NCBI GenBank assembly: GCA_019400425.1
Contig: JAFREE010000012.1
Location: 272,151 to 336,150, forward strand
Direction of reading: 5' to 3'
From: Hymenochaete sp. R1
Taxonomy: Eukaryota; Basidiomycota; Agaricomycetes; Hymenochaetales; Hymenochaetaceae
Length of the DNA stretch: 64,000 nucleotides
Below are positions 1 to 64,000 of this stretch, piece by piece; position 1 is the stretch's first letter, and each line of letters starts with the position of its first letter. The notes beneath the pieces are model-generated. The model was not told the DNA's origin. It searched no databases and saw only the letters and a program-made list of their open reading frames with translations. The position numbers and the translations under genes were made by a program.

Positions 1-510
1 GTCAAAGCCGGTAGGTCTGAGTGAGTGAGCGCCTGGACCCAGAGACCAGACGATTTACATGCAAGTACCCCATCCGAGGACGAGATGGTGATTAGCCCGA
101 GCCCGAGGTCAAATTGTGCGCCTTGAAGTGAGAGTAAGTAAGATGTGAGTATTTGTCTGCAAAGGTTGTACTCGCAGATCGAAACAAGAGAGAACTTACT
201 GGCCTGGGCGACGACGAAGGAGGAAAAAGAGTGTGGGAAAGCCAGTGTGATTATGTCCTGATTTTCAAGATCATACTAGATCATGAGCTGATTGTTTTCA
301 ATTGATTCTGATCTTTTTGTATTACATAATAATCCCCTTTGGTCGTTCTGCTTTTCTCACAGCATTTGAATCGCAGCAACTCCATTTCTCCTTTTCCTTT
401 TCCCTCTCTCTCTCCATCATCCGACCGCCTCTCTCCCTCCCCATCCTCTCGCTGCGCATATTACTTGACTCACCTCCTTCCTCCGCATCCTCTTCACGAG
501 CGCAGCAGCC
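1..510. other. Upstream region of the C2H2 gene
   Basis: No gene is supported here. The last 150 bases are strongly CT-rich on the plus strand (about 390-470), as expected for a fungal promoter and 5' leader of the following gene. Short open frames in this stretch are low-complexity Ser/Pro/Leu translations of the CT tracts. The first 200 bases show no recognisable coding sequence. Confidence 0.5.
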
Positions 511-1872
511 ATGGAACAGTTTATATCGCCTCAGCTCATCATGAGCGACAACTCAAAGAATTTGCAGCAGCAGCAACTCTCGCAGCTTCAGCAAAAGCCG
601 CAACAGTACCAGCATCAAGACACCTTCACACAGACTCAACAGCAGTCATTGCAGCAACCCTTCTTCAGCCAGCAATCCTTTTCTGGCTTTGACTTCAGCT
701 CGTTCGCAAGCCCTGCAGACGTCCTTGCGCCTCATCCGGACCAATTCGAGTCTGAACTCGACTCCTCTCTCGCGGGATTTGATCCACTCGCACTCCAGTC
801 TCTCATAGACGAGCAGCCAGACGCCTTCAATTTCCTGCGCTCCGATACCCCGACGTGCGGTCCCCCGTCCACATTTACCGTCAGTTCGGAGTCCGCATCG
901 GCGTACGATACGCTTTCCTCGTACTCAGAGTCGTTTTACAATCAAGCGACGTCGGAATATTCTCTCCCTCTAAACTTTGATATGGATTTCGCCAACGCGC
1001 GCATTAGCTCTCACAGCGACATGAGCGCCCAAATCAGCGCTGCAGCCGGTCTGTCAGCAGACGTGGCCTCGTCCGAATACTCCCACCACTCAACCAGGCA
1101 CTCTCCTGCCAGCAGTGCCTCAAACAATAATCAGATCGAGTTCTCGTCACAATCGTCGTCACCTATCAACGGTCCCACGAGCACCTCTGTTTATTCCGGC
1201 TACGGCTCCGGCTCGGACTATTATCCTCCGGTTCATAACTTGAACCATCCTTCGCTGTCGGCTTACAGTACCGCGCCGGTGGTCTCGCACACGCCTGTGT
1301 CTCAGGGTACACAATCCCAGGCTGTGCATTTGCATCGTCCTCCCCAAGGCCGTTCTCAAAGTCCGGTCGGCGTCGGGATCTCCGTACCCCTCATCCCTCG
1401 AATCTCGCACACGGACGCGAGTCGCTCTCACTCAGGGGCTCCCCCTGGTTATCAATCGTCCCGTCAACACTCGCGCAATGCATCGAGCCTTGAATCGGAA
1501 TCGGACACCCGAAAGAAACACCAGTGCACTCAATGTTCGCGAGCCTTTGCACGTGCTTACAATCTTAAGACGCACATGGGAACACACGACCCAAAGCGTC
1601 AGAAGCCATTCCCCTGCCCTCACAGGGCGTGCGACCGTTCCTTCTCTCGGAAACATGATTTGGGACGACACCTTGTCTCTATCCATCGCGAGTCTCCCGA
1701 AAGCGTCAGGGTTGGTATGGGTGCAGACAACGATGAAGGAAGCGATTGCGGGAGCTCATATAGCCGTGGGGGTATCGGAATTGCTAGTATAGAGAAGGTG
1801 GTGAGGTGCGATGGATGTGGCGCATCTGGGCCAAAACGCTGTGCATGCAAGGACAGTCCTAGCAGCGAGTAG
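511..1872 (+). CDS. C2H2 zinc-finger transcription factor, Gln/Ser-rich
   Basis: This is an uninterrupted 453-residue frame. The N-terminal third is rich in Gln and Ser, typical of fungal activation domains. Two adjacent C2H2 fingers lie at about residues 338-395. The first has the C-T-Q-C pair, F-A-R-A-Y-N-L-K-T-H and a closing H. The second has C-P-H-R-A-C, F-S-R-K-H-D-L-G-R-H and ends in S-I-H. A Cys cluster near residues 433-446 (CDGCG, then CAC) could be a third, incomplete metal site. Tandem fingers with Y-N-L-K and K-H-D-L-x-R-H helices resemble Crz1/Msn2-type fungal regulators, so a nuclear DNA-binding role is likely, but the ortholog and targets cannot be named. The ATG at 511 sits in a good context (gccATGg). 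A second in-frame ATG at 541 is possible. The next feature is a tRNA about 1 kb downstream. Confidence 0.85.
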   Translation: MEQFISPQLIMSDNSKNLQQQQLSQLQQKPQQYQHQDTFTQTQQQSLQQPFFSQQSFSGFDFSSFASPADVLAPHPDQFESELDSSLAGFDPLALQSLIDEQPDAFNFLRSDTPTCGPPSTFTVSSESASAYDTLSSYSESFYNQATSEYSLPLNFDMDFANARISSHSDMSAQISAAAGLSADVASSEYSHHSTRHSPASSASNNNQIEFSSQSSSPINGPTSTSVYSGYGSGSDYYPPVHNLNHPSLSAYSTAPVVSHTPVSQGTQSQAVHLHRPPQGRSQSPVGVGISVPLIPRISHTDASRSHSGAPPGYQSSRQHSRNASSLESESDTRKKHQCTQCSRAFARAYNLKTHMGTHDPKRQKPFPCPHRACDRSFSRKHDLGRHLVSIHRESPESVRVGMGADNDEGSDCGSSYSRGGIGIASIEKVVRCDGCGASGPKRCACKDSPSSE

Positions 1873-2931
1873 GTGCTAGGAAGTCTGCATTGTTCCTTTT
1901 GAGTGAGGCTCTGTCATAATTACAATGTTGAGTCATAGCTTCTGACATTTGATCCCACCTCCCTTAGAATGATTGTCGAGTCCGAACGTCGAACGTCTCC
2001 TTCGCTTTATTTTGTCGTCACCATCGTCCCATTGCATCAAACAAACGTGAAGCATGATGCGGTAGGAATGATGAGGTGGTCGAGCGAAGCCCCCTCCGTT
2101 CTCTGATCGTTGAATCCCAATCTCCTCCTTTACGCTTTCCTTCAACAGGAATTCCCTGCCTTTCGAATCACGTTTCCGTACCGTCCAGATAACCAGGCTG
2201 GACCCAGCGACGGGCGTGATCAGACGGGAGCAATCATCCTAACTCCTATCCTTTCAGCGGCGAATGCCGCATCCCCATGATCTGTACTCGTTAACGCGAG
2301 TTTCTTTGCTACTATCTATTGTTCTTGCTTTGTCGTTTTCTTGTATCTTTTGTTAACATCGTTTCTACCTTGGTCGCGATTCTTTTGATCGAATCTGAAG
2401 CTGAATAAATATTTTCCAGAACACTATTTTGCCATTCCTTTCTGAACGTATGACCTTATTTCCTCCACTGATTTGCCTCTCGTTCGTTGATTTCACTCGT
2501 TCTATCTTTTTTTTTCGTCTCATCTCTTTTTTCTACCCACTACCCAAATTCCACCAAAGACTTAAATAACGTATCGTATTCAGCGTTCTTTGTTCGTTCT
2601 CACCTTTGCAGCCTTGCTATTTGTCGTCTCTATTGTCTGCGATCTACATTATCTACATTATCTTAGTCTAGCTGGATTCTTTCCTTGATTGCTTTGCCTC
2701 AAATTATTCCGCATCTATGCGCGGCCTGCCATAAACGAATAGGATATTGTACGATTTGAATGCATTATGAGAACACGCGTAGCTCGCTTTATCCCATTGT
2801 TCCGATGAGGTGGTCAAAGAGAAAGCGAAAAGAGAATATTGTCAGGAATTATGAGTATCACACGAATGCCGGAAGTCCTGACGGTTCGCGGTGCATTCAA
2901 CAAAAGAAAGGAAACTCTCCAAAAAATTCAT
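1873..2931. other. Intergenic, 3' UTR of C2H2 gene
   Basis: About 1 kb without a supported gene. It probably holds the 3' UTR of the zinc-finger gene (T-rich tracts and an aataaa-like gaataaata near 2404) and then spacer before the minus-strand tRNA. Open frames here are short and lack domains. Confidence 0.4.
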
Positions 2932-3026
2932 AGCCCACCGCGAGGGTCGAACTCGCAGCCTTCAGATTCCACCTTTGATGACTCTTAGTAAGAGTCTGAC
3001 GCTCTATCCGATTGAGCTAGGCGGGC
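2932..3026 (-). tRNA. tRNA-Lys(CTT) with 21-nt intron
   Basis: Read on the minus strand, the sequence folds as a cloverleaf. The acceptor arm is GCCCGCC/GGTGGGC with one G-U pair. The D arm is GCTC/GAGC. The anticodon stem TCAGA/TCTGA encloses loop CTCTTAA, so the anticodon is CTT (Lys). The T arm is GCGAG/CTCGC with loop TTCGACC. A 21-nt intron lies one base 3' of the anticodon, at plus positions 2968-2988. Its first bases (CTAAGAGTC) are complementary to the anticodon region, the usual pre-tRNA extended helix recognised by the splicing endonuclease. The base after the acceptor stem (position 73) reads T, which is unusual. Confidence 0.93.
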
Positions 3027-3149
3027 ACTTATAATCAATCAATAACAAATAATGTAACGCAAAAACATCTCCTCATACCCACTTATAACATTGTAGTAAT
3101 ATAATACACTACATGTAGGTATACAAGCACCGGAAAAAAATGCACAAAA

Positions 3150-6100
3150 TCATCCCTTCCCTGTATACCTCTGCTTCTCATATTCCTTCCAAAGAGCCTT
3201 CAACGCCATCCGCCCATTGGTGTCTAACCCACTTGCCATCAACGCGTCCCTCCCATGTTCGCCCATCGACTCACAAAGGATAAACAAACCCGGCATCAAC
3301 GCTTCGCGCACGCTCGAGCTCAACATGATCAATGGGTTGACCCAGATATGGATGTAAGCACCTAAGACGGGGCCCGCGTGTTTGGAGAAGGCGTCCATTA
3401 AGGAGGCGGCGGTGGTTGAGGTGGTGGCGGATGGATATTTGTCTTTGTCGTGGGATTTGGAGGTGAAAGTGCGTGGGATGGTTTTGACTTGGAGAGTTGT
3501 GAGGAGGCGGGCGATAGCTTGTGCTTCGAGCGTGCCTAGTGTTGAAGTAGGAATAGGATTATTAGGAGGTGGGGATTGAGGTTGAGATGGGGACGAGGAT
3601 GAGGGTGGAAGAGAGCAAGAGGTGATTGTCCGTATAGTCCGAGTATTAGATTGAGTTGGTGAAGTCGTAGGGGACAGAGAGATCCACCAGGGAAGCGTGT
3701 CGCTAATTTGGGTGCGTTGACGTAGACCAAGTTGGGGTCGTGGTGCGGAGAGGGCACGGAATAAGGAGGAGAGGATGAAAGCGAGGTGGGGAAGGGTGGA
3801 GGAGACGAGATCTCGGCGGAGACGGATAAGGGAGCTTGAGATAGCAGTGATGTGATGGAGGATGGTAAGCTGAGTCGTGGTTGTGTGGACAGTAGAGGGT
3901 GTGATGATGCGCGCAAGGAGAGACCATATTGGACCTAGGTCGGATGGGCGGAGTGAGGCAGGCTGGAAAGACGAATTCAGTAGAGGAGCAAAGAAGGCCG
4001 CAAAAGAAAGTACCTTCTCTGTGCATACAATCTGAACGAATTTGAGGACTTCTATGGTAATTGTTGGGTTGCCATTGTAGAACAGCTCTTTGTCGTTAAA
4101 CCCGCGGATACAATGATCGAAATGGTCCTGTAAGGTCCTCATAGAACCTAGGAAAAGGAAGTTCGTGATCCAGTCGACCCAGTTGTAAGTATCACTCACC
4201 TTCTGGAGAGTTACGCAAGAGTACCGTGGACATATGAATAGCTGCGATCGTCTCGTCTTTCGAACGTAGTCCGCCGGTAATCCCTTCTTGTAGTAAGCTT
4301 AAAATGTAGCTGAAGTCAGCTAGTACAAGTGCCTTTGAGGCTGAAGCAAGGGCAACATCGAGGGCATTGACAGCTACATCCTTTAAAACAGGTGGAGTGA
4401 CACCTTTTGAGCTTTCGGCTTGAGTGAATGTCGGGCTCAAAAGGACGTAGTAAGATGTCACCAATCCCAGGTGACTTTCATGTTTTGCCTTTTCTAGAGC
4501 GTGAAGTTCCGCCAAAAGAAGGGTGAACAACCGATGGGCCTTTCTTCGCCGAACTGTGACCAAATCTCCGAACTCGTGCTCATGTGATATGAACCGCTTT
4601 ATCAGTTTCTCGCCAAAGAAACGGATTTGGGCTGTTGCAAATGAGTCAATACATTAACACCGACAAAAACCTTTCAAACTCACTGTCTATATATAGCCAC
4701 GTCCTCAGAGTTAGACACCTACTCCATAACTCGATCATATTCGAAGCTTCCTCTGAGATGGGCGTTGAAATTAAAGGACTCTCAACGTACGACTGGATGT
4801 GGCTAATGCATTTTTCCGAAAGGATTGAATGCAAGTTTGACAGAGCCTCGAGGTAAACGGACGGGAGTTTGCTGCTAAAACTCAATTAACAAAAGCACAA
4901 AAGAATGGCAAGGGCAATGTATACCTTTTATTTGGGTACTCGTAAATCACAGTGTCAATGAGGCAATTGATACGAGCTCGACGTTCGATCGGTTTTGATA
5001 CCAGTGAGTTTACGATGGTTCGCAATAGATCCGCGTTTCCAAGTCGGAGGAACTGTCTGACGTGGAACATTAAAAATGCATTTTATACACGACATTCAGT
5101 GAAGTTACCTGTAAAAATTGACCAGCAACTCGAGCGTACTCTTTTCGAATGCCTCATCCTCACCATCCCCGCCTTCCGTAAGACATACGACGTACTGCGT
5201 GCGAAATTCGAGTTAGTATCGCAATTCAGTGGCAGAAGAAATGAATGGTCGTTTCCTACCATAGAAGCCTCCTTGATTCCATCCCTCTCGCCCCCTTTTG
5301 CTAAGAGATCCACAATATCGACCAAGTCCAGCACAGAAACAAGCCAAGATCGAAGGACCAAAAGTACTTGTCTCCACTTTGACTTGTCCATATATCCACC
5401 TTTGTCCCCACGTCCATACGAAAGTTGAAAATTGAGCAGCAGTCCTCTCCGAATGAACGACATTCTGGATGAGCGTGGGACGTATTCATGGGGTGCTCTG
5501 TAGAGCATAGTATACACTTGCAGAGCGATATCCTGTATATCATCAAGCGTTCTCGATTCCTTTTTCGTACCTTTGCGCTCTCTAGTTTCCTCTTGAAGCG
5601 AATGAATGCTTAACTGATCAAAATTCGAAGTACATTCGTCGATAAGCTTAAGTATTGCCTCTATCATCGCCGAAAAGTCAGATCTTTCTTATTATTACTT
5701 CTGCAATGGCACAGACTATCACATACCTCGGAGTCGTGCCAGTTCCCAAAAAGCAGAGGAACGCAACGCCAGATTGAGCGTCCATCCCATTGATAGCATG
5801 CTTTGCCTACTCGCGTCGGTGACCAGGCAATGTCGGAGGCTGAGCTGAGCGAGCCGACTTAACCGCTCCGGAGAAGCAATGTCACTGAAAAATGGGTCGA
5901 AGATTCAGCAAAACCTGATGCACTGGCGAGACACCTTTAATCTAATGCTCACTCGATGATGAATATCCATCTATCCAACGTGAGGTGCCACAGGACTAAA
6001 GCACAGCGGATACGATGTTTACCATCCAATACGTTGAGAGAACTGGTGGTTCCGTCCCATGACAAATCAGCTCTAGCATCCGCGTTTCGGAAGAGGTTTC

Positions 6101-8549
6101 GATCCAAATAATCGAACAAAGAGCTTATTATAGCATTCGCCCCTTCTAAAGGAATATCATGTACAGTCAAGTCGAAGAAGGCCCGAAACTAGTGGCAAGA
6201 GTTGGTTAGCGACTACGCCACCTGGATTCAAAAGCAGGATACGTACTAGTTCCACGACTAATTCCGGGATGAGCTCATCCAAGTTTGCAAAAGCGCCGGG
6301 GATTCGCAGCACAGTCACTTCTGGCGCATCAAGGTTACGAAACGTGGGACACATTGCAAGCGCATGGCAGAAGCGAAGCGTTGCAGTCGCGACGATTTGA
6401 TCAGCCCGGCCCTTCTCTAATGAGATATGACCATTGTTGTAGCCAAGTAAGGCTGGTAGTAACATGTCGCGTAGACACCGGGTGCGCTCCTTTATCGAAG
6501 AGAAAGTTTCATTCAATACAGTTGAAAACGGGAGGGAAGGTAAGACGGTTCCAACGATCCTTGCGACGAGTGAGAACGCGAGAGCTGCAAGATCCTTCTC
6601 AGACATTGAGGGTATACTATTCTCCGTACCCTCGGACTGTCTCCTTCTTTTCTTCGAGCGCTTCTTTTCCGTCTTCTCCACGACGCTGTCAACATCCATA
6701 GGGTCCACACTGTGGCCGCTATATCCTAACCAAGTTTTCTCCAGAGCCTCCAATAACATCGCGGCTGTTTCAGGTGTCTGTCCAGGTGTGAGGAATGCCT
6801 TAGCCGCACGCGTAAGGATGTCGTAGTGGACTGGGTTGTTGAGGCTGCCAGAGAGGCATACCACATGGGCTTCGGAGAGGGTATCGAAAAGGGCGATATT
6901 TGCGTTAGATCTCGAGGCAGTGAGGCAGGTAAGGAGTGTTGAAAGATATGAGGGAAGGGTACGCGTCTTTGCGTGGAAATCGATAACATATTGGAGGAAG
7001 GTCCGGATTGAAGAGTGTTTTGAAACTTCCTTCTACAAAATTCGGTTTAGAGTGGAAGATTATGAATAGATAAACGAGAATGGTGATGGAGCTCACTGTG
7101 AGAATGCAAGCTAAGATAGCTGGTATTGAGGGACAGACAACGTCGAAATCAATGCGCATCATGACGCAGAGATTATCTAGGACCACTCCGAACAGAGAAG
7201 CGCGGAAAGCATTGTCGTAGCTATCAAAACGAACAGAGCTTCGGCTCTCTAGACCCTGCAAGGTGACAAGACAAATTCCTACGACTTCACTTAAGCACCC
7301 TTGCTCTTCTGATAGACCAACATTTACTACGTCGGCTTCTTCAAGCACCTCCAGCAAGCCCAACATAGTTCGGAATATTACCTCCCGATCAGCATGATCA
7401 AGCGGATCGCACTTAACCATCTCTCTCTCTAAAATTCCTTTCAGCTTGTTGAATGAACTTGAGAACGCCTTGAACGCCGCATTTCGGAATTTGTTTTGCG
7501 TGGTCTGATCTTGTTGTGCGTGCGCAGTATTCGATCCCGAACCGAAGATAGCATTTCGATGTTTTCGGAGTTCGTGGACATAAGCCTCGTACAGCATCGC
7601 AAGACTGATGGTTTGGAAGTTGTGTTGTCCATTTTCTTCCGATAGATATTCGTTATCGAGAAGTTCTAGGAAGGGATCCTGCGCAGATTTGAGGGAAGAG
7701 GCCGAGAAGAGTATTTCGACGCCGGTCTGGTGCAGCTCTGAGACCAGTGACATCCTCTCTCGTTCCCCGACGGCATTTGAACCATGAACAGGTTTCGAAA
7801 CGATGCCTGCCCAAAATCGGAAGTGAGACTGGGTGATGAAAGTAGATAAGAGCTTCAAAGAACGTCCTTCAGCTTGGGGCAAATTCTATTCTGAAGTCAC
7901 CTAAAAAGACACTCACTTTTTTCTTATTGGACGCATTGGACGCCGACTGCCTAAATGACCGCACCACGCATGTATATAGTGAGGCCAATACGTTTGCGCG
8001 AAAGTCGTGGTTTTGTCTTAAAATAGCCACGAAGCAGTCTGTCAGAGGGTCGAGAGACATCCTGGGAGAAGCGATCGGCCAAAGAATAAGCATGGCGGCA
8101 GCGAAAGATTTATCCGCAGGACACATGGGATCTCCGGAAGGGTCACAAACGGCCAGATACGCGCAAAATATCGATGCGAGGGAGTTGCGGTTAAGCAAGG
8201 AGGTCAACCAGCCCTTAGATATGCTCGATGAATGCGAATGAGTCTCTGTGTCAAGGATTTCTGCAAAGAGGGACCAGTGATCTTTGGACTGTATAACTCT
8301 TCCATTTCGCATGAGAATCTGACTTTTTGAACCGAAGATTTGATGTACATACTTTGTATTTTCCCTCTCCTTCACGAATGTCCCGAGAAGCCATTCCACT
8401 AGCACTTGCTCCTTGTTTGGAAAATGCACGTCGGAGGACGACCATGCAGCCTTTGCGATGTCAATTTTCGATGGTCTTCCTTCCTCCTGCGGGTCTCCTG
8501 AGGACTTTAATGCTTTGATGATTGCATGTGGAGAAGTGTAGGCGTCCAT
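3150..8549 (-). CDS. URB2: Urb2/Npa2-like nucleolar ribosome biogenesis protein
   Basis: A multi-exon gene spanning 5.4 kb, predicted to encode roughly 1,500 residues. Coding blocks in series run from the ATG at 8549 to the stop at 3150-3152. The clearest intron is 7873-7916 (gtgagt...caag). The protein is a long, mostly helical, HEAT-like chain without catalytic motifs. Its final ~80 residues are diagnostic of the Urb2/Npa2 C-terminal domain: a run containing HAGPVLGAYIHIW, then VREALMPGLFILCESMGEHG, then a closing A-L-K-A-L-W-K-E-Y-E-K. In yeast Urb2 acts in the nucleolus with Urb1 in early 60S pre-ribosomal particles and 27S pre-rRNA processing. A KKRSKKRRR-type basic patch around 6640-6670 fits nuclear/nucleolar targeting. 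It is divergent with the RBR ligase gene at 8705. Internal exon borders are only partly resolved here. Confidence 0.85.
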
Positions 8550-8704
8550 GGTTCATGGCATGAACTTGAGAATGCAAGAGTTGAAAGTCCAATTTTTGGG
8601 ACCCGCACTTTGGCGATTGGCGCCGAGAATGTCGCGTCGGAGTTCTCGCTTAGCATATAAACACATCTCATCCGCTCGCGCACGTCTCTCGCCTTTCCAC
8701 CTTC
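8550..8704. promoter_or_regulatory. Divergent promoter URB2 / RBR ligase
   Basis: The 155 bases between the two opposed start codons must hold both promoters. A TATA-like catataaa lies near 8655 on the ligase side. No other motif was recognised. Confidence 0.55.
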
Positions 8705-10332
8705 ATGTCCGACAACCCCAACACAGACCTCCAGTCAGAAGAAATTCAAGTTCTCGAATCAATCTATCCAGAATACATCCTCGAATCCACTTCCACCGGC
8801 ACCAACGCTGATGTCTCGATTCGCCTTGAGATCCCCGTAGAGCTCGGCACATCTCGCCGGGTCTGGCTGACTAACACAAGCAACGAGTCCTCTTCAACGT
8901 GCATCGACGTGTCCCACCTCCCACCTATCTTGTTGGATTTGCGGTTGGCGGCGAACTATCCGACAAAGGAGGCCCCACTTATCACTGCGGTACATTCGAC
9001 GCATTCGTGGTTACCATGCGAATTGCAGTTGGAAAAGCTTCTGGGGGAGACATGGCAGGGGGAAGGTGTGCTATGCACTCTGGTTGAACTCGTACGAAGT
9101 GGAGATTTCCTGGAACAACTTGGAATTGTGGAAGGTGACTATATTCGGTATGTATACGCGCTCGTTTCTTATCAAGCGCCATTCCAATACTGTACTTTAT
9201 ATCGCTAAACCAGACTTAAGCACCGAACACCCCAACCTGGGCTAGCCCGGTATATTCTGGATTACAACACGACCGTTCTCACTTCCCAATTCACCCGCTC
9301 CTCATACCCTTGTTCGATTTGCCTTGCATCAGTCAAAGGTATACGTTGCATCCAACTCGCTACGTGTCAGCATGTCTTTTGTCGAGGTTGTCTACAGGAG
9401 TACTGGAGCTTTTGTATCTCCGAAGGTTCCGTTGAGCGTGTGGGATGTGCAGATGGAGCTTGTGTAAAGGAAGGACGGGTGGCAGATGAGGAAGAAGTAA
9501 GGAGAGTGGTGTCGGAGAAAGAGGTACTCAGGTGGAAGTGGCTACGAACCAAGAAAGAAATTGAAAAGGGTGAGTTTCAATCAATGTGTGTTTATTTTGA
9601 AGAAGAATTGACGTATAATTAGATCCCACAATTGTGCATTGCCCCATACCGATATGCCAAGAGCCCGTTGCTAAACCCCCAACGGACCCGAAGGAGCATT
9701 TGGGGTGGGAACGATTCCGAAGCTGCCAAGCATGTGGATTTAATTTTTGTTCGTTTTGTAAACATGTCTGGTAAGTGAGTTCATTGAGCATTCAAGATAC
9801 AAAAATGCGAATGCACGTACGATTCCTCCAGGCACGGTGCATTGACTGAATGTCCAAAGTCCGCAACGCTTGGTGTGGTCATGGAATACCTAGATCTTCC
9901 TGAGGGATCATCAGGACGGAGCGCAATAGAACGGAAATTTGGAAGAACGGTCATAATGAGACTCGTTAAAGATTATGAAGACGAGAAGTCCACGAAACAG
10001 TGGTTGGATCGCTCGACGACGACCTGTCCTGGATGCGAAGTGCCCGTGGAGAAATCCATGGGTTGTAATCATGTACGTCTTTGGGATTTGTCGAAAGCAA
10101 TTCGAACTCAATTTCCTTCTTCCCCCCCCCCCCCCCTCCCTCCAAAAAAAAGATGCAATGTGTGAAGTGCCAGATGCATTTCTGCTATCGATGCGGCATA
10201 AAGCTCAATGCTCTAAATCCGTACGAACACTTTTCCACTCTCCAAACTGGTTGTTACGGGAAATTGTTTGACGTTGAGCGGAACGCAGAGGAGGATGGAT
10301 GGCAGCGGGTAGAATGGATTGAAGCGTTATGA
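8705..10332 (+). CDS. ITT1: RWD-RBR E3 ubiquitin ligase (RNF14/Itt1 family)
   Basis: Five exons. Introns are 9148-9213, 9570-9622, 9771-9831 and 10073-10152, giving a 455-residue protein with a whole number of codons. The N-terminal ~140 residues form an RWD domain, seen in EEIQVLESIYPEYI and the LRLAANYP core. RING1 starts at C-S-I-C-L-A with the C-Q-H-V-F-C-R-G-C pattern. The IBR follows (C-P-I-P-I-C, C-Q-A-C-G, F-C-S-F-C, H-x-x-x-x-x-x-C). RING2 has C-P-G-C and then M-G-C-N-H-M, whose Cys matches the catalytic thioester Cys of RBR ligases. RWD followed by RBR is the RNF14/Itt1 architecture. Yeast Itt1 modulates translation termination, and human RNF14 acts on stalled translation factors. 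Intron 4 holds a 15-nt C run directly upstream of its A-rich acceptor. Confidence 0.92.
10122..10136. repeat. Poly(C) run, 15 nt, in an intron
   Basis: C15 in the last intron of the RBR ligase gene, 17 bases before the splice acceptor, where a polypyrimidine tract is expected. Confidence 0.85.
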
Positions 10333-11038
10333 TAATCATCGTCTTGGATTTGGATTGATTTGATCTGGAAGAATGTAAGAATAAATGCGCAGTCATGATG
10401 AAATAATGCAAGTGAATAAGCAAATGAAGATAAAAATTCAAGTATGTCTCGGGCTGAGCTGAGAGAAGAATTTGAAGAGTCTGGACCGGTACTGAAGAGG
10501 TGTGTGACTGAGCTGAGACGACTAAGACGGAAAGAGGCTGCTCGTCGTCGGAGGCAAGGGCTTGCTCACTGACCATCATCATCCCCCCATCCGTTTTTTG
10601 TTCTACTTTCTTCCCCTCTCTCTCTGTCTCTCTCTATTCTTCATCCGCTAGCGCACTTTCTCTTCAGCAACATCTTTGTCGTGCGCAGCGAGCGACGGCG
10701 ACCGCAAGGTCCCTTCTTCAACTCGGTCATCTGGGTCGCATTCGCAGTATATCCCCTTTGCCAGTGCTATACCCCGTACGCATATCACACATACCCGCCA
10801 AATCATTCCGCTCCCACATCTCTCTATCCTAGTCGCAGTTTGAGCTATTTCGATCCCCATCGTTGGTCGCTTTCCTCGCTGGAACCCCCAGCCTTTTGTT
10901 GTCAGCGCCGCATTTGATCTCCGGCAAGGGTAACACGCACTCTCGACAAAGCCCGTAACGGTTTCATCCCGATCACTTTGCTTTTTGTCTATCATTCTCT
11001 CCAAAAAAAAGCTCTGAGTGTTTGACTTTCCCGACAAA
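10333..11038. other. Intergenic, promoter of KH-protein gene
   Basis: About 700 bases between two plus-strand genes. The first part is probably the 3' UTR of the ligase gene. From about 10600 the plus strand is CT-rich (ctctctctgtctctctc), a typical fungal promoter/leader tract. No gene is supported. Confidence 0.45.
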
Positions 11039-14000
11039 ATGGATATCTACACCTGTTCCTTCACGCATCCCCGTGTGCCCGCGACATCCCGCCTTCCGTC
11101 TTCCCTCGACTTCCCTAGCCCGTATGCGCTCCAGCCGCCCGGCTTTGGTGATCCCCAAGCCGCCGCAGACATTGACGCCGTCCAAAAAGTCGTTATGACC
11201 GCCTCCCAGACGCACGGCTGTCTCGTCTCATTCACCAAGGCTAACCATGGTCGTGGTTGGAATTTTTATTTGTCCGGGTCGTATCAGCAGGTGATGGGTG
11301 CCCGCGGGATGGTCCTCCGTGAATGCCCTGGCCAAGTGAGTCCGCGATTTCAAGAGTTCCGTGAAAAAAGAAATTTTTTGAAGAGGATTTCTGACAATGT
11401 CTCGCTCACGCACTTCCAGCACCGCGCGTCTATCCGCCTCTCCCGCTCCGAAATCTTAGACCTTCCGTCCTCAAGCCCGGCTGTCAAGCCCGAGGTCCGG
11501 GCCCGACTCGACGAGATTGCTGCGGAAACAAACGTTCGGATCGCGGTCGTCAACAGTCCGCAGTCATCCTCCCTTACGCCGCCTGACAGCATCGCGGCTG
11601 ACGGGAGCTGGGCAGGACTCGAGTCGGAACGAGTGTGTGAGTTGGCGATCAATGGGGGAGGGATTGATTCTGTGGATGTTGCAAAGGTTAGGCTGCTTGT
11701 GATGCTGGATGAGCTGGTAAGTCTTGGCATGCTTGGATCCAGAGACAGATTTCAAACTCAAACGAATGCTCCGTTTCACAGAATGGCTTGCATTCTGAGG
11801 CATGTGAGATAGACCATAAACTTCACGCCATTATAGCCGGCCGGAGGCGTGGAGCTATCCAGTCCATTCAGGAGGAAACGGCAACGAACATTTACTTCCC
11901 GTCGCCTCTCCAGGGAATGGTGGGCCCAGACCTCAGTCCCTCTCCTATCGGCACCGCACCCCGTCAGACCAACAACGTCATCTGGATCACAGGTGAATTC
12001 TTTGGTGTACAACGGGCAAGAGACATGCTCCAGAAGCTTGTCATGCAAAAAGGCAAGCAGACGGCGTCGAGGGATACGGCGATCTTGCCGCGCAAGCTCG
12101 ATTGGATGCTGACGGACCGTACGGACGACCTCAAAACGATTATGAGCGACAACGCGACATTCATTGAGTTCCCGCCTATCGGAAGTTCGACTAGCTTAAT
12201 CACCGTCTTTGGCGATAATAAAGTCAACATACAGCGTACTATTCGTTCTATTATGCAACTGGTACGTTCATCCCTACCCACAAAAAGATCCACAAAGCTT
12301 ATGTTCTTGGCGAACAGGCTTGCCAATACTACGTGGCGTCCCTCTGGCTTCTCCCAGTCCAATTCAACGTTCTTTTACCCCCATCGACCCTCAATCCGGC
12401 TCAAATGACGAACGTCCTTAAACAAATCTCCGATGCGTCCGGCGCGGAGATTGTGTTCAAGAGTATGTGCTTTGAAATGCACGGACTAGAGCACGAAGTT
12501 CGTAATGCCATCGCAGTTATCCTGGAACTTGATGCAATCAAGGTATATTTCGAACTTGTCGGCGTATTCTCGAAACTAACTTGTGGTTAAGGCATTCCAA
12601 CACGAGATTCGCTTCCAAATCGAGCTTGCTAATGAACACCGGGAATTCATCAGTGGAAAGAAAAACGGGAAGATTAACAAAATCATGCAGACGTCGACTG
12701 TCAAGATTAAGTTTGAAACATTCAACGAACACAACTTCCTCATCGACATTTCGAGTAACGACATCGGCGCTTTGCAAGGACTGAGTCTTCTACAGGAAGA
12801 GCTTCCTGCAGAAATCTCTTTCCATGTTCCTGAAGCGTATCACAAACGCATAATCGGCGTCGGCGGAAAGAGCATTCAGAGGATAATGAAAAAATGGGGT
12901 GTCTATGTGAAGTTTTCGAACGCGGAGGAATTCGCCGCCCTTGGTGGGTACCTAGATAATGAGGATAATGTGGTTGCGAGGACGCCGGCGAAGAATGCGA
13001 TGAATCTGGAAAATTTGAAACAAGCTGTTACGGAACTTGTTAATCCCAAGGTATCTAAGAGTTTTTTTTGTTGGCGCTGCCGCTGCTCACTAACACTGTC
13101 TGGCAGGACCGAGATTACGTGGTGGAGAAAATAATTATTCCTCGTAAGTATCAGAGGACATTAGCAGGAGAGAAAAGTATCTTTGTCCATGACATTGAAG
13201 GGAAGACGAACTGCAAGTTCCGATTCCCCGACAAGGAAACAGCGTCGGATATTGTATCAATATTCGGTCCAGAGTCGCAAGTACATATAGCCGCGACCAT
13301 GCTTCTCGTGAGTACGCACTTTTACAAGCACGCATGTCGAAGTTCACGTTATTTTCAGGATCACGTACCCTTCGAGGCAGAGATGGCGATTCCTCCGAGC
13401 GCTGATGTGGGCCGAGTCTGCTCCTCACCAGATTTCTTGGCCTTCTCCGAGCGTATAAAAAGAGACTTCCAAGTCTCCATCGTCCCGAGCGTCAAAAAAG
13501 CAGCAAACGGCTCACCCTCCGTCTCCCCGGGTGAATGCGCCATTAAGTTCATCTGCCAGCGCAGCAACAGCGATTTTCTCATCACAGCACGCGAGCACCT
13601 CGAGCAGTTCCTCGTCTCGCAGAACGTACCTGTGTACCCTACGTTCAAGACACACCGCCGCGCAGATTCGTTTGCGGAGTCGTTGCCGCACTTTGATAGC
13701 AAGCTTCTCTCTGCGGCGCATACGAATAAGTCGGCATCGTTCAGTCTGCCGTCGAGGCGACTGGCCGGAAATGTGCCTGCTGCACCTGAGGTGGCTTTGG
13801 ACAGGCGTTTGCGCATGGCGAGTTCGTCACCAGATGTCAAGGCACTCTTCGAAGGCCATAGTCGAGGGCATGTACACAGTCTCTCAGCCCAACACCAGTC
13901 CTCCTTCCTGTACAATATTGAACAAGAAGACCACACTGAGACAGATTCCGTGTACGATTCCCCATCAGTAGACCACTGGACTCCTCTTCCAAACATCGTA

Positions 14001-14544
14001 AGCATTTTTTCCCTTCGAGCCTTTTCAATCTGGCATTCCCTCTGATACTATCCTACAGAACAATCAACAGCCCATGCTACAAAACAGGCACAGCGCCACA
14101 GAGGAAAATCTCAAACGTGGCTCCGACTCGCTCCTCCAAGAGAAAATTAAAGAAAAGCTCCATAAGCCACGCTCGTTGCAAAATCGTGCGCAGTCGCTCG
14201 ACCTCACATTCCAGCTCTCGAGGATCACCGAGGCTGCCGCCGCAGGTGGATACGGCGGATACGGCGGTAACAACGGGGGAGGATATGGCGGTGGCGGGAG
14301 TGGAGGGCCAGACTCGCCGACGACTTCGTTGCCGGATGAGGAGGTGTCGAGGCCTACGTCGGCGACGGCACCGAGTTTCCCGAGCGTGTATGGTCCTCCT
14401 GGCGGCAGTGGACTGGGGATGAACATGGGCATGAGAGGTGGGAACGCGAGTGGATCGTTGTACTCGAGTGGGAGGTCGGCGAGAATTCTGGACGACGAGA
14501 GCGTCGAGGAGGTGAATCGCGTGATGCAGAATCTTGGATTGTAA
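11039..14544 (+). CDS. Multi-KH-domain RNA-binding protein
   Basis: Eight exons with introns at 11336-11419, 11717-11781, 12262-12317, 12543-12591, 13051-13106, 13308-13358 and 13998-14058. Removing them leaves exactly 1,028 codons (1,027 residues). Several KH-like modules can be seen. One has I-D-H-K-L-H-A-I-I-A-G-R-R-R-G-A-I. One has the canonical GxxG form IIGVGGKSIQRI. A divergent one follows VVEKIIIPRKYQRTLAGEK. The C-terminus carries a low-complexity Gly/Tyr stretch (GGYGGYGGNNGGGYGGGG) and a Ser/Gly/Pro-rich tail. Vigilin/BicC/Mug60-type KH proteins bind mRNA in the cytoplasm, and that role is inferred here from the fold. The ATG at 11039 follows a CT-rich leader. A GTG in the same frame at 11018 is not needed. 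It is convergent with VMA5. Confidence 0.85.
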
Positions 14545-15237
14545 GAAATTGTCGTCCTTCGTTCGTCGGAAGTGTAAGCCATAAGCACTGTGCTGGGCCT
14601 GGACTGCCTTTTTTAATGGCCTGGAAACGGGGTTTAGAACGATCTCAGTTGTAATGAACGTCTCCTCGGGTTCGAGTTAATTTCCGGGAAGGGACTTTGG
14701 ACGCTCCTTATTTTTTCTACTTCATTTTTTTCTTCCATTTCGCTTAACATCTGAACGGTACTTTTGTCTTTTGTCATTCGTATCTGTGTCTTTGCATACG
14801 CTTTCCCTTGACCTTTTTGTGTTTCGATTTCCGTATCACGACCACATCTCCTCACTCTCGTATTGTCACATCTGCCACACCTAGAAACGAACCACATCAC
14901 TTAAAAAGTCAACAACTGTCTCGGCTTTTCTTTCACATATGTTATCCGTTTTCGCGTTCGCCAGCCATATGTGATATGTCTGTGCATCTGAAAAGTGTTT
15001 GTGTTTTAAATCATATTTCGTCTTTTAACTTCTTTCACTCCCTTTTCTCTTAGTCGTCTTTCCTTTACCGTTTCCTGGAGAAATGAAAAACCGGAATTGA
15101 AAAAAAGGCGATAACGAAAGTCTTGAAAGTGCCAGAAATTTATGGTGTTAAGTGTAATAAAATTCGTCTGAACGTGGAAAAGGAGGCTCGGAAGTCCAAT
15201 GTAAATACAGAAGTTACTAGTAAAAGCCACCTCATCA
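14545..15237. other. Convergent 3' regions
   Basis: About 690 bases between the stop codons of two convergent genes. It is T-rich on the plus strand, with several T runs and an ataaaattc close to the minus-strand stop, consistent with opposed 3' UTRs. No RNA gene or ORF with a domain was seen. Confidence 0.45.
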
Positions 15238-16856
15238 TCAATCAACAATCCACGGCACGTCGTATACCACAAAGTCAAGGAACTCCTGTTCCATAAGCGT
15301 CTGGTATTCACCCAAGTACTCGTCCCCGTCTCCACCCGTCTTCTTCTTAGACCGCGTCCCATTCGAAAGAGGTGAAAGGTATTTGAAGTGCGCATTAAGC
15401 GTGGAGAGTAACTTGGACTGGGATTTGGGTTCAGGCTGTTATGGAGAGAATAAAGTACGGATAGTGATTAGAAGGTATAAAAAGTGCGTTTAAGTAACGA
15501 GAGGCGAACCAGAATAGTAAGGCCAAGATATTTGTCGTGCAGACCGTATCGTAAAACGCTCTCGACGAAAAGACGAAGGACTTTGAGATGTACGAGAAGT
15601 TGGAAAGCTTCGGAGAAGTTCGTTCGGGAGATTCGGAGCAGCTCGGTCTATTATTCGAAGGTCAAATCAGCGGATGATTCTGAGACTTATTAATGAGAAA
15701 CGAGATTACCCAGAGCTCCTTCTCTGTTGTGTCTGCAAGGTCCAGCTCTTGCTGATGTTTGGTCGCAAGCTCGTCCGTGTAAGTGAAGTCGCGTACGGAG
15801 AACCTTTACAACCATCCATCAGTACTAATACATCACTCTCATCACAAATACTCACTTATTTTCTCTGCACTTCTGCACAAACTCGTCTCGCACTCGCCTA
15901 AACACGACAACGCCGAATAACGAGTACTCGTCATCAGACGCGATCAAGTTCGATGACCGCGGTACTACCATGCTCGCGAGTTTTTCGTATTTTAAGCTCC
16001 AGTCTTTCTTAAGGTTACTAGAAGCCGCGTTAAGCGTAAACCTTTTGCTACACCAAGAAATATGACATACTTCGGAACAGCGACCAATACCGTTTCAAGA
16101 TATTCGGAGCCCTCGATAAAGTCGTCCTTTGATACGACGTCAACCAGGGACCTTACTGAAAGGTTCCCGCTGATTATTGAGCATTAAGCATATGCATAGC
16201 AATGTGCATACACGATGACATACGCTTGCTTCCTCTGCATTTGTAGTAACGAACCTTTCGCGATGTTGTAGTTATTAAGTTTTGCCTTCATGACATTATC
16301 AATTGAAGACATTTCCTATCGTTGAAAAACAAGCGCATATCCAATAAAATGCATACGTCAGTGCGAAAGAATAGGCTTCACAGGATCAGCTGTACACACC
16401 TTATTCAACGCATCGGTCAGTTCCTTCACGTTCTTTTCCACATTGTACCGCCCTTCGTTCCACCTCCAGTTGACGAGTAGATAATCATCGATTGGCCGCT
16501 CATCCACGACTACATGCTGTCTTAGCTTCTGTGACTCGTTATTGAGGAGGTTCCGTAGCGTGTCGACAATCTTCGCCACAACAGACGTGAAATAAACATC
16601 TTGCTTAGGGAGATCCTCAGACAGATTGATTAAGAGGTCAAGAGTTCCAGTCTGTTACGGCACTGCTTAGTGATTTATGAACTAGAGGTCTACGAGAAAA
16701 AGGTACCTTGAAAGATGGGATCCCAAACTCTGCTATGTTGCGCGCCGGGAAGGACCTAGACTGTTGTTGGAACTTGTTCCGTAACTCCTGCACGATACCT
16801 TCAGAGTCCCCATCTTGAGGCACAGCAAGCAGCCAAGTACTTTGTTCCGATGGCAT
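15238..16856 (-). CDS. VMA5: V-type proton ATPase subunit C
   Basis: Multi-exon minus-strand gene. The start [17 protein letters not shown] matches the conserved N-terminus of subunit C, which begins with a short strand holding a W/I-L-L/I-S-x-P motif. Downstream exons give FGIPSFK, then [18 protein letters not shown], then [16 protein letters not shown]. These correspond to the head and neck of Vma5 (yeast FKIPEFK and EYLENFQWQTRKF). The last exon ends [17 protein letters not shown] before the stop at 15238-15240, the position where the family closes with a Y-E-P-F-V-M-Y-like segment. Subunit C bridges the V1 stator to Vo and controls reversible assembly of the vacuolar proton pump. The ATG at 16856 is the first ATG in frame. 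It lies in tandem upstream of CSN6 on the same strand, separated by 280 bases. Confidence 0.88.
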
Positions 16857-17136
16857 AGATGGCAAAAAAAAGAGGGTGAAGATGGGGTGGAGGTACCAAG
16901 TAAAGCTCGGTCAAAGTGAGGGGTAAGCTGAAGCCTGAGCTTGTGGCGTAAAGGCCATGACTTTACACGTGATCTTTCCCAAATCCCAAAGAATAAGAAT
17001 CAGGAATCTTAAGGAGTACATTTCTGGCATTTTGGGGAAAAAACCAATTGCACTCTCGCATTGTACATCTCTATTTGTACTATTGATATAACAGCGTAGA
17101 TGAGACATGCAATGCCTACGAGCAGCTACAGGCACA

Positions 17137-18557
17137 TTAGAAAAAGCCTTGGTCAAAGCCCCCTCCACCCATCATACCCATCCGACCTGGCCCCATCCCT
17201 CGTTTTCGTATTCTGTCGGGTCCTCTGTCTCCTGAAGGTGCAAGCATAACGTTGTATTTATCCACAACCTGGAAGAAGGAACTTAAAAAATGCAAATAAT
17301 TAAAAGTCAATAGACGAACATCATTAAGCGCATTTGTAGTGCTTGTAAGCGCGGAGAGGAAGGAGGTCAGTTGTACGTCTTCATATTCCTGTAAGAGTCC
17401 CATCAAATCCGGCTTCCTGCATTCTGAAGAAAGTAATAGCGCACTTGATCAAACTCTGCTCTAAACGATGGGTGTTCCATGGCCGGTAATGTCGCAATCA
17501 GAGCCGATAAAGATCGTAGAGCAACATGGTCGGCGGAGATTGATCCTGTAACGAAATGTTCATTTGAGATGGAGAAAAGGTGTAACGGAAAAATGTTTAT
17601 GGACCTTGTACCACTCCAGACACGTATTCGACGAGGAGCTGTATGCGGTCGTAGAGCATCTTTACAGCAGCGCGCTGCGTTTGTAAATGAGATTCCACTT
17701 CGTTTCAAGGGCCTCAGCAATGTCAGCATATAAAAATACGCCAAGGCTTTACTCACAGCTCGTACCCCCTTCCCCTCCTTTCGCAGTCCAATCGACCGCT
17801 ATCCGTTCCGCCTCTCCGGTCTCTATGGCGTAATTTGCTTCGATGTAGACGTTGCGCGTTGCGTTATCTCTAATTTCGACGGTCGGTTCGTATGCTTTGA
17901 TAGGTAAGGTGTGGCCAGCATCTGAAGTCGCCGCATCAGGTTGGAGTATCAATAGTAACGGGGTGGCCGTATATTCGACGAGCTGTTGCGGGGTTCCATC
18001 ACCATTTCCAAAATTACGACGTCAGATACTGACCTGTTCGTGTAATACTACGTGCTGGGCATTTGCCTCTTGCGCCACCGTGTACCATCCAATGAATTCT
18101 AGCGAAGGGAAAACCTGTTTGTCTGAACTTGCCTTGATCAGCTAGGTTTTACGGCGGATAAAAGGTCACTCACATTGTTCTTTCCGTGACACGAAAAACC
18201 CATGATCAATCTTGTCATGCGAACCATCATCCATACAAAGCTCAAACGAGTTCACGATTTCAACGTCTCGCCCGTTCTGAGTACCGAGTAGGGCACCAAT
18301 GACTACCAATCAGTGAGCATATATGGACAATCATGCACAACACAGCATACCAAAGGGCTTGTCTTCGCTCTTTTGAAGCCGTAAACGTGTCAGGTGTTCA
18401 GAGATGTTTAAGATAGGTAGAGGATGCCTTTGAATTGCGTGTGAGTCTGTAGAATGAGATTGTAAATTAGAGTGATCTCTCACAAACTCAAAGACAAAGC
18501 AGACATGGTTGAAGATGGTAGGACCACCGTTTGATCATCCGTCTCCATGCTGCTCAT
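17137..18557 (-). CDS. CSN6: COP9 signalosome subunit 6 (MPN- protein)
   Basis: Multi-exon gene. Exon 1 encodes MSSMETDDQTVVLPSSTM and splices at 18428-18483 so that the frame reads SLSLHPLPILNISEHL, the CSN6 MPN signature (human L-H-P-L-V-I-L-N-I-S-D-H). Further exons give VIGALLGTQNGRDVEIVNSF and F-I-G-W-Y-T. The usual JAMM H-x-H after G-W-Y is absent, as expected for this catalytically inactive MPN subunit that pairs with CSN5. The C-terminal helical part (VALRSLSALIATLP, LTSTTNALNDLVDKYN) is the region that enters the CSN helical bundle. The tail is Gly/Met/Arg-rich. The complex deneddylates cullin-RING ligases. The start codon faces ALG10 across 177 bases. Confidence 0.88.
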
Positions 18558-18734
18558 GTTGGATCCCAGAGGTATTTTGGTGGGGGCGGGAGAAGAAGTA
18601 CTAGTAAGTCTCGAGCTGAGGCTCAGCAGAGAGACGCGTTGCGGCGTCGATGACCCATTGCGTCGATCTCCCGTCTGTAGTATCGCGTTGAACTCGACGT
18701 GTCTCCTCCGAGCCATCGTTCTCCAAGGTGCACC
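18558..18734. promoter_or_regulatory. Divergent promoter CSN6 / ALG10
   Basis: 177 bases separate the two opposed ATGs, so both transcripts must start here or overlap. The plus strand has no TATA element that I recognise. Confidence 0.5.
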
Positions 18735-20538
18735 ATGTCGAATGCAATATTTTATTTTGCATTCTGTGCCGCAAATGTGCTGATTCTCAAGGAAGTCAAT
18801 ATCATCGTATCGGAGCCATACATGGTGAGCGTGCCCGATGTTCAGAAAGCTATAACGAAAGTCAACTATTGCTTCTAGGATGAACCGTTCCATGTTCCGC
18901 AAGCACAGGCGTATTGCAGAGGCGAGTGGTCGACGTGGGACCCTAAAATCACCACTCCCCCGGGCCTGTATGTTTCGCTATACTATAATCTGTCCAGACA
19001 TGCTAATGATAATGCAACATCAAGTTACTTTCTGAGTGTCCTGCTCAGTAAGATATTTGTCTTCAGATGCAACCTATCCATTCTACGCCTATCATCTCTC
19101 CTCTGCCTCTTGGCACTTCCGCTAGTATTGACCAGACTTATAAGCATTCAACGTCATGTGCGACCACCTCGTGAATTTTTCTCGCTGAATCCAGATGCGA
19201 TAGCAATGTCTCTTTTCCCTATTGCTTGGTTCTTTGGCTTCCTTTACTATACAGATGTCCCTAGTCTTTTCTTTGTCCTCGCAACGGTTCTCGCTGCCCA
19301 GGAAGGCCGGCATACTATGTCTGCGATAGTGAGTCGTATATATTGCAAAAGTATCAAAGCTGAACGAGCTGTAGTTAGGCTTCGTGAGTTGCACTTTCAG
19401 ACAAACAAACATTCTCTGGGTTCTGTATGCTTTTGTGTACAGCCAGCTTAGAACACTGAGTTTCGATCACATTCGTTCTGAGAAACCATCGGCATTACTC
19501 CACGACCCACCTGCACTTGAGGCCAAACCATGTGAGTTACAATATGTAACCTTCAGAATTTTGTTACTCATAATTACCGTAGCGGACTGGATTAGGATCA
19601 TAACAACCGTGCCTAACGTCATAAAAGAAGTTATCCCTCCATCAGTTCCATATATTATAGACGCGCTCCTATTTGCAAGTTTCGTATACTGGAACGGTGG
19701 GATAGTGCTTGGTTAGTAAATTATTGTACCGATTATTGTGACCAAAATCGCAATAACTCTTTTTAGGTGACAAGTCAAACCATGTTCCTGTATTGCATGT
19801 TCCACAACTGTACTACTTTATTGGATTCGCGACAGCATTTGGATGGCCCGCGCTTCTTTCTGGACCAAGAGGCCCAGTAGGACTTATCAAAGAAGTCACT
19901 GCACGAATGTTCAGCACCAAAATGTAAGACTTGCTTAACTAGTTTCCCCGATAAATGATTGACTCTGTTTAAGGCGCACTTTGATTACTATTATTGCTAC
20001 AACGTTCGTCGCGTTGACAGTGCATTTCTTCACGTAAGCTTGTCCATTACTACCAAAGATCTTTTCAAAAACGGTAACATGCTCTAAGTATCCACCATCC
20101 ATTCCTCTTGTCGGATAATCGGCACTACACGTTCTACGTCTGGCGTCGAATCTTCCGCTTTCATTTCCTTGTCCCATACCTTCTGTCGCCTCTATACGTT
20201 GCTTTTGCATGGGCATGGTTTATCCGAGTCGGTGAATCTATTTCATTTCTTGCTCAACAATTACAGAGATTAAAAGAAATTGAATTCGGACAGGCAAAGA
20301 ACAAACACTTCTGCAAACGCTTGCTTTACCCATCTTCGTTGCACCTTCTCTACTCTTGACCCCGCTTCTGGAACCGAGATATTTCTTGGTCCCGTATATT
20401 TTGCTCCGCTCGCAAGTATCAGATATGCCAGAATGGGCGGTCTGGGTAGAAGCTGGATGGTACGCTGCGATAAACTGGGGTACTATGTATGTGTTTTTGT
20501 ATATGGATCGGGAGAATGTCGGTCGTTTCATGTGGTAG
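18735..20538 (+). CDS. ALG10: Dol-P-Glc:Glc2Man9GlcNAc2-PP-Dol alpha-1,2-glucosyltransferase
   Basis: Multi-exon gene. Exon 1 (18735-18824) encodes a first membrane segment starting MSNAIFYFAFCAANVLIL. After the intron at 18825-18878 the lumenal loop reads DEPFHVPQAQAYC and then WDPKITTPPGLY, the hallmark Alg10 catalytic loop. Later hydrophobic segments include the stretch around F-L-Y-Y-T-D-V-P-S-L-F-F-V. The C-terminus ends V-G-R-F-M-W at 20538. Alg10 adds the third and last glucose to the dolichol-linked oligosaccharide in the ER lumen, before oligosaccharyltransferase transfer. At least eight short introns break the gene. Internal borders beyond the first two are approximate. Confidence 0.9.
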
Positions 20539-20905
20539 TTGAACCAGATCCAATCATTTTGCCCTTCGCGTTGGGTACGTAAAATAAATTTTCTTTTGAC
20601 CACCCTCATGATAACAAAGTAAGCTGGTCCAGTGGCCCAAAAAGCAATGCAATGAAAAATAGAGACGGAATGTATGAAAATGAATTTAGCCGCGAACATG
20701 TGACGTAAACCTTAAGCGAGACTAGCGAGCGCGTCGCGTTGTTGCTGATGGCTGCTGGCTGCAGCTTGCCAACTCAAACTCAACTTCGATCCGCACGGTG
20801 AACACATCTCATCCCCCGGGCATACTGCCTCACGGTACGCATGCTAAGCCGCATAGCTCAGCGTTTACTCAGCGTGTATCTCTTCACATTTAGCTACACT
20901 CGAAG
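20539..20905. other. Intergenic between ALG10 and the Ser-rich gene
   Basis: About 370 bases with no supported gene. It probably holds the ALG10 3' UTR (tacgtaaaataaat near 20576) and the promoter of the next plus-strand gene. Confidence 0.4.
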
Positions 20906-23236
20906 ATGGCAACTGTGCCAAACAAAGGTCAGGATGCGGCTAAAGGCGCGAAACGAACGTCACGGACCTCGATTCGTCACTCGCTCAATCTTGCCTCGGT
21001 GGGAAAGGCTCTCGCAGATGTGATTCATAAAGAAGGAAAGGATGTTAAGGAGTCACCGCAAAAGAAGAACCCTGCGCGACGATCTTCAACGTCGACTCTC
21101 AGCTCAAAGGACATCGCTGCGAGGCGTGCGAGCACTATCGGCATCGGAAGACCTTCGAAGGGCTTGGAAACCGTTGTTGAGGGTCAAACCAAGAGTATTG
21201 CATTTCCTGCACAGTCTGCTGTCACACAAGTAAGGAGGACGAGTGGCACGTTACAGAAGGCCAACAGGACATCCGTCGACGAAACCGGATCCAAGGTCAC
21301 GCTATCGACTGTGAATGCAATTGCACCCCAATCTGCCCCTGTCAACAGTCGCACTGCTGCCTCGCTGCGACCCCGCAAAACAGGAACGAATTCTGCACTC
21401 CCTAAATATCGACCCAAATCGGTCATCGTCGAAGGCTCAGCCAAAGAATCCGTCTCATCCATTCGCTTTGCAACGCGCAGCAAGCACGTCAGCTCGGACG
21501 ACGAAAAGGACAGCCAAAGCACCAGCTCGAACGGTTTAAAAGGAATGCCTTTGATTAAAGACAAATCGAACAGAGCCAACGACTCTATCCCTCGTCGGAC
21601 TTCCAAGTCGAGCACGACCAGCTCCATCTCGAGCTTCAGTAGCTTCAGACCCCCGCAACCTACGAAAGGCAAGGACGAGAAGAGTTTCTCTGTGACCAGC
21701 ACTCCTCCTCGACCAAAGAAGACTCAGAAACAGGAGAAAAATTCTTCGCCGCAGGTAAAGAAGACCGGACTACCGAGACCCTCTCGGGCCGATTCCCCGC
21801 AACCGAAGTCTTCCAATGCCAGTCCTCGGACACCAACATCAATTCGGAGTGCCGCTTCGCGACTTCTCGGTGGTAAGAAGGACGGCCGTGAAAGTCCAAG
21901 TCCTCTCCGAGCATCATCCAATGCCAACAACTCGAAGAAGGACAAAGCCCCTGTAAATAAGGGCTCGACTCACTCGGAAAGCAACCAGAATACTCCGACC
22001 GCGTCCGACATTCCCAAGATGCAATATATGGCAGATACGAGCATTGACGATATTGAGCTTATGCTCGCAGCAGCATCACCCTCCGCCCCAACGCCATCAA
22101 TGGCTAGATTTGGAGGGTCGTTTCGTCTTCATGGACCTCCAGAGACACCCTCACGTTTTTCTCTCAACCACAATTCTGTCCTTGATCTTTCTTTGCCTCC
22201 TCCAGGGGCGCTCCCATCTCCAACTCCGAGCACCCTTGGTGTTCCCCAATCTTCACGGAGGTCGTCCCCCAGTAAGCGATCAACGGTAGAAAGGACGTCG
22301 ATGGCGAATTGGCAAGCCCTTGCAGACCTCTCCCTCGAGATAAATGCGGACGAGCTGCAAGGCGGCTTACTCAAAGAACTGGACCTTCCTTCGACTCCGG
22401 CAGGGCTCGTATCACCAAGTCCCAGCATGATGCGAGTTGAGTCCGATGAATTCCGGAGCCCGACGCCTTTGAACCTCCCTTCTCCTAATAAATATACATC
22501 CATTTCTCAAATGCTCCTTCCTAACATGACCCCGTCGCCCGGTCAACGGAGTATGTACCTCAGCAGCAGTTACAGCGGTGGAAAGCTGGACAGCACACCC
22601 ACTAATGACTCTGCTACCGTGACTTTACTGAAACTACAATTGACGTCTGCGGAGACTACGGCAAAAGAGCGTTTGGTACAGATATCACGTCTCGAGGAAC
22701 AAGTTCGCGTTCTTAAAGAGTCTCGTCAGCGAGACGAACGCGAGCTCATCACGCATGTTAACGAGCTCGAGGAAAAGCTGCGTGAAACTCTCACCTCCCG
22801 CGATCGTGAGCGTCGACTCGCCAGTACCTACTCAGGTAGTGACATTTCCGAATCCTCCTCCGAATCCTCGGATGACGAGGAAGAACATACCGTCTGCCGG
22901 AACACGATGGCGGACCATATGAAGCAAGCGGAAGCCGAGCGCCAACAAGCCATTTCGGACGCCCTTTCGAACTTTGCAGAAAGGGAACGCGCTGAACGGA
23001 TTCGTGTAGTACAGGAGGAGCAGAGGAAGCAACAGGTTGCGGTGTCACTTCGCGATGCACAACAACAATGGAAGGTGGTACATGAGATCGCCGATAGTGA
23101 GCTGGAGGTGATCAGATCAAACAGGGACACGCTGGCCGTGTTGCGCGCAAGTCTTGATTTCTTCGAGGCGCAGGTACATATCAGTGCGAGAGTCCGCATT
23201 CCTCCAACCACTGCCGCACGATTCAATTTAGCTTGA
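20906..23236 (+). CDS. Ser/Pro-rich coiled-coil protein, function unknown
   Basis: A continuous 776-residue frame beginning MATVPNKGQDAAKG. I do not recognise the family. Residues ~1-500 are basic and dominated by Ser, Thr, Pro, Lys and Arg, with many S-P and T-P sites, so probably disordered and phosphorylated. A more conserved-looking patch is N-W-Q-A-L-A-D-L-S-L-E-I-N-A-D-E-L. Residues ~570-765 are heptad-rich and predicted coiled coil (LEEQVRVLKESRQRDERE, then NELEEKLRE). An acidic Ser cluster (SESSSESSDDEEE) interrupts it. A gtacat donor at 23173 with an atttag acceptor just before the stop may replace the last ~20 residues. Basic disordered N-terminus plus C-terminal coiled coil is seen in cytoskeletal or septum scaffolds, but that is only analogy. 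Confidence 0.8.
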   Translation: MATVPNKGQDAAKGAKRTSRTSIRHSLNLASVGKALADVIHKEGKDVKESPQKKNPARRSSTSTLSSKDIAARRASTIGIGRPSKGLETVVEGQTKSIAFPAQSAVTQVRRTSGTLQKANRTSVDETGSKVTLSTVNAIAPQSAPVNSRTAASLRPRKTGTNSALPKYRPKSVIVEGSAKESVSSIRFATRSKHVSSDDEKDSQSTSSNGLKGMPLIKDKSNRANDSIPRRTSKSSTTSSISSFSSFRPPQPTKGKDEKSFSVTSTPPRPKKTQKQEKNSSPQVKKTGLPRPSRADSPQPKSSNASPRTPTSIRSAASRLLGGKKDGRESPSPLRASSNANNSKKDKAPVNKGSTHSESNQNTPTASDIPKMQYMADTSIDDIELMLAAASPSAPTPSMARFGGSFRLHGPPETPSRFSLNHNSVLDLSLPPPGALPSPTPSTLGVPQSSRRSSPSKRSTVERTSMANWQALADLSLEINADELQGGLLKELDLPSTPAGLVSPSPSMMRVESDEFRSPTPLNLPSPNKYTSISQMLLPNMTPSPGQRSMYLSSSYSGGKLDSTPTNDSATVTLLKLQLTSAETTAKERLVQISRLEEQVRVLKESRQRDERELITHVNELEEKLRETLTSRDRERRLASTYSGSDISESSSESSDDEEEHTVCRNTMADHMKQAEAERQQAISDALSNFAERERAERIRVVQEEQRKQQVAVSLRDAQQQWKVVHEIADSELEVIRSNRDTLAVLRASLDFFEAQVHISARVRIPPTTAARFNLA

Positions 23237-23631
23237 AACTTGAAATATTGACCCCAAGCTCCTAATTTTTTTTGACCACTCGTTCGTTCGTTCGATTTTT
23301 GCACCCATCCCTATCACGCGTATTTACGACTCCTCGATGTGCATGTGTACATATGTAAATGTATCTTTACCTTGATGTTTAGTTCGAATTTCCTGCTCTC
23401 GTTTTTCCATCTGATGTTCTGTTCTTGTCATTCGCGTCTTCAGTTTACGCCTTTCGTTCGCTTTGCAATTTGAAGTGCCTCCTTGATGGCTTTACGATTA
23501 TGATCCATCACGATGAAAGAGCATACAAATAATGTATAATACATGTGCAGCAGATGAACTAGGTCTAATAATTATGATGCGTAGACATTCCAGTGTTACA
23601 TAATTGAGTCAACAACGAGCGAGATTAGAAA
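23237..23631. other. Convergent 3' regions
   Basis: About 395 bases between the stops of two convergent genes. It is T-rich with ttcgttcgttcg repeats near 23281-23294. Nothing else is recognised. Confidence 0.4.
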
Positions 23632-26600
23632 TCAAGAGAAACGCGAAGCCGCCTCCACGCAGGCGTCGAGGATGCAAGCATGATTATCTTCGACAGTAGC
23701 TTCTGATAGTCGTTCCAATACCGCGATCTGCATCTCCTCAGAGCTGACAACCGACAAGTTAGCCAAGTAAGTTATGGGGGGAAATCGGACTTACCTAAAT
23801 TTCCCGTATGCCGTCTCCACCTCGCATTTTAGCTTCGGGATGGAGAAGGGCCATCGATCCAGCACGTCGTTTGTGAACAAGAACGATACGAGTACCTTCG
23901 CTTTGTGAGAATGGATGAGTATCGACGCGGTTGCTTTGAAGCCCAGAATGCTGTCATCATCCATAGCATCGGACGATTGATGTGTTAGCAGTTCGAGCTG
24001 GAGAGGGAACTTGATTTTAAGGAACGTGAGTTGAGCTTTAATCTGGGTACATGATGTCCAGAAATCGCTAAGTAGAGCAACGAGCTACGTAAAGAATAAA
24101 AATCATGCTGAAAACGATAGATTGTGCGTAACGTACCTCTGACAAGATCATTTGTGGTACTTGCTGAACAATAGCCTCTGCTCGCCGAATGGCATAATCA
24201 CTAAGTAGTGGAAGAGGATCTGACCGGTCTCTCTTTCGTCCCCTGAACTCGGGACTGGAAGATTCTAGCTTCGAGATAGAGATATTTGGCAGCGTCATTC
24301 GACGTTCGTTGCAAGATATGGAAACCAGTATACGTTCGCCAAATATCAGCCTTACTAGGCCATTCTCTACCCGTGCTATTCTCCACGAATGAAGAGCCTG
24401 TAAGCTTTCGATTTCCTCTATATGGTGTCGATGAGTTTACTCGTTCATTGATACCAGAAGGGTGGTCTTACGTTCAAGCCGAAGCACTTCTGCTTGCGTA
24501 CTATTCTTGTTCAACATGATTTTCTGCTCTGCTTCATTGATGGCCTGGATATTCTCTTGTCTATCGGTTTCTGCATCTCTGAGTTTGGAATCCAGCCGTT
24601 CGAGCTTCGCTGCGCTCTCCCTCTCCTCCTTCTTGAAGACCTCGATTTGAGCACTGGTAAGATTCTTTTCAGACAATATTTTCAAACTTTAGCAATCAAG
24701 AAACACTTACTTAAGCTCGTCGATACTTGCTCGCAAATCATCTAAGTATTCCGGATCGCTTTTTGTGACTTCTTCAATTGCAGCTTTCTCCTGTTCAAGC
24801 TCTCGAAGAACTTGGGCGGTTTCCTCTCGGAGATCAGGAAGCAACGCCTGCATTGGTTCCAAATGTTCGTCGATTGCAGAAATGTCCTGCACCAAATTCA
24901 GAGTTGAGCGAACACTTCATCATAAATGGTGACTCACTTTCTCAAGCTTTGCGTAACCTTGTTCTGCGGTGTCCAGAAGGCTTTGAGTCCAGCGATACCG
25001 TATATCGTACCAGCTCTCTCTGGCAGCATTGTGCCGATTCGCTTTGATCAACTTGAGCTCATGCTTATTGGCAAGTTAAAATGAGCCCTTCCGATGATTA
25101 TATCATGTCCTTACCAGCAATTGCTCACGGCCCTCATCATCCGCTTGAGCAAACTCTTTGAAAAGGATGGGGGTGACCTTCGATACTTCATCCTCAGCTT
25201 CATGAAAAATGCGCTTGATGTTGTCGATAAATGTTTGTAGGTCTCGAGTCACCCAGCGGTATAACTCGTGCTGGGGCACATGGATAATTATTGCCCTCAA
25301 AAAGTCGGACATCGAAGGAATGACACCCGACTCTACGAGGGACTTTCAGCAAAAGTCTTGATAACAATTTTAACGTATAAATACCTCGGTCACCATGCAA
25401 TTGCGACGGATGTATTGTGGATCTTCGTGGAACAGTATGCTCATGAAACTTAACGCCAGTCATTAGGAAAAATTCCTCAATTGATATAAAAGGCTACGAG
25501 AGTAATCAAAGTTAGAAAAGGATTTTTTGACGGTGTGACTATGAATCTCACCCCATCGTCAGGGTTGTCCATGGCCTGAGGTTCCATGGACGATCGACCT
25601 GTACCCCAGCCACCTGTATCAGGATCGGCTGGTTCAATGTCCATAGATTCCTCCGCGTCGCTTCCAGGGGTGACAAAAACCTTGGGAGGTTCTGTAATCG
25701 GTTCATGATCAGGCTCCCACTCTTGCGCAGGTGCAGGTTCCGGTACCGGGTTAGGCGAAGGGGAAACACTCTTTGTTGCCAGAGGAACACGAGGTTTGGG
25801 CATAAGTGATAAGCGATTCTCGTTCGTCGACTTGATAGCAGAGACAGCGATACTGGCTCGTCGGCCCTCTTGTTCACCGGTTGGTAAAATATTATTGTTT
25901 TGTGACACGGCTGGCATTGATGCTGATGCACTGAGGTTTGCCGGACCTTCACTCAGACTACGACGTTGAGCAAAATACCCTGGCGGCCGACGCATTGATC
26001 CTACGCTCGTCCTCGGAGCCGGCTTCAACTGAGCAGCGCTGTTCTCTTGCTCCAAGCGTGCTGGAGGTTCTGGGCTAGGGCTAGGTCGCAGGTTGGGAGA
26101 AGGCCTATTTGCAACTTGCGATTCAGAAAGAGGTGTTGGCTCCAGACGTCGTTTCTTGAATGGGTTGTCCATTGATGTCTCGATATGTGCATCCAACGGA
26201 ACAGGTCGCTTTTCAGGCTGAGAGGGAGGCACGGAGGAGAATCGAGCCTTTGAAGGGGAAACTGCTACAGGAATGCGGGAAGGAGACTGGGGTGGTGCAG
26301 AAAACACTGTAGAGGGTGTCTTCACTAGTGACTGGTGACTGGAAGTTTCAGGCGAAATCCTTTGCTGGCGATTGACTTTCTCTGTACTGGAATGTTGTTC
26401 AGCTGGGGGTTCGCGCGAAGGAGTATTTTGCTTTGGAGGGGGAGCATTCTCCTTTCCATGTACATTAAGAGGCGCCGTGGTTCTTAGAGGGATTGGTCTC
26501 GCGAAGTTCTCGTCTTCTGCAGTATTGGTATCTTTCTCCGAATAATCCCCCGAGAGCTCGATGTTCGATACTCGACCCATGAGATTCGTTACGTTCAGAG

Positions 26601-27899
26601 TCTGATCGGCCATGTCAAGACTATCATCCATACTTGACTCGGTACTTGCAAAGCTTGCATCGCCCCCTTCGTCTTCACCGCCGAAGTCCAAAGATGCTCT
26701 TGCCTTTTGCAAACGGGAGAGCGCATTAGTCAGTTCCATGTCTTCACCTTCATCTTCATCGCCATCACGATTGGTGTCGTTGCCATTCGCCAAAGCTTGA
26801 AGAGCGAGCCATGCCTGACTGGGTGGTTTGGGTTCTTTGAGTGGCTGCCCAAGAGCAATAGTGAACTCTTTAGGCGCGACTTCTTCTTGAATTCCATCGT
26901 CTCCACTCGCTTGGGTGTGAGTCGTGAGATCCTCGTCGTTCGCTAGTGATCTATCTTCCGCAATTTCGTCGATCTCATCAGAGGCCACGGATGGCTCGGA
27001 AGCAAATTTCACAGATGACCGCCGTGAAGCAATGGAAGCAAGGGAGGACCTCCTTGCAAGCTCACGCTGTTGAGCAAGAGAAAGTGACTTCTTCCGGTCG
27101 ATGTTGATGGCAATGGCTTCGGTGATTTCCATTTCCCCGTCATCTTCGTCATCTCCATCACTGGGTTCTTCGAAGTCTTCTTCAGTCGTAGGAGGTGCCA
27201 TGTCCGGACTGCCCGTGTCGACATTATTTTCATCTGAAAAATGGAAAAAGACAGGATCCGTAGGTGGTTCAGAGGTGTCATCACTATCCATGTCAAGCGA
27301 CATAGACCGCTCTCCATACTCCGTACCAGCAGACATGCGCCTAGAGACCACGCTGGACCTACGTCCCGGATAGTCATTCTCGTTGCTGAGACGAATAGGA
27401 GGGTGTATGACTGGCGACGGCTGGACATCGGGAGACGCAGGGCCGGGCGAGGAGCTTGGTCCACCAGAACTATTAGTATTGTCGTTGCTTTCAAACACGC
27501 TTTAGGTAGAGGAGGTGAGTTAGAAAGAGGTTTATTAACAAGTACACCATGCACTCACCGATATTGAGCCAGAGGTGCAAAGCTCACGCGACGTGCTAGA
27601 CTCTTCCTTGATGTAGTATCTGAGACCTCTGCTCTATACTCAACGGTAGTTGCATCGGGTTGTTCATCATCAGATTCAGCTCGATTTTTTTCTACTCCGT
27701 CATCAGGGCGCCCCTGAATGTTGGATTCCGCATCGACAGAAAATGTGAATGGTGCGGACTTGAGGATACTCTTTCGAGGCGCCAATTGCTTGACTGCCTC
27801 ACCAGGAACAAAACTCTGAGCCCGCTTCCGACCGAGACCTTGTCTGTTTACTCCGGCGGTTGATGACGGTGCAAAGGACTGCCGGCGTTGAGGAGGCAT
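23632..27899 (-). CDS. SPC7: Kinetochore scaffold Spc7/Spc105/KNL1
   Basis: Exon 1 starts MPPQRRQSFAPS at 27899 and carries R-R-V-S-F-A-P-L-A, the R-V-x-F docking site that recruits PP1 in KNL1 proteins. The intron at 27500-27558 restores frame into a ~1.9-kb exon that is Ser/Pro-rich and acidic. That exon has M-E-I-T-E-A-I and M-E-L-T-N-A-L, matching the M-E-L-T motifs that Mps1 phosphorylates to bind Bub1/Bub3. After another intron comes S-I-E-E-F-F-L-M-T-G-V-K-F, the start of the Spc7 domain, then long coiled coil (LVRELEQEK-type heptads) and a C-terminal globular region ending C-V-E-A-A-S-R-F-S. Spc7 is the KMN-network scaffold that links the checkpoint to microtubule binding. Predicted length is about 1,250 residues. 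It is divergent with the kinesin-6 gene. Confidence 0.9.
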
Positions 27900-28112
27900 G
27901 TTGAGGATGAGGGCGCTCACAGTAGAGTGGTGGACACGGAGTCGTGCAATTAACGAGTGGAACAATACAACGCGGTCGCGACACGGTCCCGTGATGTTAC
28001 GTAAAACCACGCGGGACCATGAACGCTGAACGCACGCGTCCGACTTCAACTTGTCAACTTGCCCTTCACATTAGTACTCCCTCCTCTTCACCTTCTCGCC
28101 ATTGTTACAACG
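27900..28112. promoter_or_regulatory. Divergent promoter SPC7 / kinesin-6 with MluI cell-cycle box
   Basis: 213 bases lie between the two opposed ATGs. ACGCGT, the MCB consensus bound by MBF-type G1/S factors in fungi, is at 28034-28039. A second CG-rich stretch (cgcgacacgg) is at about 27975. Both flanking genes act in mitosis, so a shared cell-cycle control is plausible but inferred. Confidence 0.5.
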
Positions 28113-31100
28113 ATGGCGAACCGCAAAGCAACATCTAAGGCTAATCCAGCGTACAAAAGTCTCGCACCTTCAAGATCGACTCGAGCAGCCTCCAATCGTC
28201 AAGCGGAAGATGAAGAACCAGGCTCACCACCCAAACCAGCGGCTTCTGATAAACCACGATCGCGGAAGCCTCTCGTTAATAGGGATAATGTGCCGCCTCC
28301 ATCTCAAAAATCTAATAAAGGCAAGGCATCGCCAATACGTATAACAGATGTGGACGATAGAGAACCAATTAAAGTGCGTAAATCCAGCCCACTAATATGG
28401 ACGTTCATCAACGTAGATTCAGGCGTTCCTCCGAATTCGCCCTAAGTTCGATGAGTCGGAAGACACATCTACACCATACCTCAAGTCGTTGACAGACTTG
28501 ACTGTCCAAATGACGGACCTTTCAGGTACAAACCGAATTCGATTGCACCCACAGGCGCAAATATATACCTTCAATCATGTCTTTCAACCCAATACCGACC
28601 AACCCGAATTTTTCAGAAAGACGACGCTTCCTCTCGTGGGCGATGTGCTCCGCGGTCAAAATGGTCTTATTTTCACGTATGGCGTCACAAATTCGGGAAA
28701 GACCTATACTATTCAGGGCGGCACACAACCAAACACTGCGGGCTTGCTCCCTCGAACGCTTGACGTGGTCTTCAATAGTTTAAAGACCTTACAGGGTTGT
28801 CAACAGGTGAGGAATATCATGGTTTTCCACTTTTTGCAACTAACTTTGAAGTCTGAAGCTTCGTCCGTGCAAATTGGCGAGCGTGGAACGGGTGACAGAC
28901 GACGAAGCCAGTATTCCTCTTCCAAACCTGCCAAATGAAGCCGCACTCGCCGCTTCACTAGGCGAAATAGAAACCCAAGAATGGGATTCAACAATTGTTC
29001 CTGTCGACAAAAACTACGAGTACTCAGTCTGGATCTCGTACGCAGAAGTGTATAATGAGAAGGTGTATGATCTATTGGCTGTCGATTCCGACGAGGCAGA
29101 CGGGTTACTCCCCAGTGGAAATGCAACGCCGCAGCGTGCCAGCGGATGTCCGAAGACCGCAGCGGCAAAGCGGCTGCCGCGTACGACATCCACCGTATGG
29201 TCGAACCTCGCTTCCATTGCAACGTCCACATCGAGCGAAACACTGTTGGTGAAACGGAAGGCTTTGACGTTGAAGACTGATCAAGAATGTGGTGGAAAAT
29301 ATGCCGCCGGCCTTAAGTGTATCCGCGTTCGCTCTGCAGAGGAGGCCAAGCGCATTTTCAGAATGGGCAACATCAACAGACGAGTCTTCGGTACCCTGGC
29401 CAATGCTGTCTCGTCGCGTAGTCACGGCATTTTTACCTTGCGCGTCGTCAAGGTTCATCGAGCTGATCCAGATGATATCACTGTGTCCAGGTTGTCCATT
29501 GTTGACTTAGCGGGTTCGGAACGCACGAAAAACACGCACAACACTGGCGACAGACTGAAGGAGGCTGGAAGTATAAATAAATCCCTTATGGTCCTTGGGC
29601 AATGTATGGAAGCCATGCGTAGCAATCAAAAGCGCTTAGCAGCAACACTTGCTGCTCCCGGAAGAGGAGGTCTCGATCCTTTGAATCCGACCTCCGGCAT
29701 GAAGCTTGCCATTGTGCCTTTCCGTCACAGCAAGCTCACTGAGCTATTTCAAGACTTCTTCGTCGGAGAGCACGAAGGCCGAGCAGTCATGATTGTTAAT
29801 GTTAACCCATATGACACGGGATTTGACGAAAACAGCCACGTCATGCGCTTTGCTGCACTAGCGAGAGAGGTTACAACTGCTCCAACCTCCAGTGTTCCGA
29901 AAGCAGCTGTGAAACGGCCCCAGAGCCCGACGAAAGCTGCTCCCAAACCCAAAGCACCTGAGCCGCTGCGCAGGAATGTTACATTGTCCACTGGTGGATC
30001 CGGAGCAAGAAAGCCCAGTGAATCGGTGGTAGAAATACTTGAGGGTGAGTAATGTGCTCCTTGTAAATTTGTGCCACCTAACATTCTTCAAAGTTACGGA
30101 GGATGAGTCCGAGGGAGATGATGCACCTGTCGACCTGCTTGTCGACGCGCTGTTCGAAGAACTGGAAGATTTACGAATCAAGGTGAGGTCACTGCTGAAC
30201 GACAATATATCGCTTCTAAAAAAAGATGTCCATAGCTCTTCGAATCTGAAATGCGCAGCGCTGTCATCGAGGCCGAGACGCGCGAGGAAGTCATGCATGA
30301 GATGGAGGCGCGAATGATGGACATGGAGAGATTGTTCGCAAAGAGACTCCGAAATGCGGTATGTTGAATCACATACGAAAAAGTCCAATTCATTCATGTG
30401 TTCTATGCGCTGCGCTCAGGTGGAACACAACGAAGCGAAAACTGATGCTAAGATCGATATGCTTCACCAATTTGGCGCTTTCGCGAAAAAATCAGGGAAC
30501 AAAGAGGAAACGGAGTCTGGTGAAGAGGTAAGAACTTCATGTTAATGAAAGAGAAAGGCGTGTTTATACCTTTCTATAGACCTTTGATGACGACGAGTAC
30601 AGTCAGCAGGAGGACTGTTCAGAAGATAGTGAAGAAGAAATCGAAAACAGCATTGAAGTTGATAGGAGCATAGATAGGGGTCAGCGGTCCCCGCAGGCTC
30701 CACTTCGGCACAAAGGTCCATCCAAATTGGCTAACAAGAAGATGTCACATCTTGGTCTTCGTGAAGAAGACATGACCAGTGATGAGAAGGACGCCGATGA
30801 AGATAAGACAGATGAAGGCTCCTCAACAGAATCGGAATCAGAGGAAAGCGAAGAAGAGTTTGATTTCGGCGGTGTCAGTGAAGGTGAAAACGAAGAAAGC
30901 GAAGACGAAGAATATGACCCACCAAAGAAAAAATTATCGAAGGGAAAGGGGAAGGAGGTCAAGCGCCTGAAACCCACCACCCACACAAATTCTCGACCCA
31001 AATCATACATTGGCGTGTCGAACCTGAACAAGAAATTGGAGACCATGTCTCTGTTTGCAGATGCAAATGAAGAAGCTGAGAATGTGCCCCCTCCGAAAAC

Positions 31101-31231
31101 CAAAAGGTTGGTGCGCTCACCCTTTCATATGACCGTTCCTTGATGCCTTTCTCAGAGAATCGACGAGGAAGTCGACTGCAAAGCCCAATATTTCCGGCAC
31201 GAATTTGAGGAGGTCGACGAGATTGGCGTAG
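28113..31231 (+). CDS. Kinesin-6 family motor protein (Klp9/KIF20-like)
   Basis: ATG at 28113 starts a basic N-terminal extension of ~90 residues. The motor domain follows. Its P-loop reads GVTNSGKTYTIQG, and the T-N-S-G-K-T form is characteristic of kinesin-6 (KIF20/KIF23, fission yeast Klp9). Other motor landmarks are YAEVYNEKVYDLL, switch I N-A-V-S-S-R-S-H-G, switch II VDLAGSER, and PFRHSKLTELFQ. A ~70-residue insert separates YDLL from the next core strand, another kinesin-6 trait. The C-terminal part is acidic (EESEEEFDFG) and ends in a basic tail. The last intron, 31107-31155, avoids an early stop at 31143 and gives a tail with R-K-S-T-A-K and R-R-S-T-R-L-A. Kinesin-6 motors work at the anaphase spindle midzone. 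Confidence 0.88.
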
Positions 31232-31464
31232 AACTCTTTGTCGGGTCGTTCCCTTTTCATCATTGTCTTTTCACGATCCTTTCTTGCATGGTATTTTGTC
31301 ATATTTCTTGTATACCAGTCAGAGCAATTGTAAAATTCTAGTGTTTTATGTCGTTGCCGGCCTGTGACGCGGAAAGTGCTTTCGATTGAGAGGCAGGATC
31401 GGCGTGGGCCTCTGCGCCTAGATAATCATCCAAATTGCGGCTGCCACTCTCATCAAATATCATC

Positions 31465-32519
31465 ATGCTTCCAACCCCAGACCTAAGTCACCTCACGAAA
31501 GAAGTCTACGACCATGTATACGAGCCTGCAGGTCCGTCATGCTCCCATCATGGTATACTCGACTTTTGAGCGAAACAAAGACCCGCAGAAGACACCTTTA
31601 TTTTTCTCGACGCGCTCGAAAAGGACGCAGATGAGTTGAAGTCTGTAAATCCGCGAGTTTGCCTAGAGATTGGGTGCGAAATTTTGCTCATGCTCGATAT
31701 GCTTAAATCATTGGTGATCTAACGCAATGTTTATTTTTTTTGAAGGTCTGGTTCTGGGTGTGTGTCTGCCTTCATCGGACAAATTCTCGGTCCGAGCTGC
31801 CGTAAGCCTCGTTTCCTACTTGCCACACGTACACGGCGCAGACACGCAGACACATTATACCTATTCTCTTTATGAAGTCTACTTATGCACAGATATAAAC
31901 GCTCGTGCAGCAGACTGCTCACATCGGACCGGGAAGCAGAACAACGTACAGTCGGGTTTCTTGTGGTGTCCACCAGTCCACCGTAGACGTTGCTGAATTG
32001 AATGCTTTAGGTCATCCTCGATTCGATCATCACAGACCTTACAAAGTCGCTGAATTCGAGGCTCGTATCGTCCGGTGGTGTTGACGTGTTATTATTCAAC
32101 CCTCCCTATGTCCCTACTATCTCCGAAGAAGCCCTCGATGCCCAGGATAAGCGTGGCATAGCTGGATCATGGGCAGGTGGGCTGTGTGGGATGAGTGTAA
32201 CGGATCGGGTGCTCAACTCGTTGACGGTCAGTCCATATCATAAAAGAGCAGTATGATGAAAGACAAAGAGATAAATACAGGGTCTCTTATCAAAGAGTGG
32301 TCGCTTTTACCTCGTCGCTGTGAAGGCCAACGATGTACCATCGATCCGCGAACGTGTCAGGACCAAGCACGGTCTTGAAAGCGAGGTGAATCTTGCTACG
32401 CAGAGCTCTGATACATATCCACTGACGTTTCCTCTGACATTCAGGTCGTTCTTGAGCGACGTGCTGGAAGAGAGTATCTATACGTCGTCAAGTTCTTCTG
32501 GTGTCCAGATCCACATTGA
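31465..32519 (+). CDS. MTQ2: eRF1 (and N6AMT1-type) glutamine methyltransferase
   Basis: Seven exons with introns at 31532-31588, 31674-31745, 31802-31877, 31946-32010, 32227-32280 and 32386-32444. The spliced frame is exactly 224 codons (223 residues), against 221 for yeast Mtq2. The start MLPTPDLSHL and the YEPAEDTFIFLDALE segment match Mtq2/HemK2. The SAM-binding motif I is CLEIGSGSGCVS. The acidic motif is C-T-D-I-N. The catalytic N-P-P-Y (LLFNPPYVP) is typical of Gln/Asn methyltransferases. With Trm112, Mtq2 methylates the GGQ glutamine of release factor eRF1 in the cytosol. The C-terminus ends W-C-P-D-P-H. The ATG lies 233 bases after the kinesin stop. Confidence 0.92.
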
Positions 32520-34297
32520 CCCGCGAGACCTCTACTGCGAGGCGTGAAATGCTACGGAGGGAAAGCGCCAGTACTGAGAGTTGGTGCGAGAAACCGGGGC
32601 TACTGCCGTGAAACTCGACTGTCACGAAACGGGCTCTTCTCACCTTTTCGTCGGAGGTTCCTGGGCCTGTCGACGACCTGTCCAACATCTAGATCAAAAA
32701 TTAGAACAATTCGTCCTCGACCGCATTTTGTGGAGCGAAACGACGCTCCTTACCATTCTGGTTCATGTTCCGTAACAAAACCATCCTCGAGTAGCGACGC
32801 GAGGCGTCCCTGGACCTGGGATCTGTTTCCTGAATCCGCCACACGTCGCCGCCCAGTATGAGAGTGCGAGTTTTCTGTTCATTTCGCGCGAAATTCGACT
32901 TCTCCCGCGGTTTGGCGTCCCTCCATTTGTAAAGTCATTGGGGATATCACTACGAAGTCTTACGACGATCTGATAGAACTAACTCCTTGCTTTGAGTCAG
33001 AGGGTACGGAACGTGGGGTCGCCTGGGAGCAACGTACGCGGGGAATGCTCTTTCAGTATGATTTGGTCTCATGGCTACATTGACCGAGGCAGTGTATTTT
33101 CCACAGTAACCCAAAACTGTATCCGGAGCTTGTGAAGAAATGAATGGAGGGCTTCTTTGGTGTCTCCTGCTCTTCGGTATCCTCACTACGGAGACAGGAA
33201 CTACTGAACCAGCCAGCTTGTGCATTCGGCAAAGAATGTGAACGTTGTTGATGTTGATACGGGAAACGGCTCGGTTTGATTGCTTGGTTGAGCTTGGAGA
33301 AGGCACCGGGAAGGCTGAGGTGAATAGGCGAAATGAGAGGCACGTTTCCTAAAACTGATCCAGCAAGAAGAGGCTAGAATCTATAGATTTGTATCTGGTC
33401 GCTCGCTGTCAACATCATGGGCGGCGGCGGACAGCCAGACGGCTTCATTCTGCAACAAGCATACAATTGCGAGAGAACAGAGAAAATCGAAAGAAAACAG
33501 GTGAATTTATCTTGTGCGTTTTTTCTCCGGTTGGTTGTCGTTGCTCTTTATTAACAAGACCATGGTTGCTTCCGTGTCGATACACAAAACAAAAGGCTTC
33601 CTGTCCTCCTTTTTTTTATTGGCTGGCTCGCTGAACGCACGCGGCAGGGGTTTAACTGTGCTGTGAAGACAAGACAGACAAGACCAACAAGCAACAGAAA
33701 TTGGTAGATGGACCGGATATGCGAACAGGCCAGGCCAGGCATATGATTGATATGCATGTGCCGTTTCATTCTACCGCCAATGAGAACGTATATGGCGTCA
33801 TTGAGTTGAAAGAAGGGTCGAAGATGTTACTGCAGTTCCTGCTTTATTGTGCAATCGCTTGGCTTCCAGGAGTGTGTTGTGCGTCGGTGAATGCCATCGT
33901 CACTAGAAAACTCACCAGGAGCTTCAGGATCCTCTGAAGATGGTCCTTGGTCTGGACCTGGTTGTCTAGAACGAAGGATTGTTTTCTCCTATTGGAAGCC
34001 CTTGGCTGTGCTCGGGAAGTGTCGTCGAAGAGAGACAAAGTTGGGCTCCTTATGGAGGCCTTGTTAGCCGACTGAGCCGAATGCATGCCGATCCGTCGTC
34101 GGCATTTGTAAATAGGCGGGGGCCGAGGTCAGGTGATTTTTATCAGGGACGAGATGCCGGAAGGACCGGCTCACCGGGAAGGTTGTCGAAATGTACGGGA
34201 CTGGTCAGGCACGCGCGGATCCATGGATTCGGCTCAGCTTTTCTGACGACAACCATCAAGGCACACCGTCCCTGCTCATCCCAATCAATGCTCCTCC
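32520..34297. other. Gene-poor stretch, possible decayed coding fragments
   Basis: No gene with a recognisable domain. Two open frames look non-random but cannot be assigned: 32581-32775 (+), with an internal GGSWACRRPVQHLDQ, and a frame around 32860-33086 (+) containing FGVPPFVKSL or, in another frame, LFQYDLVSWLH. Neither extends by an obvious splice. The remainder, including the stretch around 33600-34300, shows no coding signal. Confidence 0.3.
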
Positions 34298-34310
34298 TTA
34301 AATACCTCCC
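34298..34310 (+). promoter_or_regulatory. TATA-like promoter element shared with the second peptide gene
   Basis: TTAAATACCTCCC. The TAAATA core starts 244 bases before the ATG at 34543. The same TAAATACCTYCCC string lies upstream of the minus-strand peptide gene at a nearly identical distance. Confidence 0.55.
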
Positions 34311-34458
34311 CTTCCTCCTTCTTCCACCCCCTCACTCCTTCATTTCTCGTCTCCCTCGCAACTCTTTGGCCTGTCCTCTTTTTCGCGGCGCTCTCCTCGT
34401 CTGAGTTTTTATTCATCCGTCATCGTTGACGTTGACTTTACTTTCCAAGCTCATCTCA

Positions 34459-34514
34459 GTGCGTACCTTCCCGGTCTTTTTTCTTATCCGATGCTAATAT
34501 CAATGTCCCTGCAG
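34459..34514 (+). other. 5' UTR intron of peptide precursor gene
   Basis: A 56-nt intron-like segment: donor gtgcgt, branch-like gctaatat near 34493, acceptor ccctgcag. It ends 28 bases before the ATG, so it would lie in the leader. Confidence 0.6.
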
Positions 34515-34542
34515 AAACAGCCTCACAACCCGACACTCAGCC

Positions 34543-34830
34543 ATGCGTGTCACTTCCATCGTATGCGCACTCGGCCTTGTCGCCCTTACTGGAGCCTCAC
34601 CCGTTCCTGCGCGCGCAGACCTGAAGAGGGATCCTACCCCTGGTTGGGGAAACAAGGACTGGAGGAGGGAAGCACTTGCCGGTAACAAAGACTGGAAGCG
34701 GGAGCCAGAAGCTTCCAATAAGGACTGGAAGAGGGCACCGGAGGCAGGAAACAAGGACTGGAAGAGGGAACCTGAAGCTGCGAATATGGACTGGAAGAGG
34801 GAAGCAGCGCCGGGCAACAAGGACTGGTGA
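34543..34830 (+). CDS. Secreted Kex2-processed repeat peptide precursor (KEP/alpha-factor-like), NKDW type
   Basis: A single-exon 95-residue preproprotein. Residues 1-~19 (MRVTSIVCALGLVALTGAS) are a signal peptide. A short pro-segment ends at D-L-K-R. Then come six peptides divided by dibasic sites (RR once, KR four times): DPTPGWGNKDW, EALAGNKDW, EPEASNKDW, APEAGNKDW, EPEAANMDW, EAAPGNKDW. The last is at the stop. Every peptide ends in D-W, and five of six end in N-K-D-W. Each starts with two X-Pro or X-Ala dipeptides. Kex2 would cut after KR/RR, a Kex1-type carboxypeptidase would remove the basic residues, and a Ste13-type dipeptidyl aminopeptidase could trim the heads to (G/S/A)-N-(K/M)-D-W pentapeptides. 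This is the alpha-factor processing scheme. The function is unknown, and a mating role is not implied. A paralogue lies at 41158-41583. No UstYa, oxidase or transporter gene is adjacent, which argues against a RiPP toxin cluster. Confidence 0.85.
   Translation: MRVTSIVCALGLVALTGASPVPARADLKRDPTPGWGNKDWRREALAGNKDWKREPEASNKDWKRAPEAGNKDWKREPEAANMDWKREAAPGNKDW
34633..34830 (+). repeat. Tandem coding repeat, ~33-nt unit
   Basis: Imperfect tandem units of about 33 nt, each containing aac/aat-aag-gac-tgg followed by aag/agg-cgg/agg. Six D-W codon pairs are present. The gac-tgg pair is invariant in all units, while the dipeptide-head codons vary. Confidence 0.85.
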
Positions 34831-35915
34831 TTTCAGCGAATGACCCATTCTTTGCTTGGACCTTTTCGACGTTTCTCTGCTCTATCTCACCTTTCACCTA
34901 TTGGCGTATACGCCCCCATCGTACTTTTAGACTCTGGTGAGTTGGGTTTGTTCTACACTCTACGTCAAGTGAATGCTAAATGTCATTCATTGCGCTAGCA
35001 TCGGACTTTTCTTTCGAACCCGAACATGCGCTCGAATTGTATCCTATCCCTCTTCCACGCAAGTCAGTGCATTGCCAATCCAATGTACTGATTTAGCACC
35101 GCTCAAGCCATTTCCCGTTCCAATGTTCGCACAATTCATTACATTATTATCAACTCTCGCATTCCGCTTTTCCCTGGGTTTTCGGCTTCAATTTCATTTG
35201 CTCCGGTTTTCCTTCTCCAATTGACGTTCTCGCTTCCCCACCCTCCCCATCTCACGCCACTTCTTTCTCATCGCGCATTCCTGCCTGATACGTACTGTAC
35301 CCACCCACAGCTAAATCGAGGCCGCATTCGTGTCTAACTCAACCTTCTTTCACACCAGTGATTAACTTTGGATCTATTCGACTCTTGCTGCCATAGCCTT
35401 TTTTCATAGTTTGTATGCGTGGGTGTATTGGACGTCCGTACAGTACTCGTACTACATATAAATTTGTTGTGTTTTATTTACATACCTTCCCAAAATCAAT
35501 CTTGTTCTGTTTAGTGTGTGAGTGCCAAGGAGTGCTATGTTTGAGTTTACCTCGAGGAGAAATCACGTTTGGCGATAGTTATTTGAAATTCGAGTGTTGC
35601 GGAAGCCGCAGCCACAGCCTCCGGAGTCCATCATGCATGTATGTATGCGCTGTTCGGCGCAATTGAGCGAGTGAAATTCAACTGCATTTGTCATTTGGAG
35701 GCGTCGTCTGTCTGGGCCGGGAGCATTGAAAGCCATATTTTCCTCTCACGTCTCTCAACGCCGCAGCTGTGTTGTCTATCAACGATCATGATTATTACTC
35801 GCCCGACTCGCCTGCCACTGGCAGTACCCGCCTGTAGTCCCACTTGCTGGTTCTACCCGTCGAAGTCGAAGTCAATATGAATTCTAATATTACTACATTA
35901 TAATGACGCTAACGG

Positions 35916-35931
35916 CCCCCCCCCCCCCCCC
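35916..35931. repeat. Poly(C) run, 16 nt
   Basis: Uninterrupted C16 on the plus strand within the gene-poor region. Confidence 0.9.
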
Positions 35932-38900
35932 ATCCGAGTCTTGGCGATCGAAAGGGATCCTTATTGGACACCCTTCGAAACTTGACATGACCAGACCACA
36001 CTCAGCGACAGCCTCCGAGCCTGAGAGAGAGACGGTGAACGGGTAACGGCCGCGACTCGGACGCGCTCTACACTTATTCGACGCTCGAGCCGGATAACCC
36101 GAACCGTGACCTGACGCCTCCTCCATCACTCGCCGGGCCGTGTCTCACTATTTCTTGTCTTAAACTCAAAGAAGTCTTCAAGCCATCCCTCTATGATAGA
36201 TCAGCAGGTCGAATCTGGCTGGTCAGCCGCAAGGAACCGCAGTAAGGGAAGGGGTCATCGTTTGCGGGGAACAGCCATTGAGCCAACCCAGCCGTGGCCG
36301 GGCCACGTTGGGCAGCCCGAGCCTGAGCCTGAGCGCATGCAAGCTTAAGAGCTGGGCACACAGAACTTGCAAGCTCGGAAAGGGACCAATCAATCATCAT
36401 ATTGGTAGACGGAAGCTCGTGATTATCATTAGGTGGAAAGAAAGGAGTTCCGGTGGATGGGGAGGGGATGGGTGGATGTGATTTGCGCTGGCAGCAGCTC
36501 AGCCCGAGTCGCGGCGTCAACAACATCTGTCTGTCTGGCATTTCATCTCGATGCGATCTGGGTGCTTAGGCTTAGGCTGCTCGTACGCATGCTTCGTCGA
36601 GATGCCAGTGAATCCCGGCGGATGCGTATCTTCCAAACAAACTTTTCCTTGTCATGTGGTGTTGCGTTTGATGGCTTTCGTCGTTCTTTCGTGGCCATCA
36701 ACTCCCAATACCCAATATGTTGGTATCCGCCGACATACACGGCGGGAGTGCATTCAGTAGCGGCTCGGGGTCGGGGAACGCTCATCGGTGGATCATTCCG
36801 ATATGTTTGGGCTTAATGAAACTGGCAAGTACGGTACCCAGAATGATGTTCGCCGGTAGCAAGGTAAAGCTAACTTTTCACGATTCAGCTAGTCCTCCAC
36901 GCGGCGGTGTGTACAACTTGAACTTGAACTTGAAGCTCAACGTTCTCCAAACTCGAACAGGTCCGCAGCATCTATCGGCCATAAGCTTCCAATTCTAATT
37001 CCAGGAATAAAAAAACCACGCTCGACCGACCCCAAGGGCTCCGACTCGCTAAAAATATCCTATCCTCCCGCAACGTGTATATGGCATCATCCATCAACTC
37101 CCACCGGCGGCCCAGATACCAAAGAACCTTCAAACAGATTCAAGAAAGCCTAAGCCTGACTTTCCCAAGTTTTCCGTTTTCTCCGCAGCCACATCCGTTG
37201 TTTTTCCCTCGGCGTGGAGCTTTCCTTTCGTCGCGCCGCTATCGGCATTACAGACGGACACATAGTGCTAAACATGCCTAACGCCACATCTCAACAGCCA
37301 GCAAACTCGAAGGCAGGAGGATCAGGAAGAGCAAAAATTCCCGAGGCTTTTCCACATCCAAGTAAGGGGTTCAAGTTCTCATTTTCCAATTGCGTATAGC
37401 TGTTCTCGTAGGTCTGGTTCTGGTACGTTCGTCGAACTTCAGGATTTCAACATGCGACGATGCTATCTGCCTTTTCGCAGACATGCCCATGTCAGTCAGT
37501 GCCTTCGACGGGCTTTTTGAAGGACGGCCTGGCTGAATAAACACGGCGGCCGAGGCGCGATGAGCGCGACGGCCACTACATAATGCGTCATATGCTCTCA
37601 ATATTACGGCGGGCACTGGACTCGATTCCCCGCCCGCTCAATGCTCGCTGGTTAAATATGAGTTTACAGCGACGTTCTCCCTCCGTCTTTTACTGTAATC
37701 TAGGATCACAGGTCACTCTTGCTCCGAGTGATGCCAGTGCATAAATAAGGACATGGCCAAAAGCCAATCTGAGACTGCCCTCAGGCTCTCCAGGCAGGTC
37801 ATCGGCATGCTATTTTCGGAGTCTGATGATTTGATCCCGTTTTCATCGATCGATTCTTCCCTTCAGGTTCAAGTTGTTTGAAGCAACATCTCCGTCATTC
37901 GATCTCCAATTTTCTCAAAGCCTCTTTACTATTGAAAACTTAAATTCCACTCCAGCGCGCTCTTCCATTCTAAATCTGAATAAAGCTCAGAGCGCGGATC
38001 TAACCCCGTCTGGCATGACCGGGGAAAGGATGGATGCGCTCTGGGCTCGGAATAGGCTTAGAAGAGGAGATGGATTGATTAATGTTGAAAGGCGCTTAAG
38101 CAAGGTACGTCTGTGGTATTCCCTTTCATCTATTCTTGTATGGGTTGTTGATAACTACGAGTGGATTCGACAGGTACGAGAAGACCTTTCTTTTTCGCGA
38201 AGGATGTACGCACGTATGTACCTGTATATATGCCAGTAATTAACATCACCATCATGATCAACTGTCTTACCAGGACAATCGATTCGATGATCCGTCAAGT
38301 TAATGATGTACGCGATTTCGAATCGCACCTACGTCAGTGTATTAGTGGTAAGGAGAGTTATCATCCAAACTGATACTATCCATCCCCACGAGCCTGGACT
38401 CCTGGACTCGCGGCTACGATGCTGGACCCTGGGATCGGACACAGAGTCATACTCATACTCTTCTTTGAAGGAGAAAAATAAAACGCTGATCCAAGTCCCT
38501 TTCCCTCCACTTCACTTCCCTCTCATCATGACGTTTCCAATTCCCACTTCGACGCTGAAAGCGCTTCCTGGGCCTATTTATGGTCGACCCGCGTTCCGAT
38601 TCAAGCTTTATCTTCTCGGCGGTGGGAAAAAATGTGGATAGAGTTCTCCGACTCCTTGCCAGTGGGTATTTGGCGGGCGCCAGTGCCAGGACGGTACTGG
38701 AGGTTCCAAGCTAAGGCGATACTTGGTCGCTGATTTTGGCCAAGCTCACGTTCCGAGTCCTCGTATATGGACCACGCTTGGTAAATCTTCACTACGTGTA
38801 TGTGGCGTTCTCATACCTTCTCAACATCTAATACCCTTTCCCCTGCGAATCAAACACTTCCATCCCCGTCTCCATGGCTATTTCTGGAACGAAATTGAGA

Positions 38901-39661
38901 TTCTATCTCAGTATAGTATCTGATTCCAACCCCGACTCCAAGGACGTAAGGGAAAAGTCGTCTTATTCCTCCATCGCCGTCCATCCCGGGCCATTTCATT
39001 TCATTTCGTGGACGCGGCACAGTGACTGACACGCGCAAGACCGACTCGGATGCGTCCTCCCATCTCCATCTTTCCTATTAATATTCTATCTAATTCGAAT
39101 CCGGGAATCCTTGGATATAATCATACGTGAACCAAGAAGACACGCCGTCCACACGCATCCAAGATCTGCGCCCGCTTTCGGACCTCCCCTCCCCCCTCCC
39201 CAAAGAAAGGGAAAATCCATCAACCATGATCATGACCATGCGATCCCGCCTACAGATTCAGCCAAAGGTTCACTGTGACGATCACGACCAGGATTGGGAT
39301 TGGGAGGGACGGTCATCCCAGCGTCCCCATGCCGACCTCGTCCGTCCCTGACCTCGACTTCGACTTTAGGTTCCCTCTCCCTCCTCCTTCCCCTTCTCAG
39401 GATTCCAAGACTCCGGACCTTCGAAGAGTACACCAACACATGGGCCACACATGGACCTGTTCAATGCTTCTCCCTCCCCCCCTTCTTCTTATCTCTTTAA
39501 TCTATGCAGATGCAGACGTACATCATGCATCATGATCTGATCGCCTACCAGTGATAATTCAACTATAAACTATCAACTATCAACTTTCCCGCGCCAGTGT
39601 AGTAGTGTACAGAACTTGTGAGATGGTGAAACGATAGGGTCTGTCAGTGAGAGAAAGGGGA

Positions 39662-39673
39662 GGGGGGGGGGGG
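39662..39673. repeat. Poly(G) run, 12 nt
   Basis: Uninterrupted G12 on the plus strand. Confidence 0.85.
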
Positions 39674-39765
39674 TCTCAACATCTAGTACTGGTACTATTG
39701 CGAGGTGCGAGGAAGTGTCAGTCCTAGTACTTGTGGAGGACTCGGAATTACGAGTGCTTTGCACA

Positions 39766-39798
39766 CAGACTCAGACTCAGACGCAGACTCAGACGCAG
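39766..39798. repeat. CAGACK hexanucleotide microsatellite
   Basis: Five and a half tandem units, cagact cagact cagacg cagact cagacg cag. It is not part of a supported reading frame. Confidence 0.85.
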
Positions 39799-41157
39799 TA
39801 CTAGTGAGTCTGGTACTCTCGATCCAATCTCATTGCTCATCATGCTCAAATTCGTGCTCATGCTCACGTATCTCTGCTGCTGCTGCTCGTTCCTCCGGGG
39901 TTGAAACCGCATTAGTACACTCTTCGTTTAATTTCGTTTCGTTCCATTCCGTCATACGAAGCTTGCGAGCGGCGAGCGGCGAGCCCTCCGGGTCCCGCTG
40001 ACGAGGACGAAGTCGGAGCTACGACTCGGAAAAACGGTGTATCGAGTATCGAGTTCTCATTCCGAACACATTAACTTCAAACTAGACTGTAGAGTTACGA
40101 AACACTGAAACACTGGAACAAGAGTAGCCTGAGGCCCTGGACTTCGGGCTCTGGCTCTGAGCGCTGGCAGATACAATTCGAAAAGTAATTGGAAGGGGGA
40201 AGGGGGCAAGGCTACATTCTTATCCATATCCGTATCCATATCCGTGCGAGAAGAGTGAAGAGTGAAGAAAAGAGAGAGAAAGTTTAAAAAAAAATGGGGG
40301 GGGGAAGGAAGTTAATACTAGTAGCTAAACGAGTAAGGACCGTGAAGGATGACGACGGACATCGTGTCAAGCTTGCTGTAGAATAGGTGATACTGATACT
40401 TGGAAGGAAACAGATATTGAGAGTGACAAAAAAGTGAGAGAAGGTGCGGACACGCGCGTGTGGGTCCGTTGAGAGATGGAAAAAGAAAGTAGACGAATTG
40501 AGAGGGGCAAAAAAAAAGAAGAGGGAAAAAAGGTAGGGATTATATTATGGTCGATAAAAAACGAAAGTATACGAGAGTGATTTGGCAGATAGTTTTGCTG
40601 GTCGGTCGGAACATACAAAACCTGCCAGTGGATAGAGAAGCGGGAAGCTGAGTGTAGGCGCAGGCTCAACGGAGCAAGGCTTGAAATTACGCGGATCGGG
40701 TTGACGAGCATTGGTCCGATTCGTTTCTCGTTCGTCGAGAGATGATGGAGATGAAGAAAGGCTAAAGCACAACAAGTCGGTAAAATTACAAACTGTGCGG
40801 TAAGCAACGGTGATCAGTCATTGGTTCCTTCAGGGCAATGAATGGAGAAGCGCATATATGCGGGAAGGGAAGAGAAAGCGGATGGCCACGTACTCCTGGT
40901 TTGAGTCCCAATTAATCCATTAACACGAGACCCAGTGAACAAAGATCCATCCACCCATCAATCCACCCACACCCACCAATCTACAAAGAAGCCGAGAATC
41001 CCGAGCTAGCATATACATCTTTTGTTAGATCCACACAACGTTCCTCTAGTCTGTTGCACACACAAAAACAACGCGAACGTACCGGGAGAACGGTAAGATC
41101 CCGAGAAACCGGGATTCCCGGACGCTCGGGATCTCGGGACGTCCTTTCGTTTTCCCT

Positions 41158-41583
41158 TCATTTCCAATCTTTGCCCCCACCACCCATGTTCCCCTGTGGC
41201 GTGCGCTTCCAGTCCTTGCTGGCACCTCCCATGTTCCCCTGCGGGTGCCTGCGCCAGTCCTTTCCTGAACCCCCCATATTTCCTTGTGGGTCGCGACGCC
41301 AGTCTTTGCCTGAACCTCCCATGTTTCCTTGCTGTTAGCAGATTGACAGGAGAGTTGAGGTGGATTGTCAGTCGTAGGGTTCAGAAAGCAGCCAAAGAAA
41401 AAAGAGACGCACTGGGATGCGTTTGAGGTTTTCCTCTCCTGGGAAAGTCTACCGCATAAACGGAGAGAATGAGTGAACAGCTGAGAGCGTGCAGTGTCGA
41501 GTGATACATACAGGAGCGGCGGAGACGAAAGCGGCAAGGAGAAGCAGGCACGAGAAGAAGAGATAGATCCGAGCAGAGAACAT
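41158..41583 (-). CDS. Secreted Kex2-processed repeat peptide precursor (KEP/alpha-factor-like), KDW type
   Basis: Three exons on the minus strand: 41583-41512, 41448-41413 and 41331-41158. Introns are 41449-41511 (gtatgt...gtag) and 41332-41412 (gtgcgt...acag). Spliced length is 94 codons, 93 residues. Exon 1 encodes a signal peptide (MFSARIYLFFSCLLLLAAFV, then a small-residue S-A-A-P end). Exon 2 ends the pro-segment at E-N-L-K-R. Four 13-residue peptides follow, divided by RR, RR and KR: IPQGNMGGSGKDW, DPQGNMGGSGKDW, HPQGNMGGASKDW, TPQGNMGGGGKDW. A final K precedes the stop. The first residue varies while Pro2 is fixed, so each copy begins with an X-Pro dipeptide that Ste13-type enzymes can remove, leaving Q-G-N-M-G-G-x-x-K-D-W. 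Kex1-type trimming would remove the final K. Intron 2 falls between P and Q of the first repeat, exactly at that predicted trimming point. Function unknown. It is a structural paralogue of the gene at 34543. Confidence 0.85.
41161..41331 (-). repeat. Tandem coding repeat, 45-nt unit
   Basis: Four units with a 45-nt period on the minus strand. Each contains the codons for Q-G-N-M-G-G followed by a-a-a/g-gac/t-tgg and a dibasic pair. The units are nearly identical at the DNA level, so they probably arose by recent duplication or are homogenised. Confidence 0.85.
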
Positions 41584-41817
41584 GATTTTTGAAGTTGGGA
41601 GAGAAGACCGAGGATAAAGCGAAGTATAACAACAGATAGAGCGAGCGAGGGATCAGGACAGATGGGCTGTGTAAGCGCAGGTGGCGTTGAGAGAGATCGA
41701 GGAGAGAGAAAGAGAGACTCGAGGGTGCGAGAAGTCGACTGAGGAGGGACGGTGGATTGAGGTACAGCAGATGAGAGTACGGGAAGAAGAGGGAAGGGGG
41801 GGAAGAGGGAAAAGAGA

Positions 41818-41831
41818 GGGAAGGTATTTAT
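41818..41831 (-). promoter_or_regulatory. TATA-like promoter element shared with the first peptide gene
   Basis: On the minus strand, ATAAATACCTTCCC. The TAAATA core starts 247 bases before the ATG at 41583. It matches TTAAATACCTCCC upstream of the plus-strand peptide gene and is followed by the same kind of CT-rich tract. Confidence 0.55.
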
Positions 41832-42900
41832 TTCGGAGAGTGGATGAATGATGATGATGGGATATTAATATTAAATAAAAGAGAGAGGTGGGAAAAACGC
41901 GGAGGGTCGAGGCCTCTCATTGTAAATTGTAAATTGGATTGTTTATCTAACTTGCCGAGATCCTCTCTTTCCTTTTATGGTATCCATTTCTGGACCCACA
42001 CTCCCACACACTCGCACTCTCCCTTTGCTTCCGCCGTCTTCCAGCTTTTCACTTACAAGCTCGAGAGCTCTGTACATCTGGACGAAACTGCAACACTCAA
42101 GTGTTAATATTAAAAATTTTGTTGTTGTTATTGTTTATCTATATATTCCAGAGCCTCGTGTCCGTATGGCCAGGCACAAATCCCACTTCTTTCCCATTCA
42201 AATAATATTAATGCACCCAATGATCTCAATCCAATCCCGCTCCGGAACACCCGCTGCTCATTTTATTCATCCAGCTCTCACACACTCATCTCTTCCATCA
42301 CCCTTCCTTTCTTGGTCTCTCCTTCTTAAATCCGGTTTCCTGTGCTGCCACCTGGCCATTCCTCGCCTCGTCCGCAGTTTGCAGTTCACAGTTCGGACTA
42401 CCTCAAATATCTCACTGCCATCCGCATCCAATCGCGACAATCCCCTGATCCCATCTCGCATCTTCGTCGAAACACCGGCGACCTGAGCCACTTCTGCCAC
42501 TCTCTCGCTCCAAGTTTCTCCTTCCCCCTCTCATCTCGAATCAGATCAAACGACAGCGACCGTTGCCAAGTCTACCAGTGATACCACCTGCAAGTGGGCC
42601 ACTCAAAAAGGGACCTGAACGCCGTTTCTTCGGCCCTTTCCTGGGCCCTGGTTTTCTCCATGAAATTATCAACAACGATCAACATGTATTGTACACATAT
42701 GCCCTCTCGTCTCGTTGTTGTTCATCCTATTCCAGGCAGCTCAGTAGAGCTGCGGTGTAATACCAACTTAAGAACCGAACGCAGACGCATTCTCGTCCGC
42801 CGGTGCATCCATATCAATCCACAATACGAGTTTCACCGCACATCGATATGAGCCGAGCCATTCGAACAAGAAAATAAACGGAAAAGACAAAAGCGTCGGA

Positions 42901-42914
42901 GGGGGGGGGGGGGG
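42901..42914. repeat. Poly(G) run, 14 nt
   Basis: Uninterrupted G14 on the plus strand. Confidence 0.85.
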
Positions 42915-43331
42915 AGAGAGGACAGAAACACTTGTGTATATTTAGCACCAGGCCTTCGAGTCAGACTCACCCAGCATGAAACACTAACAACAGTCCGATC
43001 GATCCGCCAAGCCTGCCGCGACACTGGCAACACGAAAGGGAAAAAGCTCGATCCGCTTCTGTTCCTGTTCGTTAATAACTTGGTTTATAAGCCCTCTAAG
43101 CGTTTCATCATGATTCATGATACATGATATCACCTCCCTTCGTTCAGCGTTTTCACCCTTCCCCTTCCTTTTTCCTTTTCCTTTTTTAACGGTCGGTTCA
43201 AGCAAGTTGGCGCGGTCCATCGGTCGGTCCTTTTTATAGATATAGATATCCAGGAACGAGCTTCACCAAGTTCATGTGTTATGAATGAGGCCATCATGAT
43301 CGCGTGTATCTGTATCACATGGTACTCACCT

Positions 43332-43347
43332 CCCCCCCCCCCCCCCC
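43332..43347. repeat. Poly(C) run, 16 nt
   Basis: Uninterrupted C16 on the plus strand. Confidence 0.85.
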
Positions 43348-43782
43348 TTCCTCTCTTTCCTTGCGCTTACGTGCCGTACAGGCCGATTCGTAGCCATCAT
43401 CTGGACGTAGTAACTTCTCGAGCTTTGAAAGAATGGGAAGGGTAAAAAATTGTGATCAGTGGTCATCCGTCAAGCAAACGCTAATGATGCGAGGACGAAC
43501 GAACGAGGTATCCTCCATCACTGAGTCACTGACAGTCTCTCGACTGTCTTCCTTCTAGTAGCATCCGTCTCCTTGTAGCTTTTCAATTACGACGAGGGCT
43601 TCTCCCGCCAGTGGGGGAAGGGGGAGGGGGACTATTAACCGTCCCATCATTGACCCAACCCGATTTCCCGAACGTGCTGTGAGATCCCTGGGATCTCGCA
43701 GTCACAGGGTATAGTTCCGTCTCCCCCTCCCAGAGCAAATAGGCAAGACCGTCTGAAGGTGGCGCTGGTTGAGTACCAGTGA

Positions 43783-43797
43783 CCCCCCCCCCCCCCC
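43783..43797. repeat. Poly(C) run, 15 nt
   Basis: Uninterrupted C15 on the plus strand. Confidence 0.85.
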
Positions 43798-44100
43798 AAC
43801 CTTTTTTCCCCTCCTCGGACCCGGCGGCAGGAGGGTCGACGCTCAGGCTAAAACGCACGTTCCAATCCCAACTTGAAGATATATATACGGCGCAACAACT
43901 TGAAGCATCATGATATTCAGTATGTATGTATGAGTATTAATACTGATAGTACCACCATACGTACCGTACCTGATCCACACCCGCAACTTCAACTTCTCCG
44001 AGTCCCATCTCCCTCTCCATCTTCGAGCACGTCCGGCGGATCTACTAGCAAGCCACCCCGATCGATAAACTTGAAGTTCGCCAATCCACCCCCACCCCCA

Positions 44101-44115
44101 CCCCCCCCCCCCCCC
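44101..44115. repeat. Poly(C) run, 15 nt
   Basis: C15 preceded by cccaccccca, so the wider C-rich tract is about 28 nt. Confidence 0.85.
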
Positions 44116-45204
44116 AACCGCGGAAAAGAACGACCCTCCTTCGACGTGTGCGATATCCCCAATCCCTGTCGTCATTGTCATTGATCAGTCAAGAGCACAC
44201 GCACGCACGCGACTTTCCTTCTTTCCACCGGCAAGTCTACATGCGACATGCGCGAGTGCTAATTTTTTGATGATACAATTACAAACCTTTCCGTTCCCGT
44301 TCTATTCCATGTACTGTACCACGTACCATGTACCAACCGCCTCCGCCCGAAGTTGTCTTACGACAACTAAAAGGAGAGGCTCTGATGTCTTTTTAACGAA
44401 GAGAACGAAAGAAAGAAAAAAGAAGAACGTACTGGAAGCGCTATGGTTGGTCGACAGAGGTTGGGGTTCAATGAATGTAAACCCCTGGCTGGTGAATATC
44501 TGATCATAGTCGTGAGCAATGTTGATGTCGTTCTATTCACTTCCACTACTTGACCCGTCGCACTTTGATGATGACGCTGACGCTGGGAATGCTGGGACTG
44601 GTTTGAATGCACACCCAGCTCACGGAAGTACCCAGTCAAGTGCAATTGACGGACAATCGGGAAATCGGACAATCTCCCACATCGTCCCTCCAGGAGCGTC
44701 CAGAGTCAGAATAACGAAAAATAGATCAAACAAAAAAAATCATATACCATTATCAATTATCGCTGCAGACTCCGCCGACATTACCAAGCATACAAACGTT
44801 ATCTTAACACTTCCAAGCAAACAAAAAAGACACAACGAAGACACAACGAAGCAAAGAAAAAAAGAAAGAGAAAACCACTCTTACTCGTATTCTAATTTCC
44901 CAAACCGGCTGAAGATTGTCCTTGTGTACTCACGGAAGTTCCTGTGTAAGCCTACACCAACCAAGCCATAGCCCAGAAAGAGCCTTAAGATGCATACATT
45001 CTGAAGCTGAAGCGGAGCGCAACGCTGACTCAGATCATTGATCAACCCTGGACAACTCCCGTCCGCATCTGGAGACCGAGCTTCTTAACCATCGAAGGCG
45101 GGAGAGAGCCTAACTGGACGGGTATAATCTTCGGGTGACCCTAACGACATATCGGAGAAGGTTTGCTTAAGTCATCGTGCCTTACAATATCTATATCGTA
45201 CGAA

Positions 45205-47264
45205 TTAAGCCCTCACATGAAGAAGATGGTACCGAAGCCCGCTGAGCTGTTTGTACTCCTTGCGGCAGCCTGCGTGGGGGCATTTATGTGATTTCTCTGG
45301 CTTTGACGGAAGTCTAGGCTGTTCAATTGATTCTGACATGGTCATGGTCACATCGGTGCTGGAACTCGAAGACGATATAACGGACGCGACGGAATTAGAA
45401 AATACGAGGCGGTAGTGATCTTTCGCTCTGAATACGGGAGAATGAAGTTAGGGATCCATGGATGCGTAAAATGGGATTACGAGGGATGACGCTTACATTT
45501 GGAGATGATACTGGAGGCCGTTTATACTCTATAAAATAATCTTTAGACGGACCGAGAAAAAAATATGATATCGAGAAAGACTGACTTTCCAGCCCTTCGT
45601 ACAGCCCTCTAAACCGCATTTGAATGGTGTCTCGTCAACGACACTGTCTTTGTTCATGTGGACATCCTTGAAATGAGAAAGAAGCTCCCCGGACGTCGCA
45701 AAACAATGAGAGCTTGGAGAAGAATCAATAGCGCATGAGCTGTGACCGCATGCATATGCAAGTATAGATGGACTAGACGTTTATTAGTATGACATATGAC
45801 AGAACGTGTATTTGCAAGAGGGATGAATACGTACTCTCCGGCAACAGACAGCGAAGACGATAATTTCGGCGCAGGCTTTACCGGGCCTACGTCTTGCGCA
45901 CGAGCCCTTGCGCCCGCTTCAGTTGCCGTGGTCGTTCTCTTACGTTTGCGGTCGGAAATGGAACCAGCCTGATCGCCATGCGTGGCAATGTTATCACCGG
46001 AGAGTGATGGAGACAGCGCAGCGGCAGCATGAGCAAGAGTTGCGAGAGCACCCAAACTCTGACTGACGTCCAGTTGCATCTCCTGCGGTTCAAGACCCAG
46101 CATTGTCGGTTGGGAAGAAGATAAATCCGACTCGAACCTGGGAGGGGGATCGGACACCACTTCCGACGAAAAATTGCATTGCACATCCATGTCGTAAGTC
46201 TCGTAATTGGTTGGCGAGCCTTCAAGTGGATGGCTAGGGTCGAGCGGCGGCGTTACTGGAGGTTCGGAAGGATATGGGGATCCTTGAGGCTCGCCTCGTG
46301 TTAAAGCATTCGACGATACCGGACCGGTCTGACTCAACGCTGGTGTATCCTCTCCCTCAGATTGTTGAAAGATCGAGGTATTTCTGTGCTCATAATCAAT
46401 GCCTTGGTTATTTCCAGCATCTCTAGATTCTCGATACATCGGATCTGGGCCTTCTATCGACGAACGCACAGAGGAAGCACCTGAAGAATCGGAATTTGAA
46501 CGTTGTTGCAAGAAGGACAGTAAAGCCGGATCCACATTGTGTATGTGCGTCCTAGGTAACGATGGGTCGTACACACCGTTTCCAAATCCTTCTATTCCAT
46601 TTCCTAAAAACAAAGCCCAGTGTTCTGTATCTGATTGAGGAAACACCTCCGCATTCAGGGTTATGGTCGCCTGTTGATTCATAGTGCCCATCCCATCGAA
46701 GATTTTCTTCCTCTGCAAAAGCCTCCATCTGTTGCGGCAACCAAGTCCACTTCGCTCCAATTCTTGACCAATGCGGCCCCACTGAGGGTGCTGAGGGTCA
46801 CTTTGCCTCATCAAAGCATCTAGGAGGTGCAGGTCTTCCTCCAGAGACCAGTCGCCCTTCTTCAAATTGGGATCGAGGGCTTCTCTATAACGTTTCGAGC
46901 AAGCATCATCGGTCCTACCTGGTATAGCACGAGCAATTTGAGACCATTTATTAGGATACTTGTCGAATAGCGAAATGAGTAGCTGGTCCTCTTCCGGCGA
47001 CCATGCGCACTTCTTAACCGAAGGGGACAGAGAGTGGAGCCAACGCTTTCAACCGTACAATGTATCAGTGGATGGCACCTTTTATGTATAAAAGGCTGGT
47101 CAATCAATGCACACCTTTCTACAAGCTTTGTTGGTCCTACCGGGGACGGACAAAGCGATTATCTTCCACTTCTCAGTGTTATCTCCATAGATGCGGACTG
47201 CATCAACCAGCTTTGCATCTTCTTCTGATGTCCATGGCCGTCCCACATTGGATAGGCCATGCAT
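45205..47264 (-). CDS. Three-repeat Myb transcription factor with C-terminal C2H2 fingers
   Basis: Five exons: 47264-47115, 47045-45835, 45772-45586, 45528-45497 and 45427-45205. They total exactly 601 codons (600 residues). After MHGLSNVG come three Myb/SANT repeats: R1 R-P-W-T-S-E-E-D...P-G-R-T-N-K-A-C-R-K-R-W, R2 C-A-W-S-P-E-E-D...P-G-R-T-D-D-A-C-S-K-R-Y, R3 G-D-W-S-L-E-E-D...C-R-N-R-W-R-L-L-Q-R-K. A ~290-residue disordered linker follows. The last ~140 residues hold finger-like units. The first is degenerate (C-G-H-S-S-C...H-F-K-D-V-H). The second is C-G-L-E-G-C-T-K-G-W-K-S-I-N-G-L-Q-Y-H with a distant H. The third is C-P-H-A-G-C-R-K-E-Y-K-Q-L-S-G-L-R-Y-H-L-L-H. The W/Y-K-x-x-x-G-L-x-Y-H helix resembles Sfp1/JAZF1 fingers. 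Without the last three exons the Myb frame would run on to a spurious stop near 45654. It is divergent with PRP17. Probably a nuclear DNA-binding regulator, targets unknown. Confidence 0.85.
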
Positions 47265-47543
47265 ACCATCGGTTGAGCGTGTCTGGAGGGAACGTTACTA
47301 CAGACAAGAAACGGACAAAATGGTCGAGGTGCAAGAGATGAATTTCCCGGCTGTGGCAACCATCAGACATCACTCCCCACGCGGATCTCACCGGAAAGAT
47401 GATCGACATTCGCCTTACTCAAACGCGCTGCAGAGCACTCGAGTCGAATTCGATTTGACTTCAAGTTGCCTTCTGGCTTTCCACTAACTCCCGAACCTTG
47501 TAGGCATTCCTGTATTGGACACAAAGCGCAACGCGGTACGAAA
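47265..47543. promoter_or_regulatory. Divergent promoter Myb-C2H2 / PRP17
   Basis: 279 bases between opposed ATGs. An alternative upstream ATG on the minus strand (about 47409) could add a non-homologous leader exon to the Myb gene, but an in-frame stop lies between them without a supported splice. Confidence 0.45.
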
Positions 47544-49638
47544 ATGTCGGGTCTCGTCCAATACCATTCCTCTGACGACGAGGAGACTCTCATGTCGCCA
47601 TCCGAGGATGCTTTCGGTATCTCGTCCGTACCTGCAAGCAAGAAAGCGCGAGTGAATGACAGCATGTCGCTGGCTAAAGTAGACTCTAGTGCACCTGATG
47701 TGCTTGCTGAGGTGTGTATCATTCTGCTTCTGAGTACCACGTCTGTGATTTTAACTCTGAATATAAGGACCCCTTGAACCAAACATCTATGATTGCTCGG
47801 CCTTCGGATACTCAAATGAACGTGAACATACCATATAGCGACATGACGCTGCCAATTCAAGGACCGGAGAATCCTTTCAGCGACAGGAATCGATTTGAGA
47901 ACCAGAACGCTCTAGCTGGCCACGTGGAGGAACAAGCAATGACCGAACATTCGTTTCGCCAGCAGCATCTTACTTACAATATTCTCGGATACGCTTCTAA
48001 TCCTTCTATGGACCCTAATGCCCCCACCATCGTCGGAGACGTCAACAAGGCACACTCAAATGGTCTATTAACATTGGATAAGCTTGGAGTATCTCGGGCA
48101 CAGAAAAAGGAGTTGAAACGGAAAAGGATGGCCAAAGGCGACATCGAAGTTGTGGATGGTGACGATGCGTACATGGGACCGTGGGCGAGTTACGAAGGCG
48201 ACGACATGCGTAATAAGTTGCCTGAGTCCGCATTTGAAGCAGGAAATGATGAGGAACAGGAATCTGAAGAAGAAGAGGATACGGCTGTAACGAGGAGAGC
48301 AAACAGGTCGAAGGCGAAGCGCAGTGGTGGTGTTGGTCAGGAGACGACCACATTCCATGGCAAATCTTTAACAGACTACCAGGGGCGAACGTACATGCAT
48401 CCTCCATTGTCAGAAGCACCTCAATTGTCGTCGGAACCCGGCACCCAGGACTGCTTCATTCCAAAAGTATGTATACATACCTACACTGGACATACGCAGG
48501 GTGTCTCCGTCATCAAACTACTACCGAAAACGGCGCACTTATTTGCTAGTGGTTCAATGGACACGAAGATCAAAGTATGCGTATTCTCTCGTCTCTGTCT
48601 GCTTAAATCTGATGTGTTCTAGCTCTGGGACATTTACACGACCGGTAACTGTCTCCGCACGTTCATGGGTCACACAAAGGCCGTGAAGGATATTTGCTTC
48701 TCTAATGATGGCCGCCGCTTCCTTTCGTGTGGCTACGACAGACAAATGAAACTATGGGATACAGAAACTGGGCAATGTATCAAACGCTTCAATAACGGAA
48801 AGATTCCCTATGTCATCAAGTTCCATCCGGACGACGACAAACAGAATATCTTCCTAGCCGGGATGTCGGACAAGAAGATCATTCAGGTAAGTTGAATCGG
48901 CCCTCATCCAATCACCACCTCACTGAAACTTCTCTTCAGTATGACATGGACTCGGGCGAGATCACTCAAGAGTACGACCAACATCTTGGGCCAGTAAATA
49001 CGATCACATTTGTGGATGAGAATCGGCGATTTGTCACTACCTCTGACGATAAAACCATTCGTGCCTGGGACTTCGACATCCCGGTCGTCATTAAGTATAT
49101 CGCTGAACCTTTCATGCATTCCATGCCCGCTGTAACGTTACATCCGTCCAGTACGTTTTTTTTTGTTCTATAGTTCGTAATTGCTGACACTGACTTTGTG
49201 CTCCAGAACGATACTTCGCGGCTCAATCCCTAGACAACCAAATTCTAATCTACAGTACCGACAACTTCCGACAAAATCGTAAAAAGCGGTTTGCAGGGCA
49301 CACTGTTGCTGGCTATGCCTGTCAGGTCGGTTTCTCTCCTGATGGGAAGTGGGTTAGCAGCGGCGATAGCTCCGGGAACGTCGTGTTCTGGGATTGGAAG
49401 ACGGGGCGGATAAAATCGCGGTTACCGGCTCATCAGAAAGTTGTCATTACTCATGAATGGCTACCGCATGAGACTGTAAGCAGCATTTCTAGTTTCTCGT
49501 ACGGACTTTTCTAAAAAAAACCAATGCAGTCAAAAGTATTAACAGCGTCATGGGATGGATTGATCAAGCTATGGGTAAGTATACGCCGTATATTAACAGT
49601 GCCCGTCATCATTCTCATGCTTCTTGCTTTAGGACTGA
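47544..49638 (+). CDS. PRP17: Pre-mRNA splicing factor Prp17/Cdc40 (WD40)
   Basis: Seven exons with introns 47712-47767, 48575-48622, 48887-48939, 49151-49206, 49476-49529 and 49575-49632, giving exactly 590 codons (589 residues). The N-terminus [15 protein letters not shown] is typical of the family. So is the central G-P-W-A-S-Y segment ahead of [18 protein letters not shown], a Prp17 hallmark. Seven WD40 blades follow, e.g. [18 protein letters not shown] and [11 protein letters not shown], ending [14 protein letters not shown]. Prp17 joins the spliceosome for the second catalytic step. The final intron splits off only the codon for the last Asp and the stop. Confidence 0.94.
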
Positions 49639-50191
49639 GTTGGCTCTCTGATTCATGCCCTCTTTTCTCCCTGCATGGTACTGTATAATGTGTGTGGTGG
49701 GTGGAGTGGGGGGATGGGGGAGGTTAATATATGCTGTAGCTCGATGTGTGGGTAGTTGTCTTCGGCTGTTTAGGCCGTATGAATACGATCCCATGAGCAC
49801 ATACGGGGTGCTTTAAAAGCTTCTAATAATGGTCTTTCAAGCTAAACGAGCCTGTCTGCGTCACACGAGCGTAAAATCAAGAAAAGTTTTGAGCGTGCTA
49901 GTGATGTCCTCTAGACACGAATCATGAGTCATTTCCTTGCGACCGATTGATCATTACCCGTCACAGCGCACAATGCGTTGTAGTTTGAGCGTGGTTATAT
50001 TAAAGAGTTTCGATGCCATAGTCAGTTCTATGAACTCTTGGTGAATCCGTAGATTTGTCTCTTTCTTTGGTTTATTTATCATTTGGTTACATGCGTGAGC
50101 TGACGTCAGAAAGTACGCGTCAATCGGACCTGAACAACTGGGGGTGGGCAAGCCGTACTCGCGTTTGAGCGCGAAAATGTGAGTGTCGATC

Positions 50192-50214
50192 GACCGAAAA
50201 GGCAATTTTCGGTC
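50192..50214. repeat. Inverted repeat, 9-bp stem
   Basis: GACCGAAAA, 5-nt loop, TTTTCGGTC: perfectly complementary arms. Confidence 0.75.
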
Positions 50215-50366
50215 TCAAGCTCTTATAGGCGAAGTTCGACACAATCTTCCCCACTCGTTTCCTCGGTCTACATAGCTTATTAAATTAAAATGAGTAGTAA
50301 AAAATGTAGATATACACGAGATAAAGAAGCCCTCAAGAGGGATTTTTGAATTTCTGAGTTTGAGCT

Positions 50367-50406
50367 GAGATATGGCATATATAGGGGTCAAAACATGCCA
50401 TATCTC
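50367..50406. repeat. Inverted repeat, 12-bp perfect stem
   Basis: GAGATATGGCAT and ATGCCATATCTC are exact reverse complements around a 16-nt loop. It may be a remnant of a small foldback element or an RNA hairpin. No TSD was identified. Confidence 0.8.
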
Positions 50407-50906
50407 GAGTAATATTGAGAAAATAAAAAATCTGTCTTGGGCGTTTGTTAAGAAGATGGAGTGAAGGCTACATGCAAAATTTGAGGGTAGGTTATTTGGT
50501 GGAAAGCTGAGAAAAGGGGAACGGAAAGAGGGGAACTTGACTGGAAACAGGCATATTTGTGAGGACTCGCAGGGCTTCAGAAGCGCGAGCAGCCAGTGAA
50601 CCATTGTGTATGCACTTTGGCAATCTCACACCTCAGAATGTCAAGCCCTTTACACATTTTTTTCATTCTTAAGTCTGGTTCAAAAAAAAAAAGTTGTATA
50701 TTTATCATATTAATGATCATCTTTGTCTATTAAGTTTTTGGTATCATGGCTCTCTTGGTCAACAAGAGCTGACTGTGTCAAGCGAGCTCCGTGTCGCGAC
50801 TTCTCCTACAAGGACTCGAGACTAAAATTTCCTTTTTCGATGATCGACACTCTAAATTTCAGTCAGAAACGTTATCGGTCACTTGCGCACCCCCAGAACA
50901 ACTGTC

Positions 50907-51791
50907 ATGGGTTCTTTCCAAGCTATCCTCACGACAACCATGAGCAAACCCGAAACGATTACTTTGTCTGCACTCGCAAGTCTCCTTGACCTCAAAGGTC
51001 TGTATTTAGTCGGATATGGCTGGGCCCTCGGAATGTGTGAGTCAAATTACATTGAATGTTGTATCATAGAACTGTCTCACGGCCACGACCTGTCACTCGT
51101 TTATCAGCGATCTGGGTAACGTTCTTTGGAGGTAAGTAATGTTCTTCGCGGATCTTATGTCAAGGCAGCTGAAGACATTGTATCACAGGTGTCATCGCAT
51201 ACAAAGCTCTACGTATGTTGACGACCCTTAAATCTCGAAAAGATGACTGAAGTACACTTTCCAGCTCGCCAGCAATTCGGCGCCCTCCAGCACCGAACTT
51301 TCCCCATCTACTTCATACTCACTATCGCCCTTTCCTCTGGCTTGCTGGGTCTGTGGACAGTATCGCACCCAACAGTACTCGAGAATCCAACAAAGCTTCT
51401 TGCGGCCGATAACGTGCAAGCCTACACGCTTTTTGCAGTAGCGCTACTGCAAGCGGCTAACCGATGGGTAATTGGGCCGTACACCAGCAAGTAAGAAACT
51501 CAACAAGAATGCTTAATGGGACATGAAGCTAATGTGACGTAGGATCATGTTTGAGCGTCACAAGCTCGAAAAGAACGAAGGAAAATCTTACAGCGATGTG
51601 GATGTTTCTGCCGAGATGAAAGCATTGAACAAGAAGTTTGCTCAAGTAAGTTGCATTATTTTCACTATTATAAAGCCATTGGCAGATCTTAACGATTGTC
51701 TCAGGTCCATGGCTTCTCTTCTCTATTCAACCTCTATGCTGTCATTGGTTTGATTTTCCATGGATTGTGGATTGGTCATTACGGTCTTTAA
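50907..51791 (+). CDS. TMEM205-like (DUF4149) membrane protein
   Basis: Six exons with introns 51037-51107, 51132-51188, 51213-51264, 51491-51542 and 51646-51704, giving exactly 198 codons (197 residues). Four hydrophobic segments are visible: LYLVGYGWALGM followed by S-I-W-V-T-F-F-G-G-V-I-A, the F-P-I-Y-F-I-L-T-I-A-L segment, QAYTLFAVALLQAANRW, and LFNLYAVIGLIFHGLW. The motif P-x-T-S-K-I-M-F-E-R-H-K-L-E-K after the third segment, and the H-G-F-S-S-L-F-N motif before the last, match fungal TMEM205/DUF4149 proteins. The biochemical function is not established for the fungal members. A second in-frame ATG at 50940 is an alternative start. Confidence 0.82.
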
Positions 51792-52004
51792 GATTGGCAT
51801 CTAACCTCGCTTTCTTGTTATGTCTCGTATATCTTTTTTTTTCGTTGATTGAACTGTTGTTTGCGGATATTGGATTTGATATAACAGGTTTAAGCATTTG
51901 CTTGCTTCCATAAATTTCACCCTGTACGATCGAAACTTGATGCGTGAGTGAATGAAAAACGACGGTGGTACAAGAACATATACAGAATAGAAAATAGATG
52001 ACAT

Positions 52005-52915
52005 TCATGCTCCAACAGGATTCACGTTGGGCACATATCCTTCTCGTAAACCCCTCTCGAGCTTTTGGATTTCTTCTGCACTTGTTGCAGCCGCGATCGC
52101 AGCGCGCACACGAGCGGCTTCCTCCTTCGTCATTAGACGGCCAGCTTTCATTTGTTGAACCATAGCTCTAGGTTCATCGGCATTAAACGCTGCTTTTGGT
52201 GCATTCGAAGAGACAGTGGTGGACAAAGTCGTGGCAAGTTGGTTCAGTAGCCCATCAGCAGTCACAAACAATGCTTGTGCTGCTTTCCTTTCCTAGTTGC
52301 GAATGTCATCGTCAGGACCTAAGTATATGGTGCATACACGAGACTCACTTTGTCCCTAATTCTCTGATAATCAAGCACTCTGAGTGCAGGTAATCTAAAG
52401 ATGATCCATTCGCGATACCACTTTTTCTCCTTTACCGGGTTACCCCACAACGAAAGGTACTGCAGTGACTTCATCTCTCGAAGCGGCTCCAAGTCACCAA
52501 GTTCTGAAACGGCGTTATTCGTCAGAACAAGCCTCGTGAGATTCGGCAGGGATAGGTGAAGACCAGGTGAAACGCTTGATATTCGGTTGTTGGCGAGGAG
52601 GAGGGATCTCAGTCGACGAAGTAAGGGAAAGTTCCCAAGTGCAGAGATGGAGTTGTCCGTAAAGTCGATCGCATCTTGCTGGTCCTATTTTTTTTCTCGT
52701 GAATTTGGGACGTTCTACGGCCGTGAAGACCCTTGACGCACCTTGGTCACACCAAGATTTTCAATCGCAGGAATTTTATGACCTACAAAGATTAAATACG
52801 TCTCTTCCTAGTAACTAGCTTGGAGTATATGCGTACCTCTTAGATCAAGTTGCCTCTCTTTGACCGGATTCAGATACGACGGTGCCTGATTAATGAGCTC
52901 TGGGGTGAGCTTCAT
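52005..52915 (-). CDS. LEA1: U2 snRNP protein A' (leucine-rich repeat)
   Basis: Multi-exon minus-strand gene starting MKLTPELINQAPSYLNPVKE, the near-invariant N-terminus of U2A'. LRR units follow across exons (LDLRG, then IPAIENLG, LRSLLLANNRISSVSPGLHL, LPNLTRLVLTNNAVSELGDL, SLQYLSLWGNPV), and the LRR cap is YREWIIFRLPALRVLDYQRI. The C-terminus has the basic/alpha segment M-T-K-E-E-A-A-R-V-R-A-A-I. U2A' with U2B'' binds stem-loop IV of U2 snRNA. It is divergent with SAC1 across 166 bases. Confidence 0.93.
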
Positions 52916-53081
52916 CGTGAATTGAGTGTAAGAACCGCAATTGCATGCAGCGGGCCGTCCATCACCTCCACATTTTTGCACGTGACTTTTAAAGTCGTTC
53001 ACGCTTTCTAGGCCAGCGTGCAACGGCGCGTCACCTTTCCTTCAAGTTGCCTCCTCTACTCCAATAGTACACTCCCGTATC
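52916..53081. promoter_or_regulatory. Divergent promoter LEA1 / SAC1
   Basis: 166 bases between the opposed start codons. No canonical TATA box recognised. Confidence 0.5.
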
Positions 53082-55972
53082 ATGGCACCAAGACCTTCGT
53101 ACAAACGCTTTAACTTGTACGGAACAGTGTCAGGCGACTGAGGTATCCGATGCTTACTCAACAAACAGATACACGACACGGTCGACCTACACATTCGTTC
53201 CAGCAGAGGGTGGGGACAATAGCCTTACAATCAACAGGATATCTGGGGAAATTCAAGTCACTTGTAAGCTTTCAAGATACTCCGAGACTCACAAATTGGT
53301 GCTAAATATCCACACCTGATTAGCAAGATACCACTCCAATGTAAATACGGTTGACCTGCAGCGGTCCGATATCCTCGGAATAATTGGCGTCATTACTTTA
53401 GCTATCAGTCAGCTCTCTTGCTTGCCCTCGATTGCCCCAAACATTTAATTCTTCTTATCCAGCCGACTACGTTGTCGTGCTGACCGGCCGTGAACTCAAG
53501 GGAGAGCTTCTTGGTCATGAAGTTTTTCGAGCTAACAAGTTCGACTTGCTCCCCTTGAATCCCGACGTCACTCCTGAACAACATCCCGGGGAAAACTACT
53601 TATTAGGGATCTTGCGGAAACACTTTGAGGATAACTTGTTTTGGGTCAGCTACACCTGGGACCTTACGCGTCGACTGCAAGCGCAGTACATAAATGATGG
53701 TGAAGGGAAATACCTATGGGACTCGGTAAATAATTCTCGTCCTCAAAATGCGAAATTTACGGTTTTACACAACATTCAAACAGGCAGACGACAGGTTCTT
53801 CTGGAATAAGTAAATATTACTATTATTGCTAAAGCATACACTGGCTTATGATCATTTGAAGGTTTTTGCAGACGCCACTCCTGGACGTTGCAATAGCTGA
53901 CCCAGAGCAGAAGGTATGCGTGCGTGTGATGTGATATGTTATGTGTTGCTCAAATGTGGATGTCTTCAGATTGGGCCATTCATCCTTCCTTTGTTATTCG
54001 GTAGTGCGTGACTGGTCTTCTCACGTGTATACTTGGCACGTTCGTACTGATTACCATACAGCATTTGATATCCGGCCGACTGTTATTAATGGCCATTCGG
54101 TTCGATTCTGTCTAATAAGTCGAAGGTCGCGATACCGGGCTGGAACGCGTTACTTTAGACGTGGGATTGACCGGGATGGCCATGTCGCGAATTTCAATGA
54201 GACGGAGCAAATATTGTTCGTCGACAGACCCGAGAAAGGTGGAGCAGGTGCCCGGTTGAGTTTCGTGCAGATTCGCGGAAGCATCCCTCTGTTCTGGGCT
54301 GAAATCAACAACTTGAGGTACAAGCCAGAGCTTCAAATTATGGAACTTCCTGATACTGTGGGTGGTGACCATTACCTTTCGGTCCATTCTCGCCTCATCA
54401 TGGCAATAGGAAAGTGCAATGCGTGCTCATCTTCAAGGACTCGTGAAAACCTATGGTTCTCAGAACTTGATCAACCTCGTAAACCACAAGGGTCATGAAG
54501 GACCTATCAAAGAAGCATTCGAGAAATATACACAGAAGGTAAGTGAGCTCACGCAATCCGGTCTGACCGCGCAAATAACGACGGTCAATAGATCAATGTG
54601 CCAAACGTCAGATATGAATACTTCGACTTCCATTCCGAGTGCAGCAAAATGCGATGGGACCGTATAAGTCTCCTCTTGGACAGCATTGAAGAAGACCTGA
54701 TAAAAAATGGGTAGGGACAGATAGCTATTGCTTTCTCCGTTGACTTGACTGATATGATTGCCAGATATTTTTACGATGAGCCAGGGCGGCCAGGCTCGAC
54801 GAAGCTACAGACGGGAGTAGCTCGCACAAACTGCATGGACAACTTAGACCGGACGAATGTTGGGCAGTCTGCAATAGCAAAATGGATCCTGAACAGACAG
54901 CTCAAGGACATTGGTATTCTACAAGAGCATGAAAATGTGGATTCCCACCTTGATTTCATGCACCATTTCCGAAATAGTGCGTATTCCTCCTTTTTCCTTG
55001 GGTCGCCTGTATGTAACGCAAGGCCCTATGAACAGTGTGGGCGGATCACGCAGACAACATCTCCAAAGCGTACAGTGGCACAGGTGCATTGAAGACCGAT
55101 TTCACACGTACGGGTAAAAGGAGTCGAAGAGGGTTAATCGACGACGGGATCAACTCTGTGATGCGATACCTCAAGAACAACTTTTTCGACGGACCGAGGC
55201 AGGTTAGTGGCATTATACGACTTTTACTATCAATGGGACCTAAGACAGAATGCTCTGCACACTCTTACTTCTTCAGGATGGTTTCGACCTCGTCACGGGC
55301 AACTGGATCCACCGACCTGGTCCCGCTGCTACGGTCGCGTTGTGGCTAGACAACCGGCCCCTGCTTCTCCGATCAGTGCGTTTTCGTGTCTACAGCAACT
55401 CCTTCTCTGAGGGCCAATATTTGACCATGTTCATGTCTGTTTGTCCCAGATGCCACCTCTGCTTTCGCTTGCGATCTTCATGATCTGTGCCGGACTCACG
55501 CTCCCGCGCACATCAGGTTCGTTGCGACCATAATTTCCTCCCTCATTCTTATCTCACTTATATTCTCTAAATCTTCTTGCTAAAATCACGCGGAACTTGC
55601 ACATCTTCTCACACGCGACTTTCTTCCATCCACAAATTACCCAACGCATTTCGCCCGTCATCCGCAGACTACTCCCTAACCTATTGGTTCGCACTCTGGA
55701 TCTTCGCCTTCGATTTCGCCTTGTTGGCCATTCTCACTCACGGCGTTTCTTTCGTCGCCTGGCCGAGACTCAACCCGCCGACGGACCTCATCGACTACCA
55801 GGGCCCGGGATTTATCGGGAAGCGTAAGGGCCGAGGACTGAAGATTGGCGGATTTGGGCTCGGGAAGATCACCTCCGGGATGTCGGGCCAGGGCCGGACG
55901 AACCGGCGGCATGCGCCCGCTCCGTCCCGGGAGATTGAACTGGGCGTACTGTCGAAAAAGAGGGTCGAGTGA
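53082..55972 (+). CDS. SAC1: Phosphoinositide phosphatase Sac1
   Basis: Many short exons starting [13 protein letters not shown]. The SAC domain runs through segments such as [47 protein letters not shown] and [14 protein letters not shown]. The catalytic C-x5-R is in [12 protein letters not shown]. Two C-terminal membrane helices ([16 protein letters not shown] and the block from [13 protein letters not shown] onward) anchor it in the ER/Golgi, as in yeast Sac1. The tail ends [12 protein letters not shown]. Sac1 dephosphorylates PI4P. Introns are mostly 50-70 nt. Internal borders are inferred from continuity of the SAC motifs. Confidence 0.92.
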
Positions 55973-56861
55973 AAAAGTTGCCAGTCGTTGGTTGGTTGGC
56001 TATCGGTTGGAGCAATATTCGTGTGTGCGCCGTTCGCTTGTTCGTTGAAAGGCTGTGTCTATCTATCAAACTCCAGTTTGTGGACTCAGATTGAATCGGG
56101 GCCGGTTGGGGACGCTTCGTACGACGAACCGCGGAAGCACGGATGGAATATTGCCTTGTGGACTGAAAATGTCTTACACGAAAAGGATGAAAAAAACCTG
56201 CGAACCAGCCATCTCCCATATGCATCCCTCGTGATTTTGAGCCATATTTCTTGTTCTCTCTCTTGTGGTTGTGTGCTCTCGTGCGCCGTGCGCGTGTTTC
56301 GAAAGAACCCTCCATTAACTCATAGTACTAGTCTCAGATTCCGCCAGTGACAATATTAATATCAATAGCTTTTCGTTCGTTTCCCTTCCTTTTCTTTGTC
56401 CAACCCCAGACCGGAAAGACTCTTTTCTACGTGCACGTGTCCCACCTCTTCGTACTACTCCGTAATGTAATGCATTTAATTATCAAAAACAGTTGTCCCA
56501 TAAAAAATGGTTTTTACGAGATTATCTGACCGCATCTCCTTGAGAATATATTGGAATGAACGGTTAACCGAGAAGAAGAAAACAATCGCGAGCGGGCTTG
56601 GTAGAAGAGCTGCACTGTGTAGCGCCTGATTTATTTTGAAGTGGGACCATAGTAACGTGCATGCCAGTGTGGGGAGGGCTTATGGAAGAGGTGTTGAGGC
56701 TGAATGTGGCTGAATGTGGCGCTTTGCAGTCCTGGGTTAGGATGGGTAGAGGTAAGGGTCGGTCGGGCTTTGTGTGAGTGTGGGGGGTGTAGGCGGTGCT
56801 GAGATTGCGCCTCATGGTATTGGGATACCTGGGATGTATGGGAACACCCATCCATCTGATT

Positions 56862-56877
56862 ATATTAACGTTAATAT
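56862..56877. repeat. 16-bp perfect palindrome
   Basis: ATATTAACGTTAATAT reads the same on both strands. A one-base variant lies 93 bases downstream. Confidence 0.8.
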
Positions 56878-56954
56878 TTAGATCAAAGCGATATTCGTGT
56901 GTGTCTGGCCAAGTAGACCAAGCTTGAGCTTGAGCTTGAGTGAGTCAGGCAATG

Positions 56955-56970
56955 ATATTAATGTTAATAT
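56955..56970. repeat. Near-palindrome, variant of the 56862 motif
   Basis: ATATTAATGTTAATAT differs from the upstream palindrome at one position. Confidence 0.75.
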
Positions 56971-57969
56971 TGGAACGGAGCAAATAATCCAATGAATGGA
57001 CGCCAGCGTGCCGTTGACCATGAATGAGTAAATTTTACCACTAGTACTGGTAAGTCGACTCGAAGTCCATGACTAGGGAATATGCAGCCGCAACCTCACA
57101 TAACTCTTCCTATCTGCTTGGTCTGGTACTTCGTCTTCATAGAGAACAAGGGCGAAATCGACGATCAGAATAAGTACGATAGCAGAAGTGAAACTTACTT
57201 ACCTCCCCTTCCTGCCCGATGGTTGTTTCTGCAGGGAACGAACCCGGGTTTGGCGAAAGAAGCTGAAGACCACTGGCACACGAGCTTGAGGATCTTTTTT
57301 AAAAAAAAGGAAGGAACTCGACTCAAAGGACTCGAGGAGAGGTCGACACGTCGGGTGAGGACGAAAGGATTGCGCTAGTACTATTACTAGTACAAGTAAG
57401 TAGTATAGTGGTGGGCAGAGCAAACGGAGAGGCGGCGCTCCTGCTCGAAGCCGAAGTCGATATTATTATTACAAGCAGGTCTGTGCGGCGTGCGCCACCC
57501 CCTTCTCTCAGTGTTCTAAAGTCCGAATCCCTCTCGCGCCCCCCGATCATTACCGTGGTCACTTGAGTAGGAAAAAGAACAGTCGGTGCTAGCGCTAGTA
57601 GCAATGCCAGTGAGATTACTCAGACCCAAGACCAAGGCACTTCTCCCGTCCGGCCACGCTCTATTTTTATCTTTTATGGTCAGCGGTCAGCAGCGTTCGC
57701 GACGAAATCCATATACGCGCGCGTGAACGTCGATATTAATGCAAGACTTACAATTCCCTTGTCCTCGAATCGGAAGAATTAAGTATTCAATTTGAAGTCA
57801 GAAGTGTGAATGCGAAGGTTCTTGGCTGGACCAGCATCAAGAACCAAGCTCGAGGTGGCGTACGACCGACGTGTGTTCTGTTCTCCGCGGCCATGCAGGC
57901 CGATGTTCATGATTTCATATCAAACCTTTTTTCTGGATTGATTGAAAGGCAACGAGATCGATCATAAGC

Positions 57970-58021
57970 ACGTACGTACGCGTATGTAAATCGAAGGCCT
58001 GTAGACACGTACGCGTACGTA
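57970..58021. repeat. Imperfect inverted repeat of CGTACG units
   Basis: The left arm acgtacgtacgcgtatgt and the right arm acacgtacgcgtacgtacg are near reverse complements around a short spacer. Confidence 0.65.
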
Positions 58022-58749
58022 CGGAGAACTTGAAGAGAGAGAGAAGAGAGTCAATAACCATTTGCCAATGATCATTGGACAAGGGAAATTCCATTCCTCA
58101 ATTTTTTTACAAGGAGCGCTTGTCCTAGTCCTTGTCCCAGACCAAACCGTACTGCGCCGACAGCTTCGGAGTATCGTGTACAAAGAACCTGCGCCATCGT
58201 CACCTCCAATGCACCGACACTGATCCAGTCAAATCGTAAATTCAATTCGAAATGGGCTTACTGGTAATCTCCTTGATTGCTCGAGACCGATCAGTACCAG
58301 TACTCAAAACTTAGAGAGAGAAACCTACAGTCTACAGATCTAGAGCCCGAAGCATCACTGGCATCCGCACATGTTAATCACTCGTACGCGGCCGCGGCCG
58401 TGAGAACACGTCCACCCCGAACGCTTCGCTTCGCAGATTTTGAATCCACGTTCGGAAGATACGCGCCTTGCGTCTTCTCGGGGAGTAGCAGATTTACCGA
58501 AAGTCAATGAGGAAGTGAACACGTTTACCCTCCTCTCCCTCTCCCCCTCCCCTGCTCCTGTTTCCAGAATTGTGATTTCAATATCGACTTCGCAATTAAT
58601 GTAAGGCAAGGCACGGGCGGCAAATGGGGGGTAAGGGTATGGTTTCGGTGCTGTTGGCGCGGTAGTAGAGATGCAAGGACTAGGTCAGATGGTTCGTAGT
58701 GAGAGCTCTGGAGCACTCGTATCGAGGAGTTTTCTTATCTCTACTTTCT

Positions 58750-58991
58750 CACAGCAGGCATAGTCGAATCATTTGGCTAGACATATTTGTCAAAAAGTGT
58801 GATATATATTCGTTATATCTTTTGGGATTTTTTTGTGTCAATAAATCCGAAAATATATCCTTACTTTGGCAGGGGGATTAGAATATATTTTCGAATTTTA
58901 ATGACCCTGGAAACCCCAAAACATATAACGAATATTTTTCACACTTTTCAATGAATATGTTGGGCCAAAAGATTCGACCATACCTGCTGTG
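58750..58991. mobile_element. Foldback MITE-like element, TIR CACAGCAGG, 3-bp TSD
   Basis: 242 bp with long terminal inverted repeats. The left end CACAGCAGGCATAGTCGAAT pairs with the right end, which reads CACAGCAGGTATGGTCGAAT on the other strand. Similarity continues for ~100 bp per arm (AAGTGTGA, ATATTCGTTATAT, TTTTGGG, CGAAAATATAT). TCT flanks it on both sides (58747-58749 and 58992-58994). There is no coding capacity. CAC-starting TIRs and a 3-bp duplication fit the CACTA (CMC) superfamily, so a non-autonomous member is inferred. Confidence 0.75.
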
Positions 58992-60167
58992 TCTGTCTTC
59001 TTCGGGCATACGGACTTGGATAGATAGGACGTGCTTCTTTCCTCGAGACCCAAGTTCGAGAGTTAAGGCCGATGGGATTGTCATTGGCATTGAATCTCGA
59101 CGATTAGACTGGTACTCTTGATATCTTTGGTCTTAGAGCTTCGGACGACCCCTCGTCTTCGGACTCGGACTCGGACTCAAAAGTTCGGAGAATCATGCGC
59201 TCGGGAGCTGTTCGACGTCACTGGATACTGAATAGAGGTACGTTCATATGTGTGTGCGTCAAAGTCGGCGGTAGTACTCTCGAAATGATGTATGTATAAA
59301 CGGGCGGCGAACGTCGAAAAGGGAATCGATTGGGCGAATACGTGGCTACCCCGCATTGCGTCTGAAGAAGAAGAAAAAGACTCCTCCAACGGGCGTTGTT
59401 GAATTGGACTTGGGTCGTGTTCCCGGATGTAATATTGACAGATGAGCGTGCGTAGTGAGTGTGTGCAGAGTGTCGTTTGTGCCTTGGCTGGGCTGGGATA
59501 ACTTCGGGACGGACGTATCGGCGGACCGAGACACAAGAGGGGGATATAGGCTACTAACGAGAAGTGAGGAAAGGGAGAAGCTGGTGTGAGACGGGACGTT
59601 TTCGAGACATGTAAGTGAAGTGTAGGCGAGAGATGGGAAGGAAGTGCGAATGAAGGGATGGATTTATGGGGAAACAGCGGGGAGGAGAAATTTGAGAGAA
59701 CGGATAAGGACTAGCTCAGCAGATGTGTAGATAGATGTAGATGCAGATTGGAGCAGGGGAGGAGCTCGGTGGCTACTCTGAAACTCTCGTTGGCAACCAC
59801 TGAACCAGCGCAAAAAAAGTTCAGATCAAAATCGTCCATTAATCCAATGTCTTGAGGGCTTTTTCCTTTTTTCCCTTTCGTCCCACGAGCTCAGAACAAG
59901 ATAAACATTAGGCTAATGGCTTTTCACTTCATTTATTTACGCCTTGATATTTGAGCATGAGTGTCAGATAATTTGGAAAGGGGAGGACTCGGGGGATGAG
60001 GGTCGACGAAGGGACGGAAAAGAGGCATAAAGAAATAAGCCGCTGCTGGTTGGTCGTTGGATGTCGGGAAGGATCGCCGGGAGGGTGGAGAGGGGGATGA
60101 CCGGACCGGATGCTAGCCGAAGCCGAAAGAAGCGTCGATCATAGCCGAGAGAGATAGGCCAATCTGA

Positions 60168-64000
<3,833 letters not shown>

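Follow-up and report, generated by a model that had tools for sequence, protein, structure and literature searches.

Kex2-processed repeat proteins (KEPs) with alpha-factor-like Ste13 signatures have been described from Basidiomycota, where a KEP repeat with a D-W end, the XSDW motif, is conserved in an ectomycorrhizal species and in saprotrophic ones (Le Marquer 2019, PMC6339444). Peptides ending in -AADW have been detected in shiitake and oyster mushrooms (Vogt 2022, PMC9769878). According to the available text of the latter study, the KEPs 1091723 of Pleurotus ostreatus and 1439342 of P. eryngii give rise to SGVAADW and MSGVAADW, with LSGVAADW in P. ostreatus, and these products were found in fruiting bodies. 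KEP 2599 of Lentinula edodes, from the same source, has a repeated 11-residue core that ends in D-W and yields SGTGEASAADW. In the open-access text searched, SGVAADW occurs in Vogt 2022 and in a mushroom-peptide review.

Three further kinds of peptide precursor bear comparison. Ascomycete alpha-factor precursors combine a signal, a pro-region ending in KR, repeats and Ste13 heads. Basidiomycete CaaX pheromones, which also derive from small precursors, are prenylated and perceived by STE3. Cryptococcus Qsp1 is a secreted, proteolytically matured peptide signal of a basidiomycete; it is matured outside the cell by Pqp1 and imported by Opt1, and the available text on it does not describe a Kex2 repeat precursor.

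Here we describe two linked precursor genes from Hymenochaete sp. R1 whose repeated cores end in D-W. A preliminary description suggested that they may encode a secreted signal different from the known CaaX mating pheromones. That this would be a new phenomenon is not supported: DW-ended precursors with Ste13 signatures are already known in mushrooms, having been published between 2019 and 2022 (PMC6339444, PMC9769878). What is new is this pair.

Results

In the window (the whole 64,000-nucleotide stretch of DNA that was analysed), gene 1 (34543..34830, plus strand) is a single uninterrupted open reading frame of 95 amino acids, with no intron in its coding sequence. By hydropathy only, its N terminus resembles a signal peptide (34543..34599, cut site guessed): the peak 12-residue hydropathy of 2.41, at residues 6-17, lies far above the remainder of the protein. 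The repeat region (34630..34827; tandem-repeat score, 199) contains six units, separated by one RR and four KR linkers in addition to the LKR pro-end. The unit heads are, in order, DPTP, EALA, EPEA, APEA, EPEA and EAAP, and the corresponding cores are GWGNKDW, GNKDW, SNKDW, GNKDW, ANMDW and GNKDW. Across these six GNKDW-type cores, pS was 0.87 versus a pN of 0.094; the heads had a pN of 0.30, above that of the cores. Upstream of the coding sequence, a 5'-UTR intron is predicted from its consensus ends (GTGCGT...CTGCAG; 34459..34514, plus strand), with later acceptors at 34520 and 34540 also possible. Only two ATGs lie between the promoter word described below and the start codon, and both would be spliced out with any of the three acceptors. 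Gene 1 had no match in the Pfam and NCBIfam family libraries.

Gene 2 (41583-41158, minus strand) encodes four units ending in KDW. It is not one open frame: the ATG at 41583 and the repeats at 41331-41158 are joined via two predicted phase-0 GT-AG introns, through which the protein reaches 93 amino acids. On the minus strand, exon 1 (41512..41583) encodes an N terminus that is signal-peptide-like by hydropathy only (peak 12-residue value of 2.76 at residues 9-20, far above the remainder of the protein). Predicted intron 1 (41449..41511; 63 bp; GTATGT...GTAG) is followed by exon 2 (41413..41448), which in the predicted splice model carries the pro-end TFPGEENLKRIP and encodes the IP of the first unit. 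Beyond predicted intron 2 (41332..41412; 81 bp; GTGCGT...AACAG), exon 3 (41158..41331; tandem-repeat score, 155) encodes the four units, (I/D/H/T)P-QGNMGG(SG/SG/AS/GG)KDW, with RR, RR and KR linkers and a C-terminal K directly before the stop codon. The protein ends in DWK, so maturation of the final unit would call for trimming of the Kex1 type. The LKR site (ENLKR) depends on the predicted introns. When we enumerated splice models with one intron or two, each 40-200 bp long with a GTRNG donor and a YAG acceptor, the sole alternative open model had one 180-bp intron and encoded 81 amino acids without the LKR site; the predicted released peptides are identical under both models. The only family-library matches of gene 2 were below threshold: a collagen-like adhesin (NCBIfam) and GATA (Pfam). 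For the gene 2 units, pS was 0.75 versus a pN of 0.117. Within each gene, the repeats have thus diverged synonymously while the peptide is conserved.

The two genes share one repeat grammar. Much of what the preliminary description had read from the locus stands: precursors of 95 and 93 amino acids, a signal peptide followed by an L-K-R pro-end in both (subject to the hydropathy and splice predictions above), and tandem repeats with dibasic linkers, at five internal dibasic sites in gene 1 and three in gene 2. The D-W terminus it had proposed holds for all 10 units and for the C terminus of gene 1, which stops straight after its last core, but not for the gene 2 protein, where one K follows the final unit. 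Its X-Pro/X-Ala heads are also present, with A or P at second positions in 16 of 16 cases and at first positions in 2 of 16 (Fisher P = 5e-7, indicative only, because the heads were set by eye and the repeats are non-independent). Together, the LKR sites, dibasic sites, D-W ends and A/P heads bear out the alpha-factor-like Kex2-Kex1-Ste13 grammar that had been suggested. Letter shuffling of each protein, repeated 20,000 times, never reached the number of DW-dibasic occurrences counted from residue 25 onward.

We then asked how often this arrangement recurs in the 27.8-Mb genome, using a strict DW-dibasic repeat pattern that spans 3-12 residues from dibasic site to DW and so passes over any unit of more than 14 residues and any W-ended core lacking Asp. 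This pattern matched seven times, six of them within genes 1 and 2, and its reversed form did not match; the seventh match has an in-frame stop directly after it. The strict pattern picks out no gene of this genome other than these two. A loose DW pattern was dropped as uninformative (699 matches versus 305 for reversed controls).

Both genes show the features by which KEPs are recognized, an N-terminal hydrophobic stretch (by hydropathy only) and repeated cores separated by dibasic sites, as well as those of the basidiomycete Ste13-signature KEPs, X-A/X-P heads after a dibasic site and a core ending in D-W. The Pleurotus KEPs likewise combine Kex2 repeats, X-A/X-P Ste13 heads and short D-W-ended cores. 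Their core is SGVAADW, however, whereas that of gene 1 is (G/S/A)N(K/M)DW, and a linked long partner is not described for Pleurotus in the available text. The L. edodes KEP 2599 product matches the predicted gene 2 product in length, but the cores are alike only at -DW, and in that text Ste13 motifs are named for the Pleurotus KEPs and not for 2599. The XSDW motif differs in having SDW in place of KDW. Literature searches of open-access text for GNKDW, KDWRR and KDWKR returned no related peptide (KDWKR appeared only in an unrelated physics paper).

The stop codons of the two genes lie 6,327 bp apart, in agreement with the ~6.3 kb given previously, and the genes are on opposite strands. A TATA-like word is located 244 bp upstream of the gene 1 ATG (TAAATACCTCCCCT; 34299..34312, plus strand) and 247 bp upstream of the gene 2 ATG (TAAATACCTTCCCT; 41817..41830, minus strand). 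The form TAAATACCYYCCCT, picked post hoc from an alignment of both upstream regions, matches three times in the genome, two of these being the sites upstream of genes 1 and 2. We infer that this word is a promoter element. The similarity between the pre-pro regions was reached in 2 of 2,000 letter shuffles and 1 of 2,000 block shuffles. BLASTP of gene 1 against gene 2 gave 40% over 84 positions (E = 9e-14), a result to which the repeats contribute much. A genome search with gene 2 as the query recovered gene 1 at an E value of 4.5e-7; with gene 1 as the query, only gene 1 itself was found at E values up to 10. Given the promoter word at matching distance, the similar pre-pro regions and the adjacency of the genes, they are probably tandem duplicates; the same three features argue against unrelated nearest homologues for the two.

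Between the precursors (34.8-41.1 kb), six open frames gave nothing above cut-off in Pfam. A codon-bias scan yielded weak candidates only and was a poor test: the frame of gene 1 itself fell below threshold, and its antisense frame was listed instead. In the genome, Kex2-type P-domain matches occur on two contigs and S10 carboxypeptidase matches, all of them candidates for Kex1, on nine, and there is one DPPIV/Ste13-like gene.

Discussion

We propose that Kex2 would cut both precursors at their dibasic sites and that Kex1 and a Ste13-type dipeptidyl peptidase would trim the fragments. The gene 1 head would be removed as two dipeptides (e.g., EP-EA), leaving a short GNKDW-type peptide. In gene 2 the second dipeptide is Q-G, which Ste13 is not expected to remove, so trimming would halt one step sooner than in gene 1. 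The predicted product is an 11-residue QGNMGGSGKDW-type peptide with an N-terminal Gln. This residue would likely become pyroglutamate, given the precedent of Coprinopsis KEP peptides, in the same study that states the X-A/X-P rule for Ste13 (PMC9769878). As a counterpoint to a signal reading, five residues would make a very short ligand for a receptor.

Taken as a whole, the locus is most plausibly a Kex2/Kex1/Ste13-processed pair of DW precursors whose short and long linear peptides would be secreted as a non-mating cell-to-cell signal, a reading we hold with reasonable though not high confidence. A signalling role for the predicted peptides is likely. A more elaborate version, which we regard as rather unlikely, is that duplication has given one receptor two -KDW-tailed ligands, a pentapeptide and a pyroglutamate-capped 11-mer. 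These would be made together from matching promoters and serve as agonist and modulator of a basidiomycete peptide-signalling system outside mating. Their difference would come from the second removable dipeptide, which is E-A in gene 1 but Q-G in gene 2, where Ste13 trimming would end a step sooner.

The strongest competitor, possible if doubtful, is that processing follows the same route but its products target other organisms, such as competitors, grazers, plants or bacteria, and not the fungus itself. An amplified repeat number would suit a mass product, and Vogt 2022 proposed interaction with the biotic environment: in its available text, six Coprinopsis kep knockouts had no axenic phenotype, with growth and fruiting unchanged, which was taken as favouring roles towards other organisms (PMC9769878). 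However, the cores here are tiny and lack Cys, synthetic KEP peptides tested in that study are reported there as lacking antibacterial activity, and the strictly kept DW tail would look more like recognition than bulk toxicity.

Signalling might instead operate through import rather than a surface receptor, as for Qsp1, which, in the text available on it, enters through the transporter Opt1 and has roles in mating and cell wall control. In favour of this, the genome gave no STE2 match, in a search run without a positive control, although the same kind of search does find STE3. Against import, no transporter adjoins the pair: none of the 49 stop-to-stop frames of at least 150 amino acids around it had an oligopeptide-transporter Pfam match, in a scan that short exons could escape. 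We consider this route improbable. A nearby GPCR, for which the preliminary description had proposed a test, was likewise not found, with no 7TM Pfam match in the same frames, a point against the main reading.

Three further explanations fare worse. Cores cyclised by UstYa-family oxidases, as in dikaritin-type RiPP precursors, would fit the signal and Kex2-repeat layout; the genome has four UstYa matches, and among 76 KEPs related to alpha-like Basidiomycota precursors, 17 had DUF3328 (UstYa) genes nearby (Umemura 2020). All four matches nonetheless lie on contig C315, the Pfam scan of the 49 frames in the window, on C24, found none, and the cores lack Tyr, making this highly improbable. Slighter still is the case for true alpha-type mating pheromones. 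The processing grammar and the aromatic C-terminal residue recall alpha-factor, but neither protein matched MF_alpha in Pfam at E values up to 1, the search noted above, run without a positive control, gave no STE2 match, and the usual system is present in the form of five CaaX pheromone open reading frames and STE3 matches, all on contigs other than that of the pair. The C termini, DW and DWK, are not CaaX, and the earlier separation of these precursors from CaaX mating pheromones is thereby upheld. Just as implausible is a structural cell-wall or surface product like Ustilago Rep1, a repeat precursor that Kex2 processes into peptides forming amyloid-like fibrils: the units here are predicted to yield products of 5-11 hydrophilic residues, and they carry Ste13 heads, which Rep1 lacks according to the available text of Le Marquer 2019 (PMC6339444).

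The role of Ste13-signature peptides in basidiomycetes that mate through CaaX pheromones is left open in the available text of both Vogt 2022 and Le Marquer 2019. By the strict pattern, the D-W precursors of this genome number two: neighbouring genes that share a promoter word and whose predicted products are short in one case and long in the other. This would make them convenient for joint removal and for seeking a response. Redundancy among precursors could have masked phenotypes elsewhere.

Results

Gene 1 (34543-34830, forward strand) encodes a product that starts with MRVTSIVCALGLVALTGASPVPARADLKR and continues into six DW-ended units, in order DPTPGWGNKDW, EALAGNKDW, EPEASNKDW, APEAGNKDW, EPEAANMDW, and EAAPGNKDW, joined by one RR and four KR linkers, with the stop codon immediately 3′ of the final W. 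Its 5′ untranslated region probably carries an intron starting at 34459 (predicted acceptor at 34514, 34520, or 34540), since this segment contains the sole two ATGs between the start codon and a TATA-like promoter word found upstream of both genes. Gene 2 lies on the reverse strand (ATG at 41583, stop ending at 41158), and its hydrophobic start (41583-41512) and repeats (41331-41158) are separate, joined by two predicted phase-0 introns with GT-AG ends, 63 and 81 bp long; the 36-bp exon between them encodes ENLKR. This model reproduces the 93-aa product of the preliminary description, whose account of two alpha-factor-style precursors was accurate: repeats, dibasic sites, the LKR pro-end site, and X-Pro/X-Ala heads are all present. 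Enumeration of gene 2 splice forms (introns of 40 to 200 bp, GTRNG donors, YAG acceptors) gave only one alternative open model, with a single 180-bp intron. Adjacent exon matches in the STE3 and Kex2 genes of the same genome are 46 to 80 bp apart (match edges only approximate introns), which favors the two short introns; one gap within the DPPIV gene spans 153 bp. In-silico cutting released identical peptides from either model.

From residue 25 onward, the observed DW-dibasic count was reached in none of 20,000 letter shuffles of either protein. A search of all 336 contigs of the genome (27.8 Mb) for DW-(K/R)R...DW-(K/R)R gave seven matches: four in gene 1, two in gene 2, and one on C326, which is followed directly by a stop in the same frame. 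Reversing the pattern gave no match genome-wide. Genome searches recovered only gene 1 itself with gene 1 as the query, and both gene 2 and gene 1 (E 4.5e-7) with gene 2. In the repeats of both genes, selection appears to act on the peptide, not the DNA; pS and pN were 0.87 and 0.094 among the six gene 1 cores and 0.75 and 0.117 among the four gene 2 units, although pairs of units are not independent. Gene 1 heads were more variable than cores (pN 0.30). The second dipeptide position was A or P in 12/12 cases in gene 1 and 4/4 in gene 2, and the first in 2/12 and 0/4, respectively. Variation in gene 1 heads is confined to what Ste13 specificity permits. In the four gene 2 heads, the first residue is I, D, H, or T, and the following P is invariant.

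Both precursors would be matured by signal peptidase, followed by Kex2 at dibasic sites, a Kex1-type carboxypeptidase, and a Ste13-type dipeptidyl peptidase. Cutting in silico with the Ste13 rule X-A/X-P (PMC9769878) predicted that gene 1 yields three copies of GNKDW along with SNKDW, ANMDW, and GWGNKDW, whose counterparts from gene 2 are two copies of QGNMGGSGKDW along with QGNMGGASKDW and QGNMGGGGKDW. When EP-EA-GNKDW is aligned to DP-QG-NMGGSGKDW, Q-G of gene 2 seems to take the place of the second dipeptide that would be removed from gene 1, so that gene 2 trimming would end one step sooner and leave an N-terminal Gln. The genome is equipped with candidates for the predicted enzymes: Kex2-type P-domain matches on two contigs, one DPPIV/Ste13-like gene, and, as a candidate Kex1 pool, nine contigs with S10 carboxypeptidase matches.

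Aligned up to the common LKR, the pre-pro regions of the two proteins gave a score reached in 2 of 2,000 letter shuffles and in 1 of 2,000 shuffles within thirds. The promoter-like word TAAATACCYYCCCT, selected post hoc from the alignment of both upstream regions, lies 244 bp (gene 1) and 247 bp (gene 2) upstream of the ATGs and has just one further occurrence in the genome. Among 500 Markov resamplings, one attained the local score of the aligned upstream regions; pyrimidine-rich sequence accounts for part of that score. The probability that a randomly placed second gene falls equally close is ∼5e-4. Together, pre-pro similarity, promoter word, and proximity favor inverted tandem duplication as the origin of the pair. 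The predicted coding-sequence introns differ between the genes, which suggests that the duplication was not recent.

The pair appears to be separate from the mating system. Five ORFs at basidiomycete pheromone family matches (two of these matches are weak when taken singly, with E 0.145 and 5.31) all end in CaaX motifs (YCVIS, YCVIA, YCVIS, YCVIA, and YCVVA) and lie on C293, C52, C325, C295, and C293. Contig C293 also holds the STE3 matches, and the window is on C24. A search run without a positive control gave no STE2 match in the genome. A nearby GPCR, raised in the preliminary description, did not emerge: Pfam found no receptor gene among 49/49 stop-to-stop frames of at least 150 aa in the window, a scan that short exons could escape. 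Neighbors named by Pfam were kinesin, Myb, SacI-domain, kinase, ALG10, KH-domain, RWD, Urb2, and zinc-finger proteins. Between the kinesin and Myb genes (31100-45650, ∼14.5 kb), the two precursors were the only confident genes in a scan combining codon bias, weak for short genes, with Pfam on part of the short frames. Open frames of 780 aa (20894-23236, forward) and 674 aa (25477-27501, reverse) had no Pfam match at E 0.001. The window ends in 128 bases of nearly pure G (63873-64000, 98% match), perhaps an assembly artifact.

Two of the CaaX ORFs, C295:103557-103640 (...YCVVS-QRPEAP...YCVIA) and C293:192833-192901 (...YCVVA-ARPQP...YCVVA), each hold two tandem pheromone-like modules in one frame, with the last CaaX alone C-terminal. 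The inner CaaX would thus be cut free, or the ORF spliced differently.

Discussion

By anatomy, which matches published basidiomycete Kex2-processed repeat proteins (KEPs), the pair would belong to the D-W-ended KEPs with Ste13 signatures. Le Marquer 2019 described Basidiomycota KEPs with clear Ste13 signatures, likened them to alpha-factor, reported a conserved XSDW repeat, and offered non-sexual hormones with cognate GPCRs as speculation (PMC6339444). Umemura 2020 surveyed 317 basidiomycete strains and found 1680 KEPs, with 271 strains having any; 76 were related to six of the alpha-like precursors, one of the six being Pleurotus KEP 1091723 (PMC7329392). DUF3328 (UstYa) genes lie near 17 of those 76, as given there (PMC7329392), whereas none lies near gene 1 or gene 2. 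The four UstYa matches in the genome are all on C315, in two close pairs ∼35 kb apart (130398-131773 and 166024-167396), with the members of each pair on opposite strands; these are possible dikaritin-type clusters. In Vogt 2022, peptides of the SGVAADW type were detected in Pleurotus and the peptide SGTGEASAADW in Lentinula; the authors pointed out that these all end in AADW, and they reported pyroglutamate on Coprinopsis KEP peptides and no phenotype for six kep knockouts (PMC9769878).

That the peptides would serve as a secreted signal other than the CaaX pheromones is a reasonable and likely prediction, and that meaning has already been proposed in print for the Ste13-signature KEP class. 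The contribution of this locus is two linked genes, the sole D-W repeat precursors that the strict pattern recovered in the genome, whose predicted products, short from one gene and long from the other, have one tail in common.
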